Positions 1-64,000 of a DNA stretch of 64,000 bases are shown piece after piece. The stretch covers positions 54,203,473 to 54,267,472 of the forward strand of contig OX419758.1 in the NCBI GenBank assembly GCA_948567375.1, given 5' to 3'. The notes beneath the pieces are model-generated. The model was not told the origin of the DNA and ran no database searches. It was given only the letters and a program-made list of their open reading frames with translations. The stretch comes from Lunularia cruciata. Lineage: Eukaryota; Streptophyta; Marchantiopsida; Lunulariales; Lunulariaceae. A program made the translations under genes and the position numbers. Numbering within the stretch: the stretch's first letter is position 1; every line of letters begins with the position of its first letter.

Positions 1-33
1 TCACCAAAGGAGTTGGACGAGCTATGAATAACA

Positions 34-1110
34 TTGATGGAGTTTCTGGAGAAGGATTTTATAAAACATAGTACATCTCCTTGGGGAGCATCTATACTAT
101 TTTTTCCAAAGAAGGATGGAGAATTTATATTCTATGTTGATTACCATAGTCTTAATAAACAAACAATGAAGAATGTATATCCCTTGCCCCAAATTGATGA
201 CTTGCTTGATCAATTGAATGGAACATGATACTTCTCCAAGTTGGATCTCCAAAGCAACTATTTGCAACTTCCAATTGATAGGGAGGATGTGCAAAAGACT
301 ACCTTTTGCACAAGGTATGTACAATTTTGAATGGAAAGTTCTACCTTTTGGATTCACTAATGCTCTTGTAGTCTTCATGGATCAAATGCATCAAGTGTTG
401 GATGTGCTATTGGATTGATATGTAATGGTGTTCTTGGATGATATTTTAGTCTATACTAAGATGGAAGTAGAACATGCAAATCATGTGTGAGAAGTTCTAA
501 GATGACTACGTCAATGGAAGTTTTACTACAAGAAGTCAAAGTGAGCTTTTTAACCGAAAAAAGTTATCTTCTTGGGTCATAAGATCTCATTAGAGGGGAT
601 CAAGATGGAAAAAATTAAAGTCATTGTTGCTAGGTCTACTCCAAATGGTGCTATAAAAATGTGGGTATTTAATGGATTGGCAAGTTCTTATCAATGATTG
701 ACTCACTATATGCTCATGTGATTACACCATTATGTTCATGTGACTACACCATTGATAGACTTCTTGGTCAATGGACCATTGATCGACTTCTTAGTGGACC
801 ACCAAGCACAAAGAAGCTTTCTAGAAGTTGAAACATATGGTTCCTTCAAGACCTTATTTCAACTATATGATCCTCAACTACCTTGTGTGATTGAATTTGA
901 TACTTCTAACTTTGCCATTGGAGTAGTGTTATAGTAGGAATTTCTAGATGGGTTACATCCCATTGCCTTTGCATCTTGCCAACTAAACACTATAGAAAGA
1001 AATTACTCTACTTTAGATCAAGAACAACTAGTAATGGTATATACCCCAAGGTATGGAGGCATTATCTCTTGGGGAACAAGTGATCATGCAAACCAATCAC
1101 AAACTCTTAT
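34..1110 (+). pseudogene. A1 pol: reverse transcriptase and RNase H
   Basis: This encoded the enzyme that copies element RNA into DNA. Seen: an N-terminal RT block with LLEKDFI-like context and [11 protein letters not shown], a fingers/palm block with LPFGFTNA, and the catalytic-site region VFLDDILVYT near 425-460. RNase H follows near 830-1110, with a conserved DTSNFAIGVVL stretch and a later NHK motif. Order and spacing are those of gypsy pol. The same protein is recognisable in A2 on the opposite strand. It is broken several times and cannot act. Confidence 0.85.
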
Positions 1111-1269
1111 TGCAATCATTACATTTGGATCACATGAGGAGTTGATATAGTTGATGGGAGGAAAAACTACAAATTTTTTACATCAAACTTGAATACAAAC
1201 CCAATATGTTCTATGTCATCCCCAATCCCCTGTCATGACAACTTGATTTGAAATCTCTTCCTCTACACT

Positions 1270-2460
1270 ATGGCCATTATGATAGAGTCAATTGACTCAA
1301 AAGTCCAAGCCAAGTTTAGGATAGCTTTACAACAAAACCCCTTCTTTCAGATGGTACAAGGTCATCTTATAGTACATGATAAGGAATATACCACCTTCTC
1401 CTTTAAAGAAGGCCTTCTATTTTATAAGAACCAGATCTATGTTCCAACCACGGTGATCTAAAACTTGTGCAACTTCAAGCAGCCCAAGATTTACCAATCA
1501 TTGGTCATATGGGTGAGGACAAGACCTTGGGTACCCTACAATGCCAATGATGGTGACCTAACATGGCACAAGATGTTCATGAGTGTGTATGATCTTGTAA
1601 AAGTTCCCCATGCAATAAGGCCAGCAACCAAAAACCAAGTGGACTCCTTCAACCACTTCCCATTGCATCTACTTCGTGGGAACACGTGAGCTTAGATCTC
1701 ATCATATCCTTCCAAGTCAAAGCAAGGGCACACAACAATCATGGTGTTTGTTGATAAGTTGAGTAAGCAAATCCATTTTGCACCAACCTTTGATATAGCA
1801 AATCTTCCAACATTGGCCTAAATATACTTTGACTATGTCTTCAAGCATCATGGGATACCTTGCTTACTCATCTTGAATCATGATCCTAGATTCATTGGAA
1901 AATTTTGCCAAACACGCTTCCAACTACTTGGCACCAAGCTTGCTCTATCCACAACATATCATCCTCAAATTGATAGATAAACCAAATGTACAAATACCAC
2001 CTTGGAGGATATACTTGTGCCTTTGTCAATGTTCACCATATCAACTAGGATGAATGTCTTGCAGCTATTGAATTCACCTATAATAATTTCAGATATGCAA
2101 GCACCAAATTCTTTCCCTTCTTCCTTAATTTTGTCCAAGACCCACTTGTTCCAAATTTGGTCCTTGTTCCTCTTCCATCTCATGTCCCTTATACTTCCAC
2201 CTTCTTGGTCACAATATCCCAATCCCTACAACAAGCCAAATCTCATCTCCTTGTAGCTCAAAAACATCAAAAAGAATATGTGGACCAACATCATTGTGAT
2301 CTTACCTTTCAACTCGGTGATAATGTCATGTTTTCTTCTCATAACCTACCTTTTTGCCTTGATACCCAAGTTTGTAAGCTTACTCCTAATTAGATAGGTC
2401 CATTTGATGTCACCCAAATCCTTCCTCTTGTTGCTTATAGCCTTGCCTTGCCTTGCCTTG
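1270..2460 (+). pseudogene. A1 pol: integrase
   Basis: Integrase joins the copied DNA to the host chromosome. Seen: an N-terminal block (GLLFYKNQIYVP) that precedes the zinc-binding part, a core region around 1690-2050 with the HGIP and DPRFIG type stretches, and the C-terminal part near 2240-2460, where a QQAKSHLL stretch and a CKLTPN-GPFDVTQI stretch match the GPF/Y-type integrase tail of chromoviruses. The protein is broken several times. A2 carries the same tail at 48247-48552 on the minus strand. Confidence 0.85.
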
Positions 2461-2559
2461 CCATATATGCATCCACCTTGTCTTTCATGTTTCCAAGTTT
2501 TCTTTGTTTCTAATCCATCTTCCTTTTCCTCTTGAGTCCAACTCCCTCCTCTTCCAATC

Positions 2560-2740
2560 CTTGTGAAAAATCATGAGGAGTATGAAGTTGATCTTATCCT
2601 TGCACATCGCTAATTACATATTGATACAAAGTGCATTGGAAAGGGTATCCTTTTCATGATGCCACTTGGGAGCCTCTTTCTCATCTCTAGAATGCACAAA
2701 TGGCTATCCAAGAGTTTGAAGCTTCCATGGTGACAAGGAC
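2560..2740 (+). pseudogene. A1 pol: chromodomain
   Basis: Seen: a stretch beginning HEEYEVDLILAHR and continuing with a short spacer to DATWEPLSHL and then NAQMAIQEF, the layout of a chromodomain (beta strands followed by the WEP turn and a helix). In chromoviruses this domain sits at the integrase C-terminus and steers insertion towards particular chromatin. It is followed at once by the polypurine tract and LTR, as expected. Broken like the rest of this copy. Confidence 0.8.
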
Positions 2741-2765
2741 ATCACCAATTAGCAATGGGAGAATA

Positions 2766-3043
2766 TATAACAATATAGAGTTTACCAATCAGTTATTCAA
2801 GATTAACAAAATAGCAAGTATGCCAAATTAGCCAAGAATTATAACAATATTCTAGAAGCATCTAGGAAGCTACTTGGTACCTTCTAAATATTGGGTAATG
2901 TGCATGCCAAGTGGTAATTTCTAGGAGAAAGTTTCTTGGGAGACTTCTTGATTAGCTTAGCTTGCATGCCAAGTAGGTGGCTTCTAGAAAGAATCTTCTT
3001 GGGAAACTTCTCGACTAGATTAGCTTGCATACCAAGTACGTGG
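2766..3043 (+). repeat. A1 3' LTR, truncated
   Basis: The start aligns with the LTR starts of A2 (56834 read on the minus strand) and A3 (57895), all beginning with TG or its decayed form followed by TAACAATATAGAG-like sequence. It contains the family's repeated AAGCTTCTAG / CTTGCATGCCAAGTAGG modules. It ends at 3043 where family B sequence starts in inverse orientation, so most of the downstream half is missing. Confidence 0.75.
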
Positions 3044-3142
3044 TGTTGTGGGGATCATATGGTCTCAAGAATGCACCAAGCACCTAGTTGCTCCCACTTA
3101 GACTTCACAATTTTGTGATGGCATGAGTAGCATGCATAAAGT
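3044..3142 (-). repeat. Inverted scrap of a family B LTR end
   Basis: Read on the minus strand, this matches the last ~100 bases of the B1 LTRs (6240-6340 and 28890-28990), from GACTTTATGCATGCTA to the terminal ACAACA. It is therefore the 3' terminus of a minus-strand B LTR inserted in the A1 LTR. It could be the far end of B2 (28991-32289), but the middle of that LTR is absent, so this link is inference. Confidence 0.7.
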
Positions 3143-3159
3143 CTGATAGTTAGAACTGT

Positions 3160-3720
3160 GAGCTTACAATGAATACTCGACCTATACAATGAAACCTATT
3201 GTTGAGTTTCTTTATTCTTTCTTGGCTACAACAAGTGCTATGATGTAATCCAATTTCTTACAATTATTGCATAGAGGCCCCGTTGAACATTCAGTGATTA
3301 CGTACCTTAACACCCCACAATTGTTGTGGACCAAAGCATTGGGACAATCTTTTCCAACATGTCTTGTGCACCTTGCAGGCAATAGTCCTAGGACCACCTG
3401 GCTTTGACAAGAAATTCAATCACCATTCATTTCTCTAGCCCTTTCCTTCTTTCCTGGTGTTCTTTGATCTCTCTTGACTTTTCTTTTCCTTTCTTGCTAC
3501 TTTGGTTTCTTTCCTCCCTACCAATTTCCTTTCATTCTAAGATAAGATCCACAAGGGTGAATCCTTGAGTCCCAAGAGTGATTCATTGTGGGATCATGAA
3601 GAACTAAATGCTCAAAGTTGGCTAACAAGTTTGGAGGAGTTTGGAGAACCTGAAACTGGTATTGGAGTTGGCATTGCCAAAATTCTTTCAAAAGGTGAAT
3701 TGCGATCAGGTGCAAGGTAC
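3160..3720 (-). pseudogene. gag zinc-knuckle scrap of an unassigned LTR element
   Basis: On the minus strand, 3212-3397 holds three decayed CCHC-like knuckles in a row, recognisable by GKDCPN, VITECS and CNNCKK blocks at regular spacing. Three knuckles in tandem are not seen in any other gag of this window, so the parent family is unknown. The remainder up to 3720 has a Lys/Arg/Glu-rich minus-strand stretch and nothing else I recognise. It lies between the stray B LTR end and the start of B1. Confidence 0.5.
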
Positions 3721-3723
3721 TGG

Positions 3724-6340
3724 TGTTGTCAAGAAAAGAATCTATATGTTACACTAGAGCTATTTAGTGTGGTAGGTAAACCAAGAGAAAATTATATAGA
3801 TTTTGTAAAAGTGCTAGTTGTAGGCAATAACTTTTGGATTCCAACAATGATTTTCAGGATTTGCATGAACTTTCTAGGTAGTAACTTTAATAGTTGTCAA
3901 AATAGTGGGCTGCTATATGGTGTAGGTAGCTGCAAGTAGAGAAGGTATGAAAGGGAGGATGTTTGAGGTCATTTCCTGCCTAGTCGGAGCTGGTACAATT
4001 ACGAGCAACAAGGCTGTGGGTTTTAGTCTGGCATCTTTTTGTGTAAAGGGATATAGTGGGGTTTTAGGGGCAACGTGTAAAAAGAAAGACAATATCGGGG
4101 ACTGGGCGATTTTGGGCAGAGTTTAGGAGAGAGGAGAGAGAGTTTTGGGAGAATTTGAAGGAGGGCTGGACAGGAAGGAAGGAACAGAGGAGAAAGTTTT
4201 GGTGAGAATTGGAAGGAGAGTTGGACATGAAAGAAGGAATAGAGGAGAGTTTTTTGGTGAGAATTCAAAGGAGGGCTGGACAGGAAGGAAGGAACAGAGG
4301 AGAAAGTTTTGGGAGGATTCAGAGGAGAGAGTTTTTGAGGAATCAAAAGAAAGGTAGAGAAGAAGGGAAAAGAAAAGGAAAACAGAGAGGAAGGCAGGTT
4401 TTTCCAGGAAACAACCAGGAACCAGGAAAGCCTTTTCTTTAGGAAACAAAGGGAAGGACCAGAGAGGTTTGAGGAATCAAAGATCAGCAAGAGAAAGGAG
4501 GACAGGAAAAGTGAATGGTTTTTGAGAGGAATCGAAGATCAGAAGCAGGGACAGAGGACAAGAATTCAGGAGAGGAGAGGGTTTTTGGTAGATAGAGAGA
4601 CAAAGGACATGAATTCAGGAGAGGAGAGTTGGTTTGGCACCACGAAAGGAAGATAGAGAAACAAAAGACAGGAATTCAGGAGAGGGGACGGTTTTTGGCA
4701 CCATCAAAAGGAAGATCGAGAGAACAGAGGTAAGAGGAATTCCGGAGAGGAGAGGGTCTTTGGCATCATCAAAACGAAGAATGAGAGAACAGAGGTAAGA
4801 GGAATTCAGGAGAGGAGAGGGTCACTGGCATCATCAAAAGGAAGATAGAGAGACAAAGGACAGGAATTTAGGAGAGGAGAGGGTTTTGGCACCATTGAAA
4901 GGAAGATCAAGAGAACAGAGGTAAGAAAAATTCAGGAAAGGAGAGGGTTTTGGCACCATCGAAAGGAAGATAGGGAGACGAGGACAGTCATCAAAACGAG
5001 AGAAAAGGGAAGAGGAATCAAGAGGACAGGAGAAGTATCAAAAGGAGAGAAAAGGGGAGGAAATCAAAAAGGGAAGACATGAATTCAGGAAATGAGAGGA
5101 TTTTGGTGAATCGAAAGGAGAGAGAAGGATCAAAACCAAGGCAGGAGTGAGGCATCGAAAGGAAAGACAGAGTGGAGGGTTTCGGGAAATCAGAAGGATC
5201 GAAGGCAACGCAGGAGTGAAGATTGAAAGGGAAGACAGGAAAGGTCTTTGTGAGAACAAAGGACACGAAGAATTTTCTAAGAGGACAAGAGGTCAGGAAA
5301 AACTGAACGATAGGAAGTCGTATCAAAAGGAGAGAGGAGAGTTCAGAAAGCGAAAGGGAAATCAGGAGAGGGTTTTAGAGAGACATGAAAAATAGGAAGT
5401 CAGGAGAAAGGTTTTTTGAAATGGAGAGAAATCAGACAGGGAATTGAGAAAGCGCAAAACAGGGGACAATGGGTAGGAAAAATTGGTTTTCAGGAGAAGG
5501 GTTTTTGAGAGACCAGAAATCAAGCAGGAGAATAAGAAGAAACCAGAAGAAGGGTTTCGAGAGACCAAAGGAATATCAAAAAGAAGAAGGTGAAGGGGAT
5601 TTTTGAGAGGAGTTTCATAAAAAAGGAGGAAGGAAGTTTTTGAAAGGAATATCAAAAAGAAAACAGGAAAGGATTTTGTGAAAGGGGTATAGAAAAGAAG
5701 GTGAAGGTGTTTTCTGAGAGTGAGGAGTAGAATTTGGCTATATTTAGTTTATATTTTTCTTATTTGAACATTTGTCAAGAAACTTCAAAGTGGTCATTAT
5801 CATGGTCCAAAGCTACTTGACTTCCGCAATTGGAGTTATCAATTGTGGTGTTTGATCTTTTGTGAGCTTTACAAGATTCTTGGTGTTGTCAAATTTGTTC
5901 AATTTTATCAATAGGAGTGACATATGAAAGAAACTTTGTTCTTATTGTTTTCAGGTCCAATTTCTATAGACAAAACAGATCACCAATTTGGTTGCACTAA
6001 GTTGTATCTGACTTTTACAGCTTATGGTTGGTTAGTTAGTCACACAAGGTCCATAAATACAAAGATGAAGTTTTAAAGATCACTAGTGGTAGCAAGTGAA
6101 ACATGAAAGTCAAGATTATTGCAAAAAATCTTTACTCAAAGGACCCTTAGGAGGAGCTTACAATAAGTTCAATTGCAGATGAGTTACTCCGGTGAAAAGA
6201 GGCAGTCACCGTAGATACCAGAGAGAAGAGGCCGCTTTTAGACTTTATGCATGCTACTTGTGCCATTGGAAAATTGTGAAGTCTAAGTGCGAGCAGCTAG
6301 GTGCCCAATGCATTCGTGAGATCATACAATCCCCGTGACA
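3724..6340 (+). repeat. B1 5' LTR (about 2.6 kb)
   Basis: It starts TGTTGTCA and ends CCGTGACA, matching the 3' LTR start (20325) and end (28990). Three zones are visible: a unique head (3724-4085), a strongly purine-rich zone of repeats (4090-5740), and a unique tail (5740-6340) with TTTGTGAGCTTTACAAGATT-like sequence shared with 28450-28990. It is longer than the 3' LTR after removal of F (about 2.3 kb), mostly through different repeat numbers in the purine-rich zone. Confidence 0.85.
4090..5740. repeat. Purine-rich (GA) minisatellite zone in the B LTR
   Basis: The plus strand is nearly all A and G for about 1.6 kb. Between 4556 and 4980 a unit of about 64 bases (GGAATTCAGGAGAGGAGAGG followed by a CACCAT/CATCAT-AAAGGAAGATAGAG core) recurs about seven times. 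Between 4145 and 4330 another unit built on GGAGGGCTGGACAGGAAGGA repeats. The 3' LTR carries the same zone at 20690-21738 and 28100-28360, and B2 carries its complement at 29060-30250. Confidence 0.8.
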
Positions 6341-6402
6341 TAAGTGGTGACTATGCTGTGGAATCTTGAGGCTTGTGCTTAGGCGTTAGCAGTAGATTTT
6401 GA

Positions 6403-7880
6403 GTGGGAGAAAAGATGGCACCAGAATCGTCATCTGTAGTAATGTCAAGAGAGCAAGAAATTTCCATGATAGTCCTAGCAACCATGAGAGCCATGAAGGA
6501 GCAAGATGAAGAAAGGGATAGAAGAAGAGCGGAGTCCTCTCAAGTTACAAAATGTTTGCGTGCAGTGGTGGACCATCAACGTGAGTTTGATTGTAAGGAT
6601 GTGACAAGGTATTTGAAGGTCTATTGGAGGGAAGTTAAGCTTCATGACCTTGATGTGAAGATTTTAATCACAAGGTTTCTTACGTGGGTGGAATTTGAGA
6701 TTAGAAAGATTGTTGAAAGGTTAGTGGAAGGAGCTACATAGTGGGAGGAGTTTTCACAAATGATGAAGGAAGAATTTCTATTACAAGATGTAGATTGAGT
6801 CACTCAAGCTATGTTCTTGGATTGGGTGAACAACAAGAGCAAAGGTTTAGGGACCACAAGATCTTTAAAGAGATTCTAATAAAAGGTTGAACCAATTGTC
6901 TAACTGTGAAGCTGAAGCAATCCAGTTATAAAAGTCTAACTACTTTCTACAAGCTGCAGACAGTTGTATGCAAGATGAGTTGGAGTATTCACTTGATCTA
7001 CTTCAACCTGAGCACCTCAGAACTATTGATTGCAAGAAGATTGAAGATGCTATTCTTTGGTGAGCCAAAGCAGGAAACAAAGAGAGTTGGATAGCAAAGC
7101 AGTATCCAAGGCACCCATTTGGAGTAGTTTATTGGATCTGGTAGAGAGAAGATGGAACATCAAGCAATTGAGGTGGTCAAAGATAGAGCAATCGACAAAA
7201 TTTCATGATTGATAGAAGAGCTGAAAATTCTAACTACAAAGATTGATCAATTGCAAGGTGGAACTAATGCTACAAAAATAGGTGGAGATAGAAGGCAGCC
7301 TTATGGATGCTTGTGGTATGAGAGTAAGAATCATACCAAAAGAGAATGCTAGGAGTTGTTGGACACATTGCGCAAACAATGGGTGAAGTTTGTTGGAGAG
7401 CTAAGGATGAAGAAGATAGCATTCTATGACATTGGCAAGCCAATACCCTTAAATGGTAATAGGGGGCATGAAGGCCTTGTTGGAAAATCATATGGGCAAA
7501 AGGGAAGTGGGGATGGCTACTGCTGTCTTTGAGCCTAATGTGTATAATTTTGTGAGTGAGAGAAAGATAAGTAAAGATTTGTGTGAAGTGGAAAAGGAAA
7601 GATTGGCGGAGCAGATTTGGAGGAAGTCTAGATGGGATGCACCAGTTACTATTATGGCTATCACTTCAGAGGTTGGTGCTACTTGGGACGTGATGATTAA
7701 AGAAAAGAGAAAGGCTGATCAGCAATCTGACGTTGAAGGTCAATCAAAAGAGAAGCAACAATGTGTGGAACCGGAAAGGAGGCAAACAAGAAGGAAGGAA
7801 GTACAGTTCGATGACACTCCAATGAGGATGGATCAAGATTCAAATGGGCAAAAGAATTCAAATGGACTTGAATGATGCTG
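6403..7880 (+). pseudogene. B1 gag
   Basis: The gag polyprotein forms the particle. Seen: an ATG at 6403 shortly after the LTR; an N-terminal acidic/basic helix with MKEQDEERDRRRAESS; a capsid-like block with CKDVTRYLKVYW; and near 7290-7400 a knuckle-like CLWYESKNHTKREC block followed by LLDTLRK. A Lys/Glu-rich tail around 7550-7880 leads to the protease. The CxxC-position residues of the knuckle are not all canonical. Frames are broken several times. Confidence 0.7.
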
Positions 7881-7899
7881 CTAGCAAGAAGTTTGGAGA

Positions 7900-9149
7900 A
7901 AGATCTCCAAGGAAAGGACCAGATTCATTGTTAAGTCGTGATGTAGAGATGGAATTTGATCCTCAAGAAATTGCCAAGAAGTTTTGGAAGCAAGAGGTGA
8001 GAGGTTTCACAAATGATGAGTTTTTGAAGCTTGTGGAAGGATGTGCAAGATCTTATCTTGGCCAAAGCAAAGAAGAAGCATTTTTATAAGGAGGGCCATA
8101 CTTCCTTGCTGCACAAGGATGGAGGTGACGTAGATGAAGAAGTGAGTACCTATGGGTTGGAGATTGAGCAATAAACTTCAGAAGATGATGCCAAGGAAGC
8201 ACATGTCTATGATGCTACTATTGACAAGGAGAAACCATTCATGCCAATGTCTAAAGAAGTACAAGATTCTTTTTGGGCAAGAAGTTGCAATGAATTCAAG
8301 ATTGAGATGCAAGGCGTGAGGCATCCAATGAGAATGTTGATTGACTCAGGATCTGAAGTTAACCTTATGTCAAGAATGATCTACAAGGAGGGTCAATGAA
8401 GGTAGATCATGAATTGATTGGAAGGTAAACTTAGTGAACCATACCAACAATGCTTTGTGGGGAGCTTGTCCAGATGTCAAGATAAAGATTGGCAATGTCA
8501 TAGAGCCAATTTATGTGTTTGTTCATGATATCTAACCCTATCCAATCATACTAGGACAGCCTTTCATCATTCAGTTTAGAATGGAAAGCAAGGTCCTGAA
8601 TGGTTACACTCATGTGGCAAAAGTCAAGAGTCAATTCAATAGTTCAATTTCCTACTGTTTTGCCGAACAGCAATAGGAACAGGAGAGAGTTGAGAGATCT
8701 AGAGAAGCCTACTGGAAGGTGGAGTTTCCACTAGGCGCCTCAACAGGGAAGGTGGAAGAATGAGGCGCCATATGTAGAATTCCACCACAAAAAATCAGTG
8801 TGTAGGACTGTTTTGATAACCTAAATTGGGGTCCAAAAGGATAGGACTGTATGTTTTGTGCATACAAAGAGTACATCAAGAAGTTTGCAAAAGATGATAA
8901 GAAGAAAAGAGAAAATTCTGTAAGCAGTGAAAAAAATGAAGGAAGGAGAGGTTATCATAGGCACATTGGAAAATCAAGGAGAAGGCAAGTCATTTAGAGC
9001 AGTAATCACTTCTCTAAATGACTTGCCTGGCGAAGGAAGGAAGATTAAGTGATTGAGATAAGGAGAGGACTCTATGAGCCACTTTCTCAATTGGCTCATG
9101 AAGTTGATTGTAACCTCAAGTATAAGATGATGGACAAGAGGGTATGACT
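7900..9149 (+). pseudogene. B1 protease and linker to RT
   Basis: Near 8320-8390 the plus strand reads MRMLIDSGSEVNLMS, the active-site block (D-S-G) of a retroviral-type aspartic protease, with a flap-side ILGQPFI block near 8545. Downstream to 9149 there is an acidic linker with YEPLSQLAHEVD, known in this type of gypsy pol just ahead of RT. Element E is inserted at 9149/9150, between this linker and RT. Decayed. Confidence 0.7.
8984..9027. other. 16-bp perfect inverted repeat in the B1 linker
   Basis: GGCAAGTCATTTAGAG at 8984-8999 is exactly complementary to 9012-9027, with a 12-base loop. It lies inside the decayed linker coding region. No other B copy in the window covers it, so I cannot say whether it is family-wide or chance. 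Confidence 0.6.
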
Positions 9150-9828
9150 TGTGAGCTAGGTTGTCTCTCACTCAAGATGAACCTTTGATGGCTATTATGG
9201 TAGTGCATCATGGACTAAGAAGGCAAAGAACTCCAACTCCATCATACTCCTCCAAGGCTAACACTCCAAGACTCAAATCATTGCTTACTAAAGAACTCAA
9301 TGAGAGAGAGATAGTTGCAAATGAAAGGATGATGAGTATCTCCTCAACCCCAGTTTATATACATATGAAATAGTTATGCACCAAAGTTACTAATTATTGG
9401 AGTAACTCAAGTAATTAGGCTAAAAATCAAATAAAGTCAAAAGCTAAAAGAATATCCATACTCATGGGAATATTCTTCTAAGCATGTGGTCTTATATTGA
9501 CCCAACCACTAAGTCAAGGATTACTTCACAAGGCTATCCTTGGATTATAGAAGAATCCAAAATAAAAAGGCTTGTGGGTCAAGAGTTCTCAACTCTTTTC
9601 TCAAAGCCAAACACATAAGAATAATCCAAAATAGTGGTGCTCATCTTTTCCACTTCCTCTAAAGTAAGGTCTCCTTTAACTTAGCTATGACTAACTTTAG
9701 CTAATAAATGGCTAATCAATGATTAATGTAGAACCATCCTTTATCTCTATATAAATAATATCTCTCAAGTACTTACAGTACTAAACTAAATATCACAAAA
9801 GTATATACATGCATAAATGGGTGTTACA
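9150..9828 (-). repeat. E 3' LTR
   Basis: On the plus strand it runs from TGTGAGC to GTTACA, matching 16137-16860. Minus-strand transcription would start its U3 at 9828. It ends cleanly against B1 linker sequence at 9149. Confidence 0.85.
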
Positions 9829-10142
9829 TTTAACCTCAGACTAGGATTTCATTTTGTCCTCAAAGTGAAGGTCTCTCTACCTTCTATGATACATTTTCAC
9901 TTATCATAGTTGATCCTATCAAAGTGTCTTCCTCTCAATTCCTTGAGATCATAAGTGTGATTGCCCCACACCTTCTCCACTATGAGAGGTCCAAAGTACT
10001 TAGGAAAAATATTTTTTCTCACTCTCTTGAATCAAATAGAATCAAAAAACATTACCCAATCACTTTCTTTGAAGTGCTCCACTTTCTTTTTGCCGTACCT
10101 CTTGTCATAGCTCTCCCTTTGATTCCTTTGGACGTGCTCCAT

Positions 10143-11304
10143 TTAAAAATAGCAACTACTCTCCAATTCCATGAGTTGATCTTTCCTTGACTTCTTTGAA
10201 TCACCTCCTTGTGTTTTCTTCAATCTCCTATGAATGCTTTGGAAGGTAGGAAGATCAAAGTGAATAAGTAAGGTAGAATCAATACCATATACCAATTGAA
10301 ATGGAGAATATCCAATGGAAGTCTTCATGGTTGTTCTATACTCCCACAAACTACATGAATCTTCTTGTCCCAATGATGTTTAGCTCCCTCCATTTCTGCA
10401 TCTTTGACCAACATCATGCACAAAGTTGGATTGGTTCTCTTTGCCAAGCTGCTAGAATTTAGCTTATAAGATGTAGTTAGTTTATGTGTGATAGAGAAAT
10501 GTCATAGCATGGCTATAGTATTGCTTCTTGTAAACTCTCTTCCTCTATTAGAAACCAACTCCAGAGGGCATCCCAACCTAGTGATAATGCATTCATAAAG
10601 AAATCTCCCAATTTCATCTTCATTATTGTCCCTCAATGATCTAACCTCAACCCACTTGGTATGATAATTTATAACTACCATAGTATATCAATTTTCCTTG
10701 GGGTTCTATTGAGAAGACCTACAAAATCAATTCTCCATTTCTCAAAAGGTCCTAACAATGGAATTGATCTAAGTGGTGGAGTGGAAGTAAAATTTCTAAC
10801 AAAAGCTAAATGAACATGACAAGTTTTGCAATAATTAATACAATCCTTGAAAATCCCACTACAATGGTAACTTGCATCTAGAATCTTGAAAGCAGTCACA
10901 TTTCTTGCAAAGTGCCCTCCACACATTAAACCTTCATGAAACTCCTTTATGAGTAAGATAGACTCTTCCTTACCCATTGCTATTCAAAGTAGACCATCTA
11001 CTCCTTGGTGAAAAAGGATATCCTCCACCATTGTGTAAGGTCTAGATCTTGCAGCAAGGGCCTTCCTCTCCCTAGCATGCATCCTTTTTAAATAGTTATC
11101 TCTTGTAACAAAGTCCACAATCTCCTTGTACTCTATTGGAACCTCTTGATTGACTGAGATTTTCATGAGCTCCTCATTTGGGAAGGAATCAACCATTGGC
11201 TCATCTCCATCATGATCATAGGCCCTAGATAACAAATCAGCATTTGCATATTTCTTCCTTGGCCTATCCTTAATGGTGTTGTCATACTCAGACAAGAGTA
11301 TCAT
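10143..11304 (-). pseudogene. E pol: integrase
   Basis: Seen on the minus strand: the zinc-binding head region (EFHEGLMCGGHFARNVT and CKTCHVHLA, around 10840-10960), the start of the catalytic core (PLGPFEKWRIDFVG), and a core tail at 10143-10373 with WEYRTTMKTSIGYSPFQLVYG, the well-conserved block near the end of the gypsy integrase core. A copy of the last block lies at 17171-17368 in the tandem tail. Broken several times. Confidence 0.85.
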
Positions 11305-12795
11305 CTACCTTGCTAACCTCCCTTCCACATTAGGCTTGTTGAAGATTTACTTCAAAGCCTTGTGATCCATGAGAATGGTGGCTTTCCTTCCAATCAAGTA
11401 GTGTCTAAATTTCTTGAGGCTATAGATTATTGCAAATCCTTCTCTCTCTATAACAGAGTAGTTCTTTTCTGCTAAAACCATCTGCCTACTAGCACAAGCT
11501 ATTAGATGATCATGCCCATCTTGGTCTAAATGACTAAGAGTGCATACTATAGCTACATTGGAGGCATTAATGTAGAGGATGAAAGGCTTACTCCAATCAG
11601 GTTTAGCAAGAATTGGAGCTACAACAAGGGATTGCTTGAGCTCCTCAAAAGCTTTGAGAGTCTCCTTGTCTTCCAAAATCACCATGTATTCTACACCCTT
11701 CTTCATGCAGATGGTCAATGCATAAGCCTTGTTGGAAAATGAGAAGATGAACCTCCTATAATACCCAACCATCCCCAAGAATGGCGTAACTTTGTCAGGC
11801 TTGAAGGGAATGGGAGGTCTAAGATTTTCCGCACCTTCTCAAGGTCAACTTTTATTCCATCCTTAGAGATGATGTGCCCCAAAAGTAGACCTTCTTCACA
11901 ACCAAAAATGCACTTCTTTGGGTTCAATGATGCATTTGCTTCATCCAAGTGTTGCAAGATCTTGATTAAGTGCTCAAAGTGCTCCTCCTTGCTCCCATAG
12001 ACACAAAAGTCATCGATGAAGTCTCTCGCAAATTTCCCAATAAAAGTTTCAAACACTTTGTTCATGAACCATTGGAATGTGGCTGGAGCATTGCAAAGCC
12101 CACAAGGCATGACCTTGAAAGCATAAGTCTCCCAAGGTGTGGTGAATGTTGTGAGTTATTGATGCTTTGGTGCAATCTTGATTTGGTTATACTCATTATA
12201 ATCACCTCCAAAACTGTTCCTCTCATTACCTGCAAACTCCTCCAAGATCTCATCAATGAATGGCAAAGAGTAATAGTCCTTCTTAGAAACTACATTGAGC
12301 TTCTTGTAATCCAGACATACCCAAAGCTTGCCATTCTTTCTTTCACAATCATGATTGGAGAAACCCATTTTGAATTCTCCACCTCAAAGATAAATCCAGC
12401 CTCCTTGAGCTTATCAATTTCCTCCTTTACCACAAAGATATTGGTAGATTAATGCGATGTTGCTTTTGGTAGATTGGTCTTGCGTGTGACTCCACCTCAA
12501 TCTTGTGTTCCTCCAAGGTGACTTTCTTTAGATCCTTGTAACTAAAAGCAAACACATGGATCAACATGCAGATAATCTCCTCAAATCTTACCTTCTCCTC
12601 CTTGGTAACATTTGGACCATACTTGAGGGTAGATAACCTCTTCTCTATCTCCTCAAGTGTCAATGGTGATTTATCTGGGTCCTTCAAAACCTCTAGCTTA
12701 GATGCAAAATGCATAGCACACAAGGGATACACATTTGAATCAAATTCAGATTCATTCTCCTTTATGGAAGTCTCCTCCTCCATGCTTGTGTCCAA
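11305..12795 (-). pseudogene. E pol: reverse transcriptase and RNase H
   Basis: Seen on the minus strand: an RT head with VEPHKIEV-like spacing and KNGKLWVCLDYKKLN (around 12310), a palm block CGLCNAPATFQWFMNKVFE with FIDDFCVYGSKEEH (11970-12110), and thumb VDLEKVRKIL. RNase H follows with KPFILYINASNVAI, YSVIEREGFAIIYSLKKFRHYL and MDHKALK at 11347-11600. These are full-length gypsy domains in order. Broken several times. Confidence 0.9.
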
Positions 12796-13071
12796 ACCTG
12801 AAGCTCCTTCTTTTGAATTTGATTCTCAATAATCAAAAGATGGTGTATATGAATGTGAAGTGTTGGTGGTATTAGTCACAAGAATTGTGACTCTATGGTT
12901 TGATGACACAATCCTCAAGTACCCTTTGTGCCATCAATCAATTGAACATGCTGCTCTCAACCATGTCCTCCCAAGAAGAAAATCATAACATGAATCTTTA
13001 AAGACGTGGAAAATCATGAGATTTTGAATTCCCATAACTGAAACTACCACCTTATCCATCACCCCTATTGG

Positions 13072-13338
13072 TCAAACTTGTTGCTTGTTTGCCATGCTCA
13101 CTACATATGTTGAAGGTCTAGAGGGTATCATACCCAACTTCTTTGTCAGCCTTTTTGACATGACATTCCCTATTGATCCTCCATCTACAAGTGCATCCTT
13201 GATGTTATGATCATTCATTTTCAAATCAATCTTGGAGGCATATTCACAAGCCTCCCATGATGCTGGTTTGGCATCCACCACTCCCATTGATATGGGAGAT
13301 TTTTCATTCTTCTTCCTCTTACTCCTTCTAGAGATCAA
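13072..13338 (-). pseudogene. E pol: aspartic protease
   Basis: The minus strand reads ALVDGGSIGNVMSKRLTKKL, which is the D-G-S/G active-site neighbourhood of a gypsy protease with its usual NVMS follow-up, then a MANKQQV strand. It sits between gag and RT as expected. A further protease/linker part with GIQNLMIFHVFKD-like sequence extends to about 12840. Confidence 0.75.
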
Positions 13339-13353
13339 ACCTCCTCTCAGCTC

Positions 13354-14650
13354 CTATCTCAATGTAGGATTCAAAGGAATTATTTGGCCCACTATGATGT
13401 TAGCCTTATGACTACCAACATCCTCCAACACATTGTAGTTCCATTGTTGCTTCAAGATCAAGAATTCCTCCATCCCCAACTTCTTTCTTGGAGTCTTTGT
13501 TGTTGATGGTGTTGAGGTGCAAACGCTCCTAGTGGACATAGGAGTATCCTTGCTAAGAGTAAATCCTTGAGAAGAGTGTACATACTCTACAAAATGAGCT
13601 CTCTTCTTCTCTTGTGACCAAATCAAGACCCTTGGAATTTGAACACTCTCTCTTCTTATACTTGCTCTCAACCACATCCCCTTACCTTTGTTTGGATTAG
13701 GAGCCACTTGGGTTTCACTACCTCTCTCTTTTCCTCTATTGGCTCCCTCATAACCCCTTCCTCCACAGTAAGTGGAATTTGGGCAATTCCTTTGGATGTG
13801 GCCTCTTCCTTCACAACCATAACAATTTCTATCATTGAAAATTTTGGCTGGTTGGCCTCCTCTAGGCCAACCAGCCATAACTCTTAGGCCCTCTTCTTAC
13901 ATTGTGATCTACCTCTCTCTTCTCTCATTGTTGCACCATATTGATCTTGAGGTTTGCAAGTTGTTATGTGATGGTTTGAAGTGGGTCTTTTGGTATAGGT
14001 GCAAGAACTGGAGCAACTACTACTTGTGGTGCAGCCCTTGCCACCAAAGTATCAAGAGTTCCATCATACTTGTAGCCTTGAGGAGGATGCACAACCTCTA
14101 TCATCACCAAATCAATCTCATCCCCTTCCAAACTCTCCTCCATACAAATTGCAATCTTGATAGCTTCAACCTTGGAAGAAGGTTTCTCATATCTCACTTT
14201 ATTTCTAATCTATGGTCTCAACCCTCTCAACAAATTCTTGGTGAGCATGGAACCTATACTAATCATAGTAGTCTCTATATCATCTCCACTCTTCCTCAAC
14301 ACTATGCAAAATCTGGACTCCAACTTCTCTACTCTCTCTACATAAACTCTCACTTTCTTTCCATTATCTTGTTTTAAGAAATTAACCTCACTCATCAATC
14401 TCTCATAACTCTCATCTAGAAGAAAATTCTCAATGAGTGTTGAAGTCAAAATCTCCCAAGACTCTTCTTGTCCATCTCTCCTTTCTCTCTTTTGGTATTC
14501 TGTCTCATATCATATAAGTGATGCATCCTTAAAGAAATCTGGTAATAGTGAGACCCACTCATTCTTCCTCCTCCCATTTTTTCCTATTCAAGCTCTCTAG
14601 AAGTCTCTCACAAAGGCTTCCACATCTTCTCCATCCTTGCCAAAGAAAAC
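13354..14650 (-). pseudogene. E gag
   Basis: Seen on the minus strand: a capsid-type block around 14210-14600 (LIENFLLDESYERLMSEVN, VRVYVERVEKLESRF), a linker, and one CCHC zinc knuckle CYGCEGRGHIQRNC near 13790-13835, followed by a Gly/Arg-rich stretch. This is the usual gypsy gag with one knuckle. Frame changes are several. Confidence 0.85.
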
Positions 14651-16136
14651 CGGAAGTTTGCCCATCTTAGCCCCTCGCTATCTTTCTCTTTTCTCTCAAT
14701 CTTTTTCTTTCCTTTTCTCTCACTCTATAGCTAATAGAGTATATATATGAACCATTTGAGAGTAATCCACCCTAGGGAAAAAAAAAGGTTCTAGTTACTC
14801 CAAGATTTTTAAAGCAACATAAAATCCTAGAGTGCATATTAATCAAACCCTCATGGATAGTTTATCCATAAGTTGAAAGATTATTTCTATCACTAATCTT
14901 GAAAACTAGTTGATGAAGGTGGTAGTATTGTTGTAGCTGCACTAAGACTCTCTCAAAGATCCTTCACCAAAGTTTTCAAAAGTGTTGTTACTCCATTACA
15001 CTCATGTCTTTTTGGAAGTCCTTCAACTCCACAAACCTCACACAACTCCTTGGTCTTAGATCCTCTCCTTCCTAATCTTGGGAAGAAGGTCCAACATGCA
15101 AACCCAAGTCAAGTTAGCTTCTCCTTCCCCTCAATCTCTTGCTCTCAAAGGTCCATAGACATGAACTTGCCTCATGTCTCTTCTCTCCACATAGAAAACA
15201 CTTAGACTCACTCTTTCCTCCAACTAATATATCTTTTTGGATCCTCTCAACATTCTCTTCAAATTCTATTCTAAATTCTCTTTTCCCCAAATTTACTCCT
15301 TAAATCACCTCAAACCCTTGGGGAACCTTGCATAGCCTCAATTTCCACTCTCAATGACCCTCCATGTTCCAAAGATGAGTCTAAACACTCAAACATGCTT
15401 TTTGTTGCTCTCATCCTCCTCATGCATGAGATCTCAACTTTGCAAAATTGACCTCTTCTTACAATGTCATTTAATTCTCTCAATTGGTATGTCAAAGTCC
15501 TTTGAAACTTTTCACAGTTGATTAGAGCCACATGGAGTCCTCTACAAAATTTCAGATCTTTTCATCAAGCCATTTGACGTAGACACCTTTCTATTAAGCA
15601 CACATTTCAGATTTGGTCTGAAATCCACCCCCGTTACTTTAAAAACTCATAACTCTTTGTGCAAGAACAATCTCTCCCTGATTTTTGGGCCAAAAAGTAG
15701 AAAACTAGGCACTGGATGTTTTTGGAGAGTTAAAAAAAAATCCATTCAAAATTAAAGAAATGGCAGACTTTGTACAACAATAGTTTTAAGTGTACTAGCT
15801 GAAGGATAACCCAAGCTTCATATGTAGAAATTTCAAGTCCAGATCTCAAACTTAAGGTTTTGCTCAAAATCTCCATAATCCCCAAAATCTTCAATCCACC
15901 TCACACAATCTCTCCAAATCATCTTATGTGTACAAGATGTACAATATCACCTCAAAGACATCACAATGAACTAAAGGGTACAAAAATAGGTCTTGGTTTC
16001 TTGAACATAAGTTCAACTCTCTCCTCCCTTAATGTTGTATCCAAGTGAGCTCTCATAGCTTCCTTCTATCTAATATAGAATTGCTCCCAAAACATTATCT
16101 TGCTTTCTAGAGAGGTCCTGGCAACAAAACCAAAAA
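14651..16136 (-). other. E untranslated leader with a tRNA-Asp-like primer site
   Basis: About 1.5 kb between the 5' LTR and gag with no convincing reading frame on either strand. Immediately inside the LTR (about 16112-16133, minus strand) lies TGGTTTTGTTGCCAGGACC. I read it as a decayed relative of the tRNA-Asp type primer site seen intact-like in D3 (TGGCGCTGTTGCCGGGGA). The leader is TC-rich on the plus strand near 14680-14740. Confidence 0.5.
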
Positions 16137-16860
16137 TGTGAGCCGGCTTGTCTCTCACTTAGGATGAACCTTTGATGGCTATAATTGTAGTGCACCATGG
16201 ACTAAGAAGGCAAAGAATCCCAACTCCATCATACTACTCCAAGGCTAACACTCCAAGACTCAAGCCATTGCTCATTAAAGAACTCAATGAGAGAGAGATA
16301 GTTGAAAATGAAAGGATGATGAGTACTTCCTCACTCTTAATTTATATATTTGTAAAATAGTTATGTACCAAAGTTACTAATTACTAGAGTAACTCAAGTT
16401 AGAATTACTATAGTAACTCAAGTTACTAAGCTAAAAGTCATATAAAGTCAAAAAGCTAAAGGAATATCTATACTTATGGGAATATTCTCCTAAGCTTGTG
16501 GTCTTATCTTGACCCAACCACTAAGTCAAGGATTCTTTCACATGAGCTATCCTTGGACTATAGAAGAATTTGAAATAAAAATATGTGGGTCCAAGAGTTC
16601 TCAACTCTTTACTCAAAGCCAAACACCTAAGAATAATACCAAGTCAACACACTAGAATCCAAAATAGTGGTGCCCATCATTTCTACTTCTTCTAAAGTAA
16701 GAGCTCCTCTATCTTAGCTTTGACTAACTTTAGCTAATCAATGGCTAATCAATGATTAATTTAGAACCATCCTTTATCTCTATATAAATAATATCTCTCA
16801 AGTGCTTATAGTATCAAACTAAATACCACAAAAGCATATACATGCACAAATGGTGTTACA
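16137..16860 (-). repeat. E 5' LTR, shared with the tandem tail
   Basis: It matches 9150-9828 end to end, with a small internal duplication of the AACTCAAGTTACTA module that makes it 45 bases longer. Sequence on both sides of it is internal E sequence: primer-site side at 16136, polypurine side at 16861. Confidence 0.85.
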
Positions 16861-17355
16861 TTTAACCCTGGACTAAGATTTCACTTTATCCTCAAAGTGA
16901 AGGTCTCTCTACCTCCTATGATACATTTTCACTTATCATAGTTAATCCTATCAAAGTGTCTTCCTCTCAACTCCTTGAGATCATAGTTGTAATTGCCCCA
17001 CACCTTCTCCATTATGAAAGGTCCAAAGTACTTAAGCAAAAACTCCTTTTTCACTCTCTTGAACCGAATGGAATCAAACAAAATTATTCAATCACCTTCT
17101 TTGAAAGGCTCCAACTTCTTTTTTCCTTGCCCCTTGTCATAGCCTTTTATTTCCTTTGGGCTTGCTCCACTCAAACCATAGAAATTGCTCTTGCCTCCTC
17201 TAATTCCATGAGTTGATCTTTCCTTGATTTCCTTGCATCACCTCCTTGTGCTTTCTTCAATCTCCTATGAATGCGTTGGAAGGTAGGAAGATCAAAGTGA
17301 ATAGGTAATGTAGACTCAATACCATATACCAATTGAAATGGAGAATATCCGGTAG
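16861..17355 (-). pseudogene. Tail of a second E unit (integrase end)
   Basis: Plus-strand sequence from TTTAACCCTGGACTAAG onwards repeats 9829-10320 closely. The minus strand includes TGYSPFQLVYGIESTLPIHFD at 17171-17368. It ends abruptly against B1 RT sequence near 17360 with no LTR, so the outer part of this unit has been lost. Confidence 0.8.
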
Positions 17356-17365
17356 AAATAAGGCT

Positions 17366-18300
17366 CATTCTTTACTAACAAAGCCTTGGCAGAATTTAGA
17401 ATTGAAGGAGATGGTTTGCTTATGGAGGTTGAATGTCAAGCATTCAAAGAGATGATTGCTAAACATAGAAAGCTTTTGCTTTCAAGATTGAGGAGATAGG
17501 GTGTGTGAATCCACCAGAGGTAACCCCAATGATTATGTTCACAGTTCTACATGTACCACGGGATTTGAGGCCTATACCAATACCAAATGCACTTTTGCCT
17601 CAACTAATGGACTTATTGAATGAGAAGATGAGAGCTAGGATTCTTGAGCCATTAGAAGCACCGTACTCCAACCATTGGTTTAAGGTAAGGAAGAAGAATG
17701 GCAAGTTGCATTTCATACAAGATATGCAACCACCAAACAAGGTAACAACTCGGAATTCTATGTAAGTCTAGTTGTGGATGATTTTGTAGAGGAGTTTGCA
17801 GGGAGGGCCATCTATTCTATTGGGGATTTGTACTTGGGATGTAATCAGTTTCAGCTTGCAAAAGGAAGTCAAGATATAACCACCATGAAAACTCTCCTGT
17901 AGGCTTGATGCGCATGTGTACTCTTCCAATGGGAGCTACAAACTATGGCACATATGCAAAGTGCTATGAATCACATCTTGCAACCTTTCATTCTTGTTAG
18001 AACTCATCCATTCCTTGATGACATACCTATTATTAAAGGCTGCACAATGAGTGAGAAGGATGAAACCTTGATAGAAAGCGGTATTAGAAAGTTTGTCTTG
18101 GATCCCATTCAAGATCTGGAGGCTCTACTGAAGTGGTTGATAGAGACAAGAGTGACTCTTTTTGGGGAGAAATCAGCATTTGGACTTCATGAGATACTAG
18201 TTGTAGGTCATATGTGTGGGTCATATGGCCGTAAACCAAACCAAGAAAAGTGGATATTATTGGGAAAATCAAGAATTTCTCCTCAATTTAGGAGGTTCTT
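17366..18300 (+). pseudogene. B1 pol: reverse transcriptase
   Basis: Seen: PPEVTPMIMFTVLHVP and LRPIPIPNALLPQLMDLL, a fingers block with APYSNHWF and KKNGKLHFIQDMQPPNKVT, then RAIYSIGDLY and a palm block ending HPFLDDIPII near 18020, and a thumb with GRKPNQEKW. The layout is a complete gypsy RT. It continues B1 pol after the E insertion; some sequence next to the junction seems missing. Broken several times. Confidence 0.85.
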
Positions 18301-18399
18301 AGGAGCATGTGTTTTCTATTGCATATGGATACCGCATTTTGCTTATCTACCACATTTTGCTCATTTACCGCAAATCTCTTTACCAACTCTGGAGGAAAA

Positions 18400-18892
18400 G
18401 GATCAAGTTCTTTTGGAGGTCAGAGCATTCCATTGTTATGAGGAGGTTGAAGGAAACGCTATAGAACTCTCTAGTGCTTTTGTCCACTTTACTATGTATG
18501 TGGTTGGTCAATCATAGTAGTGATAGATTCAAGCTATTATGTTGCTAGATGGGATGTGGGCCAAGACAATGAGAGTGGTAGCAATTTTGCAGCAAGATTT
18601 GGAGCAAGAATTCATAGAGCAACAAAGAAGGTATCCTCAAATCAAACAAGAGTTGTGGGGTGCCAAGATAGCATTAAAGCATGATAGAAATTGTTTGATT
18701 GGTGCATATGTCATTCTGGAAATAGATTGCCTATTGTTGTTAGAATTCATTGCCAATTGTGAGACACTGGATATTGCAATGTTATGTTGGATAGCTTTTA
18801 TTCAAATGTTCAATCTAGAGCTAAGACATGTAGCTGGAAAGGACAATCCAATAGATGATATGTTGTCTAGAGCATGTTATGATGAAACTTAA
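18400..18892 (+). pseudogene. B1 pol: RNase H
   Basis: Seen near 18600-18890: RRYPQIKQELWGAKIALKHD, the ILEIDCLLLLEFIANCE block and HVAGKDNPIDDMLSRA, the classic gypsy RNase H end motif. The B2 element carries the same end near 32230-32290 on the minus strand. It is one of the better-kept stretches of B1. Confidence 0.85.
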
Positions 18893-19079
18893 AATAGCTG
18901 TAGAGTTGAAACACATGAAGTAGACCAAGACCTACCCTTTAGAGAAGAGCTATAATTTGATGATCTTCTTATGATTGGGAAGTATCTTAGATCCTTAGAG
19001 AAAAATTCAGAGTGGACTAAGGAAGAGTTTGAGAAGATTAGAAGAAAATCCTGCAAGTTCTAGTTGAAGGGAGGATATC

Positions 19080-20160
19080 TTTGGTGAAGACACAAGAACC
19101 TTAATGGGATTCCATTGAAAGTAGTAGATGATGAGGACACAAAATAGACAATACTACAAGAATTGCATGACAAAGGCTGCAAGCCATCATGGAGTTCAAG
19201 GTACATATGAGCACATTCAAGGGTTGTATTGGTGGCATGAAATTTACACAGAGGTGAGGCGCTATGTGAAGATACGGCACAGAGATGGATTGAAGCCCAT
19301 GTATCCATTAAACCTTCATTTTCAGTGTGTTCTTGACTTAGTCCACATGCCTTCAAGAGTTTGAGGAGAAAAATATCTTGCTCTAGCCAAGGAGGATCTA
19401 TCTAACTATGTGGAAGGAAGGGCGTTGTCATCAACATATACTAAAAAAGTATGTCATTTCATCTTGGAGGATTTTATAGCTAGGCATGGTTGTTTTTATT
19501 ATATGAGAGAAAATTGGAAGGAGTTAGACACGGATGAGGCTACATAGATCTTTACCAAGTTCAACATCAAGCTAAACCCAACAACTACATACAATCCGGA
19601 AGCAAATGGTAAGAGCAAGCAAGGTCTTCCACCAATTGTAAATGCTTTAGTGAAGTCTTGCCAAAGTAAAACATATAGGTGGCCTGATTTGTTACCATTG
19701 ACACTTATGGCAGATGGGCTGACTTGTAGCTCAGTGACTGGAATGCCACCAGCTTAATTAATATTTGGACATTTACCTATTATGCTTGTAGAGGAAGACA
19801 TCACCAGCTGGAGGACTATTCAATGGGAGGATAAGGTTTCTACAAAGGACTTGATCACGCCTTGGATTGAACTTTTTGATCTCACACTGCAGAAAATACA
19901 ATTGGCACAAGACAAGGTAAAGGAGGTGCGATTGAAGAACAAGGTTCTGTTTGAAAAAACTCATTGACTACAACCAATACCTATCAATGAAGGGGATTGG
20001 GTGCTAATTTCAGACAATAGCCTTGACATGCAACATTCAACACTCAAGAAGTTTACCCATTGATAGCATGAACCATTTGTAGTCACCAAGGTCCATGGGA
20101 ATGAAACCTACAACATACAAAAGTTAGATAGTGCAGAGCATCAATTGCCATATGCTGGAA
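19080..20160 (+). pseudogene. B1 pol: integrase
   Basis: Seen: HHGVQGTYEHIQGLYWW (zinc-binding head, around 19190), LVHMPSRV, a core with LSSTYTKKV and RHGCFYYMR, YNPEANGKSKQG-like and KSCQSKTYRWPDLLPL, and a tail with EDITSWRTIQWEDKVST, IQLAQDKVKEVRLKNK and LISDNSLDM. B2 has the same protein on the minus strand at 31318-31731. Broken several times. Confidence 0.85.
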
Positions 20161-20312
20161 AGAGGGGGAAAATTTTCAAACAATGAATTGGAGTTGCAAA
20201 AGGAGATAACCATAAATGAGACTTGGAGGATGTACATGATGATATTGTGGAGGAAGGTTTGAACTTGATCTTTCATAACCCTGATGGTGCAGACCAAAGG
20301 CTGCACAGGATT

Positions 20313-20324
20313 GGTGGGGGTGAA
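20313..20324 (+). other. B1 polypurine tract
   Basis: GGTGGGGGTGAA directly abuts the TGTTATCA start of the 3' LTR. The same tract is present in B2 (30753-30764, minus strand), which supports the LTR boundary. Confidence 0.85.
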
Positions 20325-21738
20325 TGTTATCATGAAAAAAAATCTACATGTTACATTGGTACTATTTAGTGTGGTAAGTAAACCAAGAGAAAATTATGAA
20401 GCTTTAGTAAAAGTGTTACTTGTAGGCGTTAACTTTTGGATTCCAATAGTGATTTTCAGTATTTGCGTGAACTTTCTAGGTAGTAACTTAATAGTTGTCA
20501 AAATAGTGGACTGCTATATATTGTAGGTAGCCACAAGTAGAGAAGGTATGAACGATGTTGGAGGTCATTTCCTGCCTAGTAGGAGCTGGTACAACTACGG
20601 GCTGTGGGTTTTGGTCCGGCGTCTTTTTGTGTAAAGGGATATAGTGGGGTTTTAAGGGCACCATGAGAAAAAAGAAGACAATATCGGGAGACGATGGTAT
20701 CTTTGGCAGAGTTCAAGAGAGAGGGGGCAGAGTTTTGGGAGACTTTGAAGGAGGGCTGCACAGAAAGGAAGGAATAGAGGAGAGAGTTTTGGTGAGAATT
20801 CAAAGGAGGGCTGGACAGGAAGAAAAGAACAAAGGAGAGAGTTTTGGTGAGACTTCGAAGGAGGGTTGGATAGGAAGGAAGGAATAGAGGAGAGAATTTT
20901 TGACGAATAGAAAGAAAGGCAGAAAAGAAGTGAAAAGAAAAGAAAAACATAGAGGAAGGAAGGTTGGGAAGGATCGACCAAGGAAGGAATTTTTTGAGGA
21001 AACGAAGGGAAGGAGCAGAGAGGTTTGAGGAATCAAAGATCAGCAGCAGGGACAGAGGACACGAATTCAGGAGAGGAGAGTTTTTTTTTCTTGCACCATC
21101 GAGAGGAAGATAGAGAGACAAAGGATAGGAATTCAGGAGAGGAGAGGGTTTTCGGCATCATCGAAAGGAAGATAGAGAGGAGAAGGACGTGAATTCAGGA
21201 GAGAGTTTTCTTTTGCACCATCGAGAGGAAGACAGAGAGACATAGGATAGGAATTAAAGAGAGGAGAGGGTTTTGGCACCATTGAAAAGAAGATAGGGAG
21301 ACTGGGACAGTCATCAAAAGGAGAGAAAAAGGAAGAGGAATCAAGAGGACAGGAGAAGTATAGAAAGGAGAGAAGCGGGAAAACAATTGAAAGACAAGAC
21401 AAGAATTCAGGAAATGAAAGGATTTTGGTGAATCGGAAGGAGAGAAAGGATCGAAACCAGGGCAAGAGTGAGGATTGAAAGGGAAGACAAGAAAGGTCTT
21501 CCAGAGAACAGAGGAAAGGAAGAATTGAAAACTAGGAGAAGGATTTTCTGAGAGGACAAGAGGTCAGGAAAAATTGAAAGACAGGAAGTAGTATCGAAGG
21601 GAGTGAGAAGAGTTCAGAAAACGAAAGGGAAATCAGGAAAAGGTTTTCGAGAGACATGAAACAAAGGTTAGTGGACAGGAAAAATAGGAAGTTAGGAGAA
21701 AGGTATTTTGAAAAGGAGAGAAAATCAGGAAGGAAATT

Positions 21739-21985
21739 TGTTTGAACAGAGAAAATACATGCAAGTGTTAGTGGGCTAGCAAGCAATTCTCTAGAGATGA
21801 ATATCTCATAATGATTGTGAGGGAGATACCCTCGAGGTACATAACTGAATAGATCTGACCTTTCAGGTCCTTATGTCCTTTCAGTGTGTTACTTGACTAA
21901 TTCAGTAAGTCATAACATAATGTTTCACTTGTTATCGAACAGTAAGTAGTCATTATTTATCCTTTGTATACTACTGTTTCCAACA
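21739..21985 (-). repeat. F 3' LTR
   Basis: On the plus strand it runs TGTTTGAACAGAG to CTGTTTCCAACA and matches 27858-28086. It contains a 17-base insertion relative to the other LTR next to AGAGAT, near 21800. The adjacent inner sequence, read on the minus strand, is AAATGGGAG, a polypurine tract. Confidence 0.9.
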
Positions 21986-22124
21986 CTCCCATTTAATCAT
22001 AATTATCGTCACTAAGTGAATCACATCAAACTTGGAGCTAAGTTATTCCTGTATGTAAACCAAGTTGTGGTAAGTGTTCTAATAGTTTAGGACCAAATAG
22101 TCCTTTAGTGAAAATGTCAGCAGT

Positions 22125-23550
22125 TTATTTCTGAGTAGAAACATAATGAAACTGAATCTTCTTGTCCGATGCCAACTGCTTGATGAAGTTGTATCGAACT
22201 GCAATGTGTTTCGTTCTATTATGGAACTTGGTGGTATCCACCAATGCTAGTGCAGACATATTATCGCATAGTATCGGAGTAGGCTGAGTATCACCCATCT
22301 GGATGTCTTCAAGTAATTGTCTCAGCCATACACCTTCTGCAGCGGCTGCTGCCATTGCTACGTACTCAGCTTCAGTTGAGGAAAGTGCTGATGTCAACTC
22401 CAGGAGACTGCTCCTCATGTAATTATAAAACAGTGACCAGATGTGGATTTGCGCTCATCTATCTCTCCTGCCCAGTCTGCATCTGAGTAGCCATATAAAC
22501 GTTTAGGAACCTTAGAGTATGAATACTCAAAATGAATTGTTCCCTTTCTGTATCTAAGCAAATGCTTCATTGCAGTGATATGTTTATCACCAGGATTATC
22601 CATGAATTAAGATAATACTCCCACTGAAAATGACAAATCAGGTCTCGAGCAAACTGCTGCCCAGTTTACTGAGCCTATTGCTTTAGGAAAGCCAAACTCG
22701 TGGAGCTTTAACTTCTCCTCCTCAGTTTGAGGCCAGTCCTGTTTGGAGAGCTTCAATCCAGGTAACATAGGCGCAGATACAGATTTTACATCTATAAGAT
22801 CAAACTCAATAAGTTTCTGCAGTAAATAATGGGTTTGATTGGTGCGGATCCAACTGCGATGTGGGCCTTGGATAATCTGTAGACTGAGAAAATGCTGAGC
22901 AGGGCCCAGATCAGTCATCATAAATCTGCCACACAGTTGTTCCTTGATAAGGGAGAGAAAGTAAGGCTGGTGCTGGCTATCAGTGTATCATCAACATATA
23001 ACGCTAGAAGGATAAAATCAGAACCCTTGCGTTGAAAATACACGTTGCCATCAGCTGCAGTCTTAGTAAAACCAATAGATAGCAGGTGACTATCAAACAG
23101 CAAACTCCACTCCCGAGAGGATTGCTTTAATCCGTAAATAGCACGGATGAGTTTGCATACTTGGCCCTTCTTTGGTGGAGTAACTCCCGGGGCCAACATC
23201 ATGTAGATGTCTTCATTTAGAATGCTATTTAGAAAAACTGTCTTTCCATCCATTTGATGGACGTGCATGTGATGTTGAGCAGCAAGACTGAAAATCACTC
23301 ATACGGATTGGTTTCGTACCATAAGAGAAAAAGTCAAAAAATCAATTCCCTATATTTGTGTGAATCAACGAGCAACAAGTCTGGCCTTGTAGCGGTCTAT
23401 TGTACCATCTGGTTTAAGTTTCAACTTAAACATCCATTTGCAGGAAACTAACTTTCTGCCAGGAGGTAGATCAATATAGATCCATGTACCGATTTCCTGA
23501 TGTGAGCGATTTCTTGATCCTCCTCCATCGCTGCAGTCCAATGATGACAT
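22125..23550 (-). pseudogene. F pol: reverse transcriptase and RNase H
   Basis: Seen on the minus strand: KLVSCKWMFKLKLKPDGTIDRYKARLVA (copia RT head, 23365-23460), the LALYVDD catalytic motif near 23000 inside FILLALYVDDTLIAS, GLKQSSREW, then RPDLSFSVGVLS and the DWAGEIDERKSTSG block. RNase H has SSTEAEYVAMAAAAAEGVWL and CDNMSALALV at 22125-22400. All are typical Ty1/copia motifs. Broken a few times. Confidence 0.95.
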
Positions 23551-23559
23551 TGAGGAGAA

Positions 23560-25190
23560 CGGAGAGCTTGCTGTAAAGTAGCCGGCTGAAGAGGAATTGT
23601 ATCCCTGCTGGCTGTAAGAGCTTTCTTTTGAGTTTTCTTAGTCTTTGGAACGAGGGATTCCGTACTTTAGTTCTCATCTGGGTTACGCTTTGGAGGTTTT
23701 CCTTTGTTGGAGCATTCAGAACGCCGCAGTTGAACCGGTTGAGCTGGTTGCTCGGGAATTCCTGATCTGTGGAATCAGTAGAGGTGGAGGATCCACAGAT
23801 TGGTCTGATGTACGCTTTTGAAAAGCATTTGTCAGATGCCGGACCTTCTAACATACGTAAGTCTTGAGAGGTGACTTGCGGCCTGCATGAACTTCCTCAG
23901 GAACAGAAGTATCACCAAGATGCTATACCAACTCAAAAGTTGGTATGTGTTTTGCAGGTTGGGAAGAGGATCCTCTTAAGTCATAAGAGTCGTTGTCGTA
24001 GAGTGACCACGACGTAGATCCCATTTGCAGAGTAGAAGTTGGTGAAGGTCTACTAGATGCTGATGCTCTAGGTGGGAAAGGGGTAAGAGCAGCAATACTG
24101 TGTGCAGGTGCTTGAGGCAGGGCTGCTTGCGGAGAAACAGCTTGCTGGATAGGACCAGCTGAACCTGAACATTGAGTAGCACCAAGTGCTGGTATCCCCG
24201 GTAAAGCCTTGAGACTGAGGGCTAGGCAAAGGTATAAATGTATGAGTGGTCTTGTTAGTGAATGCCAGTGGTTTGGGAGGTAGTCCACTAGCATGAGTAG
24301 AATTTTACATTTTTGCGAATATCCTCATCTAATGGTTGTGAATGCAAAGAGTTCTTCTCTGTAAAAGAAAGTGTCTCCTCCTCAAAAACAACATTCCTTG
24401 CTGTAAATACCAAACCATCAGTCTTTCTTTATAATCTGAATCCCTTGCTAATGGGATTGTAGCCTAGAAAAAGGTATTCTTCAGATTTTGAATCCAACTT
24501 AGTACGTTTCTCCGCAAGAACTTGGGCAAATGTTGTGCACCCAAAAATTCTGAGGTGGACCAAGGTTGGTTGTCGATTGAACCATAGAGAGTAAGGAGTT
24601 TCTTTGGATGGTATTGCTTTGGTGGGTGATAGATTCTATAACTATGTTGCACAAAGAACAGCCTCACCCCAATAGGGCTTAGGCAGTTGTGCATCATGAA
24701 GCATTGTACGGACAACATCTAGAAGAGTCTGACTCTTATGTTCAAAGACTCCATTTTGTTTCGGAGTATAAGGAACTGTGCACTGACTTTCAATGCCATG
24801 CTCAACACAAAATTCATTAAATAATGTGGACATATATTCCCCACCACCATCAGCACATAAAACCTTAATTCAGAGATCGGTTTGATTTTTTGTCCAAAGC
24901 TTATATTCCCAAAATGCAGAAAAAAAATCACTCTTTTGTTTCAGCAACAGGGTTACCATGTATCTGGTGTAGTCATCTATGATGGCCATAAAATATTCAA
25001 AACCAAAGAATGTAGCTTGGGTGATCTGGCCATTCAGATTTGAATGTACCAACTCTAAAGGGGAGGTAGCTCGGTAAGTGATTTGTAGAGGAAATTTTAC
25101 TTTGGTCTGCTTGCCATGTTGGCAAGCTGGGCAGATCAAGAGTCTAATTTTCTGTAGAGAAGGAAGGCCATTTAAATGATTTTGATGCAT
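23560..25190 (-). pseudogene. F pol: integrase and linker
   Basis: Seen on the minus strand: CPACQHGKQTKVKFP (the second half of the HHCC zinc site, 24870-25160), ELVHSNLNGQI, FMAIIDDYTRYM with the catalytic-core DDYTR, then FCVEHGIESQCTVPYTPKQNGV and the DVVRTML block, ending in a Pro/Ser-rich linker toward RT (23900-24300). This is a copia integrase of usual size. Broken several times. Confidence 0.9.
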
Positions 25191-26341
25191 TCAATTAATA
25201 TTAATGTGCCCCAAACATTTGTGCCATAAAAATTCTTGAGGAGGATGGTCTGACTATGTGAGGAGTGCAAAACCCATGGGTCCAAGGTATTTTCTGCAAT
25301 ATTTGTGGATAATATTGCAGTGCTAGATGGAAGAATGCTAGCTTGGAGGATGGGTAAATGCAGAGGTAATTCAAACCTTGAGCTGGAAATAGCAAATGGG
25401 TAATTTCCGCAAGTGATAAAGTGGGAGTTGTGGATATTAAGATAAGGTAAATCCACATAAGAGGAGGGCCCACAAATGATTAATACCGTGTGGCCCTTAT
25501 CACTAGCGAAAGTGACTTGTGACTGAGGAAGACCTCAGTGCTGAGTGTTACCGTTTTCCGAAGGACTTAGGTTTTGAGTTACCGTAAGGGCCGCTTCCAA
25601 AGGCTTGAAGATAACGTCAAGGCCGCTACGTAGGGCACAGTATGTGTCATCCTTCTTGGTGGAGAGCATCGATGAAGGAGCTTGGTGCTCCTGAGACGTT
25701 GCTGCTGCCTTGTTGGGGACTTCGGTGAGTAAATCCGAGCAAAGGGACGAAGATGTTATTGTGGGGTGGGATTTTACAGAGATGAGTGCAACCTGCTGTA
25801 AGGATCCACTGAAGGTGCCTTCATTGTTGATGTCATTTGTGGGAAACTCAATGTAGTACCATCAGTGGCCTGTTGTTCCATGGTAGTGACACTGGCATAG
25901 AGGACTTGCTGTGAGGAGTCCGCACAAGAATTGTATGTCCCAGTAGATTTTTGTGTAATGAACATCATGCTAGAACGTCACCTTCTCAGTCTTTGAGAAT
26001 GCCTTTTGGTTATGAAGGGTGAGTGTTCCTCCCTTGCCGTCAAGTTCACAAGCAGAGAATAGGTTCTTCGTGAGTTGTGGCACCAAGTGTACGTTAGTAA
26101 CAAGAACCGAGGTTCTTGTGCTTGGAATGCGTATGCAGATAGAGCCACGACCAGCAATTTTTACAGTGCTATTGTCGTCAAGGAGAATTGTGTTGTCTTG
26201 GTGAGCTGGGATAGAATCAATCGCTGTGAAGGTTGTGCGGTTGAACACAATGTGATGAGTGGTGCCCATGTCCATGTACCAGCAATTGGCATCAGCAAGT
26301 GATTGCATTTTGCTTTGGGAGACAAGACATGTCACTAACAC
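25191..26341 (-). pseudogene. F pol: protease and pre-integrase region
   Basis: Seen on the minus strand at 25970-26341: NCWYMDMGTTHHIVFNRTTF, where the copia protease active site lies (decayed), TILLDDNSTVKIAGRGSICI and NLFSACELDGKGGTLTL, the standard sequence of copia protease. The following 700 bases lead to the integrase zinc site and show a GAG-pre-integrase-like region. Broken. Confidence 0.85.
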
Positions 26342-26374
26342 CTTGGCTTTGCCTTTGATGTTGTCAGAGTTCCT

Positions 26375-27188
26375 CTAGCAAGGGTTAGAACTTGGTTTCT
26401 TTTTCTTTTTATTGCAATTTGCTTCTCCATGCACTAGGTGTTCAAAACAATTGGCTCCCCAGTGTCCCATCTTTTTGCAATGGGGACAGGCAGTCTTTGG
26501 TTTGGGCTTAGGTTTACCCTGTGATTTCCTGTCTGACTTTGAGAGCTTTTGGCCAGCATATAGCAAATGGTTGCCATCCGACTACCTTTGAGTTTGAGCT
26601 TCCTCCTCTTGGAGGAAGGTGCTCATTATCTCTTGTACTGTGAGTCGGCTAAGTTGTGCCTGCAGTCCTTGAATTAATGTGTCATACAAGGGTGGCATAG
26701 ATTTGATTAAATTGGCTATTTCATCTTCTCCTTCCATGGCTACGTTCATTGCCTGCAATTGAGCTATTAGGGTCTTGAACGTATTGAGATGTTGGGTGAC
26801 TGATTGCCTTGCTTGTTCCGCAGGTGCCAAATTGGCATTTAAGGTGGGACTTAGTGATTAAGTTGGACTCTATATAATTGCGTTCAAGCATTTGCCAAGC
26901 TTCTGTGTGGTTGTGGTAGACATGATGAGCCCCATTATGCTTGTTGATGAACAATCAGTAATGGCCATGAAGGCCTTCTTATCTCATGTAACCCACGTGG
27001 TGATTGCTGCTTGATTTGTGGCCGTTGGCCTGTAGTGGCATTAGGAATTGGCATTGGGGAAGCCTCTGTCCCATCAACAATGGGTAAGAGTGATTCACTA
27101 TCAAACTTTTGCGACATTTTATATTTCCATATTGCGTAATGTGTGCCATCAAATATGGGCCAGATTTTGTGTCTAATGCATTAGACAT
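26375..27188 (-). pseudogene. F gag
   Basis: Seen on the minus strand: an N-terminus with SQKFDSESLLPIVDGTE (about 27010-27117), a capsid block HLNTFKTLIAQLQAMNVAME and IANLIKSMPPLYDTLIQGLQ, typical of copia gag, and one zinc knuckle CPHCKKMGHWGANC at about 26450-26490, preceded by basic KPKPKPKT. Size and order are normal for copia. Broken a few times. Confidence 0.9.
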
Positions 27189-27345
27189 CGTAAGTTCTTT
27201 GAACGGAAGCTTCCCAGATTAAATGTCTCGGTTGCAAGAACCTGTAGTTGTCTCCGGGGACAACCTTGGCGTTCGCTGCTTGGGTGCAGGTTGCTGTTAT
27301 GTGAAATAATTGAGGCGGCCACTTCTTGGAGTGGCGATGTCTTGT

Positions 27346-27530
27346 CAGCTTTAACTTGAGTTGACGTGACTGTTGGTAGCAATGCATGTAGGAAAAATGT
27401 TGGAGAAGGCCGCAGGGCGGCTGGCTGCAGACTTTGCTCGTCCGCTTTAACTTGAGTTGATGCGACTGTTGGTAGCAATGGATGTAGGAAAAATGTTGGA
27501 GAAGGCCACCGGGCGGCTGGCTGCAGACGT
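27346..27530. repeat. 96-bp tandem duplication in the F leader
   Basis: The module CTTTAACTTGAGTTGA through GGCGGCTGGCTGCAGAC occurs twice with a period of 96 bases (TTAACTTGAG at 27351 and 27447). It lies between primer site and gag, in the untranslated leader, with only a few differences between copies. Confidence 0.85.
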
Positions 27531-27844
27531 CACGTGTATGCGGGGAAAGACCTGGGTCGCTTCACACGCTGAACAGGGTCAGCAATGCAATGGCAAATGG
27601 CTTTCTCATGGAAAACCTAGGTGAAACTGCCATTGTGCGGTAGTTCTACAAGAATATTAATTTGTGCTTGTAAAATGTAAATGTGAAAGCTTTCAATGGT
27701 AATGGTAGCGCAGAAGTGTATGATGGTATGGTGAAATTTTATTTTCTGAGGATGGCCGCTGTCACGTTAACAGGGGCCTTAAAGTGCAGTTGGCCGACTG
27801 CAGCCTCCTAAGAATTGAGAATTTTAGGTCGTCAGATTGAAAAA

Positions 27845-27857
27845 GCAACTGATACCA
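27845..27857 (-). promoter_or_regulatory. F primer-binding site (initiator tRNA-Met type)
   Basis: Read on the minus strand directly after the 5' LTR: TGGTATCAGTTGC, whose first nine bases match the standard complement of plant initiator tRNA-Met. It fixes the orientation of F. Confidence 0.9.
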
Positions 27858-28086
27858 TGTTAGAACAGAGAAAATACATGCAACTGTGCATGGGCTAGCA
27901 GGCAATTCTCCAGAGATTGTGAGGGAGGTACCCTCGAGGTACATAACTGAATAGATTTGACCTTTCAGGTCCTTATGTCCTTTCAGTCTGTTACTTGACT
28001 TATTTAGTACGTCATAACATAACACGTCACTTGTTATCGATAGTAAGCTGTCATTATTTATCCTTTGTATACTATTGTCTCCAACA
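27858..28086 (-). repeat. F 5' LTR
   Basis: It matches 21739-21985. The target duplication AAATT follows at 28087-28091. Confidence 0.9.
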
Positions 28087-28990
28087 AAATTGGGAAAGCA
28101 CAAAACAAGGGACAATGGGTAGGAAAATTTGGTTTTCAGGAAAAGGGTCTTCGAGAGACTAGAAATCAAGCAAGAGAATAGGAAGAAACCAGAAGAAGGG
28201 TTTCAAATGAGTATCAAAAAGAAGAAGGTGAAAGGGATTTTATGAGAGGAGTATCTAAAAGGAGGAAGGAAATTTTTGGGAGGAATATCAAAAAGAAGAC
28301 TGGAAAGGATTTTATGAGAGGGGAATCCTAAAGAAGGTGAAGGTGAAGGTGTTTTCTAAGAGTGAAGGTAGAATTTGGCTGTATTTAACTTTTTTCTTTT
28401 TTTTTTCTTATTTGAACATTTGTTGAGAAACTTCAAAGTGTTCATTACCATGGTCCAAAGCCACTTGACTTCTGCAATTGGAGTTTTCATTTGTGGTGTT
28501 TGATCTTTTGTGAGCTTTACAAGATTCTTGGTGTTGTCAAATTTGTTTAGTTTTATCAGTAAGAGTGACAGATGAAAGGAAGCTTTGTTCTCAGTGTTTT
28601 CAGGTCCAATTTTTGTGGATAGAACAGATCACCAATTTGGTTGCACTAAGTTGTATCTAACTCTTAGAGCTTATGGTCTGTTAGTTAGTCACACAAGATC
28701 CAGAAAGACAAAGATGAAGCTTTAAAGATCATGAGCGGTAGCAAGTGATACATGAAAGTCAAGATTATCACAAGAAATCCTAACTCAAAGGACCCTTAGG
28801 AGGAGCTTATAGTAAAGTTCAATTGTTGATGAGTTACTCTGGTGAAAAGAAGCAATCACCGTAGAAGACAAAGAGAAGAGACTGCTTGTAGACTTTATGC
28901 ATGCTATCCGTGCCATTAGAAAATTGTGAAGTCTAAGTGCAAGCAGCTAGGTGCATGGTGCATTCTTGAGATCATATGATCTGCACGACA

Positions 28991-30752
28991 CCAAAAGGAC
29001 TCCAAAGAAACTTATAACCTAAATATGCAAAGAATCTTAAAGTTGGAGGCTGCACCTCAAGATCTTGATGACCATATTACCACTACCACCAAAACTCTCC
29101 TTGCTTCCCTATCTCCCTTTCCTTTCTCTGCCTTTTGATGGTTTCCTTTCTCCTTCATTTTGTTTCTCTCTCTCTCTCTCTGCCATTTTGTGGTTTCCTT
29201 TCCCTTTGTTTCTATCTTCATTTCCTCTCTTTGCCTTTCAGTTCCCTTCTCTTGCTTGTTTCTCCCTCTCTGCCTTTCTGTCTTTGATCCTTCTCTCTGC
29301 CTTCTTGTTTCTAGATTCCTCTCTTTGCCTTCTTGTCTTTGATTCATCTCTCTGCTTTCCTATCTCCTTGATTTCTCCTTGCCTTTAGATGGTGTCTTGC
29401 TTTCCTTCATTTTTGTCTTCTCTCTCTTGTCCTTTTGGTGATTTCCTTCTCTTGCTTTCTTGTTTCTCCCTCTTTGCCTTTCTATCTTTGATCTTTCTCT
29501 CTGCCTTCATTTCTTTGATTCTTCTCTTTGCTTTCTTGTCTTCTTTATTCCTCTCTACCTTTTGATGGTTTCTTGCTTTCCTTCATTTTGTTCTATCTCT
29601 CTTTGCCTTTCTATGATTTCCTTCTCATGCTTCCTATTTCTCCCTCTTTATCTTTGTATCTTTGATCCCTCTCTCTACCTTGTGTTTCTTGATTCCTCTC
29701 TCTGCCTTCTTGTCTTTGATTCCTCTCCCTACTTTCCTATCTTCTCAATTCCTCTCTTTGCCTTTCATTTTCCTTCTTGTGCTTTCTTGTTTCTCCTTCT
29801 TTGCCATTTTGTCTTTGATCCTTCTCTTTGCCTTCTTGTTTCTTGATTCCTCTCTCTCTTTTCCTATCTTCTCTATACCTCTTTGCCTTTTGATGGTTTC
29901 CTACTTTCCTTTTTTTTGTCTGTTGTTCTCTCTCTCTCTACTTCTTTATGATGTCCTTCTCCTACTTTCCTATTTCCACTCTTTTCCTTTTTGTGTTCCT
30001 CTCTCTTTTTGTATCTTCTCTATTCCTCTCTGCCTTTTCATGGTTTCCTACTTTCCTTCATTTTGTTTTTGTTCTCTCTCTCTTTTGCCTATCTATGATT
30101 TCCTTCTCTTGCTTTCCTGTTTCTCCTCTCTGCCTTTCTATCTTTGATCCTTCTCTTTGCCTTCCTTTTTCTTGATTCATCTCTATGCCTTCTTGATTTC
30201 ACTTCTGCCTTTTCCTACCTTGTTGCTCTTCTGCAATCTCTCCTTTGCCTTTTCCTTCCTTTTGTTCTCAAGCTCTTCTCCTCCTTGACCTCTTCCCCTT
30301 CCACCCTTGTACCACTAATTTTGTTTGTCTAAGCCCTCAACAATAAAGCATACTCCTCGACTCAATCCACAACTTTGGCCTTATCACTGCCATGTTGCCC
30401 GAGCAAGCAAGTATCGACTAAACCATCCCTAACAACCTCTCCTTGTCCATCCACCAAGAAATTTTACTCTATTTCTCAGGTCCTCTTTAGCAACAACAAC
30501 AACTCCACTATTTTTGCAACTATTAAAGTTACTACCTAAAAAGTACTATGTACTCTAGGTAAAAAATAAATTGCTATAGATGACAATATTTTATGTGAAA
30601 TAAAAACTCTAATTTCAGCAAATACTAAAATTCAAAACCAGAAATTTCAAATTTGCAACCAAACGTTTCACTATATGTAAATAATTTTCTAATAATTTAC
30701 CTAACACACTAAATTTCACTAATGTAACATATAGATGGTTTTCTCAACAACA
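28991..30752 (-). repeat. B2 3' LTR, partial, pyrimidine-rich on the plus strand
   Basis: The head (30752 to about 30330) matches the B1 LTR head. 29060-30250 is the complement of a purine-rich zone, with TTTGATTCCTCTCTCTGCCT-like units recurring and a pure TC run near 29163-29182. The tail common to B LTRs is absent. 28991-29075 matches nothing else in the window. Confidence 0.7.
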
Positions 30753-30959
30753 TTCACCCCCACCAATCATGTGCAGTCTCTGGTCTGCACCATCAAGGTT
30801 GTAGATGATCTAGATCAAACTTTCACCCAAAATATCATCTTGTGCATCCTCCAATTTTCCTTTTTGACTATCTCCTTTTGTCACTTGAATTTCATTGTTT
30901 GAAAAGTTTCACCCTCTTTCAAGCATATGGTAGCTGATGCTCTACACCATCTAACTCTC

Positions 30960-32060
30960 ATTTTCTGTAGGTTGCATTCTCATGGACCTTGGTGACTACA
31001 AACGGTCCATGCCATCGACGGGCAAACTTCTTGAGTGCTAAATGTTGCATGTCAAGGCTATTGTCTGAAATTAGCACCCAATTCCCTTCATTGATAGGTG
31101 CTAGTTGTTGTTGATGGGTTTTGTCAAAGAGAATCTTGTTCCTCAATTGTGCCTCCTTTACCTTTTCCCTTGCCAATTGTATTTTTTGTGGCGTAAGATT
31201 GAAATGTTCAATCCAATGCACAATCAACTCTTCTATAGAAACATCATACTCCTATTGAATAGTCCTCCAGCTAGTGATGTCTTCCTTCATGGGCATAAGA
31301 GGTAAATGTCCAGATAGTTACTCAGCTGGTGGCATTCCCGTCACTGAGTTGTAGGTAAGCCTATTTGCCATAAGCACCAATGGTAACAAATCAGGCCACC
31401 TATGTGTTCTACCTTGGCAAGACTTTACCAAAACATTAACAAGTGGTGGATGACCATATTCACTCTTACCAATTTTTTTTGCATTGTATGCATTTGTAAA
31501 GTTTAGCTTGATGTTGAAATTAGCAAAGAATTCTATAGCTTCATTTTCATCTAACTCCTTTTGATCTGCTCTCATCCGATAGAAACAACCATGCCTAACA
31601 GCAATATCGTCCAAGATGAAATGATATACTTGTTTAGTATGTGTTGATAACAATGCCCTTCCTTCCACATAGTTATCTAGATCCTCCCTGGCCAAAACAA
31701 GATATCTTGCTTCTTGAACTCTTGAAGGCATGTGGACAAAGTCAAGAACTCACTAAAAATGGAGGTTCAGCAGATACATTGGCTTCAATCCATCTCTGTG
31801 CCGTATCTTGGAATAGACTTGGCAAGTCTTACAAGTCTCCATGTAACACCTTACATCTATTTAAATTTCAAGCCACCAATACAGTCCTTGAATGCAATAA
31901 TATGTACCTTGAACTCTACAATGGCTTGCAGCCTCTACGTCATGCAATCCTTGAAGTATCTTCCATTTGTGTCCTCATCACCCACTACTCTCAATGGAAT
32001 CCCATTAAGGTTTTGGGGTCTTTGCCAAAGATATCCTCCCTTCAATAAGAACTTGCAAGA
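30960..32060 (-). pseudogene. B2 pol: integrase
   Basis: Seen on the minus strand: MPSRVQEARYLVLAREDL, VYHFILDDIAVRHGCFYRMRA and SCQGRTHRWPDLLPLVLM at 31318-31731, a head region at 31760-32000, and a tail LTPQKIQLAREKVKEAQLRN at 30958-31227. Nearly colinear with B1 19080-20160. Broken a few times. Confidence 0.85.
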
Positions 32061-32289
32061 TTTTCTTCTAATCTTTCAAACTCTTCCTTGGTTCACTCTG
32101 AATTTTTCTCTAAAGAACTAAGATACTTTCCAATCATAAGAAGATCATCCAAGTATAGCTCTTCTCTAAAGGATAGGTCTTGGTCTACTTCATGTGTTTC
32201 AACTCTACAGCCATTTTCAATTTCATCATAATGCGCTCTAGACAACATATCAGCTACTGAATTGTCCTTTCTAGATACATGTCTTAGCT

Positions 32290-32891
32290 CTCAAATGAAC
32301 AACAAGTACACTAAATCCTCTTATATATTAACAATAAAAGGTTGTCAACCCAAGGAATATTTACACTCTACTCACAACTATAGGATGAGGAATACATGCA
32401 TTAGCCTCCATCTTGGTCTATTGAACACCAAGTCCACCAAGGTAGAAATTGTGACCCAAATACTCAACCTACTCTTGGAAGAATCTACACTTCCTAGGAT
32501 GTAATTTGAGTCTATGTGATCTCAATCTCTCAAATACCTCCAATAAATATCTCTCACACTCCATAAGAGTGCTATAGACCAAACTAGCATCAATATAGCA
32601 CAAAGAAAAATCCAATCCCACTAGGATCTTGTCCATGATTCTCTTAAATTTGGCAAGAGTATTCTTTAACCCAAATGGTTATGAACTACCACTAGTACAA
32701 TACATCCTTGAGGATTAATAGCCCAAAATGTTATTTTGTCTTCCTCCTTTGATTTGCAATTGGTGATATATTGCTCAAGGATCCAAAGAACTAAAGACCT
32801 TTACATGCCTAATTGCATCAAAGGTCTCCTCTAGTATAGGCGTAACATACTAATCAACCCTAGTCTATTAGTTGATAAGATGATAATCTCA
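32290..32891 (-). pseudogene. G element: reverse transcriptase, palm and thumb piece
   Basis: The minus strand reads VKVFSSLDP, KRIMDKILVGLDFSLCYID and EVFERLRSHRLKLHPRKC, the palm and thumb of a gypsy RT distinct from A, B, E and H. The piece is cut at 32289 by B2 and at 32891 by the H-a solo LTR. The neighbouring RT head lies at 37385 onwards. The target duplication of H-a (TCTCA/TCTCC) supports these having been adjacent before H-a arrived. Broken. Confidence 0.75.
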
Positions 32892-32899
32892 TGTAATAC

Positions 32900-35800
32900 T
32901 AGGACAACCCCGGCAAATATCACTTTTGCGGTAATTAGGTAAGTAAAGTTTGTTCTCGTAGAGATACTGGTCAGAATTGGTCAAATACAAAGCAAAGTAA
33001 CAATCTTCAATTCTTCTTGGTTGCATCTTTAGTCTCTCAGGTAGAAACCACACCCAGAAGAGAGTAACAAGCACTGACTCGTAGTCTTGTCACAACAATT
33101 TGTCACACTTAATCACAACTCCATCAAATCTTTTCAAACAATCTTGATTGTGATGATTCAGGCTTTCCCAAAAATGGCACTTCATTGCAAAACAACTTCA
33201 CCTCAAAATTGTGTTCCACCCCTCCACTGAAGGCACAACTTCCTCGATCTAAATTGCTTCACATCAACTTTGCGCTGCACTCACAAATGCAGAATACTAT
33301 CAACACTACAATTCCTCTCAGATCTGTCAAGGCATTGCTCTGATTGCACTTCACTCAAGATCAAACAAGCAGAATGAAGATCAAGGCTGCAAAATCCAAC
33401 ATCCAACACACACACACTGACTTGCACTTTAAATTTCTCCACACACTCACACACACAAACACAGAGTTGATACTTGGAATCAAGCTCAAGCAAGGAGCAC
33501 TATTTCACAACACTTCACTCTATATATTCTCAAAAATAATGAGCATTGAACAACATTTTCCTACGAATGCCTCCTTTTTAAATAGTGAAGCAATCGATAG
33601 TTGCTAACAAAAATACCGTTCTACAACAACTCTACAAACCTATAGATCCAAAATAACAATGCACCTCTTCATATCTACCTCTTCAAATCTCAAATTTTTT
33701 TCTACTCCAAACTGATGTCTACTTCTTCCTTGGCTTCAATCCTGAAGTAACTTCTCTTACTACTCTTTCCTTGAGTTTCACAACTTCTAATTCTGCTACC
33801 AATTCTAATTTTTCTTCTTCCTGATCTACACTTCCCATCACAAGTAATACGTCTAGCTCTCTATCTCCCGACCCACTCTCCTCTAATGTCTCCACTGGTA
33901 ACTCCAAAGATATATGTTCTCCTATGTCATCTACTTTGGGTTTTGCTCTTACATCCTTCCGAAATTTATCTATCTCTAATTTCACTAAGTCTAATTTAAT
34001 CATGATATTGTCTTTCACTTCCAATATCTTCCTATCTACACGAGTTTTGAGATTGATAAGTAAAGCATTCAAGTCTTTATCCTTCACATTTCTCCTCCTC
34101 ATTTCCTGCACCTACAACTTCAACTCGTGCAGTCTTGTCTCTTCAATTTGCATGTTGGCTTTTGTACTCAACATCGTGTTCATCTTTGTTCATATCTCCT
34201 TCAATGACTCCAGTCTCATTCTTCTCTCCCGTTCCCAATCTGCAAGCCAATCTTCTCTATACATTGCCAATTCTGCTTCAAACTCAGCTTTCATTGTCTC
34301 ATTCTCCTTCTCTTTCTGCACAATCTTCTCCTCCAGATTACAAAGTAATTGTCTTAATCTTTCTTCCTCTCTATATCTCAGAGTCAACTCCCTTTGCCAG
34401 AGCTGCTTCTTCTCTTCCATATTCTCCATCATCCTATCAAGCTCTCGCTATTTCTCTACCACTCTTGCCATAGCATGGATAATCTCTAATCTCGAATCAA
34501 CAAACTACTATTTCAAGATTTCATTCTCCGCTTCTTGTCTTCTTCTTGTTATGACATTTTGCTCTATAATTCTCTCTCTACTCTCCACTTCTCTCTTCAA
34601 GTTCTTGATTACTTGATTCTGCACTACTGCATCTACTTGTAGTACTTCCCTTTCCTCCTCACCTTGGATTATAGTCTTCTTCAATTCCAAGTTCTCTTCT
34701 TCTAATTGAGCTAACACTTGCAATACAGTCTTCACATATGGACACTTCAACTGCATCTCCTTCTTCTTATGTTCTCACTTTACTAAAAACGGGCACACAA
34801 CCTCCCTCAGATAATCTACTCCTTCACTCGGATTTTTCTCAACTTGCAAACTTATCTCCTTCTTCACCTCTTCCTCACTCGACACTCACCTTCTTAGCTG
34901 CAATCGCCTTATAGGAATGGATTCTTTGCTCCCCAAACTTCCATCCTCCTCTTCTCTTACTTTACTTGGCCCCACTTCATACTTTGCCTTACATTTGGAA
35001 CAAACTCCTCTCTGAATTGTAACTCTCTTCTCCTCTTGCTCTGGAACGTCAGCTTCCAATTTTGAGTTACCTTTCTCCTCCATCTCCATCTTGGTTTCCC
35101 CTTCTTTGGGTACCAACTTCATCTCCACTCCCTCATCACTATCACTACTCGTGTCCCCACTCTGCAGCGTGAGCTTGGGTTCTTCTTCCTTCTTTGAGTC
35201 TTCGGACTTGCACTCAACCTTCCCTTCCGACTCTTTGTCCGGCAATGCGACTAACACCAGTTCTCTCCTCGGGTTCACTTTCCTAGCCTTCCAAGGTTGT
35301 GCCTTCTCTACTTCTTCTTCTCCTTGTTGACTCCTCTTCTTTGACTTTGGAGTGCTCACCTTCGATTCCACACTCTGCCCCATATGCTTGTAGTACTTGT
35401 CGCTCCTCCTGATTTACAGGATGTACTGCTGCTCCTCCACATCGGCATCTCTTCTCAAGTCGGGGTGGAAATGGGACACCATCTTGTGTCTCTCCACCGC
35501 ATTGAAGAAGTTCAGCCCCAGATAGAAGTGGGCTGCAAATGGCACAATGTAATGTGGAGGCGACTTGTCCCGCAAATTCCACACCATTTGTCTCGTCCTC
35601 TAATGAAGACACTTTGCCTAGTTAATTGGCTCTCTTGCAAACATCTTATGGAAGAACACTGCTTGGTGCTTCATCACATACATTGTTCTCTCCCGCTTCA
35701 AGATTGCCATTAGAGCACTCACAATCCCTCTCTTTATAGGATCTTTATAGCTCTCCACCTTGTAGCCATTCTTTGTGCACTTCAAAGAGAAGGCATCTCA

Positions 35801-36693
35801 CTTCTTGGGTTTCTCCGACTACTTCTCTTTTCCCCAAGAACGTGGCACCATGCTCCGCACTTGCTTCTCTCTTGAGTACTAATCTCCAATCCAACTATGT
35901 CCATCTAGCCGGATTTCCTCTCTTCTCTTCATCCTCAAGGCCATCGAGACACTTACTCTCAATGATCTCTATCATGAAACCTGGAAAACTAACATTCCAG
36001 TTCCATCCCAAGAATGTGATCAGCAGCCTGCTCAAGACCTCAATTCTCGCGAGCACATCTAACCTTTGAATTGCATGATTTCTCATTGCAAATTCAGAGT
36101 TCTTCTTCCCACCTCCCATCTTTCTCTCTTCCACTCTGGGTTGAGGACTATTCTTCCTACTGATTCCCGACTTGACTCTCTCAACTTCCTCTTGACATAC
36201 CAGTGCATCTGCAACTACACTTCCCTTCCTACAATCTCCTACAGGCCAACTTCTTAACAACAATGGAAAATTGCTTTTCATCGCTTTGTCTCTAGCCCAA
36301 ATTTTATAGTGGTGCGTCTCCTCTATCTTTCTTCACTTTGAGTTTTCTATCAAGAAATCACACCTCCTGCATGCTCCTATCACTGTCAATTGTCCTTCAT
36401 GCATATGCTTGTCATTTTTGGTGAATGGTACCTTCTTGAATGTCTTGCCCGGAAGGAAAGTTGTTACACTGTCCTTGCCTCGGGTTGAGCACCCCCGAGA
36501 CAAAGTCTCCTTACTTCGGGTTGTATGCTGATAGGGCAATTCTGAGTACTTTGCCTTCTGACACAAAGTCCTTTACCTCGGGCTACACCTTGAGGACACT
36601 TTTTTGTGCCTTCTTTTGCCATATAGGCGCAATTTGACTTCTTCTGTACACTTCTTCAGAATTAAGAAAAAGAACAAAAATGTGGGTACCACA
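32900..36693 (-). repeat. Family D solo LTR, copy D1
   Basis: Read on the minus strand it starts TGTGGTACCCACATTTTTG and ends near CCGGGGTTGTCC, matching D2 and D3 end to end over about 3.79 kb. A perfect 5-bp target duplication AATAC flanks it (32895-32899 and 36694-36698). There is no internal region, hence a solo LTR left by recombination. It landed within eight bases of the tip of H-a. A TATA-like CTATTTAAAAAGG lies at about 33574-33586 (minus strand). Confidence 0.9.
33719..36281 (-). pseudogene. Coding-like region inside the D1 LTR (unknown protein)
   Basis: Minus-strand open blocks occur in the same order and place as in D2 and D3: an N-terminal block with MGGGKKNSEFAMRNHAIQRL and FPGFMIEIIESKCLDG, a middle part, an acidic Ser/Glu-rich block with SGDTSSDSDEGVEMKL and PIRRLQLRR, then coiled-coil blocks with MMENMEEKKQLWQRELTLRY and DLNALLINLKTRVDRKILEV. 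I recognise no known domain. It is broken a handful of times. A host-like regulatory or structural role cannot be inferred from sequence alone. Confidence 0.65.
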
Positions 36694-37384
36694 AATACCA
36701 AGAGCTAGCCATATGATCTAGATGTGAAATTCGGTTTGGTAATATCTAGAATGATGTTATAATGATGGTCAAAATTGATTAGATAGAAGTATCACCAAAA
36801 GAGTACTTTTACTAATAGGGCAGAAACCAAAATAGACTTGAGAACCTTAGAACCAATAGCTAGACATATGATTTAAAGGTGAGAATTGGTTTGATAACAT
36901 CTGGAAGGATGTTATACATGATAGACTAAACAGATCAAGAAGATGCATCACCAAAAGGAGACTTCTACTAATAGAGTAGGGACCAAAATATGGGTGAAAG
37001 CTTTGAAGGCAATTTTGGAGGCCTAAACGAATGAATTAGGCCTAAAAAATGTGCAGAATCTCCACCTCCAATGGAAGAAAGGTTAGCTTTCCCTTCTCCT
37101 TGGGTTGTCTCATCGAGAGCTTTCCAATGGTACCTTACTCATATGATTCTGAGATTCCTATAGGAAGATTCCTTAAAAGATTCCCTCTAGTCAAAGATTG
37201 TTTGACCAACCAGATAGGACATAGACCGACATGTCACCCATCCAAGTAAGTAATCCAAGGGTGGAGTTTCTTTGGAGGAGATCCTCTTTATCTATATGAT
37301 AAAGAGAAGGTGCTCCTTTATGGCATCAAATGTTTGAGTGTGAAATCTGTATTTTCTCTCTTCTCTTGTCCTTGGAGTATTACA

Positions 37385-37760
37385 TCTCCACACATTTTTA
37401 TATCCTTCTTGTTGCCATGCATACCCTTCTTGGTTGGCATGATTATAGTTGAAGCATGCTTTCCATATGAAATCTCTATCAAACTAGCTTCAAAAAGGTT
37501 TCTATTCCGGCTTTGAATCAAGGTTCTCTCCATATCATTATATATGTAGGAATATCAAATGTATCACTAATCAAATCAATTGGAATATAATTTCCTTTTA
37601 GAGCACCCAAATCCTTCATACTAAAGGAAAAACAACTCACGTAGCTCCTCAAGAACCTCCAAACTCTTTGTCCTTCTCCTCTTATGGGCTTGGGTTTCCA
37701 ATGTTTGGCTCCCAAGTATCCTCTATAATTGATGTAGAAATGGAAGATACATTGACTGGT
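37385..37760 (-). pseudogene. G element: RT head
   Basis: The minus strand reads SYGKHASTIIMPTKKGMHGN and KKDIKMCGD, the RT fingers block of a gypsy lineage in which KK-MHGN-D-RMCGDYR is characteristic. It lies between the methyltransferase piece and the H-a insertion. Broken. Confidence 0.75.
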
Positions 37761-37949
37761 TGCTACATCTTGAGAGTAATACTATCATGCCCCTAATTGC
37801 TAGAGTTCACAACCCCATAGCAAAAACTTTCTTTTTTTCTAACTGCAAGTTCCACACATCTTCTAGTTGCATCTCAAGTACATCAACAATGTAAAGTAGG
37901 CCATGTTCATCTAGGTGTACTCCAAGTAGACCACTCTCACTAGTAGTCA

Positions 37950-38804
37950 TTGGCTATGTCCCAAGAATACAATGCCCACTCAATCCATCACTCCTAACTA
38001 TGCTTAAATTTTCTTCATGGGCATAAAGCTCACAAGTGTTTGAGTGGTGATGCCCATCAAGGAGATCCTATGTTGCTCAGCCAATATAAGTCAAATAGTT
38101 CAAGTCCATAGCTTGACCTAACGCTTGATGCTTGGATGCCTTTGAAATTGCTAAAATAGCAATTATACTATTATAGAAACCTATCACACACTCTCTTAGA
38201 GAGTGGCCAAGGGATTCTACCAACTATTATAACTATGAGTCCCAAACAAATCCAAGACCTCCCTCCCTATGAACATGAGAGACTAGAAAAATCATGAGTG
38301 TGCATAAAGTGGCTCTAAGCTACCTAAAAAAGTTCACCACTACCATAGGTATCCTGTCAACCACTCTTACTATTTGAGACGGGCACCCAACATCTAGAAT
38401 ATCATTGACAATAAGATGTAGTAGTTGTCGAATCTCATGATAGGTGCATTGTTAAACCTCCATAGGTAAGAGGTTTGTCTATCAAAGATAAAGACCATGA
38501 ACACATGATCCAACTTTGGTTGCATCCAAAAACATGACAAGTCCAATCCAAGACCAAATCTGATATGTATTCAACACCACACATGTGCATGAGTCACCCA
38601 TCAAAAGAATGTTCTCCAAAATGTATGTTGGAGAAAATATCTAATGAACTAGGAGATGTCATAATATACATAGCATCTCCTATAAAAAACTAGAATGGGA
38701 ATTCTATAGACCTTGACCTCATCTAGCACGTGAATTTCCTTGACATGGCCATCCAAAAATCACCAAATGAATGGTACCATATCCTTCCAAATCTTGTGCC
38801 CAAG
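37950..38804 (-). pseudogene. G element: cytosine-5 DNA methyltransferase domain, C-terminal three quarters
   Basis: Enzymes of this family methylate cytosine in DNA. Seen on the minus strand: IHLVIFGWPCQGNSRAR with the catalytic PCQ loop (motif IV, PCQ at 38740-38748), YILENILLMGDS with the ENI of motif VI (38611-38622), FLDATKVGSCVHGLYL at the motif VIII position (about 38480-38530), ILDVGCPSQIVRVVDR, a GLGFVWDS stretch (about 38240) and GQAMDL at the motif X position (38101-38118). Order and spacing fit a C5-MTase. It sits immediately upstream of the G RT head, so it belongs to the retroelement's pol. H-b interrupts it at 38805. Broken several times. Confidence 0.8.
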
Positions 38805-39406
38805 TGTAATACCAATAGCTAGATATATTATCTAGAGGTGAAAATTTACTTGGGAACATCTTGAAGAATGTCAAAGATAATGGAATAATTAGGTCAGATA
38901 GAGGTATCACCAAAGGTTACTTTTACTAATAGGGTAGGAGCCAAAAATAATCTAAAAACTTCAAAGCCAATCTTGGAGGCCTAAATGGATGAATTAGGCC
39001 TCAAAAATGTGCACATCACCCTCCTTTCCCACAAATGGAGGAAAGCCTAGCCTTCTTTCCCCCTTGGTTTGTCTTATTGAGAGCTTTCCAATGGTACCTC
39101 ACCCATGTGATTTTGAGATTCTTATAAGAAGATTCTCTAAAGATTTCCTTTGGTTAAAGTTGTTTGACCAACTAGATAGGACCAAAATCAACATGGCATC
39201 CATGCATGCAACTAATCTAAGGGTAGATCTCCCTACCAAGTCACCTATCCATGTATCTGATGCAAGGGTGGAGCTTCATTTGAGTGAATCCTCTCTGCTA
39301 TATAATAAAGTCAAGGTGCTCCTTTGGGACATTAGAGGATTGAGTGTGAAGCTTGTGTTTCTTCTCTTGTATTTTTCTTCAAGTTTCTTATCCTTAGAAG
39401 ATTGCA
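38805..39406 (+). repeat. H-b 5' LTR
   Basis: It starts TGTAATACC and ends GATTGCA, matching H-a and H-c, but has only one copy of the ~155-base U3 unit that those two carry twice. Confidence 0.8.
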
Positions 39407-39407
39407 A

Positions 39408-39419
39408 TGGTATAAGAGC
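39408..39419 (+). promoter_or_regulatory. H-b primer-binding site (initiator tRNA-Met type)
   Basis: TGGTATAAGAGC begins two bases after the LTR end, one base off the usual plant site. It shows that this LTR is a 5' LTR, not a solo one. Confidence 0.75.
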
Positions 39420-39956
39420 AAGTATTTCAATCCAAGAGAGTGGATCACCCCTTTTAGAAGAACATGGGCTTCTAAGACTAAATAATTTTTGAGAAGAGGA
39501 ACCGTAGTGCAATTTAGAGATTAGGATGGTGTTAGAGAGAGGATAGGACGGAACCTCTAGGAAGACAATATCTAACACCCTGCTTTCCATTCTTAAATCC
39601 ATTCCATATCAAGATTACATATATCTAGCATGACCAAGTGAGAGTATATCTCATTTTCCATTTTGGAGTAGAGTTCATAGATAGAGTGATGAATTCACCA
39701 AACTTGGTGATTTTTCCTATGGTGATCCATGATAGAGAGTGGGACTTGACAATCTATATATTTTTGTGATGGATCTGAATATACCAAATCCTCTCCTTTT
39801 TAATACTCAAGTAGAAATCCATTATGTGGTTAGACCAAAAGTAATATTTAGGGATTTTGTAGTCCATAATTTTGGTGAAGAATACTATCAACAAGTGATA
39901 GTGACCAAGGTTCCAATGGTGATCCCAATAGTCCATGCCCCCTCTCAAGTGATCAC

Positions 39957-40691
39957 TATAATGTTCTAAGGATAGTAGAGAAACAAAGAAGCAAAAACAC
40001 AAGTTCACACTCAAATCCTCCATGCCCCAAAGGAGCACCTTCTCTTTATTATATAGCCAAAAAGGATCTCCTTCAAGGAATCCTCACCATAGGATTAGGT
40101 ACATGGATAGGTGATATGTCAGCAAGCTCCACCCTTAGATTACTTGCTTGAATGGGTCACATGTCAGTCTTGGTTCTATCTGGTTGGTCAAATAGGCTTT
40201 GACCAGAGGGAATCTTCTAGGGAATCTTCCTATAAGAATCTCATAATCACATGGGTGAGGTGCCGTTGGAAAGCTCTCAATGAGCCAAACCTGGGGGAGG
40301 GAGGGCCAGCCTTCCCTCCTTTGGGGTAGATCTGCACATTTTTTAGGCCTAATTCATCCATTTAGGCTTTTGAAATTGCCTTTAAAGATTTTAGGCGTAT
40401 TTCTATTCCTACTCTATTAGTAGAAGTCCCCTTTTGGTGATATCTCTTTTTGATCTATTTTTTCCATCATGTGTAAGATCCTTCCAGGTGTTACTAAACC
40501 AATTCTTACCTCTAGACCACATGTCTAGCTATTGGTTCTAAGGTTTTCAAGTCTATTTTGGTTTTTGCCCTATTAGTAGAAGTACTCTTTTGGTGATACC
40601 TCTATTTGATCTATTTTGTCTATCATGTGTAACATCTTTGAAGTGTTATCAAACCAAATTTCACATTTAGATTATATGTTCAGGTATTACA
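39957..40691 (-). repeat. Family H solo LTR (H-c) inside H-b
   Basis: An inverse copy of the H LTR, from GTATTACA at 40684-40691 (LTR start on the minus strand) to TATA at 39957. Flanks ATCAC (39952-39956) and ATCAT (40692-40696) match at 4 of 5, so it is a separate insertion. It contains two ~155-base units. Confidence 0.8.
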
Positions 40692-40949
40692 ATCATATTA
40701 ACCCTCTATTGAAGTAGGAAATAACAATTGAGCAGTTGATGTATAGGAATCATGCATATGCAATTGCAGGAGTTGATGCAATGAATGCACGGGATGTTGA
40801 ATGAGTGTCAGAAGATCAAAATGATCATGGAGTCATTGCAAAGTCAAGTACATACCTTCAAGAATGATCAGGTAATTCATGAAGGAGAGTTGTCTCAAAG
40901 CCCAATACCAATGGCCAAAGTACATGGAGAGTCAGTCACTCATGCCAAC

Positions 40950-41450
40950 AACATTGATGTTGGTAAAAAATGAGGCCACATTTTTATGTGAATGAAGAGG
41001 ACATGCAATATCAAACCTTACAAGGAACAACAGTCCATGGGAGTAGTGAATAATTGGATTTCAAGAATGAATTACTTTTTTTATTGTTCACCATTGAACT
41101 CACCAATCATTCTAAAGGCGTGTTTGTGTGTGGGTACTTGATTGATAAAGCTCTCACATGGTATGATGCATGAGAATGATCAATATTGGCAGAAGGAAGA
41201 GAGGTCACTTGGACGGCCATGCAAGGAAGGTTACTAAAGAACTTCTACTTTGTGGATTTTGTGCAGATGGACCGCACCTAACTATGGGGGTTGAAGCAGA
41301 AGAACAATGGATAGGAGTATGTGGTTGCAATAGGTTGATCCATAAATTGCAATAACCTTGATCTATAGGTTGCAATAACTGACATGAGTCCAATAAAAGC
41401 TTTGGAAAATTTCAAAAGAGGGTTAAAAGAGCAAATTTGTTTCTTGGTGA
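40950..41450 (+). pseudogene. H-b gag, capsid part
   Basis: Plus-strand stretches KALTWYDA, REVTWTAMQGRLLKNFYFVD, LWGLKQKNNG and ALENFKRGLKEQI follow the order of a chromovirus gag capsid domain (W-Y, W-x-x-M/L, L-x-Q, F-x-x-G-L-K blocks). It runs directly into the inverted repeat at 41415. Broken several times. Confidence 0.7.
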
Positions 41451-41472
41451 ATTTGCTCTTTTAACCCTCTTT
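41415..41472. repeat. 23-bp perfect inverted repeat at an orientation switch
   Basis: AAAGAGGGTTAAAAGAGCAA.. (41415-41437) and its exact complement (41450-41472) are separated by 12 bases. The left arm is plus-strand H gag. The right arm leads into minus-strand H LTR sequence. It therefore marks the point where the H element changes orientation. Confidence 0.8.
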
Positions 41473-41639
41473 GATTCTTTTCCTATTAGTAAAAGTACTC
41501 TCTTGGGGATAACTCTATCTAATATACTTAGTCCATTATTTATAAAATCCTTCTAGATGTTCCCAAGTCAATTTTAACCTCTTAATAATATATCTAGCTA
41601 TTGGTATTATAAACCTCCGCCCTTTTAAAACGCAATGTT

Positions 41640-42900
41640 CTTGTGGGAAATTGGTTGCTTAAAATATTTCACTAACACTAGTGCATTGGTCAAGTTGGAT
41701 ATTGGCTATTGGCTCCCATGTTGCCTCATGCAGTGGGTACCCTTTCCAATGCACAAGATATTCCACATGCGGATGGTGAGTACTACATATGTGTTTCTAG
41801 AGATTGCATTTGATTTCATATTCCTTCGTGTTATCAATGAGTGTTAGACAAGGTCAAATTTCTTGTATGGAAGAAAAGTGGGGTGGTTGGGTGCATATCT
41901 ACAAAGTAAGGAAACATGGAAGATTGGATGGATCTTCATGTATAGCTATAGCTCAAAGTGATATCAATTTGATGAAGGATGGGAAAAGGCCCAACAAAAT
42001 GAGGTATGAGCTTGCGGGGGCCAACTAATGTGAGGTTGGTTGTTGACAACCAGACTTGATTCTCAACATTGAACTCCATGTGCCAGCAATGTGCATCTAT
42101 ATATTGCTATTGTTGACTTTTGACAATCTACAACCATGTTTGGCATTCTCCACTCCTTGTTTGATTCTAGAAACAAAAGTGTTGACAACATCTACATGGT
42201 GGATCTTTATCAACCTCAAAGGTGAGAAAGGATGCTCCCCATACATAAGGAAGAATGATGTGGCCTATGTGGAAGCATTCACTTAATTATTGTATGCAAA
42301 TTCCACTAGTGGGAGTAAGGTGTCCCACCTTTCTTGCTCTTAGGGGGTGAAACCCCGGAGCATGTCTTCAATAGTGCAATTATCCCACTCTATTTGTCCA
42401 TCAGTCCATGGATGGTAAGCCATGGACATGGCCAATTTGGTTTTGAAGAAACCAAAGAGTGTTCTCCAAAAAAAACTGGTGAATTGAGTGTCTCTATTAA
42501 TGATGAGTTCTCTAGATAACCCATGGTGAGAAAAGACTACATCTAAGTACAATTGAGCTAATTGTGGAGCAATCACGTCCTTGGTGGTAGGTTCACATGA
42601 ATCATTTTGCTGAGTTGGTCAACAAAGACTACAATGGTCAAACCCTAAAGTTGTTTTGGGCAATTCTCAAACTAGATGCATTCTTACATGTTCCTAACAC
42701 TATGTAGGTGTAGGAAGGGGTTGGAGGAGTCCCACAAGAGCTTGGTTAGAAGCTTTATTCTACTGACAAAGCAGGCAGCTTCAAATGTACTCCCTAACAT
42801 CATTGCTCATCTTGGGTCAATAGTAATGGCATTTGGCTGCATCCAAAGTCTTGTCCATGCCAACATGACCTGCAATGGCAAAATCATGACATTCCACTAG
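41640..42900 (-). pseudogene. H pol: integrase and chromodomain
   Basis: Seen on the minus strand: a core tail at 42340-42576 (YLDVVFSHHGLSRELIINRD, then SMAYHPWTDGQIEWDNCTIE), an integrase tail with VWLSTTNLTLVGPRKLIPHF and GPFPILHQI near 41960-42050, and a chromodomain-like block ending ISNLTNALVLVKYFKQ near 41660-41750. This is a complete chromovirus integrase with its chromodomain. Broken several times. Confidence 0.85.
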
Positions 42901-42929
42901 GATGATGGTTTTAATATTTGTGTTATCCA

Positions 42930-44460
42930 AGATCCATAACCTTCCATCCAAAAAGCAAATCCTTGGGTACTGGTGATACCATTAGATGATCAAGCTCCTA
43001 CAATCTATGGGTCAAGTTTTGTAGCAACAAGAATCCTTGGCCAAAATTCATGATTCATCTTGACCTCTACTACCAGATTGTTTGCCATAGGCATTCGGGT
43101 AAATGCATTTGCCAATTTCTTCTTGCCTTTTCCATATGTGATCACCAGATTGTTTACCATAGGCATTTGAGTAAATGCATTTGCTAGTTTCTTCTTGCCT
43201 TTCCCATAGGCATTCAGGTAGATGCATTTGCTAGTTTCTTCTTGCCTTTCCCATATGTTATCACCATGTTGAACCTTTTTCTCCACTTTGCCCACCAAAT
43301 CTCTTGATGATAGAATTTTTTGTGTCTAAGGTAGACTAAAGGTTTGTGGTATGTCTCCATTAAAAATACCTTCTTGCCAAGATAGTGCTTCCAAGTTGTT
43401 TGGTTGCAAGGACAATGATCAACTCTTCTCATTTGGTGGTGTGATAGTTACATTTTGCTGGTAATAGCTTTCAAGCAAAATATGCAACTAAGTGCAATCC
43501 ATCATGCCACTCTTATTATAAGACTGCTCCTATTGCTAAGCCTGATGCATCTACAGTCAACTTGATTGGCCATTTTGGATCATACCATTTGAAGATTGGT
43601 GCATGTAGTAATGCATCTTTCAATTCCCAAAAGGCCAATTCTTGTGTGGTTCCCCACATCCACTTTCCTCTTGCCAAGTAGTAGCATTAGAGGCTGTGTA
43701 ACCTTGGAGAAGTCCTTGGCAAATTGATGATAGAACCTCATCAATCCTAAAAAACTCTTGAGTTAAGTTTGGTCTTTTGAAGCATTCTATTTCTAAATGA
43801 CCTTTATATTATCTATAAACACTTGGATACCTTCTACACTTACTCTATGCCTTGAGTAGTCTACTTTAGATTTTCCCAACTTGCAATTTGAGATTTTAGC
43901 GTACAATTGATTTTGTCATAAAATCTAGAGACTTCTTGAAGATGTTGCTTGTGTTCCATCATTGTTCTACTATAAACAAGAATATCATCTAGGTGATATC
44001 TAAATGATAATATATTTATCCAAGTGTGGATGAAATATGTCATTCATCAAACTCATGAAAGTGATCGGTGCGTTGGTGAGGCCAAATGGCATCACCAAGT
44101 ACTCAAAGTGGACATACCTTGTTTGAAAGGCCATTTTGTGGATGTCTTCCTTTGATTTAGATTTGATTATAAGTGCTCCTTTGATTTAGATAAGATTATA
44201 AGTGATTATAGATCCAATTTGGTGAAGTGTCTTGCGCCATTGAGTTGATAGGTCATCTATGCAGGGTAAAGGGTATTTTTTTTTCACCGTTTGTTGATTT
44301 AGACCTTGATACTCAATGCATATATGCATTGTACTATCCTTTTTCTTCACAAACAAGATCAGAGCTCCATATGGTGATACGCTATGTTGGATAAGCCCTT
44401 TTTGCAACATATCCTCCATTTGAGCCTTACACTCCTCTAACTCATGAGTTGATAGACAAT
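42930..44460 (-). pseudogene. H pol: reverse transcriptase and RNase H
   Basis: Seen on the minus strand: [20 protein letters not shown] and [10 protein letters not shown] (RT fingers, 44280-44400), the LDDILVYSRTMMEHKQHLQE palm motif at 43900-44000, and RNase H-side YHKPLVYLRHKKFYHQ and repeated KLANAFTRMP stretches (43005-43300). The repeated stretch shows a small local duplication (period about 90 bases, 43090-43260) inside RNase H. Broken. Confidence 0.8.
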
Positions 44461-45170
44461 ATGGGGCCTTATAAGGAGGTATATTTTGAGGAATTATTTT
44501 GATTTTATGATCTACTTTCCTTTTTGGTGGTAATCTTGAGGGTAGGTCATCCAAGAAGACATCTTGAAACTCATTGACCACATCTTTTAGTTTCTTAGGA
44601 ACTTGTCCACCGAGTTGTACACTTTGGACTTTTCTTATTAGGCCCATGAAACATCTATCTATCTTATAGATAGTTGTTGTCCATATGACATAAAGAGGTA
44701 ATTCTTGCTTGTGTTCTCTCTCTTCAACTCCAATGATCTTCCATTGGTGAGTTCTCACTAGTTTCTTCCTGCAATCAACAGTGGGGTTGTAGTGCTCCAT
44801 CCACAACGTACCTAAGATTGCATCATAGTGAGCTAACCATATCACTTGCCATTCAATTGGTTCTTGATAGTTTCCTATAGAGAAAGCTACCTTTCTAGGT
44901 AATAATTCAATCTTCTTTGTCTGCCCATTAGGTAATTTTACTTCTTCATTCTCATCCTTCTCTAGATCCATCTCCAACCTTATTGCAATAAAGTGAGACA
45001 AGAAGTTCTCTATTGCTCAAGGGTCTATCAACGCTCTCACTTGATTGCCCTTTAGGACTCCATTTACAACAATCAATTGTGAGTTTGTCTTCATCACTCT
45101 CTACACCCTTGTCCTCTTCCTTTCCTCACTTTTTTGCTTCTCGATTGAGCTAGTAAGGCCGTGAGGTACA
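44460..45170 (-). pseudogene. H pol: protease and RT entry
   Basis: Seen on the minus strand: [20 protein letters not shown] and [20 protein letters not shown] (the protease C-terminal ILG-W block), then [10 protein letters not shown], a linker, and [20 protein letters not shown], which opens chromovirus RT. 44186-45001 is the longest open block of this element. The protease active site lies just upstream near 45010-45060. Confidence 0.85.
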
Positions 45171-45229
45171 TATACTGGTGATCTCAATTTTCCAATATGA
45201 ATTTAAAACCCTCATATGGTTTTTGAAGC

Positions 45230-45640
45230 CATTTCTGGTGCTCAAAGAATAGCAGAGGTGCTTGGAGGAGGTGAAGAAGTAATCCCAACTCAACATTATT
45301 GAGCCAAAACAAAACAAGTTGGTGGACAAGTTCCTATGGAATTGTGCAACATTTGGTTCTAAGAATGAGGAGCATGACTACTCCAAGGAGAACAAGGGTG
45401 GCTCAAAGAAAGAAGAGATTGGGTCCCATGAGGAGAAAGGACTTGAGTAGAACAACATCATCATTACAATTGTGGCCAAGTTGGCCACCTAACCATCAAC
45501 TGTCATACTCAATTTCCTAGAGGCCCTTGGTCTCCATATAGGCAATCTTTGAATAGCATGGAGAGAAAAATTGAAGAGGAGGAGGCAAAAATCACATTGA
45601 AAAATGAAGATCACCACTAAATGTACCTCACTTCCTTACT
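45230..45640 (+). pseudogene. Plus-strand gag C-terminal scrap with one zinc knuckle
   Basis: A plus-strand frame reads YNCGQVGHLTINCHTQ near 45465-45515, a CCHC knuckle minus its first residue, after a Lys/Glu-rich stretch (KENKGGSKKEEIGSHEEKG). It has the orientation of H-b gag and may be its displaced end, but it is separated from it by the inverted pol. Attribution is inference. Confidence 0.55.
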
Positions 45641-48016
45641 AGCTCAATGGATACTCCAAATCCAATATGCATACTCCCTTGATTTTATATTGCCAAGCAA
45701 TAGGTGTGGTCTCCAAAGGTGATAAGGTAATAGACTCTAAAAGCATATATTGGTCCATTGGTGGCACAAAGGCTCCACTCCAAGCTTGTTGCACCAACCT
45801 ATCTACATGATGTTGTAGCTCCTCATTAAAACTCCATAATAGAATATCCAAGGTGGATAGAACAACTCCACTCATACTCCAAAATTGAGTGATCCTTTTT
45901 AGTACTAAGGTATCTTCCGTATGGGTGTTTGCCTCAAATAACTCACTAGTCTAAGTAATGAAACCACTAAAAGCTAAGATTGATGCTATAGTCCTTGATT
46001 GTAGTGAGCCAAGGCTACCACTACTAAAGTGCACCACTAGGCAACACACACTTCCCTCACTTGATTGCCAATTTGACCTATAAGAAGTTGTCTCCTCCCA
46101 ATAGTTAATATTGAAACCCACGGAGTATAACATTAGTCCACCAACTAACACATCATATGACTCTACTATTGTTGCAATGGCTTGAGCTCTCACCACAAAA
46201 CTATCCACTAGATGATCAAGATAATTTGGACAATGAGCTCCCCACATGTGATGCAATGTGTGGAACCACCCCCCATAAATATCTGGATCTAAAATAGACA
46301 CCTTTCTACATTGGTCTTTTGTAGCTCAAGATAGACAATTGCAACCTTCCCCAACATTAGAGGTTTTGCATTAGAGTCTAATCAGACACTATTTGGTGCA
46401 TAGACCTTTGCTGAAAGTCCAACCAAACTTAAAATCTCACTATGGTTGTCTCATATGATAATTCTTAGTGTAAACCTAACTTTCTCAAATACAGGTCTAG
46501 TAGGTAATTCCCAATCTAGTAGTTGTTTCTCACCACAAGCTTTTGTAGCCAAATGCATGCCATGCTCCTCACTCAAGTTGGCTCTACCATCAAGTACCTC
46601 TTCTCTAGAAGCAAGAACCACACTATCTTTACTCTCACAATGTATGGTAGTCAATTGGAATATTAGAGTTGGGTCAATTCCCAATGTAAAGATGTCATTG
46701 CTTGAGAACAAGAAGAGTCCATAATCAATTGAGCCACCTCTAATATCATACTAGACACATCTCAATAGAAGTAGGTGAGTGACTAGTATCTAGTCCACCA
46801 TGCACTCCATCACTACCTATCATGCTTGCACTAGGATGTCTTGGAGACATAAATGTCATCTATAATACCTTAGAAAGTGTGAAAGATTGGGGAAGTTTGC
46901 ACTATCTACCAACCTCTCTTCTCTTTATGTCCAAATTTATTGATATCCCTCTAGGCTCAGGAGCACATATTGCACTCATAGTCAATATGGTAAATATATC
47001 TACTTGTGTTGATTCACATATGAAGTCAATGACATCTCTATCACCCACATAGGAAGTGGAAGCCTCAACACTTGAATCTAATCTCATGTGAGCTATAAGC
47101 ATGCTTGCTAATCTTTACTCCAAGTTCTCAATCCAAGTAGCCATGGTTGTATTAGAAGCAAGGGTGGGTATTGGGCACCTACCAAGTGGAGGTCCTCTAC
47201 CACCCCCACTACCACCTTGTCCTCCATGACATGTGGATCCTCTACCTCCTACCATAGTAGTCCTACCACTCCATAACTCCAAGTGTAAGTCAAAGCATTG
47301 GTCACTAGTGTGGCAATGATAACATTATCTCTGGGTTAGTTGAAATGCTCAAGAGGTATCACACTCACTACCCTATGTGAAATCTCTTATGTGGTGAGGT
47401 CCACCACAAGTCTAACAAGAAAAACCACCATTCATTGGCTACTATTGACCTAAAAAGAGGTGCAAGGATCTATGTGCTCTAGGCCTTCCACTTGCTCCAT
47501 GAGATTGAAATTGTGCACTATGTTTGCAAAAACCAACATGGTGTGGTGCACTTTGCTCCAATTTAGAAGAAATATAACAACTATGGATAATATTTCCTTA
47601 CCAAATCTAGATGTCACCACTCTCTCCTCCACCATGTTGAGCTAAATATGCTCTACCAAACCAAAAACCAAAGCTAGTTAGGTAGCTTGCAACAATGTAA
47701 CATCATATACTCTATTTTATAGCTCCATGCCAATATCTAATATTAGAATTAGAATGCTTGTGCCTCAATAACTCATTGAGTGAAATTGATCAACCATCTC
47801 ATGTGATTGTATTCCTTGCATAGGCTCTCTCTAGCCTTCCATTAAAGCTTCTACAAGCTCTTCAACTTATCAATTTACACTCCTTGGTAGTTCTACCTCA
47901 AGCATGCAAAGAACTCCACCATGAGGCTAAACTTTGGTATTGCATCACCTCTTGTAGTTTTACATACACTTATATAGCTCATCTCTAACTTGTGCACTTC
48001 CACTGGATACACCAAC
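45641..48016 (-). pseudogene. G element: gag end, protease and methyltransferase entry
   Basis: Seen on the minus strand: a zinc knuckle-like CWTCGGPHHIRDF at about 47380-47425; a Gly-rich GGQGGSGGGRG (about 47200); LDSNAKPLMLGK (about 46360) and SYDVLVGGLMLYSVGFNINY (46080-46160), which I recall as the protease-region blocks of gypsy elements that also carry a methyltransferase; and finally VCILDL at 45658-45675, the position of methyltransferase motif I. The rest of a methyltransferase domain lies at 37950-38804. A2 interrupts the left-hand (gag) side at 48017. Broken many times. Confidence 0.65.
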
Positions 48017-48294
48017 TATAAAAGACCAAGACCAAGGAGAGAAATAAGAGAATGGAAGATCACATTAGGACATTTGAGTGTGGGAAACTTTGCATGTCTA
48101 GCATGAGTTTTGGCTTTGGTATTTATAAGGAACATACAAGTCTCAAGAGAAGCTTCTCAAGAACTACTTTCTTGGAGTGCAAGCCAAGATAACCAAGAAG
48201 CTTCTCAAGAAGCTTGCTTCTAGAAGCCTCTTACTTAATGTGCAAGCTAAGCTAGTTGGAAGCTTCTAACTAGTTGGAAGCTTCTAACAATGCA
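48017..48294 (-). repeat. A2 3' LTR, partial
   Basis: It matches 56442-56710 (TATAAAAGACCAAGACCAAG vs TGTAAAAGACTAAGACTGAG at the outer end) but lacks the opposite end of the LTR. It is rich in GAAGCTTCTCAAGAAGC-type inverted modules, which are typical of this LTR family. Confidence 0.8.
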
Positions 48295-50331
48295 TATATG
48301 ACAAGACAAGGCAAGTCGATAAGCAACAATAGAGATGATTTGGGTGACATCAAAAGGTCCTATCCAATTAGGGGTGAGTTTACAAAGTTGGGTATCAAGT
48401 GGGAAGGGTAGGTTACTAGAAGAAATCATGTTCTTATCACCAAATTGAAAGGTGAGATCATAGCAATGGTGGTCCACATATTGTTTTTGCCAATTTTGAG
48501 CAACAAGGAGATGAGATTTGGCTTGTTGGAGGGATTGGGATATGGTGGCCAAAAAGGTGGAAGTATGAGAGACATGAGATGGAGGAGGAGCAAGAAAAGA
48601 ATCTAGAACAAGTGGATCTTGGCCAAAATTGAGGAAGAAAGGAAAGAATCTAGTGCTTGCCTATTTGGAATTATTGTATGTAAACTCCACAATTGCAAGA
48701 TATTCATCCCAATTGATATGGTGGATGTTGACAAAGGCACAAAGCATATCCCCCAAGGTGCAATTTGCATGTTCAGTTTGTCCATCAATTTGAGGATGAT
48801 AGGTTGTGGACAAAGTAAGCTTGGTGCTAAATATTTGGAAGAGTGCTTGCCAAAATTTCCCAATGAATCAAGGATCACGGTTGGAGATGAGTACATGTGG
48901 TATCTTATGATGCTTGAAGACAATGTCAAAGTAGGTTTGTGCCAATGTTGGAGCATCCACGGTATCAAAGGTTGGTGTCAAATAGATTTGCTTACTAAGC
49001 TTATCCACAAACACCATGATTGTAGTGTGACCTTACTTCATCTTGGGCAAGGATGTGATGAGATCCAAGCTCATGTGTTTCCCTTGAGTAGATGGAATGG
49101 GGAGTGGTTGAAGAAGTCCACTTGGTTTTTGGTTGATGGCCTTGTTGCATTGGTAGCTAGCACACGATCAAACAAACTCTCAAACATCTCATATCATGTT
49201 GGTTCACCGTTTGGCATTGGAAGGTACCTAAGGTCTTGTCCACACCCATGTGACCAGCGATTGATAAGTCATGGGCTTCTTGGAGGACCACAAGTCGAAG
49301 ATCACCTTGGTTGGAACATAAATCTGGTTCTCACAAAAAAAAGACCTTTCTTGAAGGAGAAGGTGTTGTACTCTTTGTTGCATGTTGCAAGATAACCTTG
49401 TACCATCTGAAAGAAAGGATCTCACTGTAACATGATCTTAAATAGGATTTGGACTTTGGAGTCAATTGATATCATTGTAATTGCCACAATGATGAGAGGA
49501 AGAGACTTCAAATTAGGCATCATGATAGTGCATCAAGAATGATGTGGAATCAACCGAGTTTATACTCAAGTTTGATGTCAAACAATTGTAATTATTTCTC
49601 CCATTGATGATGTTGACTCTTCATGTGTTCCAATTGTAATATCTATAACAAAAGTTTATGATCAATTTGCATGATCACTTGTTTCTCCAAGAGATAATGC
49701 ATCCATACCTTGGTCATATATACCATTGCTAGTTGTTCTTGATCACAAGTAGAGTAATTTCTTTTTGTTGTATTTGTGTATGAGACACAAAGGCAATGGG
49801 ATGTAACCCATTTGGGAATTCCTATTGCAACATGGCTCCAATTGCAAAGTTAGAAGCAATAAAAACAACCATACAAGATAGTTGAGGATCATATGGTTGA
49901 AGAATGTGTCTTGAAGACACCATATGTTTCAGCTTATGGAATGCTTCTTTGTGCTTGTTGGTCCATTGAAAGCTTGAGTTCTTGCCCAAGAGATCATTCA
50001 ATGGTGTGGCTACATAAGCATAATCATGGATGGACCGTCAATAAAAATTGGCCAATCCATTAATGCCCATACTTCTTTAGTATCCTTTGGACTAGGCCAA
50101 TCAATGATGGCCTTGATTTTCTCCTCTTCCATCTTGATCCCCTCTGATGAGATCTTGTGACCCAAGAAGGTAACTTCCTTTTGCCAAAAGGCACACTTTC
50201 ACTTCTTGCAGTAAAACTTGCATTGTCATAGTCGTCTTAGGACTTCTTACATGTGATTTGTGTATTCTACCTTTGTCTTGCTATAGATTAAAATGTCATC
50301 CAACACAACAATGTATTAATCCAATAGTTAT
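48247..50331 (-). pseudogene. A2 pol: RT end, RNase H and integrase
   Basis: Seen on the minus strand: integrase tail QQAKSHLLVAQNWQKQYVDH and LCKLTPNWIGPFDVTQI at 48247-48552; core and zinc-binding head up to 49425 (SFFCENQIYVPTKVIFD); RNase H from about 49500 to 50000; and the RT palm up to the D2 insertion at 50331. It is colinear with A1 (450-2460). Broken many times. Confidence 0.85.
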
Positions 50332-50744
50332 TGTGGTGCCCACATTTTTTGTTTTTTCCAAAATAAAGGAGAAGAAGTGTATAGAGAAGTCGGATTGCGC
50401 CTGTATGGCCGAAGAAGACAAAGAAAATTGTCTTCGGGGTGAAACCCGAAGTAAAGTGACTTTGGGTCATAAGGCGAAGTACTATGAAATGCCATGTCAG
50501 CATACAATACAAAGTAAATTGTCTTCGGCTCAGGGGGAGCTCAACCCGAGACAAAGACAGTCTAACAACCTTTTGTCGGGGCGAGAAATTCAAGAAGGGG
50601 CCGTTTCAAAATTGGTGGCTCATATGCGTGAAGGTTGAGTGACAGTGACAAGTGCATGCCGGAGGTGTGATTTCTCGGTAGAAACTCCAGGCGACGGAAG
50701 AAAAAGAAGTGCAACTCTATAAAAATTGAAACTGCAACAACGAA

Positions 50745-53317
50745 ATGTCGAGCAATTTTCCTTCACCGTTGAGGAGTCATCTTGCAGGTGATCGGGGAAA
50801 GGGAAATAAAGTTGGACTCGTGTTAGTGCGCAAGGGAGAAGTCAAGAGAGAGAAATTGAGAGACCAAAAGAAAGTAGAAGAGATGGGAGGAGGGAAGAAG
50901 AACTCCGAATTTGCGGTGAGAAATCATGCAATTTGGAGATTAGATATAGTAGCGAGGATCAAAGTCTTGAGCCGACTTCGGATCACTTTTCTGGCATGGA
51001 ATTGGAACGTAAGTTTTCCAGGATTCATGATAGAAATCATCGAGAGTAAATGTCTCGATGGGCCCGAGGAATAAGGGAAGAGAGGAAATCTGGCTTGCTG
51101 GACAGAGTCGGATTGGAGACTCGTACTCGGGAAAGAGGCAGGCTCGGAGCAAGGGGCCACATTCTTGGGAAAAGGAGAGATAGCCCAAGAAACGTAGGAG
51201 GTGAGAGATGCTTTCTCGTCGAAGAGGACGAAGAATGGGTATAAAGTTGAGAGCTATAAAGACCCTATGAGGAGAGGAATTGTGAGTGCACTAATGGCCC
51301 TCCTGGAGCCAGAGAGAACTACCTATGTGATGAAACACCAAGCGGTGTTCTTTCACAAGTTATTTGTAGAAGAACCGATCAATTGGGCAAGGTGCTTTCA
51401 CGGAAGAACGAGGCAAATGGTGTGGAATCTGCGGGATAAGTCGCCTCCACACTACATCGTACCATTTGCAGCCCATTTTTACCTCGGGTAAATCTGCTCA
51501 ATTTGGCGGAGCGTAATTGAATGGTGTCTCATTTCCATCCTGATTTGAGAAGAGAAGTCAACACGGAGGAGCAGCAATACATTCTCCAAATCCGGAGCAC
51601 AGACGATTACTACGCGAAGACAGGGAAGAACGTGGAGGTCATTGAAAGTACCCCGACGAAGAAGAGAACTCGGCAAGCAGAAGCCAAAGAAAACAAGAAA
51701 CCTCGGAAAATGCAGAAAAATAACCCGAGGCGAGGAATGGTGGTGATTGAGTCGGAAGATGAAGACTCAGAAGGCGAAGCCGAGCTCAAGACGGAGGACT
51801 CGGACCGTGAGGAGGAACATGAGCTGACATTGCAAAGTGGAGATACGAGCAGTGACAGTGAGGAAGGAGGAGAGATGACATCGGTACCGGCGGCTAAAGA
51901 ATACAAAGAAGAAATGCAAGCCGAAGTAGAAACCGAAGACAATGCGGCGCTGGAAGACGAAGTACTAGTGTGCGAGGAGAAGAAGATCGCAGTACAGCGA
52001 GGAATTCGCTCAAGACGTAAGGCGAAGTGTGAAGCGGGACCGAGTAGAGTGAAGGAAGAGGTAGAAGGAAGCTCGGGCAGTGAGGCATCGATCCCGATAC
52101 GAAGACTCTAGAGAAGAAGGCAACTATCAAGAGAACACGAGGAAAGAAGAGAGACCACTCCGTGGGAGGACGAAGTTCTCAATAATGGAGTAGATTACCT
52201 GCAGATGGTAGTATGCTCGCTGTTGGTGAAGATGGAGAAGAAGAAGAAGGAGATGTAGTCTACTTGTCCAGAGGTAAAGACTGTGTTGCAGGTCTTATCA
52301 AGATTAGAAGAAGAAAACTCGGAGTTGAAGAAGAGTATAACCCGAGGTGAGGAAGAGAGAGAAGTACTGCGGGCGGAAGCAGTCGAGAGGAGTCAAGTAA
52401 TCGAAGACTTGAAGAGAGAAGTGAGTTATAGAGAAGATCTTGCGAGGAAGAGTGACATCACAAGGGAGAGACAAGTAGCGGAGCATGAAATCTTGAAGCA
52501 GCAGTTTGTTGATTCAAGAGTCGAACTTATCCATGCTATGGCGAGGGTAGCATCGAAGGATCAAGAGCTTGATTGAGTGATGGAGAGTATGGAGGAGAAG
52601 AAGCAACTCTGGCAGCGAGAGTTGGCAGCGAGATATAGAGAAGAAGAGAGATTACAAGAATTACTTCGTAATCAGGAAGAGAAGGTTGAACAGAAGGAGA
52701 AAGAGAAGGAAGCGGTGAAGGCCAAATTCAAAGAAGAATTGGCGATGTACAGAGAAGAATGGCTTGCAGATTGGGAATGCAAACGCAAGACAAGATTGGA
52801 GCCATTGAAGGAAATTGTCCTCAGAGTGAACGCGATGTTAAGTACAGAGGCCAACGTTCAAATTGAAGAGACGAGATTGCACGAGTTGAAACTGTTGGTG
52901 CAGGAAATGAGGCGAAGACAAGCGAAAGATACAGATTTGAATGCCTTGTTGATTAAATTGAGAACTCATGTAGATAGGAAGATCTTAGAAGTAGAAGACA
53001 ATATTGCGATTAGATTAGACTTAGTGAGAATAGAGTTAGAAAAGCTTCGGCAGGATGTTAAGGCAAAACCCGAAGTAGATAACATAGGGATCCAAATGTC
53101 TTCGGAGTTGCCCTCAGAGACATTAGAGAAGAGTGGGTCAAAGGATGAGGAGTTAGCTAGATTACCCACTAGTGCAATTTCAGATCAGGAAAGAGAATTG
53201 CTGGATCTGGTAGAAGATGTAGGAGATCTGAAACCCGAGGAAAGAGTAGTAGGAAGTAAGATTACTTTGGGTTTGGGTTTGAAAGCCAAGGAAGAAGTAG
53301 ACATCGGATCGGATTAG
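50745..53317 (+). pseudogene. Coding-like region inside the D2 LTR (unknown protein)
   Basis: Four parts in order. First, an N-terminal block with MGGGKKNSEFAVRNHAIWRL and WNVSFPGFMIEIIESKCL. Second, a middle block with ALLEPERTTYVMKHQAVFFH and PPHYIVPFAAHFYLG. Third, an acidic block of 196 codons (51521-52111) with a basic KKRTRQAEAKENKKPRK patch and SGDTSSDSEEGG. Fourth, strongly charged heptad-rich blocks, the last of 246 codons (52577-53317), with EEERLQELLRNQEEKVEQKE and DLNALLIKLRTHVDRKILEV, surely coiled coil. I recognise no known family. It ends about 115 bases before a TATA-like box, so it lies in U3. It has about a handful of breaks. Confidence 0.7.
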
Positions 53318-53432
53318 AAACCGATTTGAGATTTGAAGAGGCAGATATGAAGAGGTGCATTGTCATTTCGGATCTACAGGTTAGAACAGTTGTGGTAGAA
53401 CGGTATAGTTGTTAGAACTATCGATTGCTTCA

Positions 53433-53440
53433 CTATTTAA
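53433..53440 (+). promoter_or_regulatory. TATA-like box of the D LTR
   Basis: CTATTTAA, conserved in D3 (61718-61725) and D1 (about 33576-33586, minus strand), followed in each by GAGTGGCATTCGCAGT-like sequence. It places the U3/R border about 30 bases downstream and the coding-like region in U3. Position is by comparison only. Confidence 0.55.
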
Positions 53441-54111
53441 GAGTGGCATTCGCAGTATTATGTTGTTTAGTGCTCATTATTTCTGAGAATAGATAAAGCG
53501 AAGTGCTGTGAAGCAGTGCTCGTCGCTTGAGCTTGATTCCAAGAATCAATTTCACAATTGTGTTTGTGAGTGTTTGGAGAAATTCGAAGTGCAAGTTAGT
53601 GTGCTTGTTGGATGTTGGATTCCATAGCCTTGATCTTCATTCTGTGTGTTTGATCCTGAGTGAAGTGCAATCAAACCAATGCCTTGATAGATCTGAGAGG
53701 AATTGTAGTGTTGGTAGTATTCTGCATTTTTGAGTACAATACAAAGTTGATGTGAAGCAATTTTGATCGAGGAAGTTGTGCCTTCAGTGGAGAGGTGGAA
53801 CACAATTCTGAGGTGAAGTCGTTTTGCAGTGAAGTGCCGTTTTCGGGAGAGCTTGAATCATCACAATCAAGATTGTTTGGAAAGATTTGATGGATTTGTG
53901 ATTATGGAGTGTTAATTTGTGACAAGACTGCGAGTCAGTGCTTGTTACTCTCTTCTGGGTGTGGTTTCTACCTGAGAGATTAAAGACGCAACCAAGAAGA
54001 ACTACATGTTACTGTTTGACTTTGTATTTGACCAATTCTAACTCGTATCTCTGCGGGAACGAACTTTACTTACCCGATTACCGCAAAAGTGATATTTGCC
54101 GGGTTGTCACA

Positions 54112-54640
54112 GTTATCCAACACCCAATGCATTTGATCCATGAAGACTACTGGAGCATTAGTAAGCCCAAAAGGTATAGCGCTCCATTCAAAATACCCAT
54201 ACCTTGTGCAAAAGGCAGTCTTTTACACATCCTTCTTATCAATGGGGATTTGCCAATATTCGATAGGAAGATCCAACTTGGAGAAGTATTGTGTTCCATT
54301 CAATTAATCAAGCAAGTCATGAATTCAAGGCAAGGGATATTCATTCTTCACTATATGTTTATTGAGCCCACGATAATTAACATAGAAATGAAGTCCTCCA
54401 GCCTTTTTTATAGCAAATAGTACAAATGCTTCCCAAGGAGATGTATTATGTCATATGAAATCCTTCTCCAACAACTCTGCAAGTGTTGTTTGCAACTCCT
54501 CCAACTCCTTTGGCAAGAGCCAATAGATTGGTCTACTCATTGGAGTACTCCTTAGCAATCTCCTTGGCAAAAACTCACTCTTGAAGAGCATACTACGATC
54601 GGAGGGTAATCCCTTTGGCAGATCATCCAAAAACACATCT
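54112..54640 (-). pseudogene. A2 pol: RT head
   Basis: The minus strand reads FLDDLPKGLPSDRS, RPIYWLLPKELEELQTTLAE and LLEKDFI (54451-54636), the RT entry of family A, followed by fingers and palm up to the D2 insertion. It corresponds to the opening bases of this window in A1. Confidence 0.85.
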
Positions 54641-56428
54641 ACAAATCTTAGACTACTTGATCAACCATTGAGGTTTTTGATCCTCCTTAGATCCTCCATA
54701 CACAATCAACTTGATCCACACCGCAAAAATAGACTTATCTTCCTCCAAAGCTTGCTCTATGGCTGCCTTCTTGACAAACTTCCTATCATGGGACTGACTA
54801 TTCTTAGGTGTCTTACTTAGAGGTGCAAGACAACCTTAGTAGGAATTCCTACCTTGGTGTTGTACTTGAATTTGTCATCGATTTCAATCAAATTGAACCT
54901 TATGACATTCAAGCCAAGGTACCTAGAATGGCATCATAGTGTAGAGGTGTCATTACAAATCTCATACACTCTAAATATTCTTTCTCAATCTTGAAGGTAA
55001 TAGGATGCAAGGTACAAAATGCAAAATCCTTTTTACAATCCACCTTCATCATACAATCCTTTTTAATCTACTTCCAATTATTGGCTTGATAGGAATACGT
55101 AATTCCTTTGCTAATTGCATTGACAAGCAATTTTCCAAATTTCCAAAATCAACCAAAACTCTACAATCACGATCAGATATCATACCTTGCAAGTGAAGTA
55201 AACTTTCATAGGTCAAGCCTTAACTCCCATTGGAACTAGTTAAGTTCCCAATAGATGGCTCCAAATCTTCTAGTGGGATTCATCTTTTTCTTGATCATTT
55301 TGATCTACAAATTCCATCTAGTCAACTTGTTGAGGTTGCACATTCTTGAGGGGACATTCAAAGATGTGATGTCCAATTTAGCGATAATAGAAACAACTTC
55401 TATTTGTCACATTTTTTCTATTTGCACTACCAAGTGGTCTCTCTTGAATGACATCAATCTCCATTGGTGTTGGCTCATCCACCTATGTGTAGTGTATTGG
55501 TAGGCTTTGTGGATGTCAAGGTTGAGACCAAATTGTTGCAGCCAAGGAATCAAAGCATTTGGCCAACCGCATGGCTTCCTCCAAGTGTTGTGGCTCTTGC
55601 ATAATTATCTCTAATTTGGTCCATGACTTCAAGCCCCTCACAAATTGATTTAAAGCTTCACCTTCCAATACATCTAGAATTTCCATGATAGTGTTTTGTA
55701 ATTAAATGATATAATTTCTTGTAGAGCCAATTTGTTTCAACTTTATCAACCTATCTTATGTAGCTCATGTGGTATTTATAGCTTATAATTGACCAATTAT
55801 TGCACTCTTGAATTGTGCTTATGTCAAGATCAATGTAACAATTTGCCATTTAGCTTGCTCTATTTGAAATTGCCACCATAACTTTGCTACTCCATCCAAT
55901 TGGTTGCAAACCAAGAGAATCTATTTCCATTCATCTTGAAGGTTGGTGGCTTTGGAATAATATTCGTAGTCAAACATAAAATTATCCCTTGCACTTGGAG
56001 ATTCATCCTTTAAAAACCTTGGGTTTTAGAAATCAAATCCGGTCTTCTTCTTCTCCAACTGGTTCTCTCTCTAGATATTCTTATCATCAATAATCTTGTT
56101 GATCCAACAATCAAGTAAGGTGCTCAATTTGTTGCTACATAGCAATGATAATCTTGGGCATTGTTGCCATGGTTACTACTCTATCACACCACATGCAATC
56201 TATCTAATTAATTAACATATAGATACAACATGTCCATCATTCTCCATAAGTTACAACTAGAAGTACCAAGGGTTCCTCAAACAAGGTGATTGTATTAAAA
56301 AAATCCTACCCAAAGTGTGAGATGATAAATTGTGTGAAATGATGCTTAGGTAGTACTTGGACATGAAAATCTCAATGGTTTGGCAAAAATAGATTTGGTG
56401 ATCCATAAATTTCATCCATCCCATTCTT
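54641..56428 (-). pseudogene. A2 protease and gag
   Basis: The protease region is around 54830-55230 (decayed; identified by position and a VDFGNLENCLS-like strand on the minus strand). gag covers about 55250-56200, with a knuckle-like GHHIFECP near 55350 and the gag start MATMPKIIIAM near 56160-56175, the same start seen in A3 (near 58585). Frame is lost many times. Confidence 0.65.
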
Positions 56429-56440
56429 GCTCTGATACCA
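56429..56440 (-). promoter_or_regulatory. A2 primer-binding site (initiator tRNA-Met type)
   Basis: The minus strand reads TGGTATCAGAGC one base after the 5' LTR end, the exact standard plant site. Confidence 0.95.
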
Positions 56441-56441
56441 A

Positions 56442-56834
56442 TGTAAAAGACTAAGACTGAGGAGAGAAATAAGAGAATGGAAGATCACATTGGACATTTG
56501 AGTGTGGGAAACTTCAAATGCCTAGCATGAACTTTGGCTTTGGTATTTGGTATTTATAGGGAGCATACAAGGATCTCAAGAAGCTTCTTAAGAAGCTTCC
56601 TTGGAGTGCAAGCTAAGTTAACCAAGAAGCTTTTCAAGAAGCTTCCTTCTAGAAACCGTCTACTTGGCGTGCAAGCTAAGCTAGTTGGAAGCTTCTAGAA
56701 GCTACATACTTGGAGTGCAAGCTAAGCTAGCCAAGAAGCTTTGTAGATATTTCTAGAATATTCTAGGCTAATTTGGCCTATTTGCTACTTTGTTAGGCAT
56801 GACTAGCTTTGTCGCTAAACTCCATATTGTTACA
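56442..56834 (-). repeat. A2 5' LTR
   Basis: 393 bases; starts TGTAACAATATGGAG and ends GTCTTTTACA on the minus strand. It matches A1 (2766 on) and A3 (57895-58323). It has multiple AAGCTTCT modules and a TATTTATAG box near 56550-56560 (minus strand CTATAAATA). Confidence 0.9.
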
Positions 56835-57894
56835 CCAATGTGATTAGAGTTAGAACTTGTAGGTATTGCAAATCTTCCTCTAAAAGTTGAGCTTGAAGTG
56901 ATGGAGATGTGGTTTGGAGGCCTTTGTATCTCAATCTCTTCCAAGTGTGCTTTCCTAAACTCACGGTAGTCATCCATTAACATACCCTCCAAGTGTTGTA
57001 AAAATCACTTCTATGCCATGAAGGATGTGGACAAAGTTGCATCTACTATAGTTCACATCAACTATTAAATGCTTGGATGAAATCATCCAACTCAATGGAA
57101 TGGACTATACCAAGGTAAATTTGTGCACTTTGGAGGCCCCTTAAATCTTGTCCATGTTCCTCAATAACAATGTGGATATACAATATGCACTCTCAATTGA
57201 ATCAACTCCCATGCTAAATTCCAAATCAAATCAATCTCCTCTTTCATCAAGACCTAAGATATAGGTTGATACCAAGTGCCCATTCCATGTAAACCCACTA
57301 TATATTGTAGCAAAATCTCCTCTAGAATCTTTGGAGAACTATGTTGTGACAATATACCCCAAACCACCAAGTACCTCCAACAATTGAACACCACCTACTA
57401 ATGTACCTTTAATGGGGGCAACTATACTAGGGGAGAGGGTGACCTATAACATTTCATCATAACACATACTCTCACAATCTACAAGTCATCTCTTCTTGCC
57501 TCACCAAAGAGAAATATAAGTAGTTTGATTGGTCATCACTCTAGCTTCACTATCAAAAACACACCAAAACAATAACACTCTAAATATCAAGGCATCTCAT
57601 TCAAACATGGTGCACAAACAAGAACCAAAGAATGAAAGGGATCCAATCAAAAGAAGTCAAAAGAGTAACCCTCCATCTCATAGATCCAATCAGATTGACT
57701 CTATCACTATTTGGCATTTAATATAATAAAAACATCTATTACTCTTACACTACTAGGATCACCAAAGATAAAATCAACGTCAGTCTATCACTATTTGGCA
57801 TGGAATATAATAAAAACATCCATTACTCTTACACTAATAGGATCACCAAAGATAAAATGAACTGTCCTTTCCTAGCCAAATTTACATAGGTATA
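56835..57894 (-). pseudogene. G element: gag-side region upstream of A2
   Basis: The minus strand holds DDYREFRKAHLEEIEIQRPP and SSSTFRGRFAIPTS near 56768-56990 and otherwise weak open stretches. The CCAAT/CCAAC duplication shows that it was adjacent to 48016 before A2 inserted, so it belongs to the same element as the gag and protease at 45641-48016. Beyond 57450 I see no coding signal, and no LTR or primer site of G is recognisable. Confidence 0.5.
57700..57867. repeat. 84-bp tandem duplication
   Basis: TCTATCACTATTTGGCAT starts at 57700 and again at 57784. The two 84-base units differ at only a few positions. It lies just outside the A3 LTR, in noncoding sequence of the host element. Confidence 0.85.
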
Positions 57895-58664
57895 TGTAAT
57901 AATATAGAGTGAGCAGAAGAGTTAGCAAAATCAGCTTCATGTAGCAAAATGAAGTAGAACTAGCATTATCTATGAATGCTAAGGAGTATGCTAGAAGCAT
58001 CTAGGAAATTTTTAGGTGATAAGCTTCTAAATACCTTCCAAGGATGGTTAACTTGCACATCAAGTTAATGGCTAGCTTAGTTTGTATACCAAGTAGGCAA
58101 ATTCTAGAATGAAGCTTCCTTGCAAACTTCTCAAGTAGCTTGGCTTGCACTCCAAGATGATAGTTCAAAGAGTGAAACTACTTTGGGAGCTTCTCAAGAG
58201 CCTTGTATTTTTTTTGCTATAAATACCTCAATATTAGTCCAAGCCCATGCTAGGCGTTCATTTTTTCCCTTACTTGAGCATTTCCATTTGACCTATTTCC
58301 TATTCTCTTGTTGGTCTTTTACATTGGTATTGGAGTATAAATAGGATGGATGGCACTTATGGACCTTTGAATCAATCTCTTCCAAACTATAGGGTTTTCT
58401 ATATCCTTGTATTACCAAAGCATCATTTTGAGCACTTCTTGCTTTGGTGTTGATTTTCTTAATATGATTACTTTGTTTGATGAACCATTGATCCTTTTAA
58501 TTTTTAATTTACAAAGAGCAAAGGATGTGTGCATATGTGCTAACTTGGATAATTGCAAGTAGATAGTTGATAGTGTAGTAGTCATGGCCATGATACCCAA
58601 AGTTATCATTGCTATACAACAACAAATTGAACATCCTAGTAAATTGTTGGAAGAGAGAGATAAT
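57895..58664 (+). mobile_element. Family A chromovirus, copy A3, 5' end only
   Basis: A 5' LTR (57895-58323, TGTAATAATATAGAG to GGTCTTTTACA), a decayed initiator tRNA-Met primer site (TGGTATTGGAG at 58325), and a gag start with MAMIPKVIIAIQQQIEHPS near 58585-58640, matching A2. It is then cut by the D3 LTR at 58665. The remainder lies outside the window, past D3. Broken. Confidence 0.85.
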
Positions 58665-61600
58665 TGTGGTACCCACATTTTTTGGTTTGGATGGTTTTAT
58701 AAAGTTTTGTAAAAGAAGTACATCAATAAAGCCAAATGAGGGCTAAACTAGAAGGAAAATAAGAAGAAGTGTGTGTTTGGGCCAAACCCAAAGTAGACCT
58801 TGGGTCAAGTCCAAAGGACCTAGGATGGACAAAGAGAGGGACTTTGTATCGGATAGCATAGCCTGATCCAATGAACCTATAAAAAACTTCTTTGGGGTTT
58901 TCCAATCAAGAAAGTACGCAGGAAGAAAGTGACAAACTTAGGATCAAGAAGTTCTTGATTGTGACAAGAAACAACCTCATAAAATTGGTGACTAGAGCGG
59001 AGAAGCAACTGAAGAATGACCAAGCAATGTAGGACTATAAAATTAAGAGTTTTGTGAGGAAGCATCACAATGTCCAAATGCTACACCTATGTCTATTTAG
59101 AGTCAACCTGAAGTAATGCAAATTGCAAATTCATAAGAAGAAGAGTGGGTTAGGATCTCGGGAATGATCTTCTACAAGAAGAAAGTGAGGAAACACACAA
59201 TGGCCCTAAAAGTGAGTAAGCAAAGTGCGGTGAGAGGACTTGCAATGCATAAATTAGATGTAGTGGCAAGGATTGATGTCTTAGCAAGGCTTCATATCAC
59301 GTTCTTGGCCTAGAACTAGAATTTCAGTTTTCCAGGTTTCATGGTAGAAATCGCGATGAGTGATTGCAAGGATGGGCTAAAGCATGAGAAGAAGAGAGGG
59401 AATCTTGCTCGATGGGCTGAGTCAAATTGGAGAATAGTCTTGGGGAGAGAAGCAGAAGAGATAGGAGGTATCACCTTCTATTGGAAGTGTGATGCCTCAA
59501 ATGAGACTACCGAGGTGAGAAATTCTTTCAACCTACCCCGCACCAAGAATAGGTATAAGGTGGATAGCTATAGAGACCTTGAGCAAAGAGGGATTATAAG
59601 CACGATGATTGCAATGTTCAAGCCGGAGCAAACCACCTATGTCATGATGCAATAGGCAATGTTCTTTCACCAAATGTTTGCAAGAGAAGCAAAAGACTAG
59701 GCAAAATGTCTACATCAACACGTGGGGCAGATAATTTCATGTTGGAGGATGGACATGCCACCACATTACTTCATGCCCTCTGCAGCTCATTTCTATTTTG
59801 GGCTTAATTTATTGACTTTGGAGGAGAGAACCAAATGCAATCACACTTTTATCCGGATTTGCGCAAGGAGGCAAATGCTGATGAACAATACTATATTGAG
59901 AGAGTGCAAGAAATGAATGAGTACTACAAGCAAAGTGGGAAGGACAGAATTGTAGCAATTGACATCTTGAGGGTAGGGAAGAGAACTAAGCATAAAAGTT
60001 GCTTGGCGATAGTACAACCGCAAAAGATGCAAAAGATTAACTCGAAGGTAGTGGTGGTGAAAGCAAAGGACTTGACTCTGGAAGAAGAAGGGGAGTCCAA
60101 AGGAGAAACTGAGTCAAAGGGAGAAGCTATTGGAGGAGAAGAAGAGTTCAAATTGTGAAGTGAAGAATTGAGTAGTGGCAATGAAGGCAAGGCGGAAGTT
60201 CAGCAAACCCAAAGATGGAGTGTGGATACAAGGAAGCCGAGTCCAGAGGTCTCCACTATCAAACGGGGATGTGAGAAGAAGGAGGAAGAAGGAGTCTTGG
60301 CATGTCCAAGAACTGCCAAGGGGGAAAGAAGTGTGCACATAGCTGAGGTGGGGCCCAATAAAGTCACCACAAAAGAGGAGGAGAGTTTGGATGAGGAAAC
60401 CTTGAAGGTACAAAGATCGTAACTTTGGGGTAAGGCGCCAATAGGAGAGTTGTCTGCAGGGGAAGATAAAGTCTGGGCCGATGAGAAGAAGAATGACAAA
60501 GTAGAGTATCTATCAAAGGTCGTGTGTCCGCTGTTGGTGTTTTTGTAGTAGAAGAAAGTAGAGATGGCGAGTGTTAACCTCAATGTGTGAGATAAGTTAG
60601 CAGTAGTAGAGAAGTGGAGTGCGGAAACCTCATTGTTGAGAAGCAAGCCTATGAGAGTAGAGATGGGAGCCAAAGAACTTTGAGTGGAGGAGATTATTTA
60701 GAGTAAGCATTCTGAAGCAATGGGGGAGGATTTGGTGAAGTGTCACAAAGAAGCTAAGGAGAAGATGGCATTGGTAGAGGTGTTGAAAGGAGAACTTGCT
60801 GATGCGCAAGTAGAATTAATACATTCAAAGGCAAGTGTAGCAGTAATGGAGCAAGAGTTGGAGAGTCTTAAGAAGAAGGCCGTTGAGAAAGATCAAGCTT
60901 GGTAGCAAAAGTTAGCAAAACATGGTAGAGAAGAATATTGATTGCAAGGATTGTTGAGGGTGCTAGAAGAACAAATTGCACTAAATTGACAAGAGAAGGA
61001 GGTGATGAAGGCTGAGTTTGAGGACAAATTACACATGTATCGAAATGAATTGGAGGAAGAAAGAAGGAAGGAGAAGCTTAATACAATGGGGGAAGTCAAT
61101 GACATAACAAGAGTGGTAAACAAGATAATGGTGATGCTTAGCATAGAGGTTGAAGGGAAATTGTAAGAAGCCAGGTTGCATGAGTTGTAATTATTGGTGC
61201 AAGAGGCACGGAAGAGGAAGGTGAAGGACACAAAGCTGAATAATTTGTTAATTTGTCTGCGAGAATGAGTAGATAGGAAAATGTTAGAAGTAGGAGACAA
61301 TGTGTGTCTCAGATTAGATCTTGTTAGGACAGAGTTGGATAAACTTTGTAGTGAAGTGCACATAGTTAGAAGACCCAAAGTAAGTGAGGTAGGAGTTTAG
61401 GTATCTTTGGACCCACTACCTAAAACATTAGAGAAAGATAGATCAAAAGCTAAAGAGTTAGGAAGATTACCCATGACCTCAATTGTAGGTTGTAGTGAAG
61501 AAATTGTAGAAATAGAAGAATTTGGAGTAGAATTGAGTAGACCCAAAGATGGAGAAATTCTCAAAGGAACATTGGGTTTGGAAGCCAAAGTCAAAGTTGA

Positions 61601-62392
61601 TATTGGATTGGATTAAAAATAGATTGAGATATGAAGAGTTGCATTGTCATTTTGGATCTATAGGTAGGAAAAGTTGTTGTAGAATAGTATACTTGTTAGT
61701 AACTATCAATTTCTCTACTATTTAAAGGAGGCATTCATAGTATGTGTTGTTCAGTGCTCATAATTTTTGAGAATAGATAAAGCAAAGTGCTATGAGGCAG
61801 TGCTTGTTGCTTGAGTTTAATTTTGAGTATCAACTTGGTGTTTGTGTTTGTGAGTGTTTGGAGAATTTTGAAGTGCAAGTCAATGTGTTTGTTGGATGTT
61901 GGATTCTGCAGCCTTGATCTTCATTTTGTGTGGGTGATCTTGAGTGAAGTGCAATTGGAGCAATGCCTTGATAGATCTGAGAGGAATTGTAGTGTTGGTA
62001 GTATTCTATAGTTGTGAGTGCAGTGAAGTGTTGATGTGAAGCAATTTCAATCAAGGAAGTTGTGCCTTCAATGGAGGGGTGGAACACAATTTTGAGGCAA
62101 AGTTGTTTTGCAGTGCCGTTTTTAGGAGAGATTGAATCATCACAATCAAGATTGTTTGGAAAGATTTGATGGAGTTGTGATTAAGTGTGACATTTTTGTG
62201 TGACAAGACTGCGCGTCAGTGCTTGTTACTCTCTTTTGGGTGTAGTTGCTACGTGAGAGATTAAAGATGCAACCAAGAAGAACTTATTTGGTTACTTTGC
62301 TTCATATTTGATCATTTCTGATCAGTATCTCTACAAGAACAAACTTAACTTACTTGATTACCGCAAAAGTGATATTTTCCAAGTTTGTCACA
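58665..62392 (+). repeat. D3 5' LTR
   Basis: It starts TGTGGTACCCACATTTTTTG and ends AAGTTTGTCACA, 3728 bases. It is colinear with D1 and D2. It has visibly fewer CpG and more TpG/CpA than D2, as expected of an older methylated copy. Confidence 0.9.
59341..61616 (+). pseudogene. Coding-like region inside the D3 LTR (unknown protein)
   Basis: Same order as D2: a block with KKRGNLARWAESNWRIVLGR and TKNRYKVDSYRDLEQRGIIS, PPHYFMPSAAHFYFGLNLLT, an acidic middle with LEEEGESKGETESKGEAIGG, and charged C-terminal blocks ending EAKVKVDIGLD near 61616, against EAK-like KAKEEVDIGSD in D2. The upstream part of the region (from about 59200) also matches. More decayed than D2. Ends about 100 bases before the TATA-like box at 61718. 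Confidence 0.65.
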
Positions 62393-62397
62393 TGATT

Positions 62398-62417
62398 TTT
62401 GGCGCTGTTGCCGGGGA
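62398..62417 (+). promoter_or_regulatory. D3 primer-binding site (tRNA-Asp type)
   Basis: TTTGGCGCTGTTGCCGGGGA starts five bases after the LTR end. It is one base from TGGCGCCGTTGCCGGGGA, the classic tRNA-Asp complement of plant Athila/Tat elements. It fixes the LTR end and strand. Confidence 0.9.
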
Positions 62418-62480
62418 TACAAATCTCGGAAGTGGAAGAATACAAAGCCAAAATTTAAACTGGTTTTGGAACCAACATGA

Positions 62481-63960
62481 ATGTCTGCATTGAAAGTTGA
62501 GTTTATAAAAAAATTCATTTGCAAAAAGATAGCACAAACCTTAATAGAAGAAGAGTGCTCACATCTCTTACAAACAATTCCTTGGTTGGCTCAAGGGAAT
62601 TTTCATGAACACTTTCAAACTATTGACCCTCTTACTTTGTTTCCAGTTGAAGTCAACACCATCACAAAAGAGAATGTGTTGACAAAGATCCCACTTTGAA
62701 CTTGACTACTTGGAACCTAGGCTATCAACAAAATGTCAATACCAACCAGTTCCTTGGGTCCATTAGGTTCAACCATACCATAGCCAATTCCACTAAGTCA
62801 AAAAATGACTTTGTTACTTATCACTCAACACACTTATCAGAAGTATAAGGGGACAGAACAAGACAAAGATCCAGATGAATTTATCAAAGAATTTGAAGCC
62901 ATTTCCTTTGCCAACAAGGAACATGACTCTACGGATTCCCTGCAAATTTTTCCAAGTCTGCTCCAAGAGAAAGCCCTGAGTTGGTATACCCATGGAACTC
63001 AAAAGGGCTTTACACTAGCTGATTGTGCAGACTTGCAAAATGGCTTCTTGGAACGATTCTAGGAAGTTAACTATGATACGAGTGTCCTTGTAGCACTCAA
63101 TGATTTGGACCAAGGGAAGAAGGAAAAGTTTAGAGACTACTCTGAGTGGTTCATGGCTCTCTTGAACTGAGTCCCAAAGCAATCCGATGTGGTGGGTTAC
63201 TGCGATGCCCAAGCCATCACATGGTTCTTTGGCGGACTCTTACCAAAGATTTGTATCTTTGCCAGGGAGAGGAATGTAACTTCCTTGGACAAAGAACTCA
63301 AACATGTCACCCGGTATGAGGTGGCCCTCTCTCACTTGTCCAGCAACCAAAGAAATCGGGAGAAGAAAGGCAAGAAGCCCAAAAGGAGAGCTTCTTGCAA
63401 CACATCCCTTTCTTCAAAGGAATCCTCCACGTCTTTTAGTTCTTCTTTGGAATCCAAAGAAGATTCAAAGCCAAGGAGAATACAAAGAAGAGGAGGAAAG
63501 AAGCCAGTAACACCTCCAGCAAAGAATGCACAAAAGGTGAATCAAAAGTTGGAGATTCTTATTAAAGATTTTATGGATTTCAAGATCCAAAGAAAGCCTT
63601 CATCATTTGGCAGCCAAATGTATGGTGCACTACATGTGGTAAATCCGGCCATGCTAATACTGAGTGTTTGACTTGCACTACATTTTTTGTGCAACAAATT
63701 GATTGGGTTCTAGGTTGGGACCAAAGTGAGGAAGATGAGGTTGTGTACCAGACTCTTGAGATATAACTTCAAGCAAGCATATTGTATCAAGGTCCAAGGT
63801 ATGGACCCAAGGAGTATAACAACAATGCCCCCCCACAAGGACTACCAATGGGTGGCCAAAATAAGCCTCAAAATGTTGCATCGGGTGCTTGTTATAATTG
63901 TGGCTCAATGGGACATTGGTCTCCAAACTGTCCGGAGCCAAGATGGTAAATTGGGTATGT
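62481..63960 (+). pseudogene. D3 gag
   Basis: Seen: an N-terminal block (62481-62699); the capsid domain with TYQKYKGTEQDKDPDEFIKE, QEKALSWYTHGTQKGF and ADLQNGFLERF (62805-63062); the end of the capsid (WFFGGLLPKICIFARER); a Lys/Ser-rich linker; and two zinc knuckles, CTTCGKSGHANTEC (about 63625-63670) and CYNCGSMGHWSPNC (about 63889-63930). This is a normal gypsy gag with two knuckles. Fewer breaks than most elements here. Confidence 0.85.
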
Positions 63961-64000
63961 CCCACTATGCAGAAATTATAAGGGATTGGGGCATACTAGA

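Follow-up and report, generated by a model that had tools for sequence, protein, structure and literature searches.

Can a protein-coding gene lie within the long terminal repeat (LTR) of a plant retrotransposon, and if so, how is it expressed and what does its product do? A first-pass annotation of a 64,000-nt stretch of Lunularia cruciata DNA (GCA_948567375.1, OX419758.1:54,203,473-54,267,472, forward strand; hereafter the window) raised this question by placing a gene-sized coding region at 50745..53317, in the U3 part of an LTR of the D family. Reviews of plant LTR elements, in the excerpts consulted, look for extra genes in the internal part of the element.

Results

D elements are Ty3/gypsy-type retrotransposons with long LTRs

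The D family consists of Ty3/gypsy-type LTR retrotransposons with LTRs of about 3.7–3.8 kb. Within the window, D2 (50332..54111, plus strand, 3780 bp) is a solo LTR with TG...CA ends and the target-site duplication (TSD) GTTAT on both sides, and D1 (32900..36693, low end approximate, minus strand) is a solo LTR with TSD GTATT and altered final bases. D3 (58665..62392, plus strand, 3728 bp) is a 5′ LTR rather than a solo LTR, because a primer-binding site (PBS), TGATTTTTGGCGCTGTTGCCGGGG (62393..62416, plus strand), which we take to be tRNA-Asp-like, adjoins its 3′ end at 62393. In the D3 element, the leader and gag (62485..63996, plus strand) share 75% identity with internal sequence of copy L010, and the substitutions between the two gag sequences are codon-periodic.

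A complete element, L010/L029, spans ~13.7 kb in the order LTR-PBS-gag-pol-PPT-LTR and, like D2, has TG...CA LTR ends and a short target duplication (TCTTA). The PBS TGATTTTTGGC... directly follows the LTR in L010, L018, L022, and D3, and the purine tract TTGAGGGAGGGGGTA directly precedes it in L029, L031, and L033; the existence of elements with both a PBS and a PPT rules out a free-standing transposon in place of an LTR. Pfam matches to pieces of L018, L010, L029, and L031 revealed gag and then RT, RNase H, and integrase, an order assembled from pieces of different copies, with a zinc knuckle in L018. These pieces had no listed match to a protease domain, and in the one copy searched for a chromodomain, none was found at E ≤ 0.01 in the L029 integrase piece, which reaches the end of pol. 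Solo LTRs with a 5-bp TSD account for 13 of 19 young copies read by eye, a tally that omits L028, whose sequence covers part of an LTR only; among the same 19, L009 lacks a TSD, two copies (L017 and L022) are truncated, three (L010, L018, and L022) lie next to a PBS, and L026 comes after a PPT.

A gene-sized reading frame recurs in every D subfamily seen

The coordinates proposed for the gene in D2 are correct: the first Met codon lies at 50745 and the TAG stop at 53315-53317 (plus strand). The 2573-nt span is not a single intact ORF, as D2 carries eight in-frame stops and one frameshift relative to the frame of copy L016. This frame is common to 21 young copies, in which in-frame stops total 100, compared to 1488 and 938 for the two alternative frames. 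It is broken in all 22 close relatives checked, including D2 and L016, and most copies make no full protein today. In related copies, the gene runs for about 840–878 codons on the sense strand, and the divergent copy L035 has an intact 840-residue ORF whose product is 42% identical to the L016 protein over 649 residues.

D1 contains a broken copy of the gene (33719..36281, minus strand), and D3 contains an old, heavily broken one (59070..61616, plus strand), with its start taken as the first ATG past the TATA box and its end set by eye from the homologous stop. Compared to D2-type proteins, D1 is 70–73% identical in the N-terminal block and 68% identical in the C-terminal block; D3 is 54% identical in the former, plus a weaker second piece at 30%, and 41% identical in the latter. 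Thus, D1, D2, and D3 do share the ordered blocks that the first-pass annotation had described. Its count of three copies holds for these LTRs but describes only three members of a large family, with the D2 frame broken. Query excluded, we found at least 39 D2-like copies at 95–96%, at least 39 D1-like copies at 84–87%, and at least 111 matches at 79–89% (protein) in a third subfamily. Capture of the gene by a single sublineage is ruled out by its presence in every D subfamily seen (D2, D1/L030, D3/L020, and L035), with the proviso that all queries carried gene sequence and would miss LTR lineages without it.

The U3 gene is kept by purifying selection

In pairwise tests that use one common reference copy and are not independent, maximum-likelihood ω for a D2-type copy versus six divergent copies was 0.204, 0.164, 0.161, 0.183, 0.276, and 0.252, with log-likelihood gains of 42–111 over ω = 1; dS is near or at saturation for the most distant pairs, and L014 versus L035 yields no value. 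A neutral control of three pooled 5′/3′ LTR pairs, one of them covered over its first 2.38 kb only, gave ω of 0.906, not different from 1. The result that the first-pass annotation had named as refuting the gene, dN/dS near 1, was thus not obtained: the value was 0.16–0.28 in the gene, compared to 0.91 between paired LTRs.

Substitutions were also strongly phased by codon position, numbering 97/75/212 in the L026 second copy, 163/143/326 in L030, and 185/167/332 in D1, whereas those in R-U5 of the same copies were flat (28/27/27, 24/32/29, and 38/29/30, respectively). Codon periodicity was likewise absent from R-U5 of D2 (53460..54111, start approximate, plus strand), which served as the non-coding control. 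For the same six pairs, the other two frames gave NG86 ratios of 0.78–1.43. On the neutral 5′/3′ LTR control, NG86 gave 0.50 (interval 0.39–0.65), because changes after insertion are so transition-rich. As NG86 alone thus overstates selection, we relied on the codon model with a transition parameter. The NG86 ratio was 0.18 (interval 0.115–0.295) for L035 versus L016 and 0.40 for D3, a value not clearly below the control, and the codon model alone separates D3. Five young copies compared to L016 had mixed ω values of 0.36–0.83, as expected if most of their differences postdate insertion.

Indels were scored as inherited when common to two or more of the 21 young copies, using a net count per cluster. 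Only one inherited event, of 3 bases and distinguishing all 21 young copies from L016, fell within the ORF (2635 nt), compared to five to seven outside it (1143 nt), each of 1–2 bases; the range arises from cluster 3040/3048. Clusters 1158/1162, 2982/2991, and 3040/3048 (two copies, gaps at different bases) were excluded from the inherited events of the ORF.

Purine richness alone depletes stop codons, and GC skew reaches 0.39 at 52001-54000, raising the possibility that the ORF is an artefact: purine-rich LTR DNA may be free of stops in one frame by chance, and the protein similarity may simply reflect similarity of the DNA. The ω values, the codon phases with their flat R-U5 control, and the frame-respecting inherited indels all argue against this explanation, as does a second family of purine-rich repeats in the window (3724-5126 versus 20325-21724), in which the phases are flat (such as 30/30/29). 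We regard the artefact as ruled out, its residual probability being negligible. The U3 gene is coding, and there is scarcely any doubt that purifying selection keeps it while the elements replicate. Between D2 and D3 types, it diverges more than gag, the pattern predicted for a regulator that is in conflict with its host.

A separate observation concerns the oldest copies: in D3 and the L020 second copy, most indels are not multiples of 3. This pattern, expected of old broken copies and of gappy DNA alignments, is not support for the gene.

Two conserved TATA-like boxes flank the gene

Because it lies upstream of a conserved distal box, the gene very probably sits in U3, ahead of the presumed core promoter of the genomic RNA. 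In D2, this TATTTAA box (53434..53440, plus strand) is 117 nt after the stop, close to the 100 bases or so of the earlier estimate; its counterparts are at 33584-33578 in D1 (minus strand) and 61719 in D3 (plus strand). The box reads TATTTAA in 31 and TACTTAA in six of 39 aligned copies, thus 37 of 39 together and in every subfamily, and a comparatively conserved segment of ~650 bp separates it from the PBS. In L029, only 11 nt lie between the end of pol and the 3′ LTR; therefore, no ORF follows the U3 gene on the genomic RNA, which places it at the 3′ end, where the first-pass annotation had put it. As this pol stop falls short of the LTR and pol is in a different frame, read-through of pol into the LTR is ruled out. 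The gene is duplicated in both LTRs of an integrated element and is also carried by solo LTRs.

A second box, TATAAA, precedes the gene and is a candidate promoter. It lies at 50718..50723 in D2 (plus strand), 27 nt upstream of the first Met codon, at 36308-36303 in D1 (minus strand), and at 59036 in D3 (plus strand), and is kept in 23 of 25 aligned copies. TATAAA occurs at a comparable place in D3, the L020 second copy, L035, and the L014 second copy; D3 and the L020 second copy keep it although no alignment to the D2 type was obtained for their upstream DNA. This conserved proximal box could mean that genomic RNA starts there, so that the ORF would lie in a giant R and come first on the genomic RNA. 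Against this arrangement, which we consider very improbable, the distal box is kept in each subfamily and is followed by the comparatively conserved segment before the PBS. We also know of no precedent for a terminal repeat (R) of over 3 kb.

The place of the proximal box near the gene start suggests a promoter belonging to the gene itself, a proposition we put at roughly even odds. The 27-nt spacing would leave almost no leader. In L035, the box overlaps the Met codon; the L014 second copy has no in-frame Met near the box; and in L016, an extra out-of-frame ATG lies between box and Met. Translation may therefore begin at a more internal codon, or splicing may give rise to the mRNA. In the latter case, the gene could be translated from a spliced subgenomic RNA begun at the genomic promoter of the 5′ LTR, as MMTV Sag, which likewise lies in an LTR, uses spliced mRNAs according to the excerpt consulted (PMC3026287). 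The frame stays open for ~21 codons ahead of the Met in L016 and for 17 in D1, which is consistent with splicing, as is a TATA box very near or overlapping the Met, but no conserved splice acceptor was noticed just upstream in an unscored inspection by eye, and the TATA box is kept in each subfamily where that stretch was read. We judge splicing to be rather unlikely.

The U3 protein has a long coiled coil and no recognized relatives

The U3 protein comprises a conserved N-terminal block, basic and Ser/Glu-rich acidic stretches, and a long coiled coil. AlphaFold modeled the C-terminal part with helices 168 and 85 residues long, most of the first at pLDDT > 90, whereas the model of the N-terminal block was unusable (pLDDT 40). 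No DNA-binding fold was recognized, and searches of Pfam, NCBIfam, and the PDB returned no relative. A protein database contained no homologues of P0001 or of L035 residues 55-320, compared to 416 relatives of this element's integrase; among the 120 integrase matches listed, 14 had liverwort names (Marchantia, Calypogeia, Riccia) and one was from Physcomitrium, and the database therefore holds some plant proteins. L035, P0001, and P0003 gave no Pfam match to Athila ORF-1, the plant mobile domain, or Transposase_28 up to E 10, a search in which HMMER filters discard most weak matches. No Pfam family scored significantly and no PDB sequence matched, Sag, Nef, and Tas included. Thus, the likeness to Nef and Sag drawn in the first-pass annotation holds for position, but no sequence relation was found.

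Long coiled coils are common in structural proteins, and the U3 product might be structural or particle-associated (a second Gag-like, an envelope-like, or a movement-like protein) instead of a nuclear regulator. Plant sense ORFs downstream of pol are, moreover, usually termed envelope-like in the portion of the literature consulted (PMC7264820). The U3 protein, however, has no clear membrane segment (best 19-residue Kyte-Doolittle mean 1.47) and no Pfam match to Gag, zinc-knuckle, or envelope-like families, and the element has a separate gag. A structural role seems unlikely.

Discussion

Our preferred explanation, which we hold to be probable but by no means secure, is that the D LTR carries a U3 accessory gene with its own promoter, encoding a nuclear, element-specific regulator. 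U3 would accommodate this sense gene between the 5′ end of the LTR and the genomic-RNA promoter, and the D LTRs would be unusually long because they house it. The TATA box near the gene start may drive an mRNA of the gene's own that ends at the poly(A) site of the same LTR. More speculatively, its product would enter the nucleus, where it might activate the genomic promoter or counter host silencing of its own family's LTRs; the basic stretch resembles a nuclear localization signal, and the long coiled coil could serve oligomerization. A transcriptional or anti-silencing role, by analogy with the logic of foamy-virus Tas or VANC21, is a tentative proposal that we consider somewhat less likely than not to be right in this specific form. 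It is more doubtful still that the two boxes form a circuit in which the proximal TATA drives the regulator, whose target is the distal TATTTAA promoter or the silencing of D-family LTRs, and solo LTRs scatter regulator genes that outlive gag-pol.

A selected gene of more than 800 codons that takes up the greater part of U3 across a large family offers a direct reason for very long LTRs. As gene, promoter, and poly(A) signal would fit in one LTR, each solo LTR, usually read as a dead scar, would begin as a gene copy, in effect a free-standing regulator gene. Such genes would escape any annotation that masks LTRs or is confined to the sequence between them, and other long-LTR families therefore deserve a codon test. 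In agreement with the first-pass annotation, which knew of no plant LTR element with a large U3 gene, we found no description of a gene inside a plant LTR in open-access literature covered mostly at the level of titles and abstracts.

The following comparisons draw on excerpts of the cited papers. Athila and the Bagy2 'env-like' elements also have an extra sense ORF of unknown function downstream of pol (PMC7264820), but there it lies between pol and the 3′ LTR, and in D it is inside the LTR; the features of the env-like class, an ORF in that interval and a membrane segment, are not those of the D gene. Maize Grande gene23, likewise an accessory gene, has a promoter of its own and encodes a nuclear protein (PMC7264820), but is antisense and internal. 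Rice Retrosat2, RIRE3, and RIRE8 are Ty3/gypsy elements with ~3 kb LTRs and an extra ORF that evolves faster than pol (PMC3485330); this ORF0, however, is upstream of gag and outside the LTR. VANC21 of VANDAL21 exemplifies the kind of function we propose, in which the product of a transposon gene targets DNA of the same family (PMC5142408), although VANDAL21 is a DNA transposon and the likeness to D is one of proposed function. Foamy viruses combine a genomic promoter in U3 with another for the regulatory gene Tas/Bel-1 (PMC7390438), and D elements with a proximal TATA box would have a comparable layout. In foamy viruses, however, the internal promoter lies within env rather than in the LTR, and Tas is a demonstrated transactivator, whereas the role of the D protein is a guess, with no sequence relation found between them. 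MMTV Sag is likewise encoded in an LTR that is unusually long as a result (PMC3026287), but in an animal retrovirus with a 1.3-kb LTR, spliced RNAs, and action on T cells, and no sequence relation to D was found. By position, with its coding sequence between the LTR start and the presumed core promoter and downstream of pol, the D gene is a retroviral-type U3 gene, and the solution used by MMTV would thus also have arisen in plant retrotransposons.

Three D-family LTRs carry a U3 reading frame

The window samples a 566-Mb genome and contains three LTRs of the D family of Ty3/gypsy-type elements. D2 (50332-54111, 3780 bp, plus strand) has first bases TGTGGTGCCC and last bases GGTTGTCACA, and is a solo LTR because GTTAT lies on both flanks of the 3780-bp unit. 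D1 is a minus-strand solo LTR that runs from 36693 to about 32900 with the TSD GTATT. The primer-binding site TGATTTTTGGCGCTGTTGCCGGGG lies directly 3′ of D3 (58665-62392, plus strand). D3 is therefore a 5′ LTR, and the gag region of its element extends to the window end. D1 is 75% identical to D2 over the whole LTR; D3 can be aligned with D2 over LTR positions 581-3780, where identity is 65%. The first-pass annotation had placed a coding region in all three LTRs, and we confirmed that D1, D2, and D3 each carry this gene (the U3 gene; 50745..53317 in D2, stop TAG at 53315-53317).

Young copies, the close relatives of D2, share one common frame from LTR position 351 to 2985, with a first Met at 413 and scattered stops. 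Over 21 young copies this frame contains 100 stops (2-8 each), compared to 1488 and 938 in the other two frames. Because each U3 frame has stops, none of the young copies examined, D2 included, has an intact ORF; D2 is broken by 8 stops and 1 frameshift, and L016, our D2-type reference, has one stop ahead of the ORF end. L035, from a divergent subfamily, has an unbroken 840-aa ORF starting with Met, and a genome protein search with a piece of this subfamily (112 scored of 22,199 first-look candidates) gave a longest open frame of 865 aa among the matches listed.

The U3 gene is under purifying selection

When L016 was compared to divergent copies, substitutions in the U3 gene were concentrated at third codon positions, with counts at positions 1/2/3 of 97/75/212 for the L026 second copy, 163/143/326 for L030, and 185/167/332 for D1. 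The corresponding R-U5 phases were flat (28/27/27, 24/32/29, and 38/29/30, respectively). With a GY94-like codon model (F3x4; L016 as reference), omega was 0.204, 0.164, 0.161, 0.183, 0.276, and 0.252 for the L026 second copy, L011 second copy, L030, D1, D3, and L020 second copy, respectively. Relative to omega = 1, the log-likelihood rose by 67, 84, 111, 100, 42, and 48 in the same order. As a neutral control we compared the paired LTRs within elements, whose differences arose after insertion, and obtained an omega of 0.906 (gain 0.3); the dN/dS check raised in the first-pass annotation thus favored a gene, with 0.161-0.276 in these six divergent copies. Five young copies gave 0.36-0.83 against L016, which is a mix of selected and neutral regimes. 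By NG86, a cruder measure than the codon model, ten divergent copies gave 0.16-0.40 and the neutral control 0.50 (interval 0.39-0.65), so neither D3 (0.40) nor the L017 second copy (0.38) falls clearly under the neutral value.

Among the 21 young copies, the one inherited indel within the ORF (2635 nt) was a 3-base event, against five to seven outside it (1143 nt), each 1-2 bases long. NG86 values varied along the ORF: the C-terminal end had the highest (0.44-0.65) and the stretch near residues 184-294 the lowest (0.045-0.095 across three comparisons). When D2-type and D3-type copies were compared, gag had changed less (0.196/0.164/0.35 per codon position) than the U3 gene (0.334/0.305/0.445), and the latter is therefore constrained but fast.

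As a negative control, we compared other long purine-rich repeat pairs in the window (3724-5701 with 20325-21738; 5442-6340 with 28088-28990); substitutions between copies showed no codon periodicity, and these stretches therefore do not look coding. Separately, 29251-30218 contains four imperfect copies of a 108-nt repeat at spacings of 204, 327, and 329 nt.

The gene lies between two TATA-like boxes

A distal TATTTAA lies 117 nt 3′ of the D2 stop codon. Aligned copies have TATTTAA (31/39) or TACTTAA (6/39) at this site, even where overall identity is only 60-65%, and a codon-phase test detected no coding signal 3′ of the box. With the box in 37/39 copies and non-coding sequence downstream, the earlier assignment of the gene to U3, upstream of a TATA-like box, is supported. 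In L029, a 3′ LTR copy, pol ends 11 nt 5′ of the LTR in a frame different from that of the U3 ORF; the U3 gene is therefore the 3′-most ORF on the genomic RNA and occurs twice per complete element. Our results show that the U3 ORF is coding, is under selection, and lies 5′ of the presumed genomic promoter. Overall, the original observation stands, and its reading as a large gene in U3 is supported by omega, codon phases, the distal box, and the pol end.

A proximal TATAAA lies 27 nt 5′ of the Met in D2, D1, and L030 and 34 nt 5′ of an ATG in D3 and the L020 second copy; L035 and the L014 second copy have TATAAA at a comparable place with a different Met. This box is kept in 23/25 copies aligning there. 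From the LTR start to the proximal box, D3 and the L020 second copy do not align with the D2 type, and survival of the box in them is therefore telling. From its position and conservation, the proximal TATAAA is a plausible candidate promoter of the U3 gene, although it is close to the Met, overlaps it in L035, and is accompanied by an extra ATG in L016.

The encoded protein

The protein consists, in order, of an N-terminal block (57% identity between L016 and L035 over 259 residues), a basic stretch (KKRTR/KKRSK), a Ser/Glu-rich acidic stretch (net charge over 60 residues of -22 in L016 and -9 in L035), and a long helical C-terminal half, with no clear membrane segment. AlphaFold2 modeled the C-terminal 371 residues of L035 with a 168-residue helix, most of it above pLDDT 90, and an 85-residue helix, as expected of a coiled coil; pTM was low (0.28), and the N-terminal model was uninformative (pLDDT 40).

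We found no relatives of the U3 protein in Pfam, NCBIfam, PDB, or a protein database. That protein database does contain relatives of the element's integrase, with liverwort names for 14 among the 120 matches listed (49-77% identity). The host is thus probably a liverwort, and the U3 gene is either young, lost elsewhere, or else changing too fast or predicted too poorly for relatives to be detected. For the integrase at L029:7807-8805, the best named relatives among the matches listed are in Marchantia, Calypogeia, Riccia, and Physcomitrium.

Complete elements and solo LTRs

We fetched 20 close D2 relatives, 19 of which (young copies among loci L009-L027) had LTR coverage good enough to read the flanks. 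By eye, 13/19 were scored as solo LTRs bearing a 5-bp TSD, the PBS adjoins the LTR in 3/19 (L010, L018, and L022), and a purine tract precedes one (L026). L029 holds the 3′ LTR of the L010 element, which has TSD TCTTA on both sides, an internal part of about 6.2 kb, and a total length of about 13.7 kb. Internal pieces of different copies matched Retrotrans_gag, zinc knuckle, RVT_1, RNase H, Integrase_H2C2, and rve domains.

Within elements, K2P between the paired LTRs was 0.050, 0.032 (excluding the first 375 nt), and 0.049 (over 2.38 kb). These differences (L010/L029, L018/L031, L022/L033) are mostly transitions, with kappa near 10 when the ORF parts are pooled, a strong bias that matches the decay expected of methylated cytosines. 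Solo LTRs make up 13 of the 19 young copies, yet the paired LTRs of three relatives are only 3-5% apart, which suggests fast LTR-LTR recombination; perhaps great LTR length is the cause. At L031:1238-7783, a D2-type LTR lies in opposite orientation inside the U3 gene of another D2-type element's 3′ LTR.

Comparison with known systems

The first-pass annotation knew of no plant LTR element with a large protein gene in U3, in agreement with our searches of open-access literature, in which no listed title or abstract opening announced a gene inside a plant LTR. Extra ORFs of plant LTR elements are placed in the internal region in the relevant part of a review (PMC7264820), likewise in that of the Retand paper (PMC11963269), and are classed as 5′ or 3′ in a survey passage that does not name LTRs (PMC6317226). 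In Retrosat2, whose LTRs are 3.2 kb long, the extra ORF is described upstream of gag (PMC3485330), in contrast to the D-family ORF inside the LTR. Within this portion of the open-access literature, no plant element is known to keep an accessory gene at the site where D-family LTR retrotransposons carry theirs. Among animal viruses, the exceptional length of the MMTV LTRs is attributed to the Sag gene encoded in them (PMC3026287).

The part order of the U3 protein would suit a nuclear regulator. The gene could plausibly be expressed from its own proximal TATA box, and by analogy the regulator might switch on the genomic promoter, as Tas does in foamy viruses; with equal standing, it might act against silencing like VANC21, an anti-silencing protein (PMC5142408). 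Both roles are inferred from the anatomy of the gene and its protein. In the account of foamy viruses in PMC7390438, Tas is produced from an internal promoter and goes on to activate the U3 promoter, a two-promoter layout that the two boxes of the D LTRs resemble.
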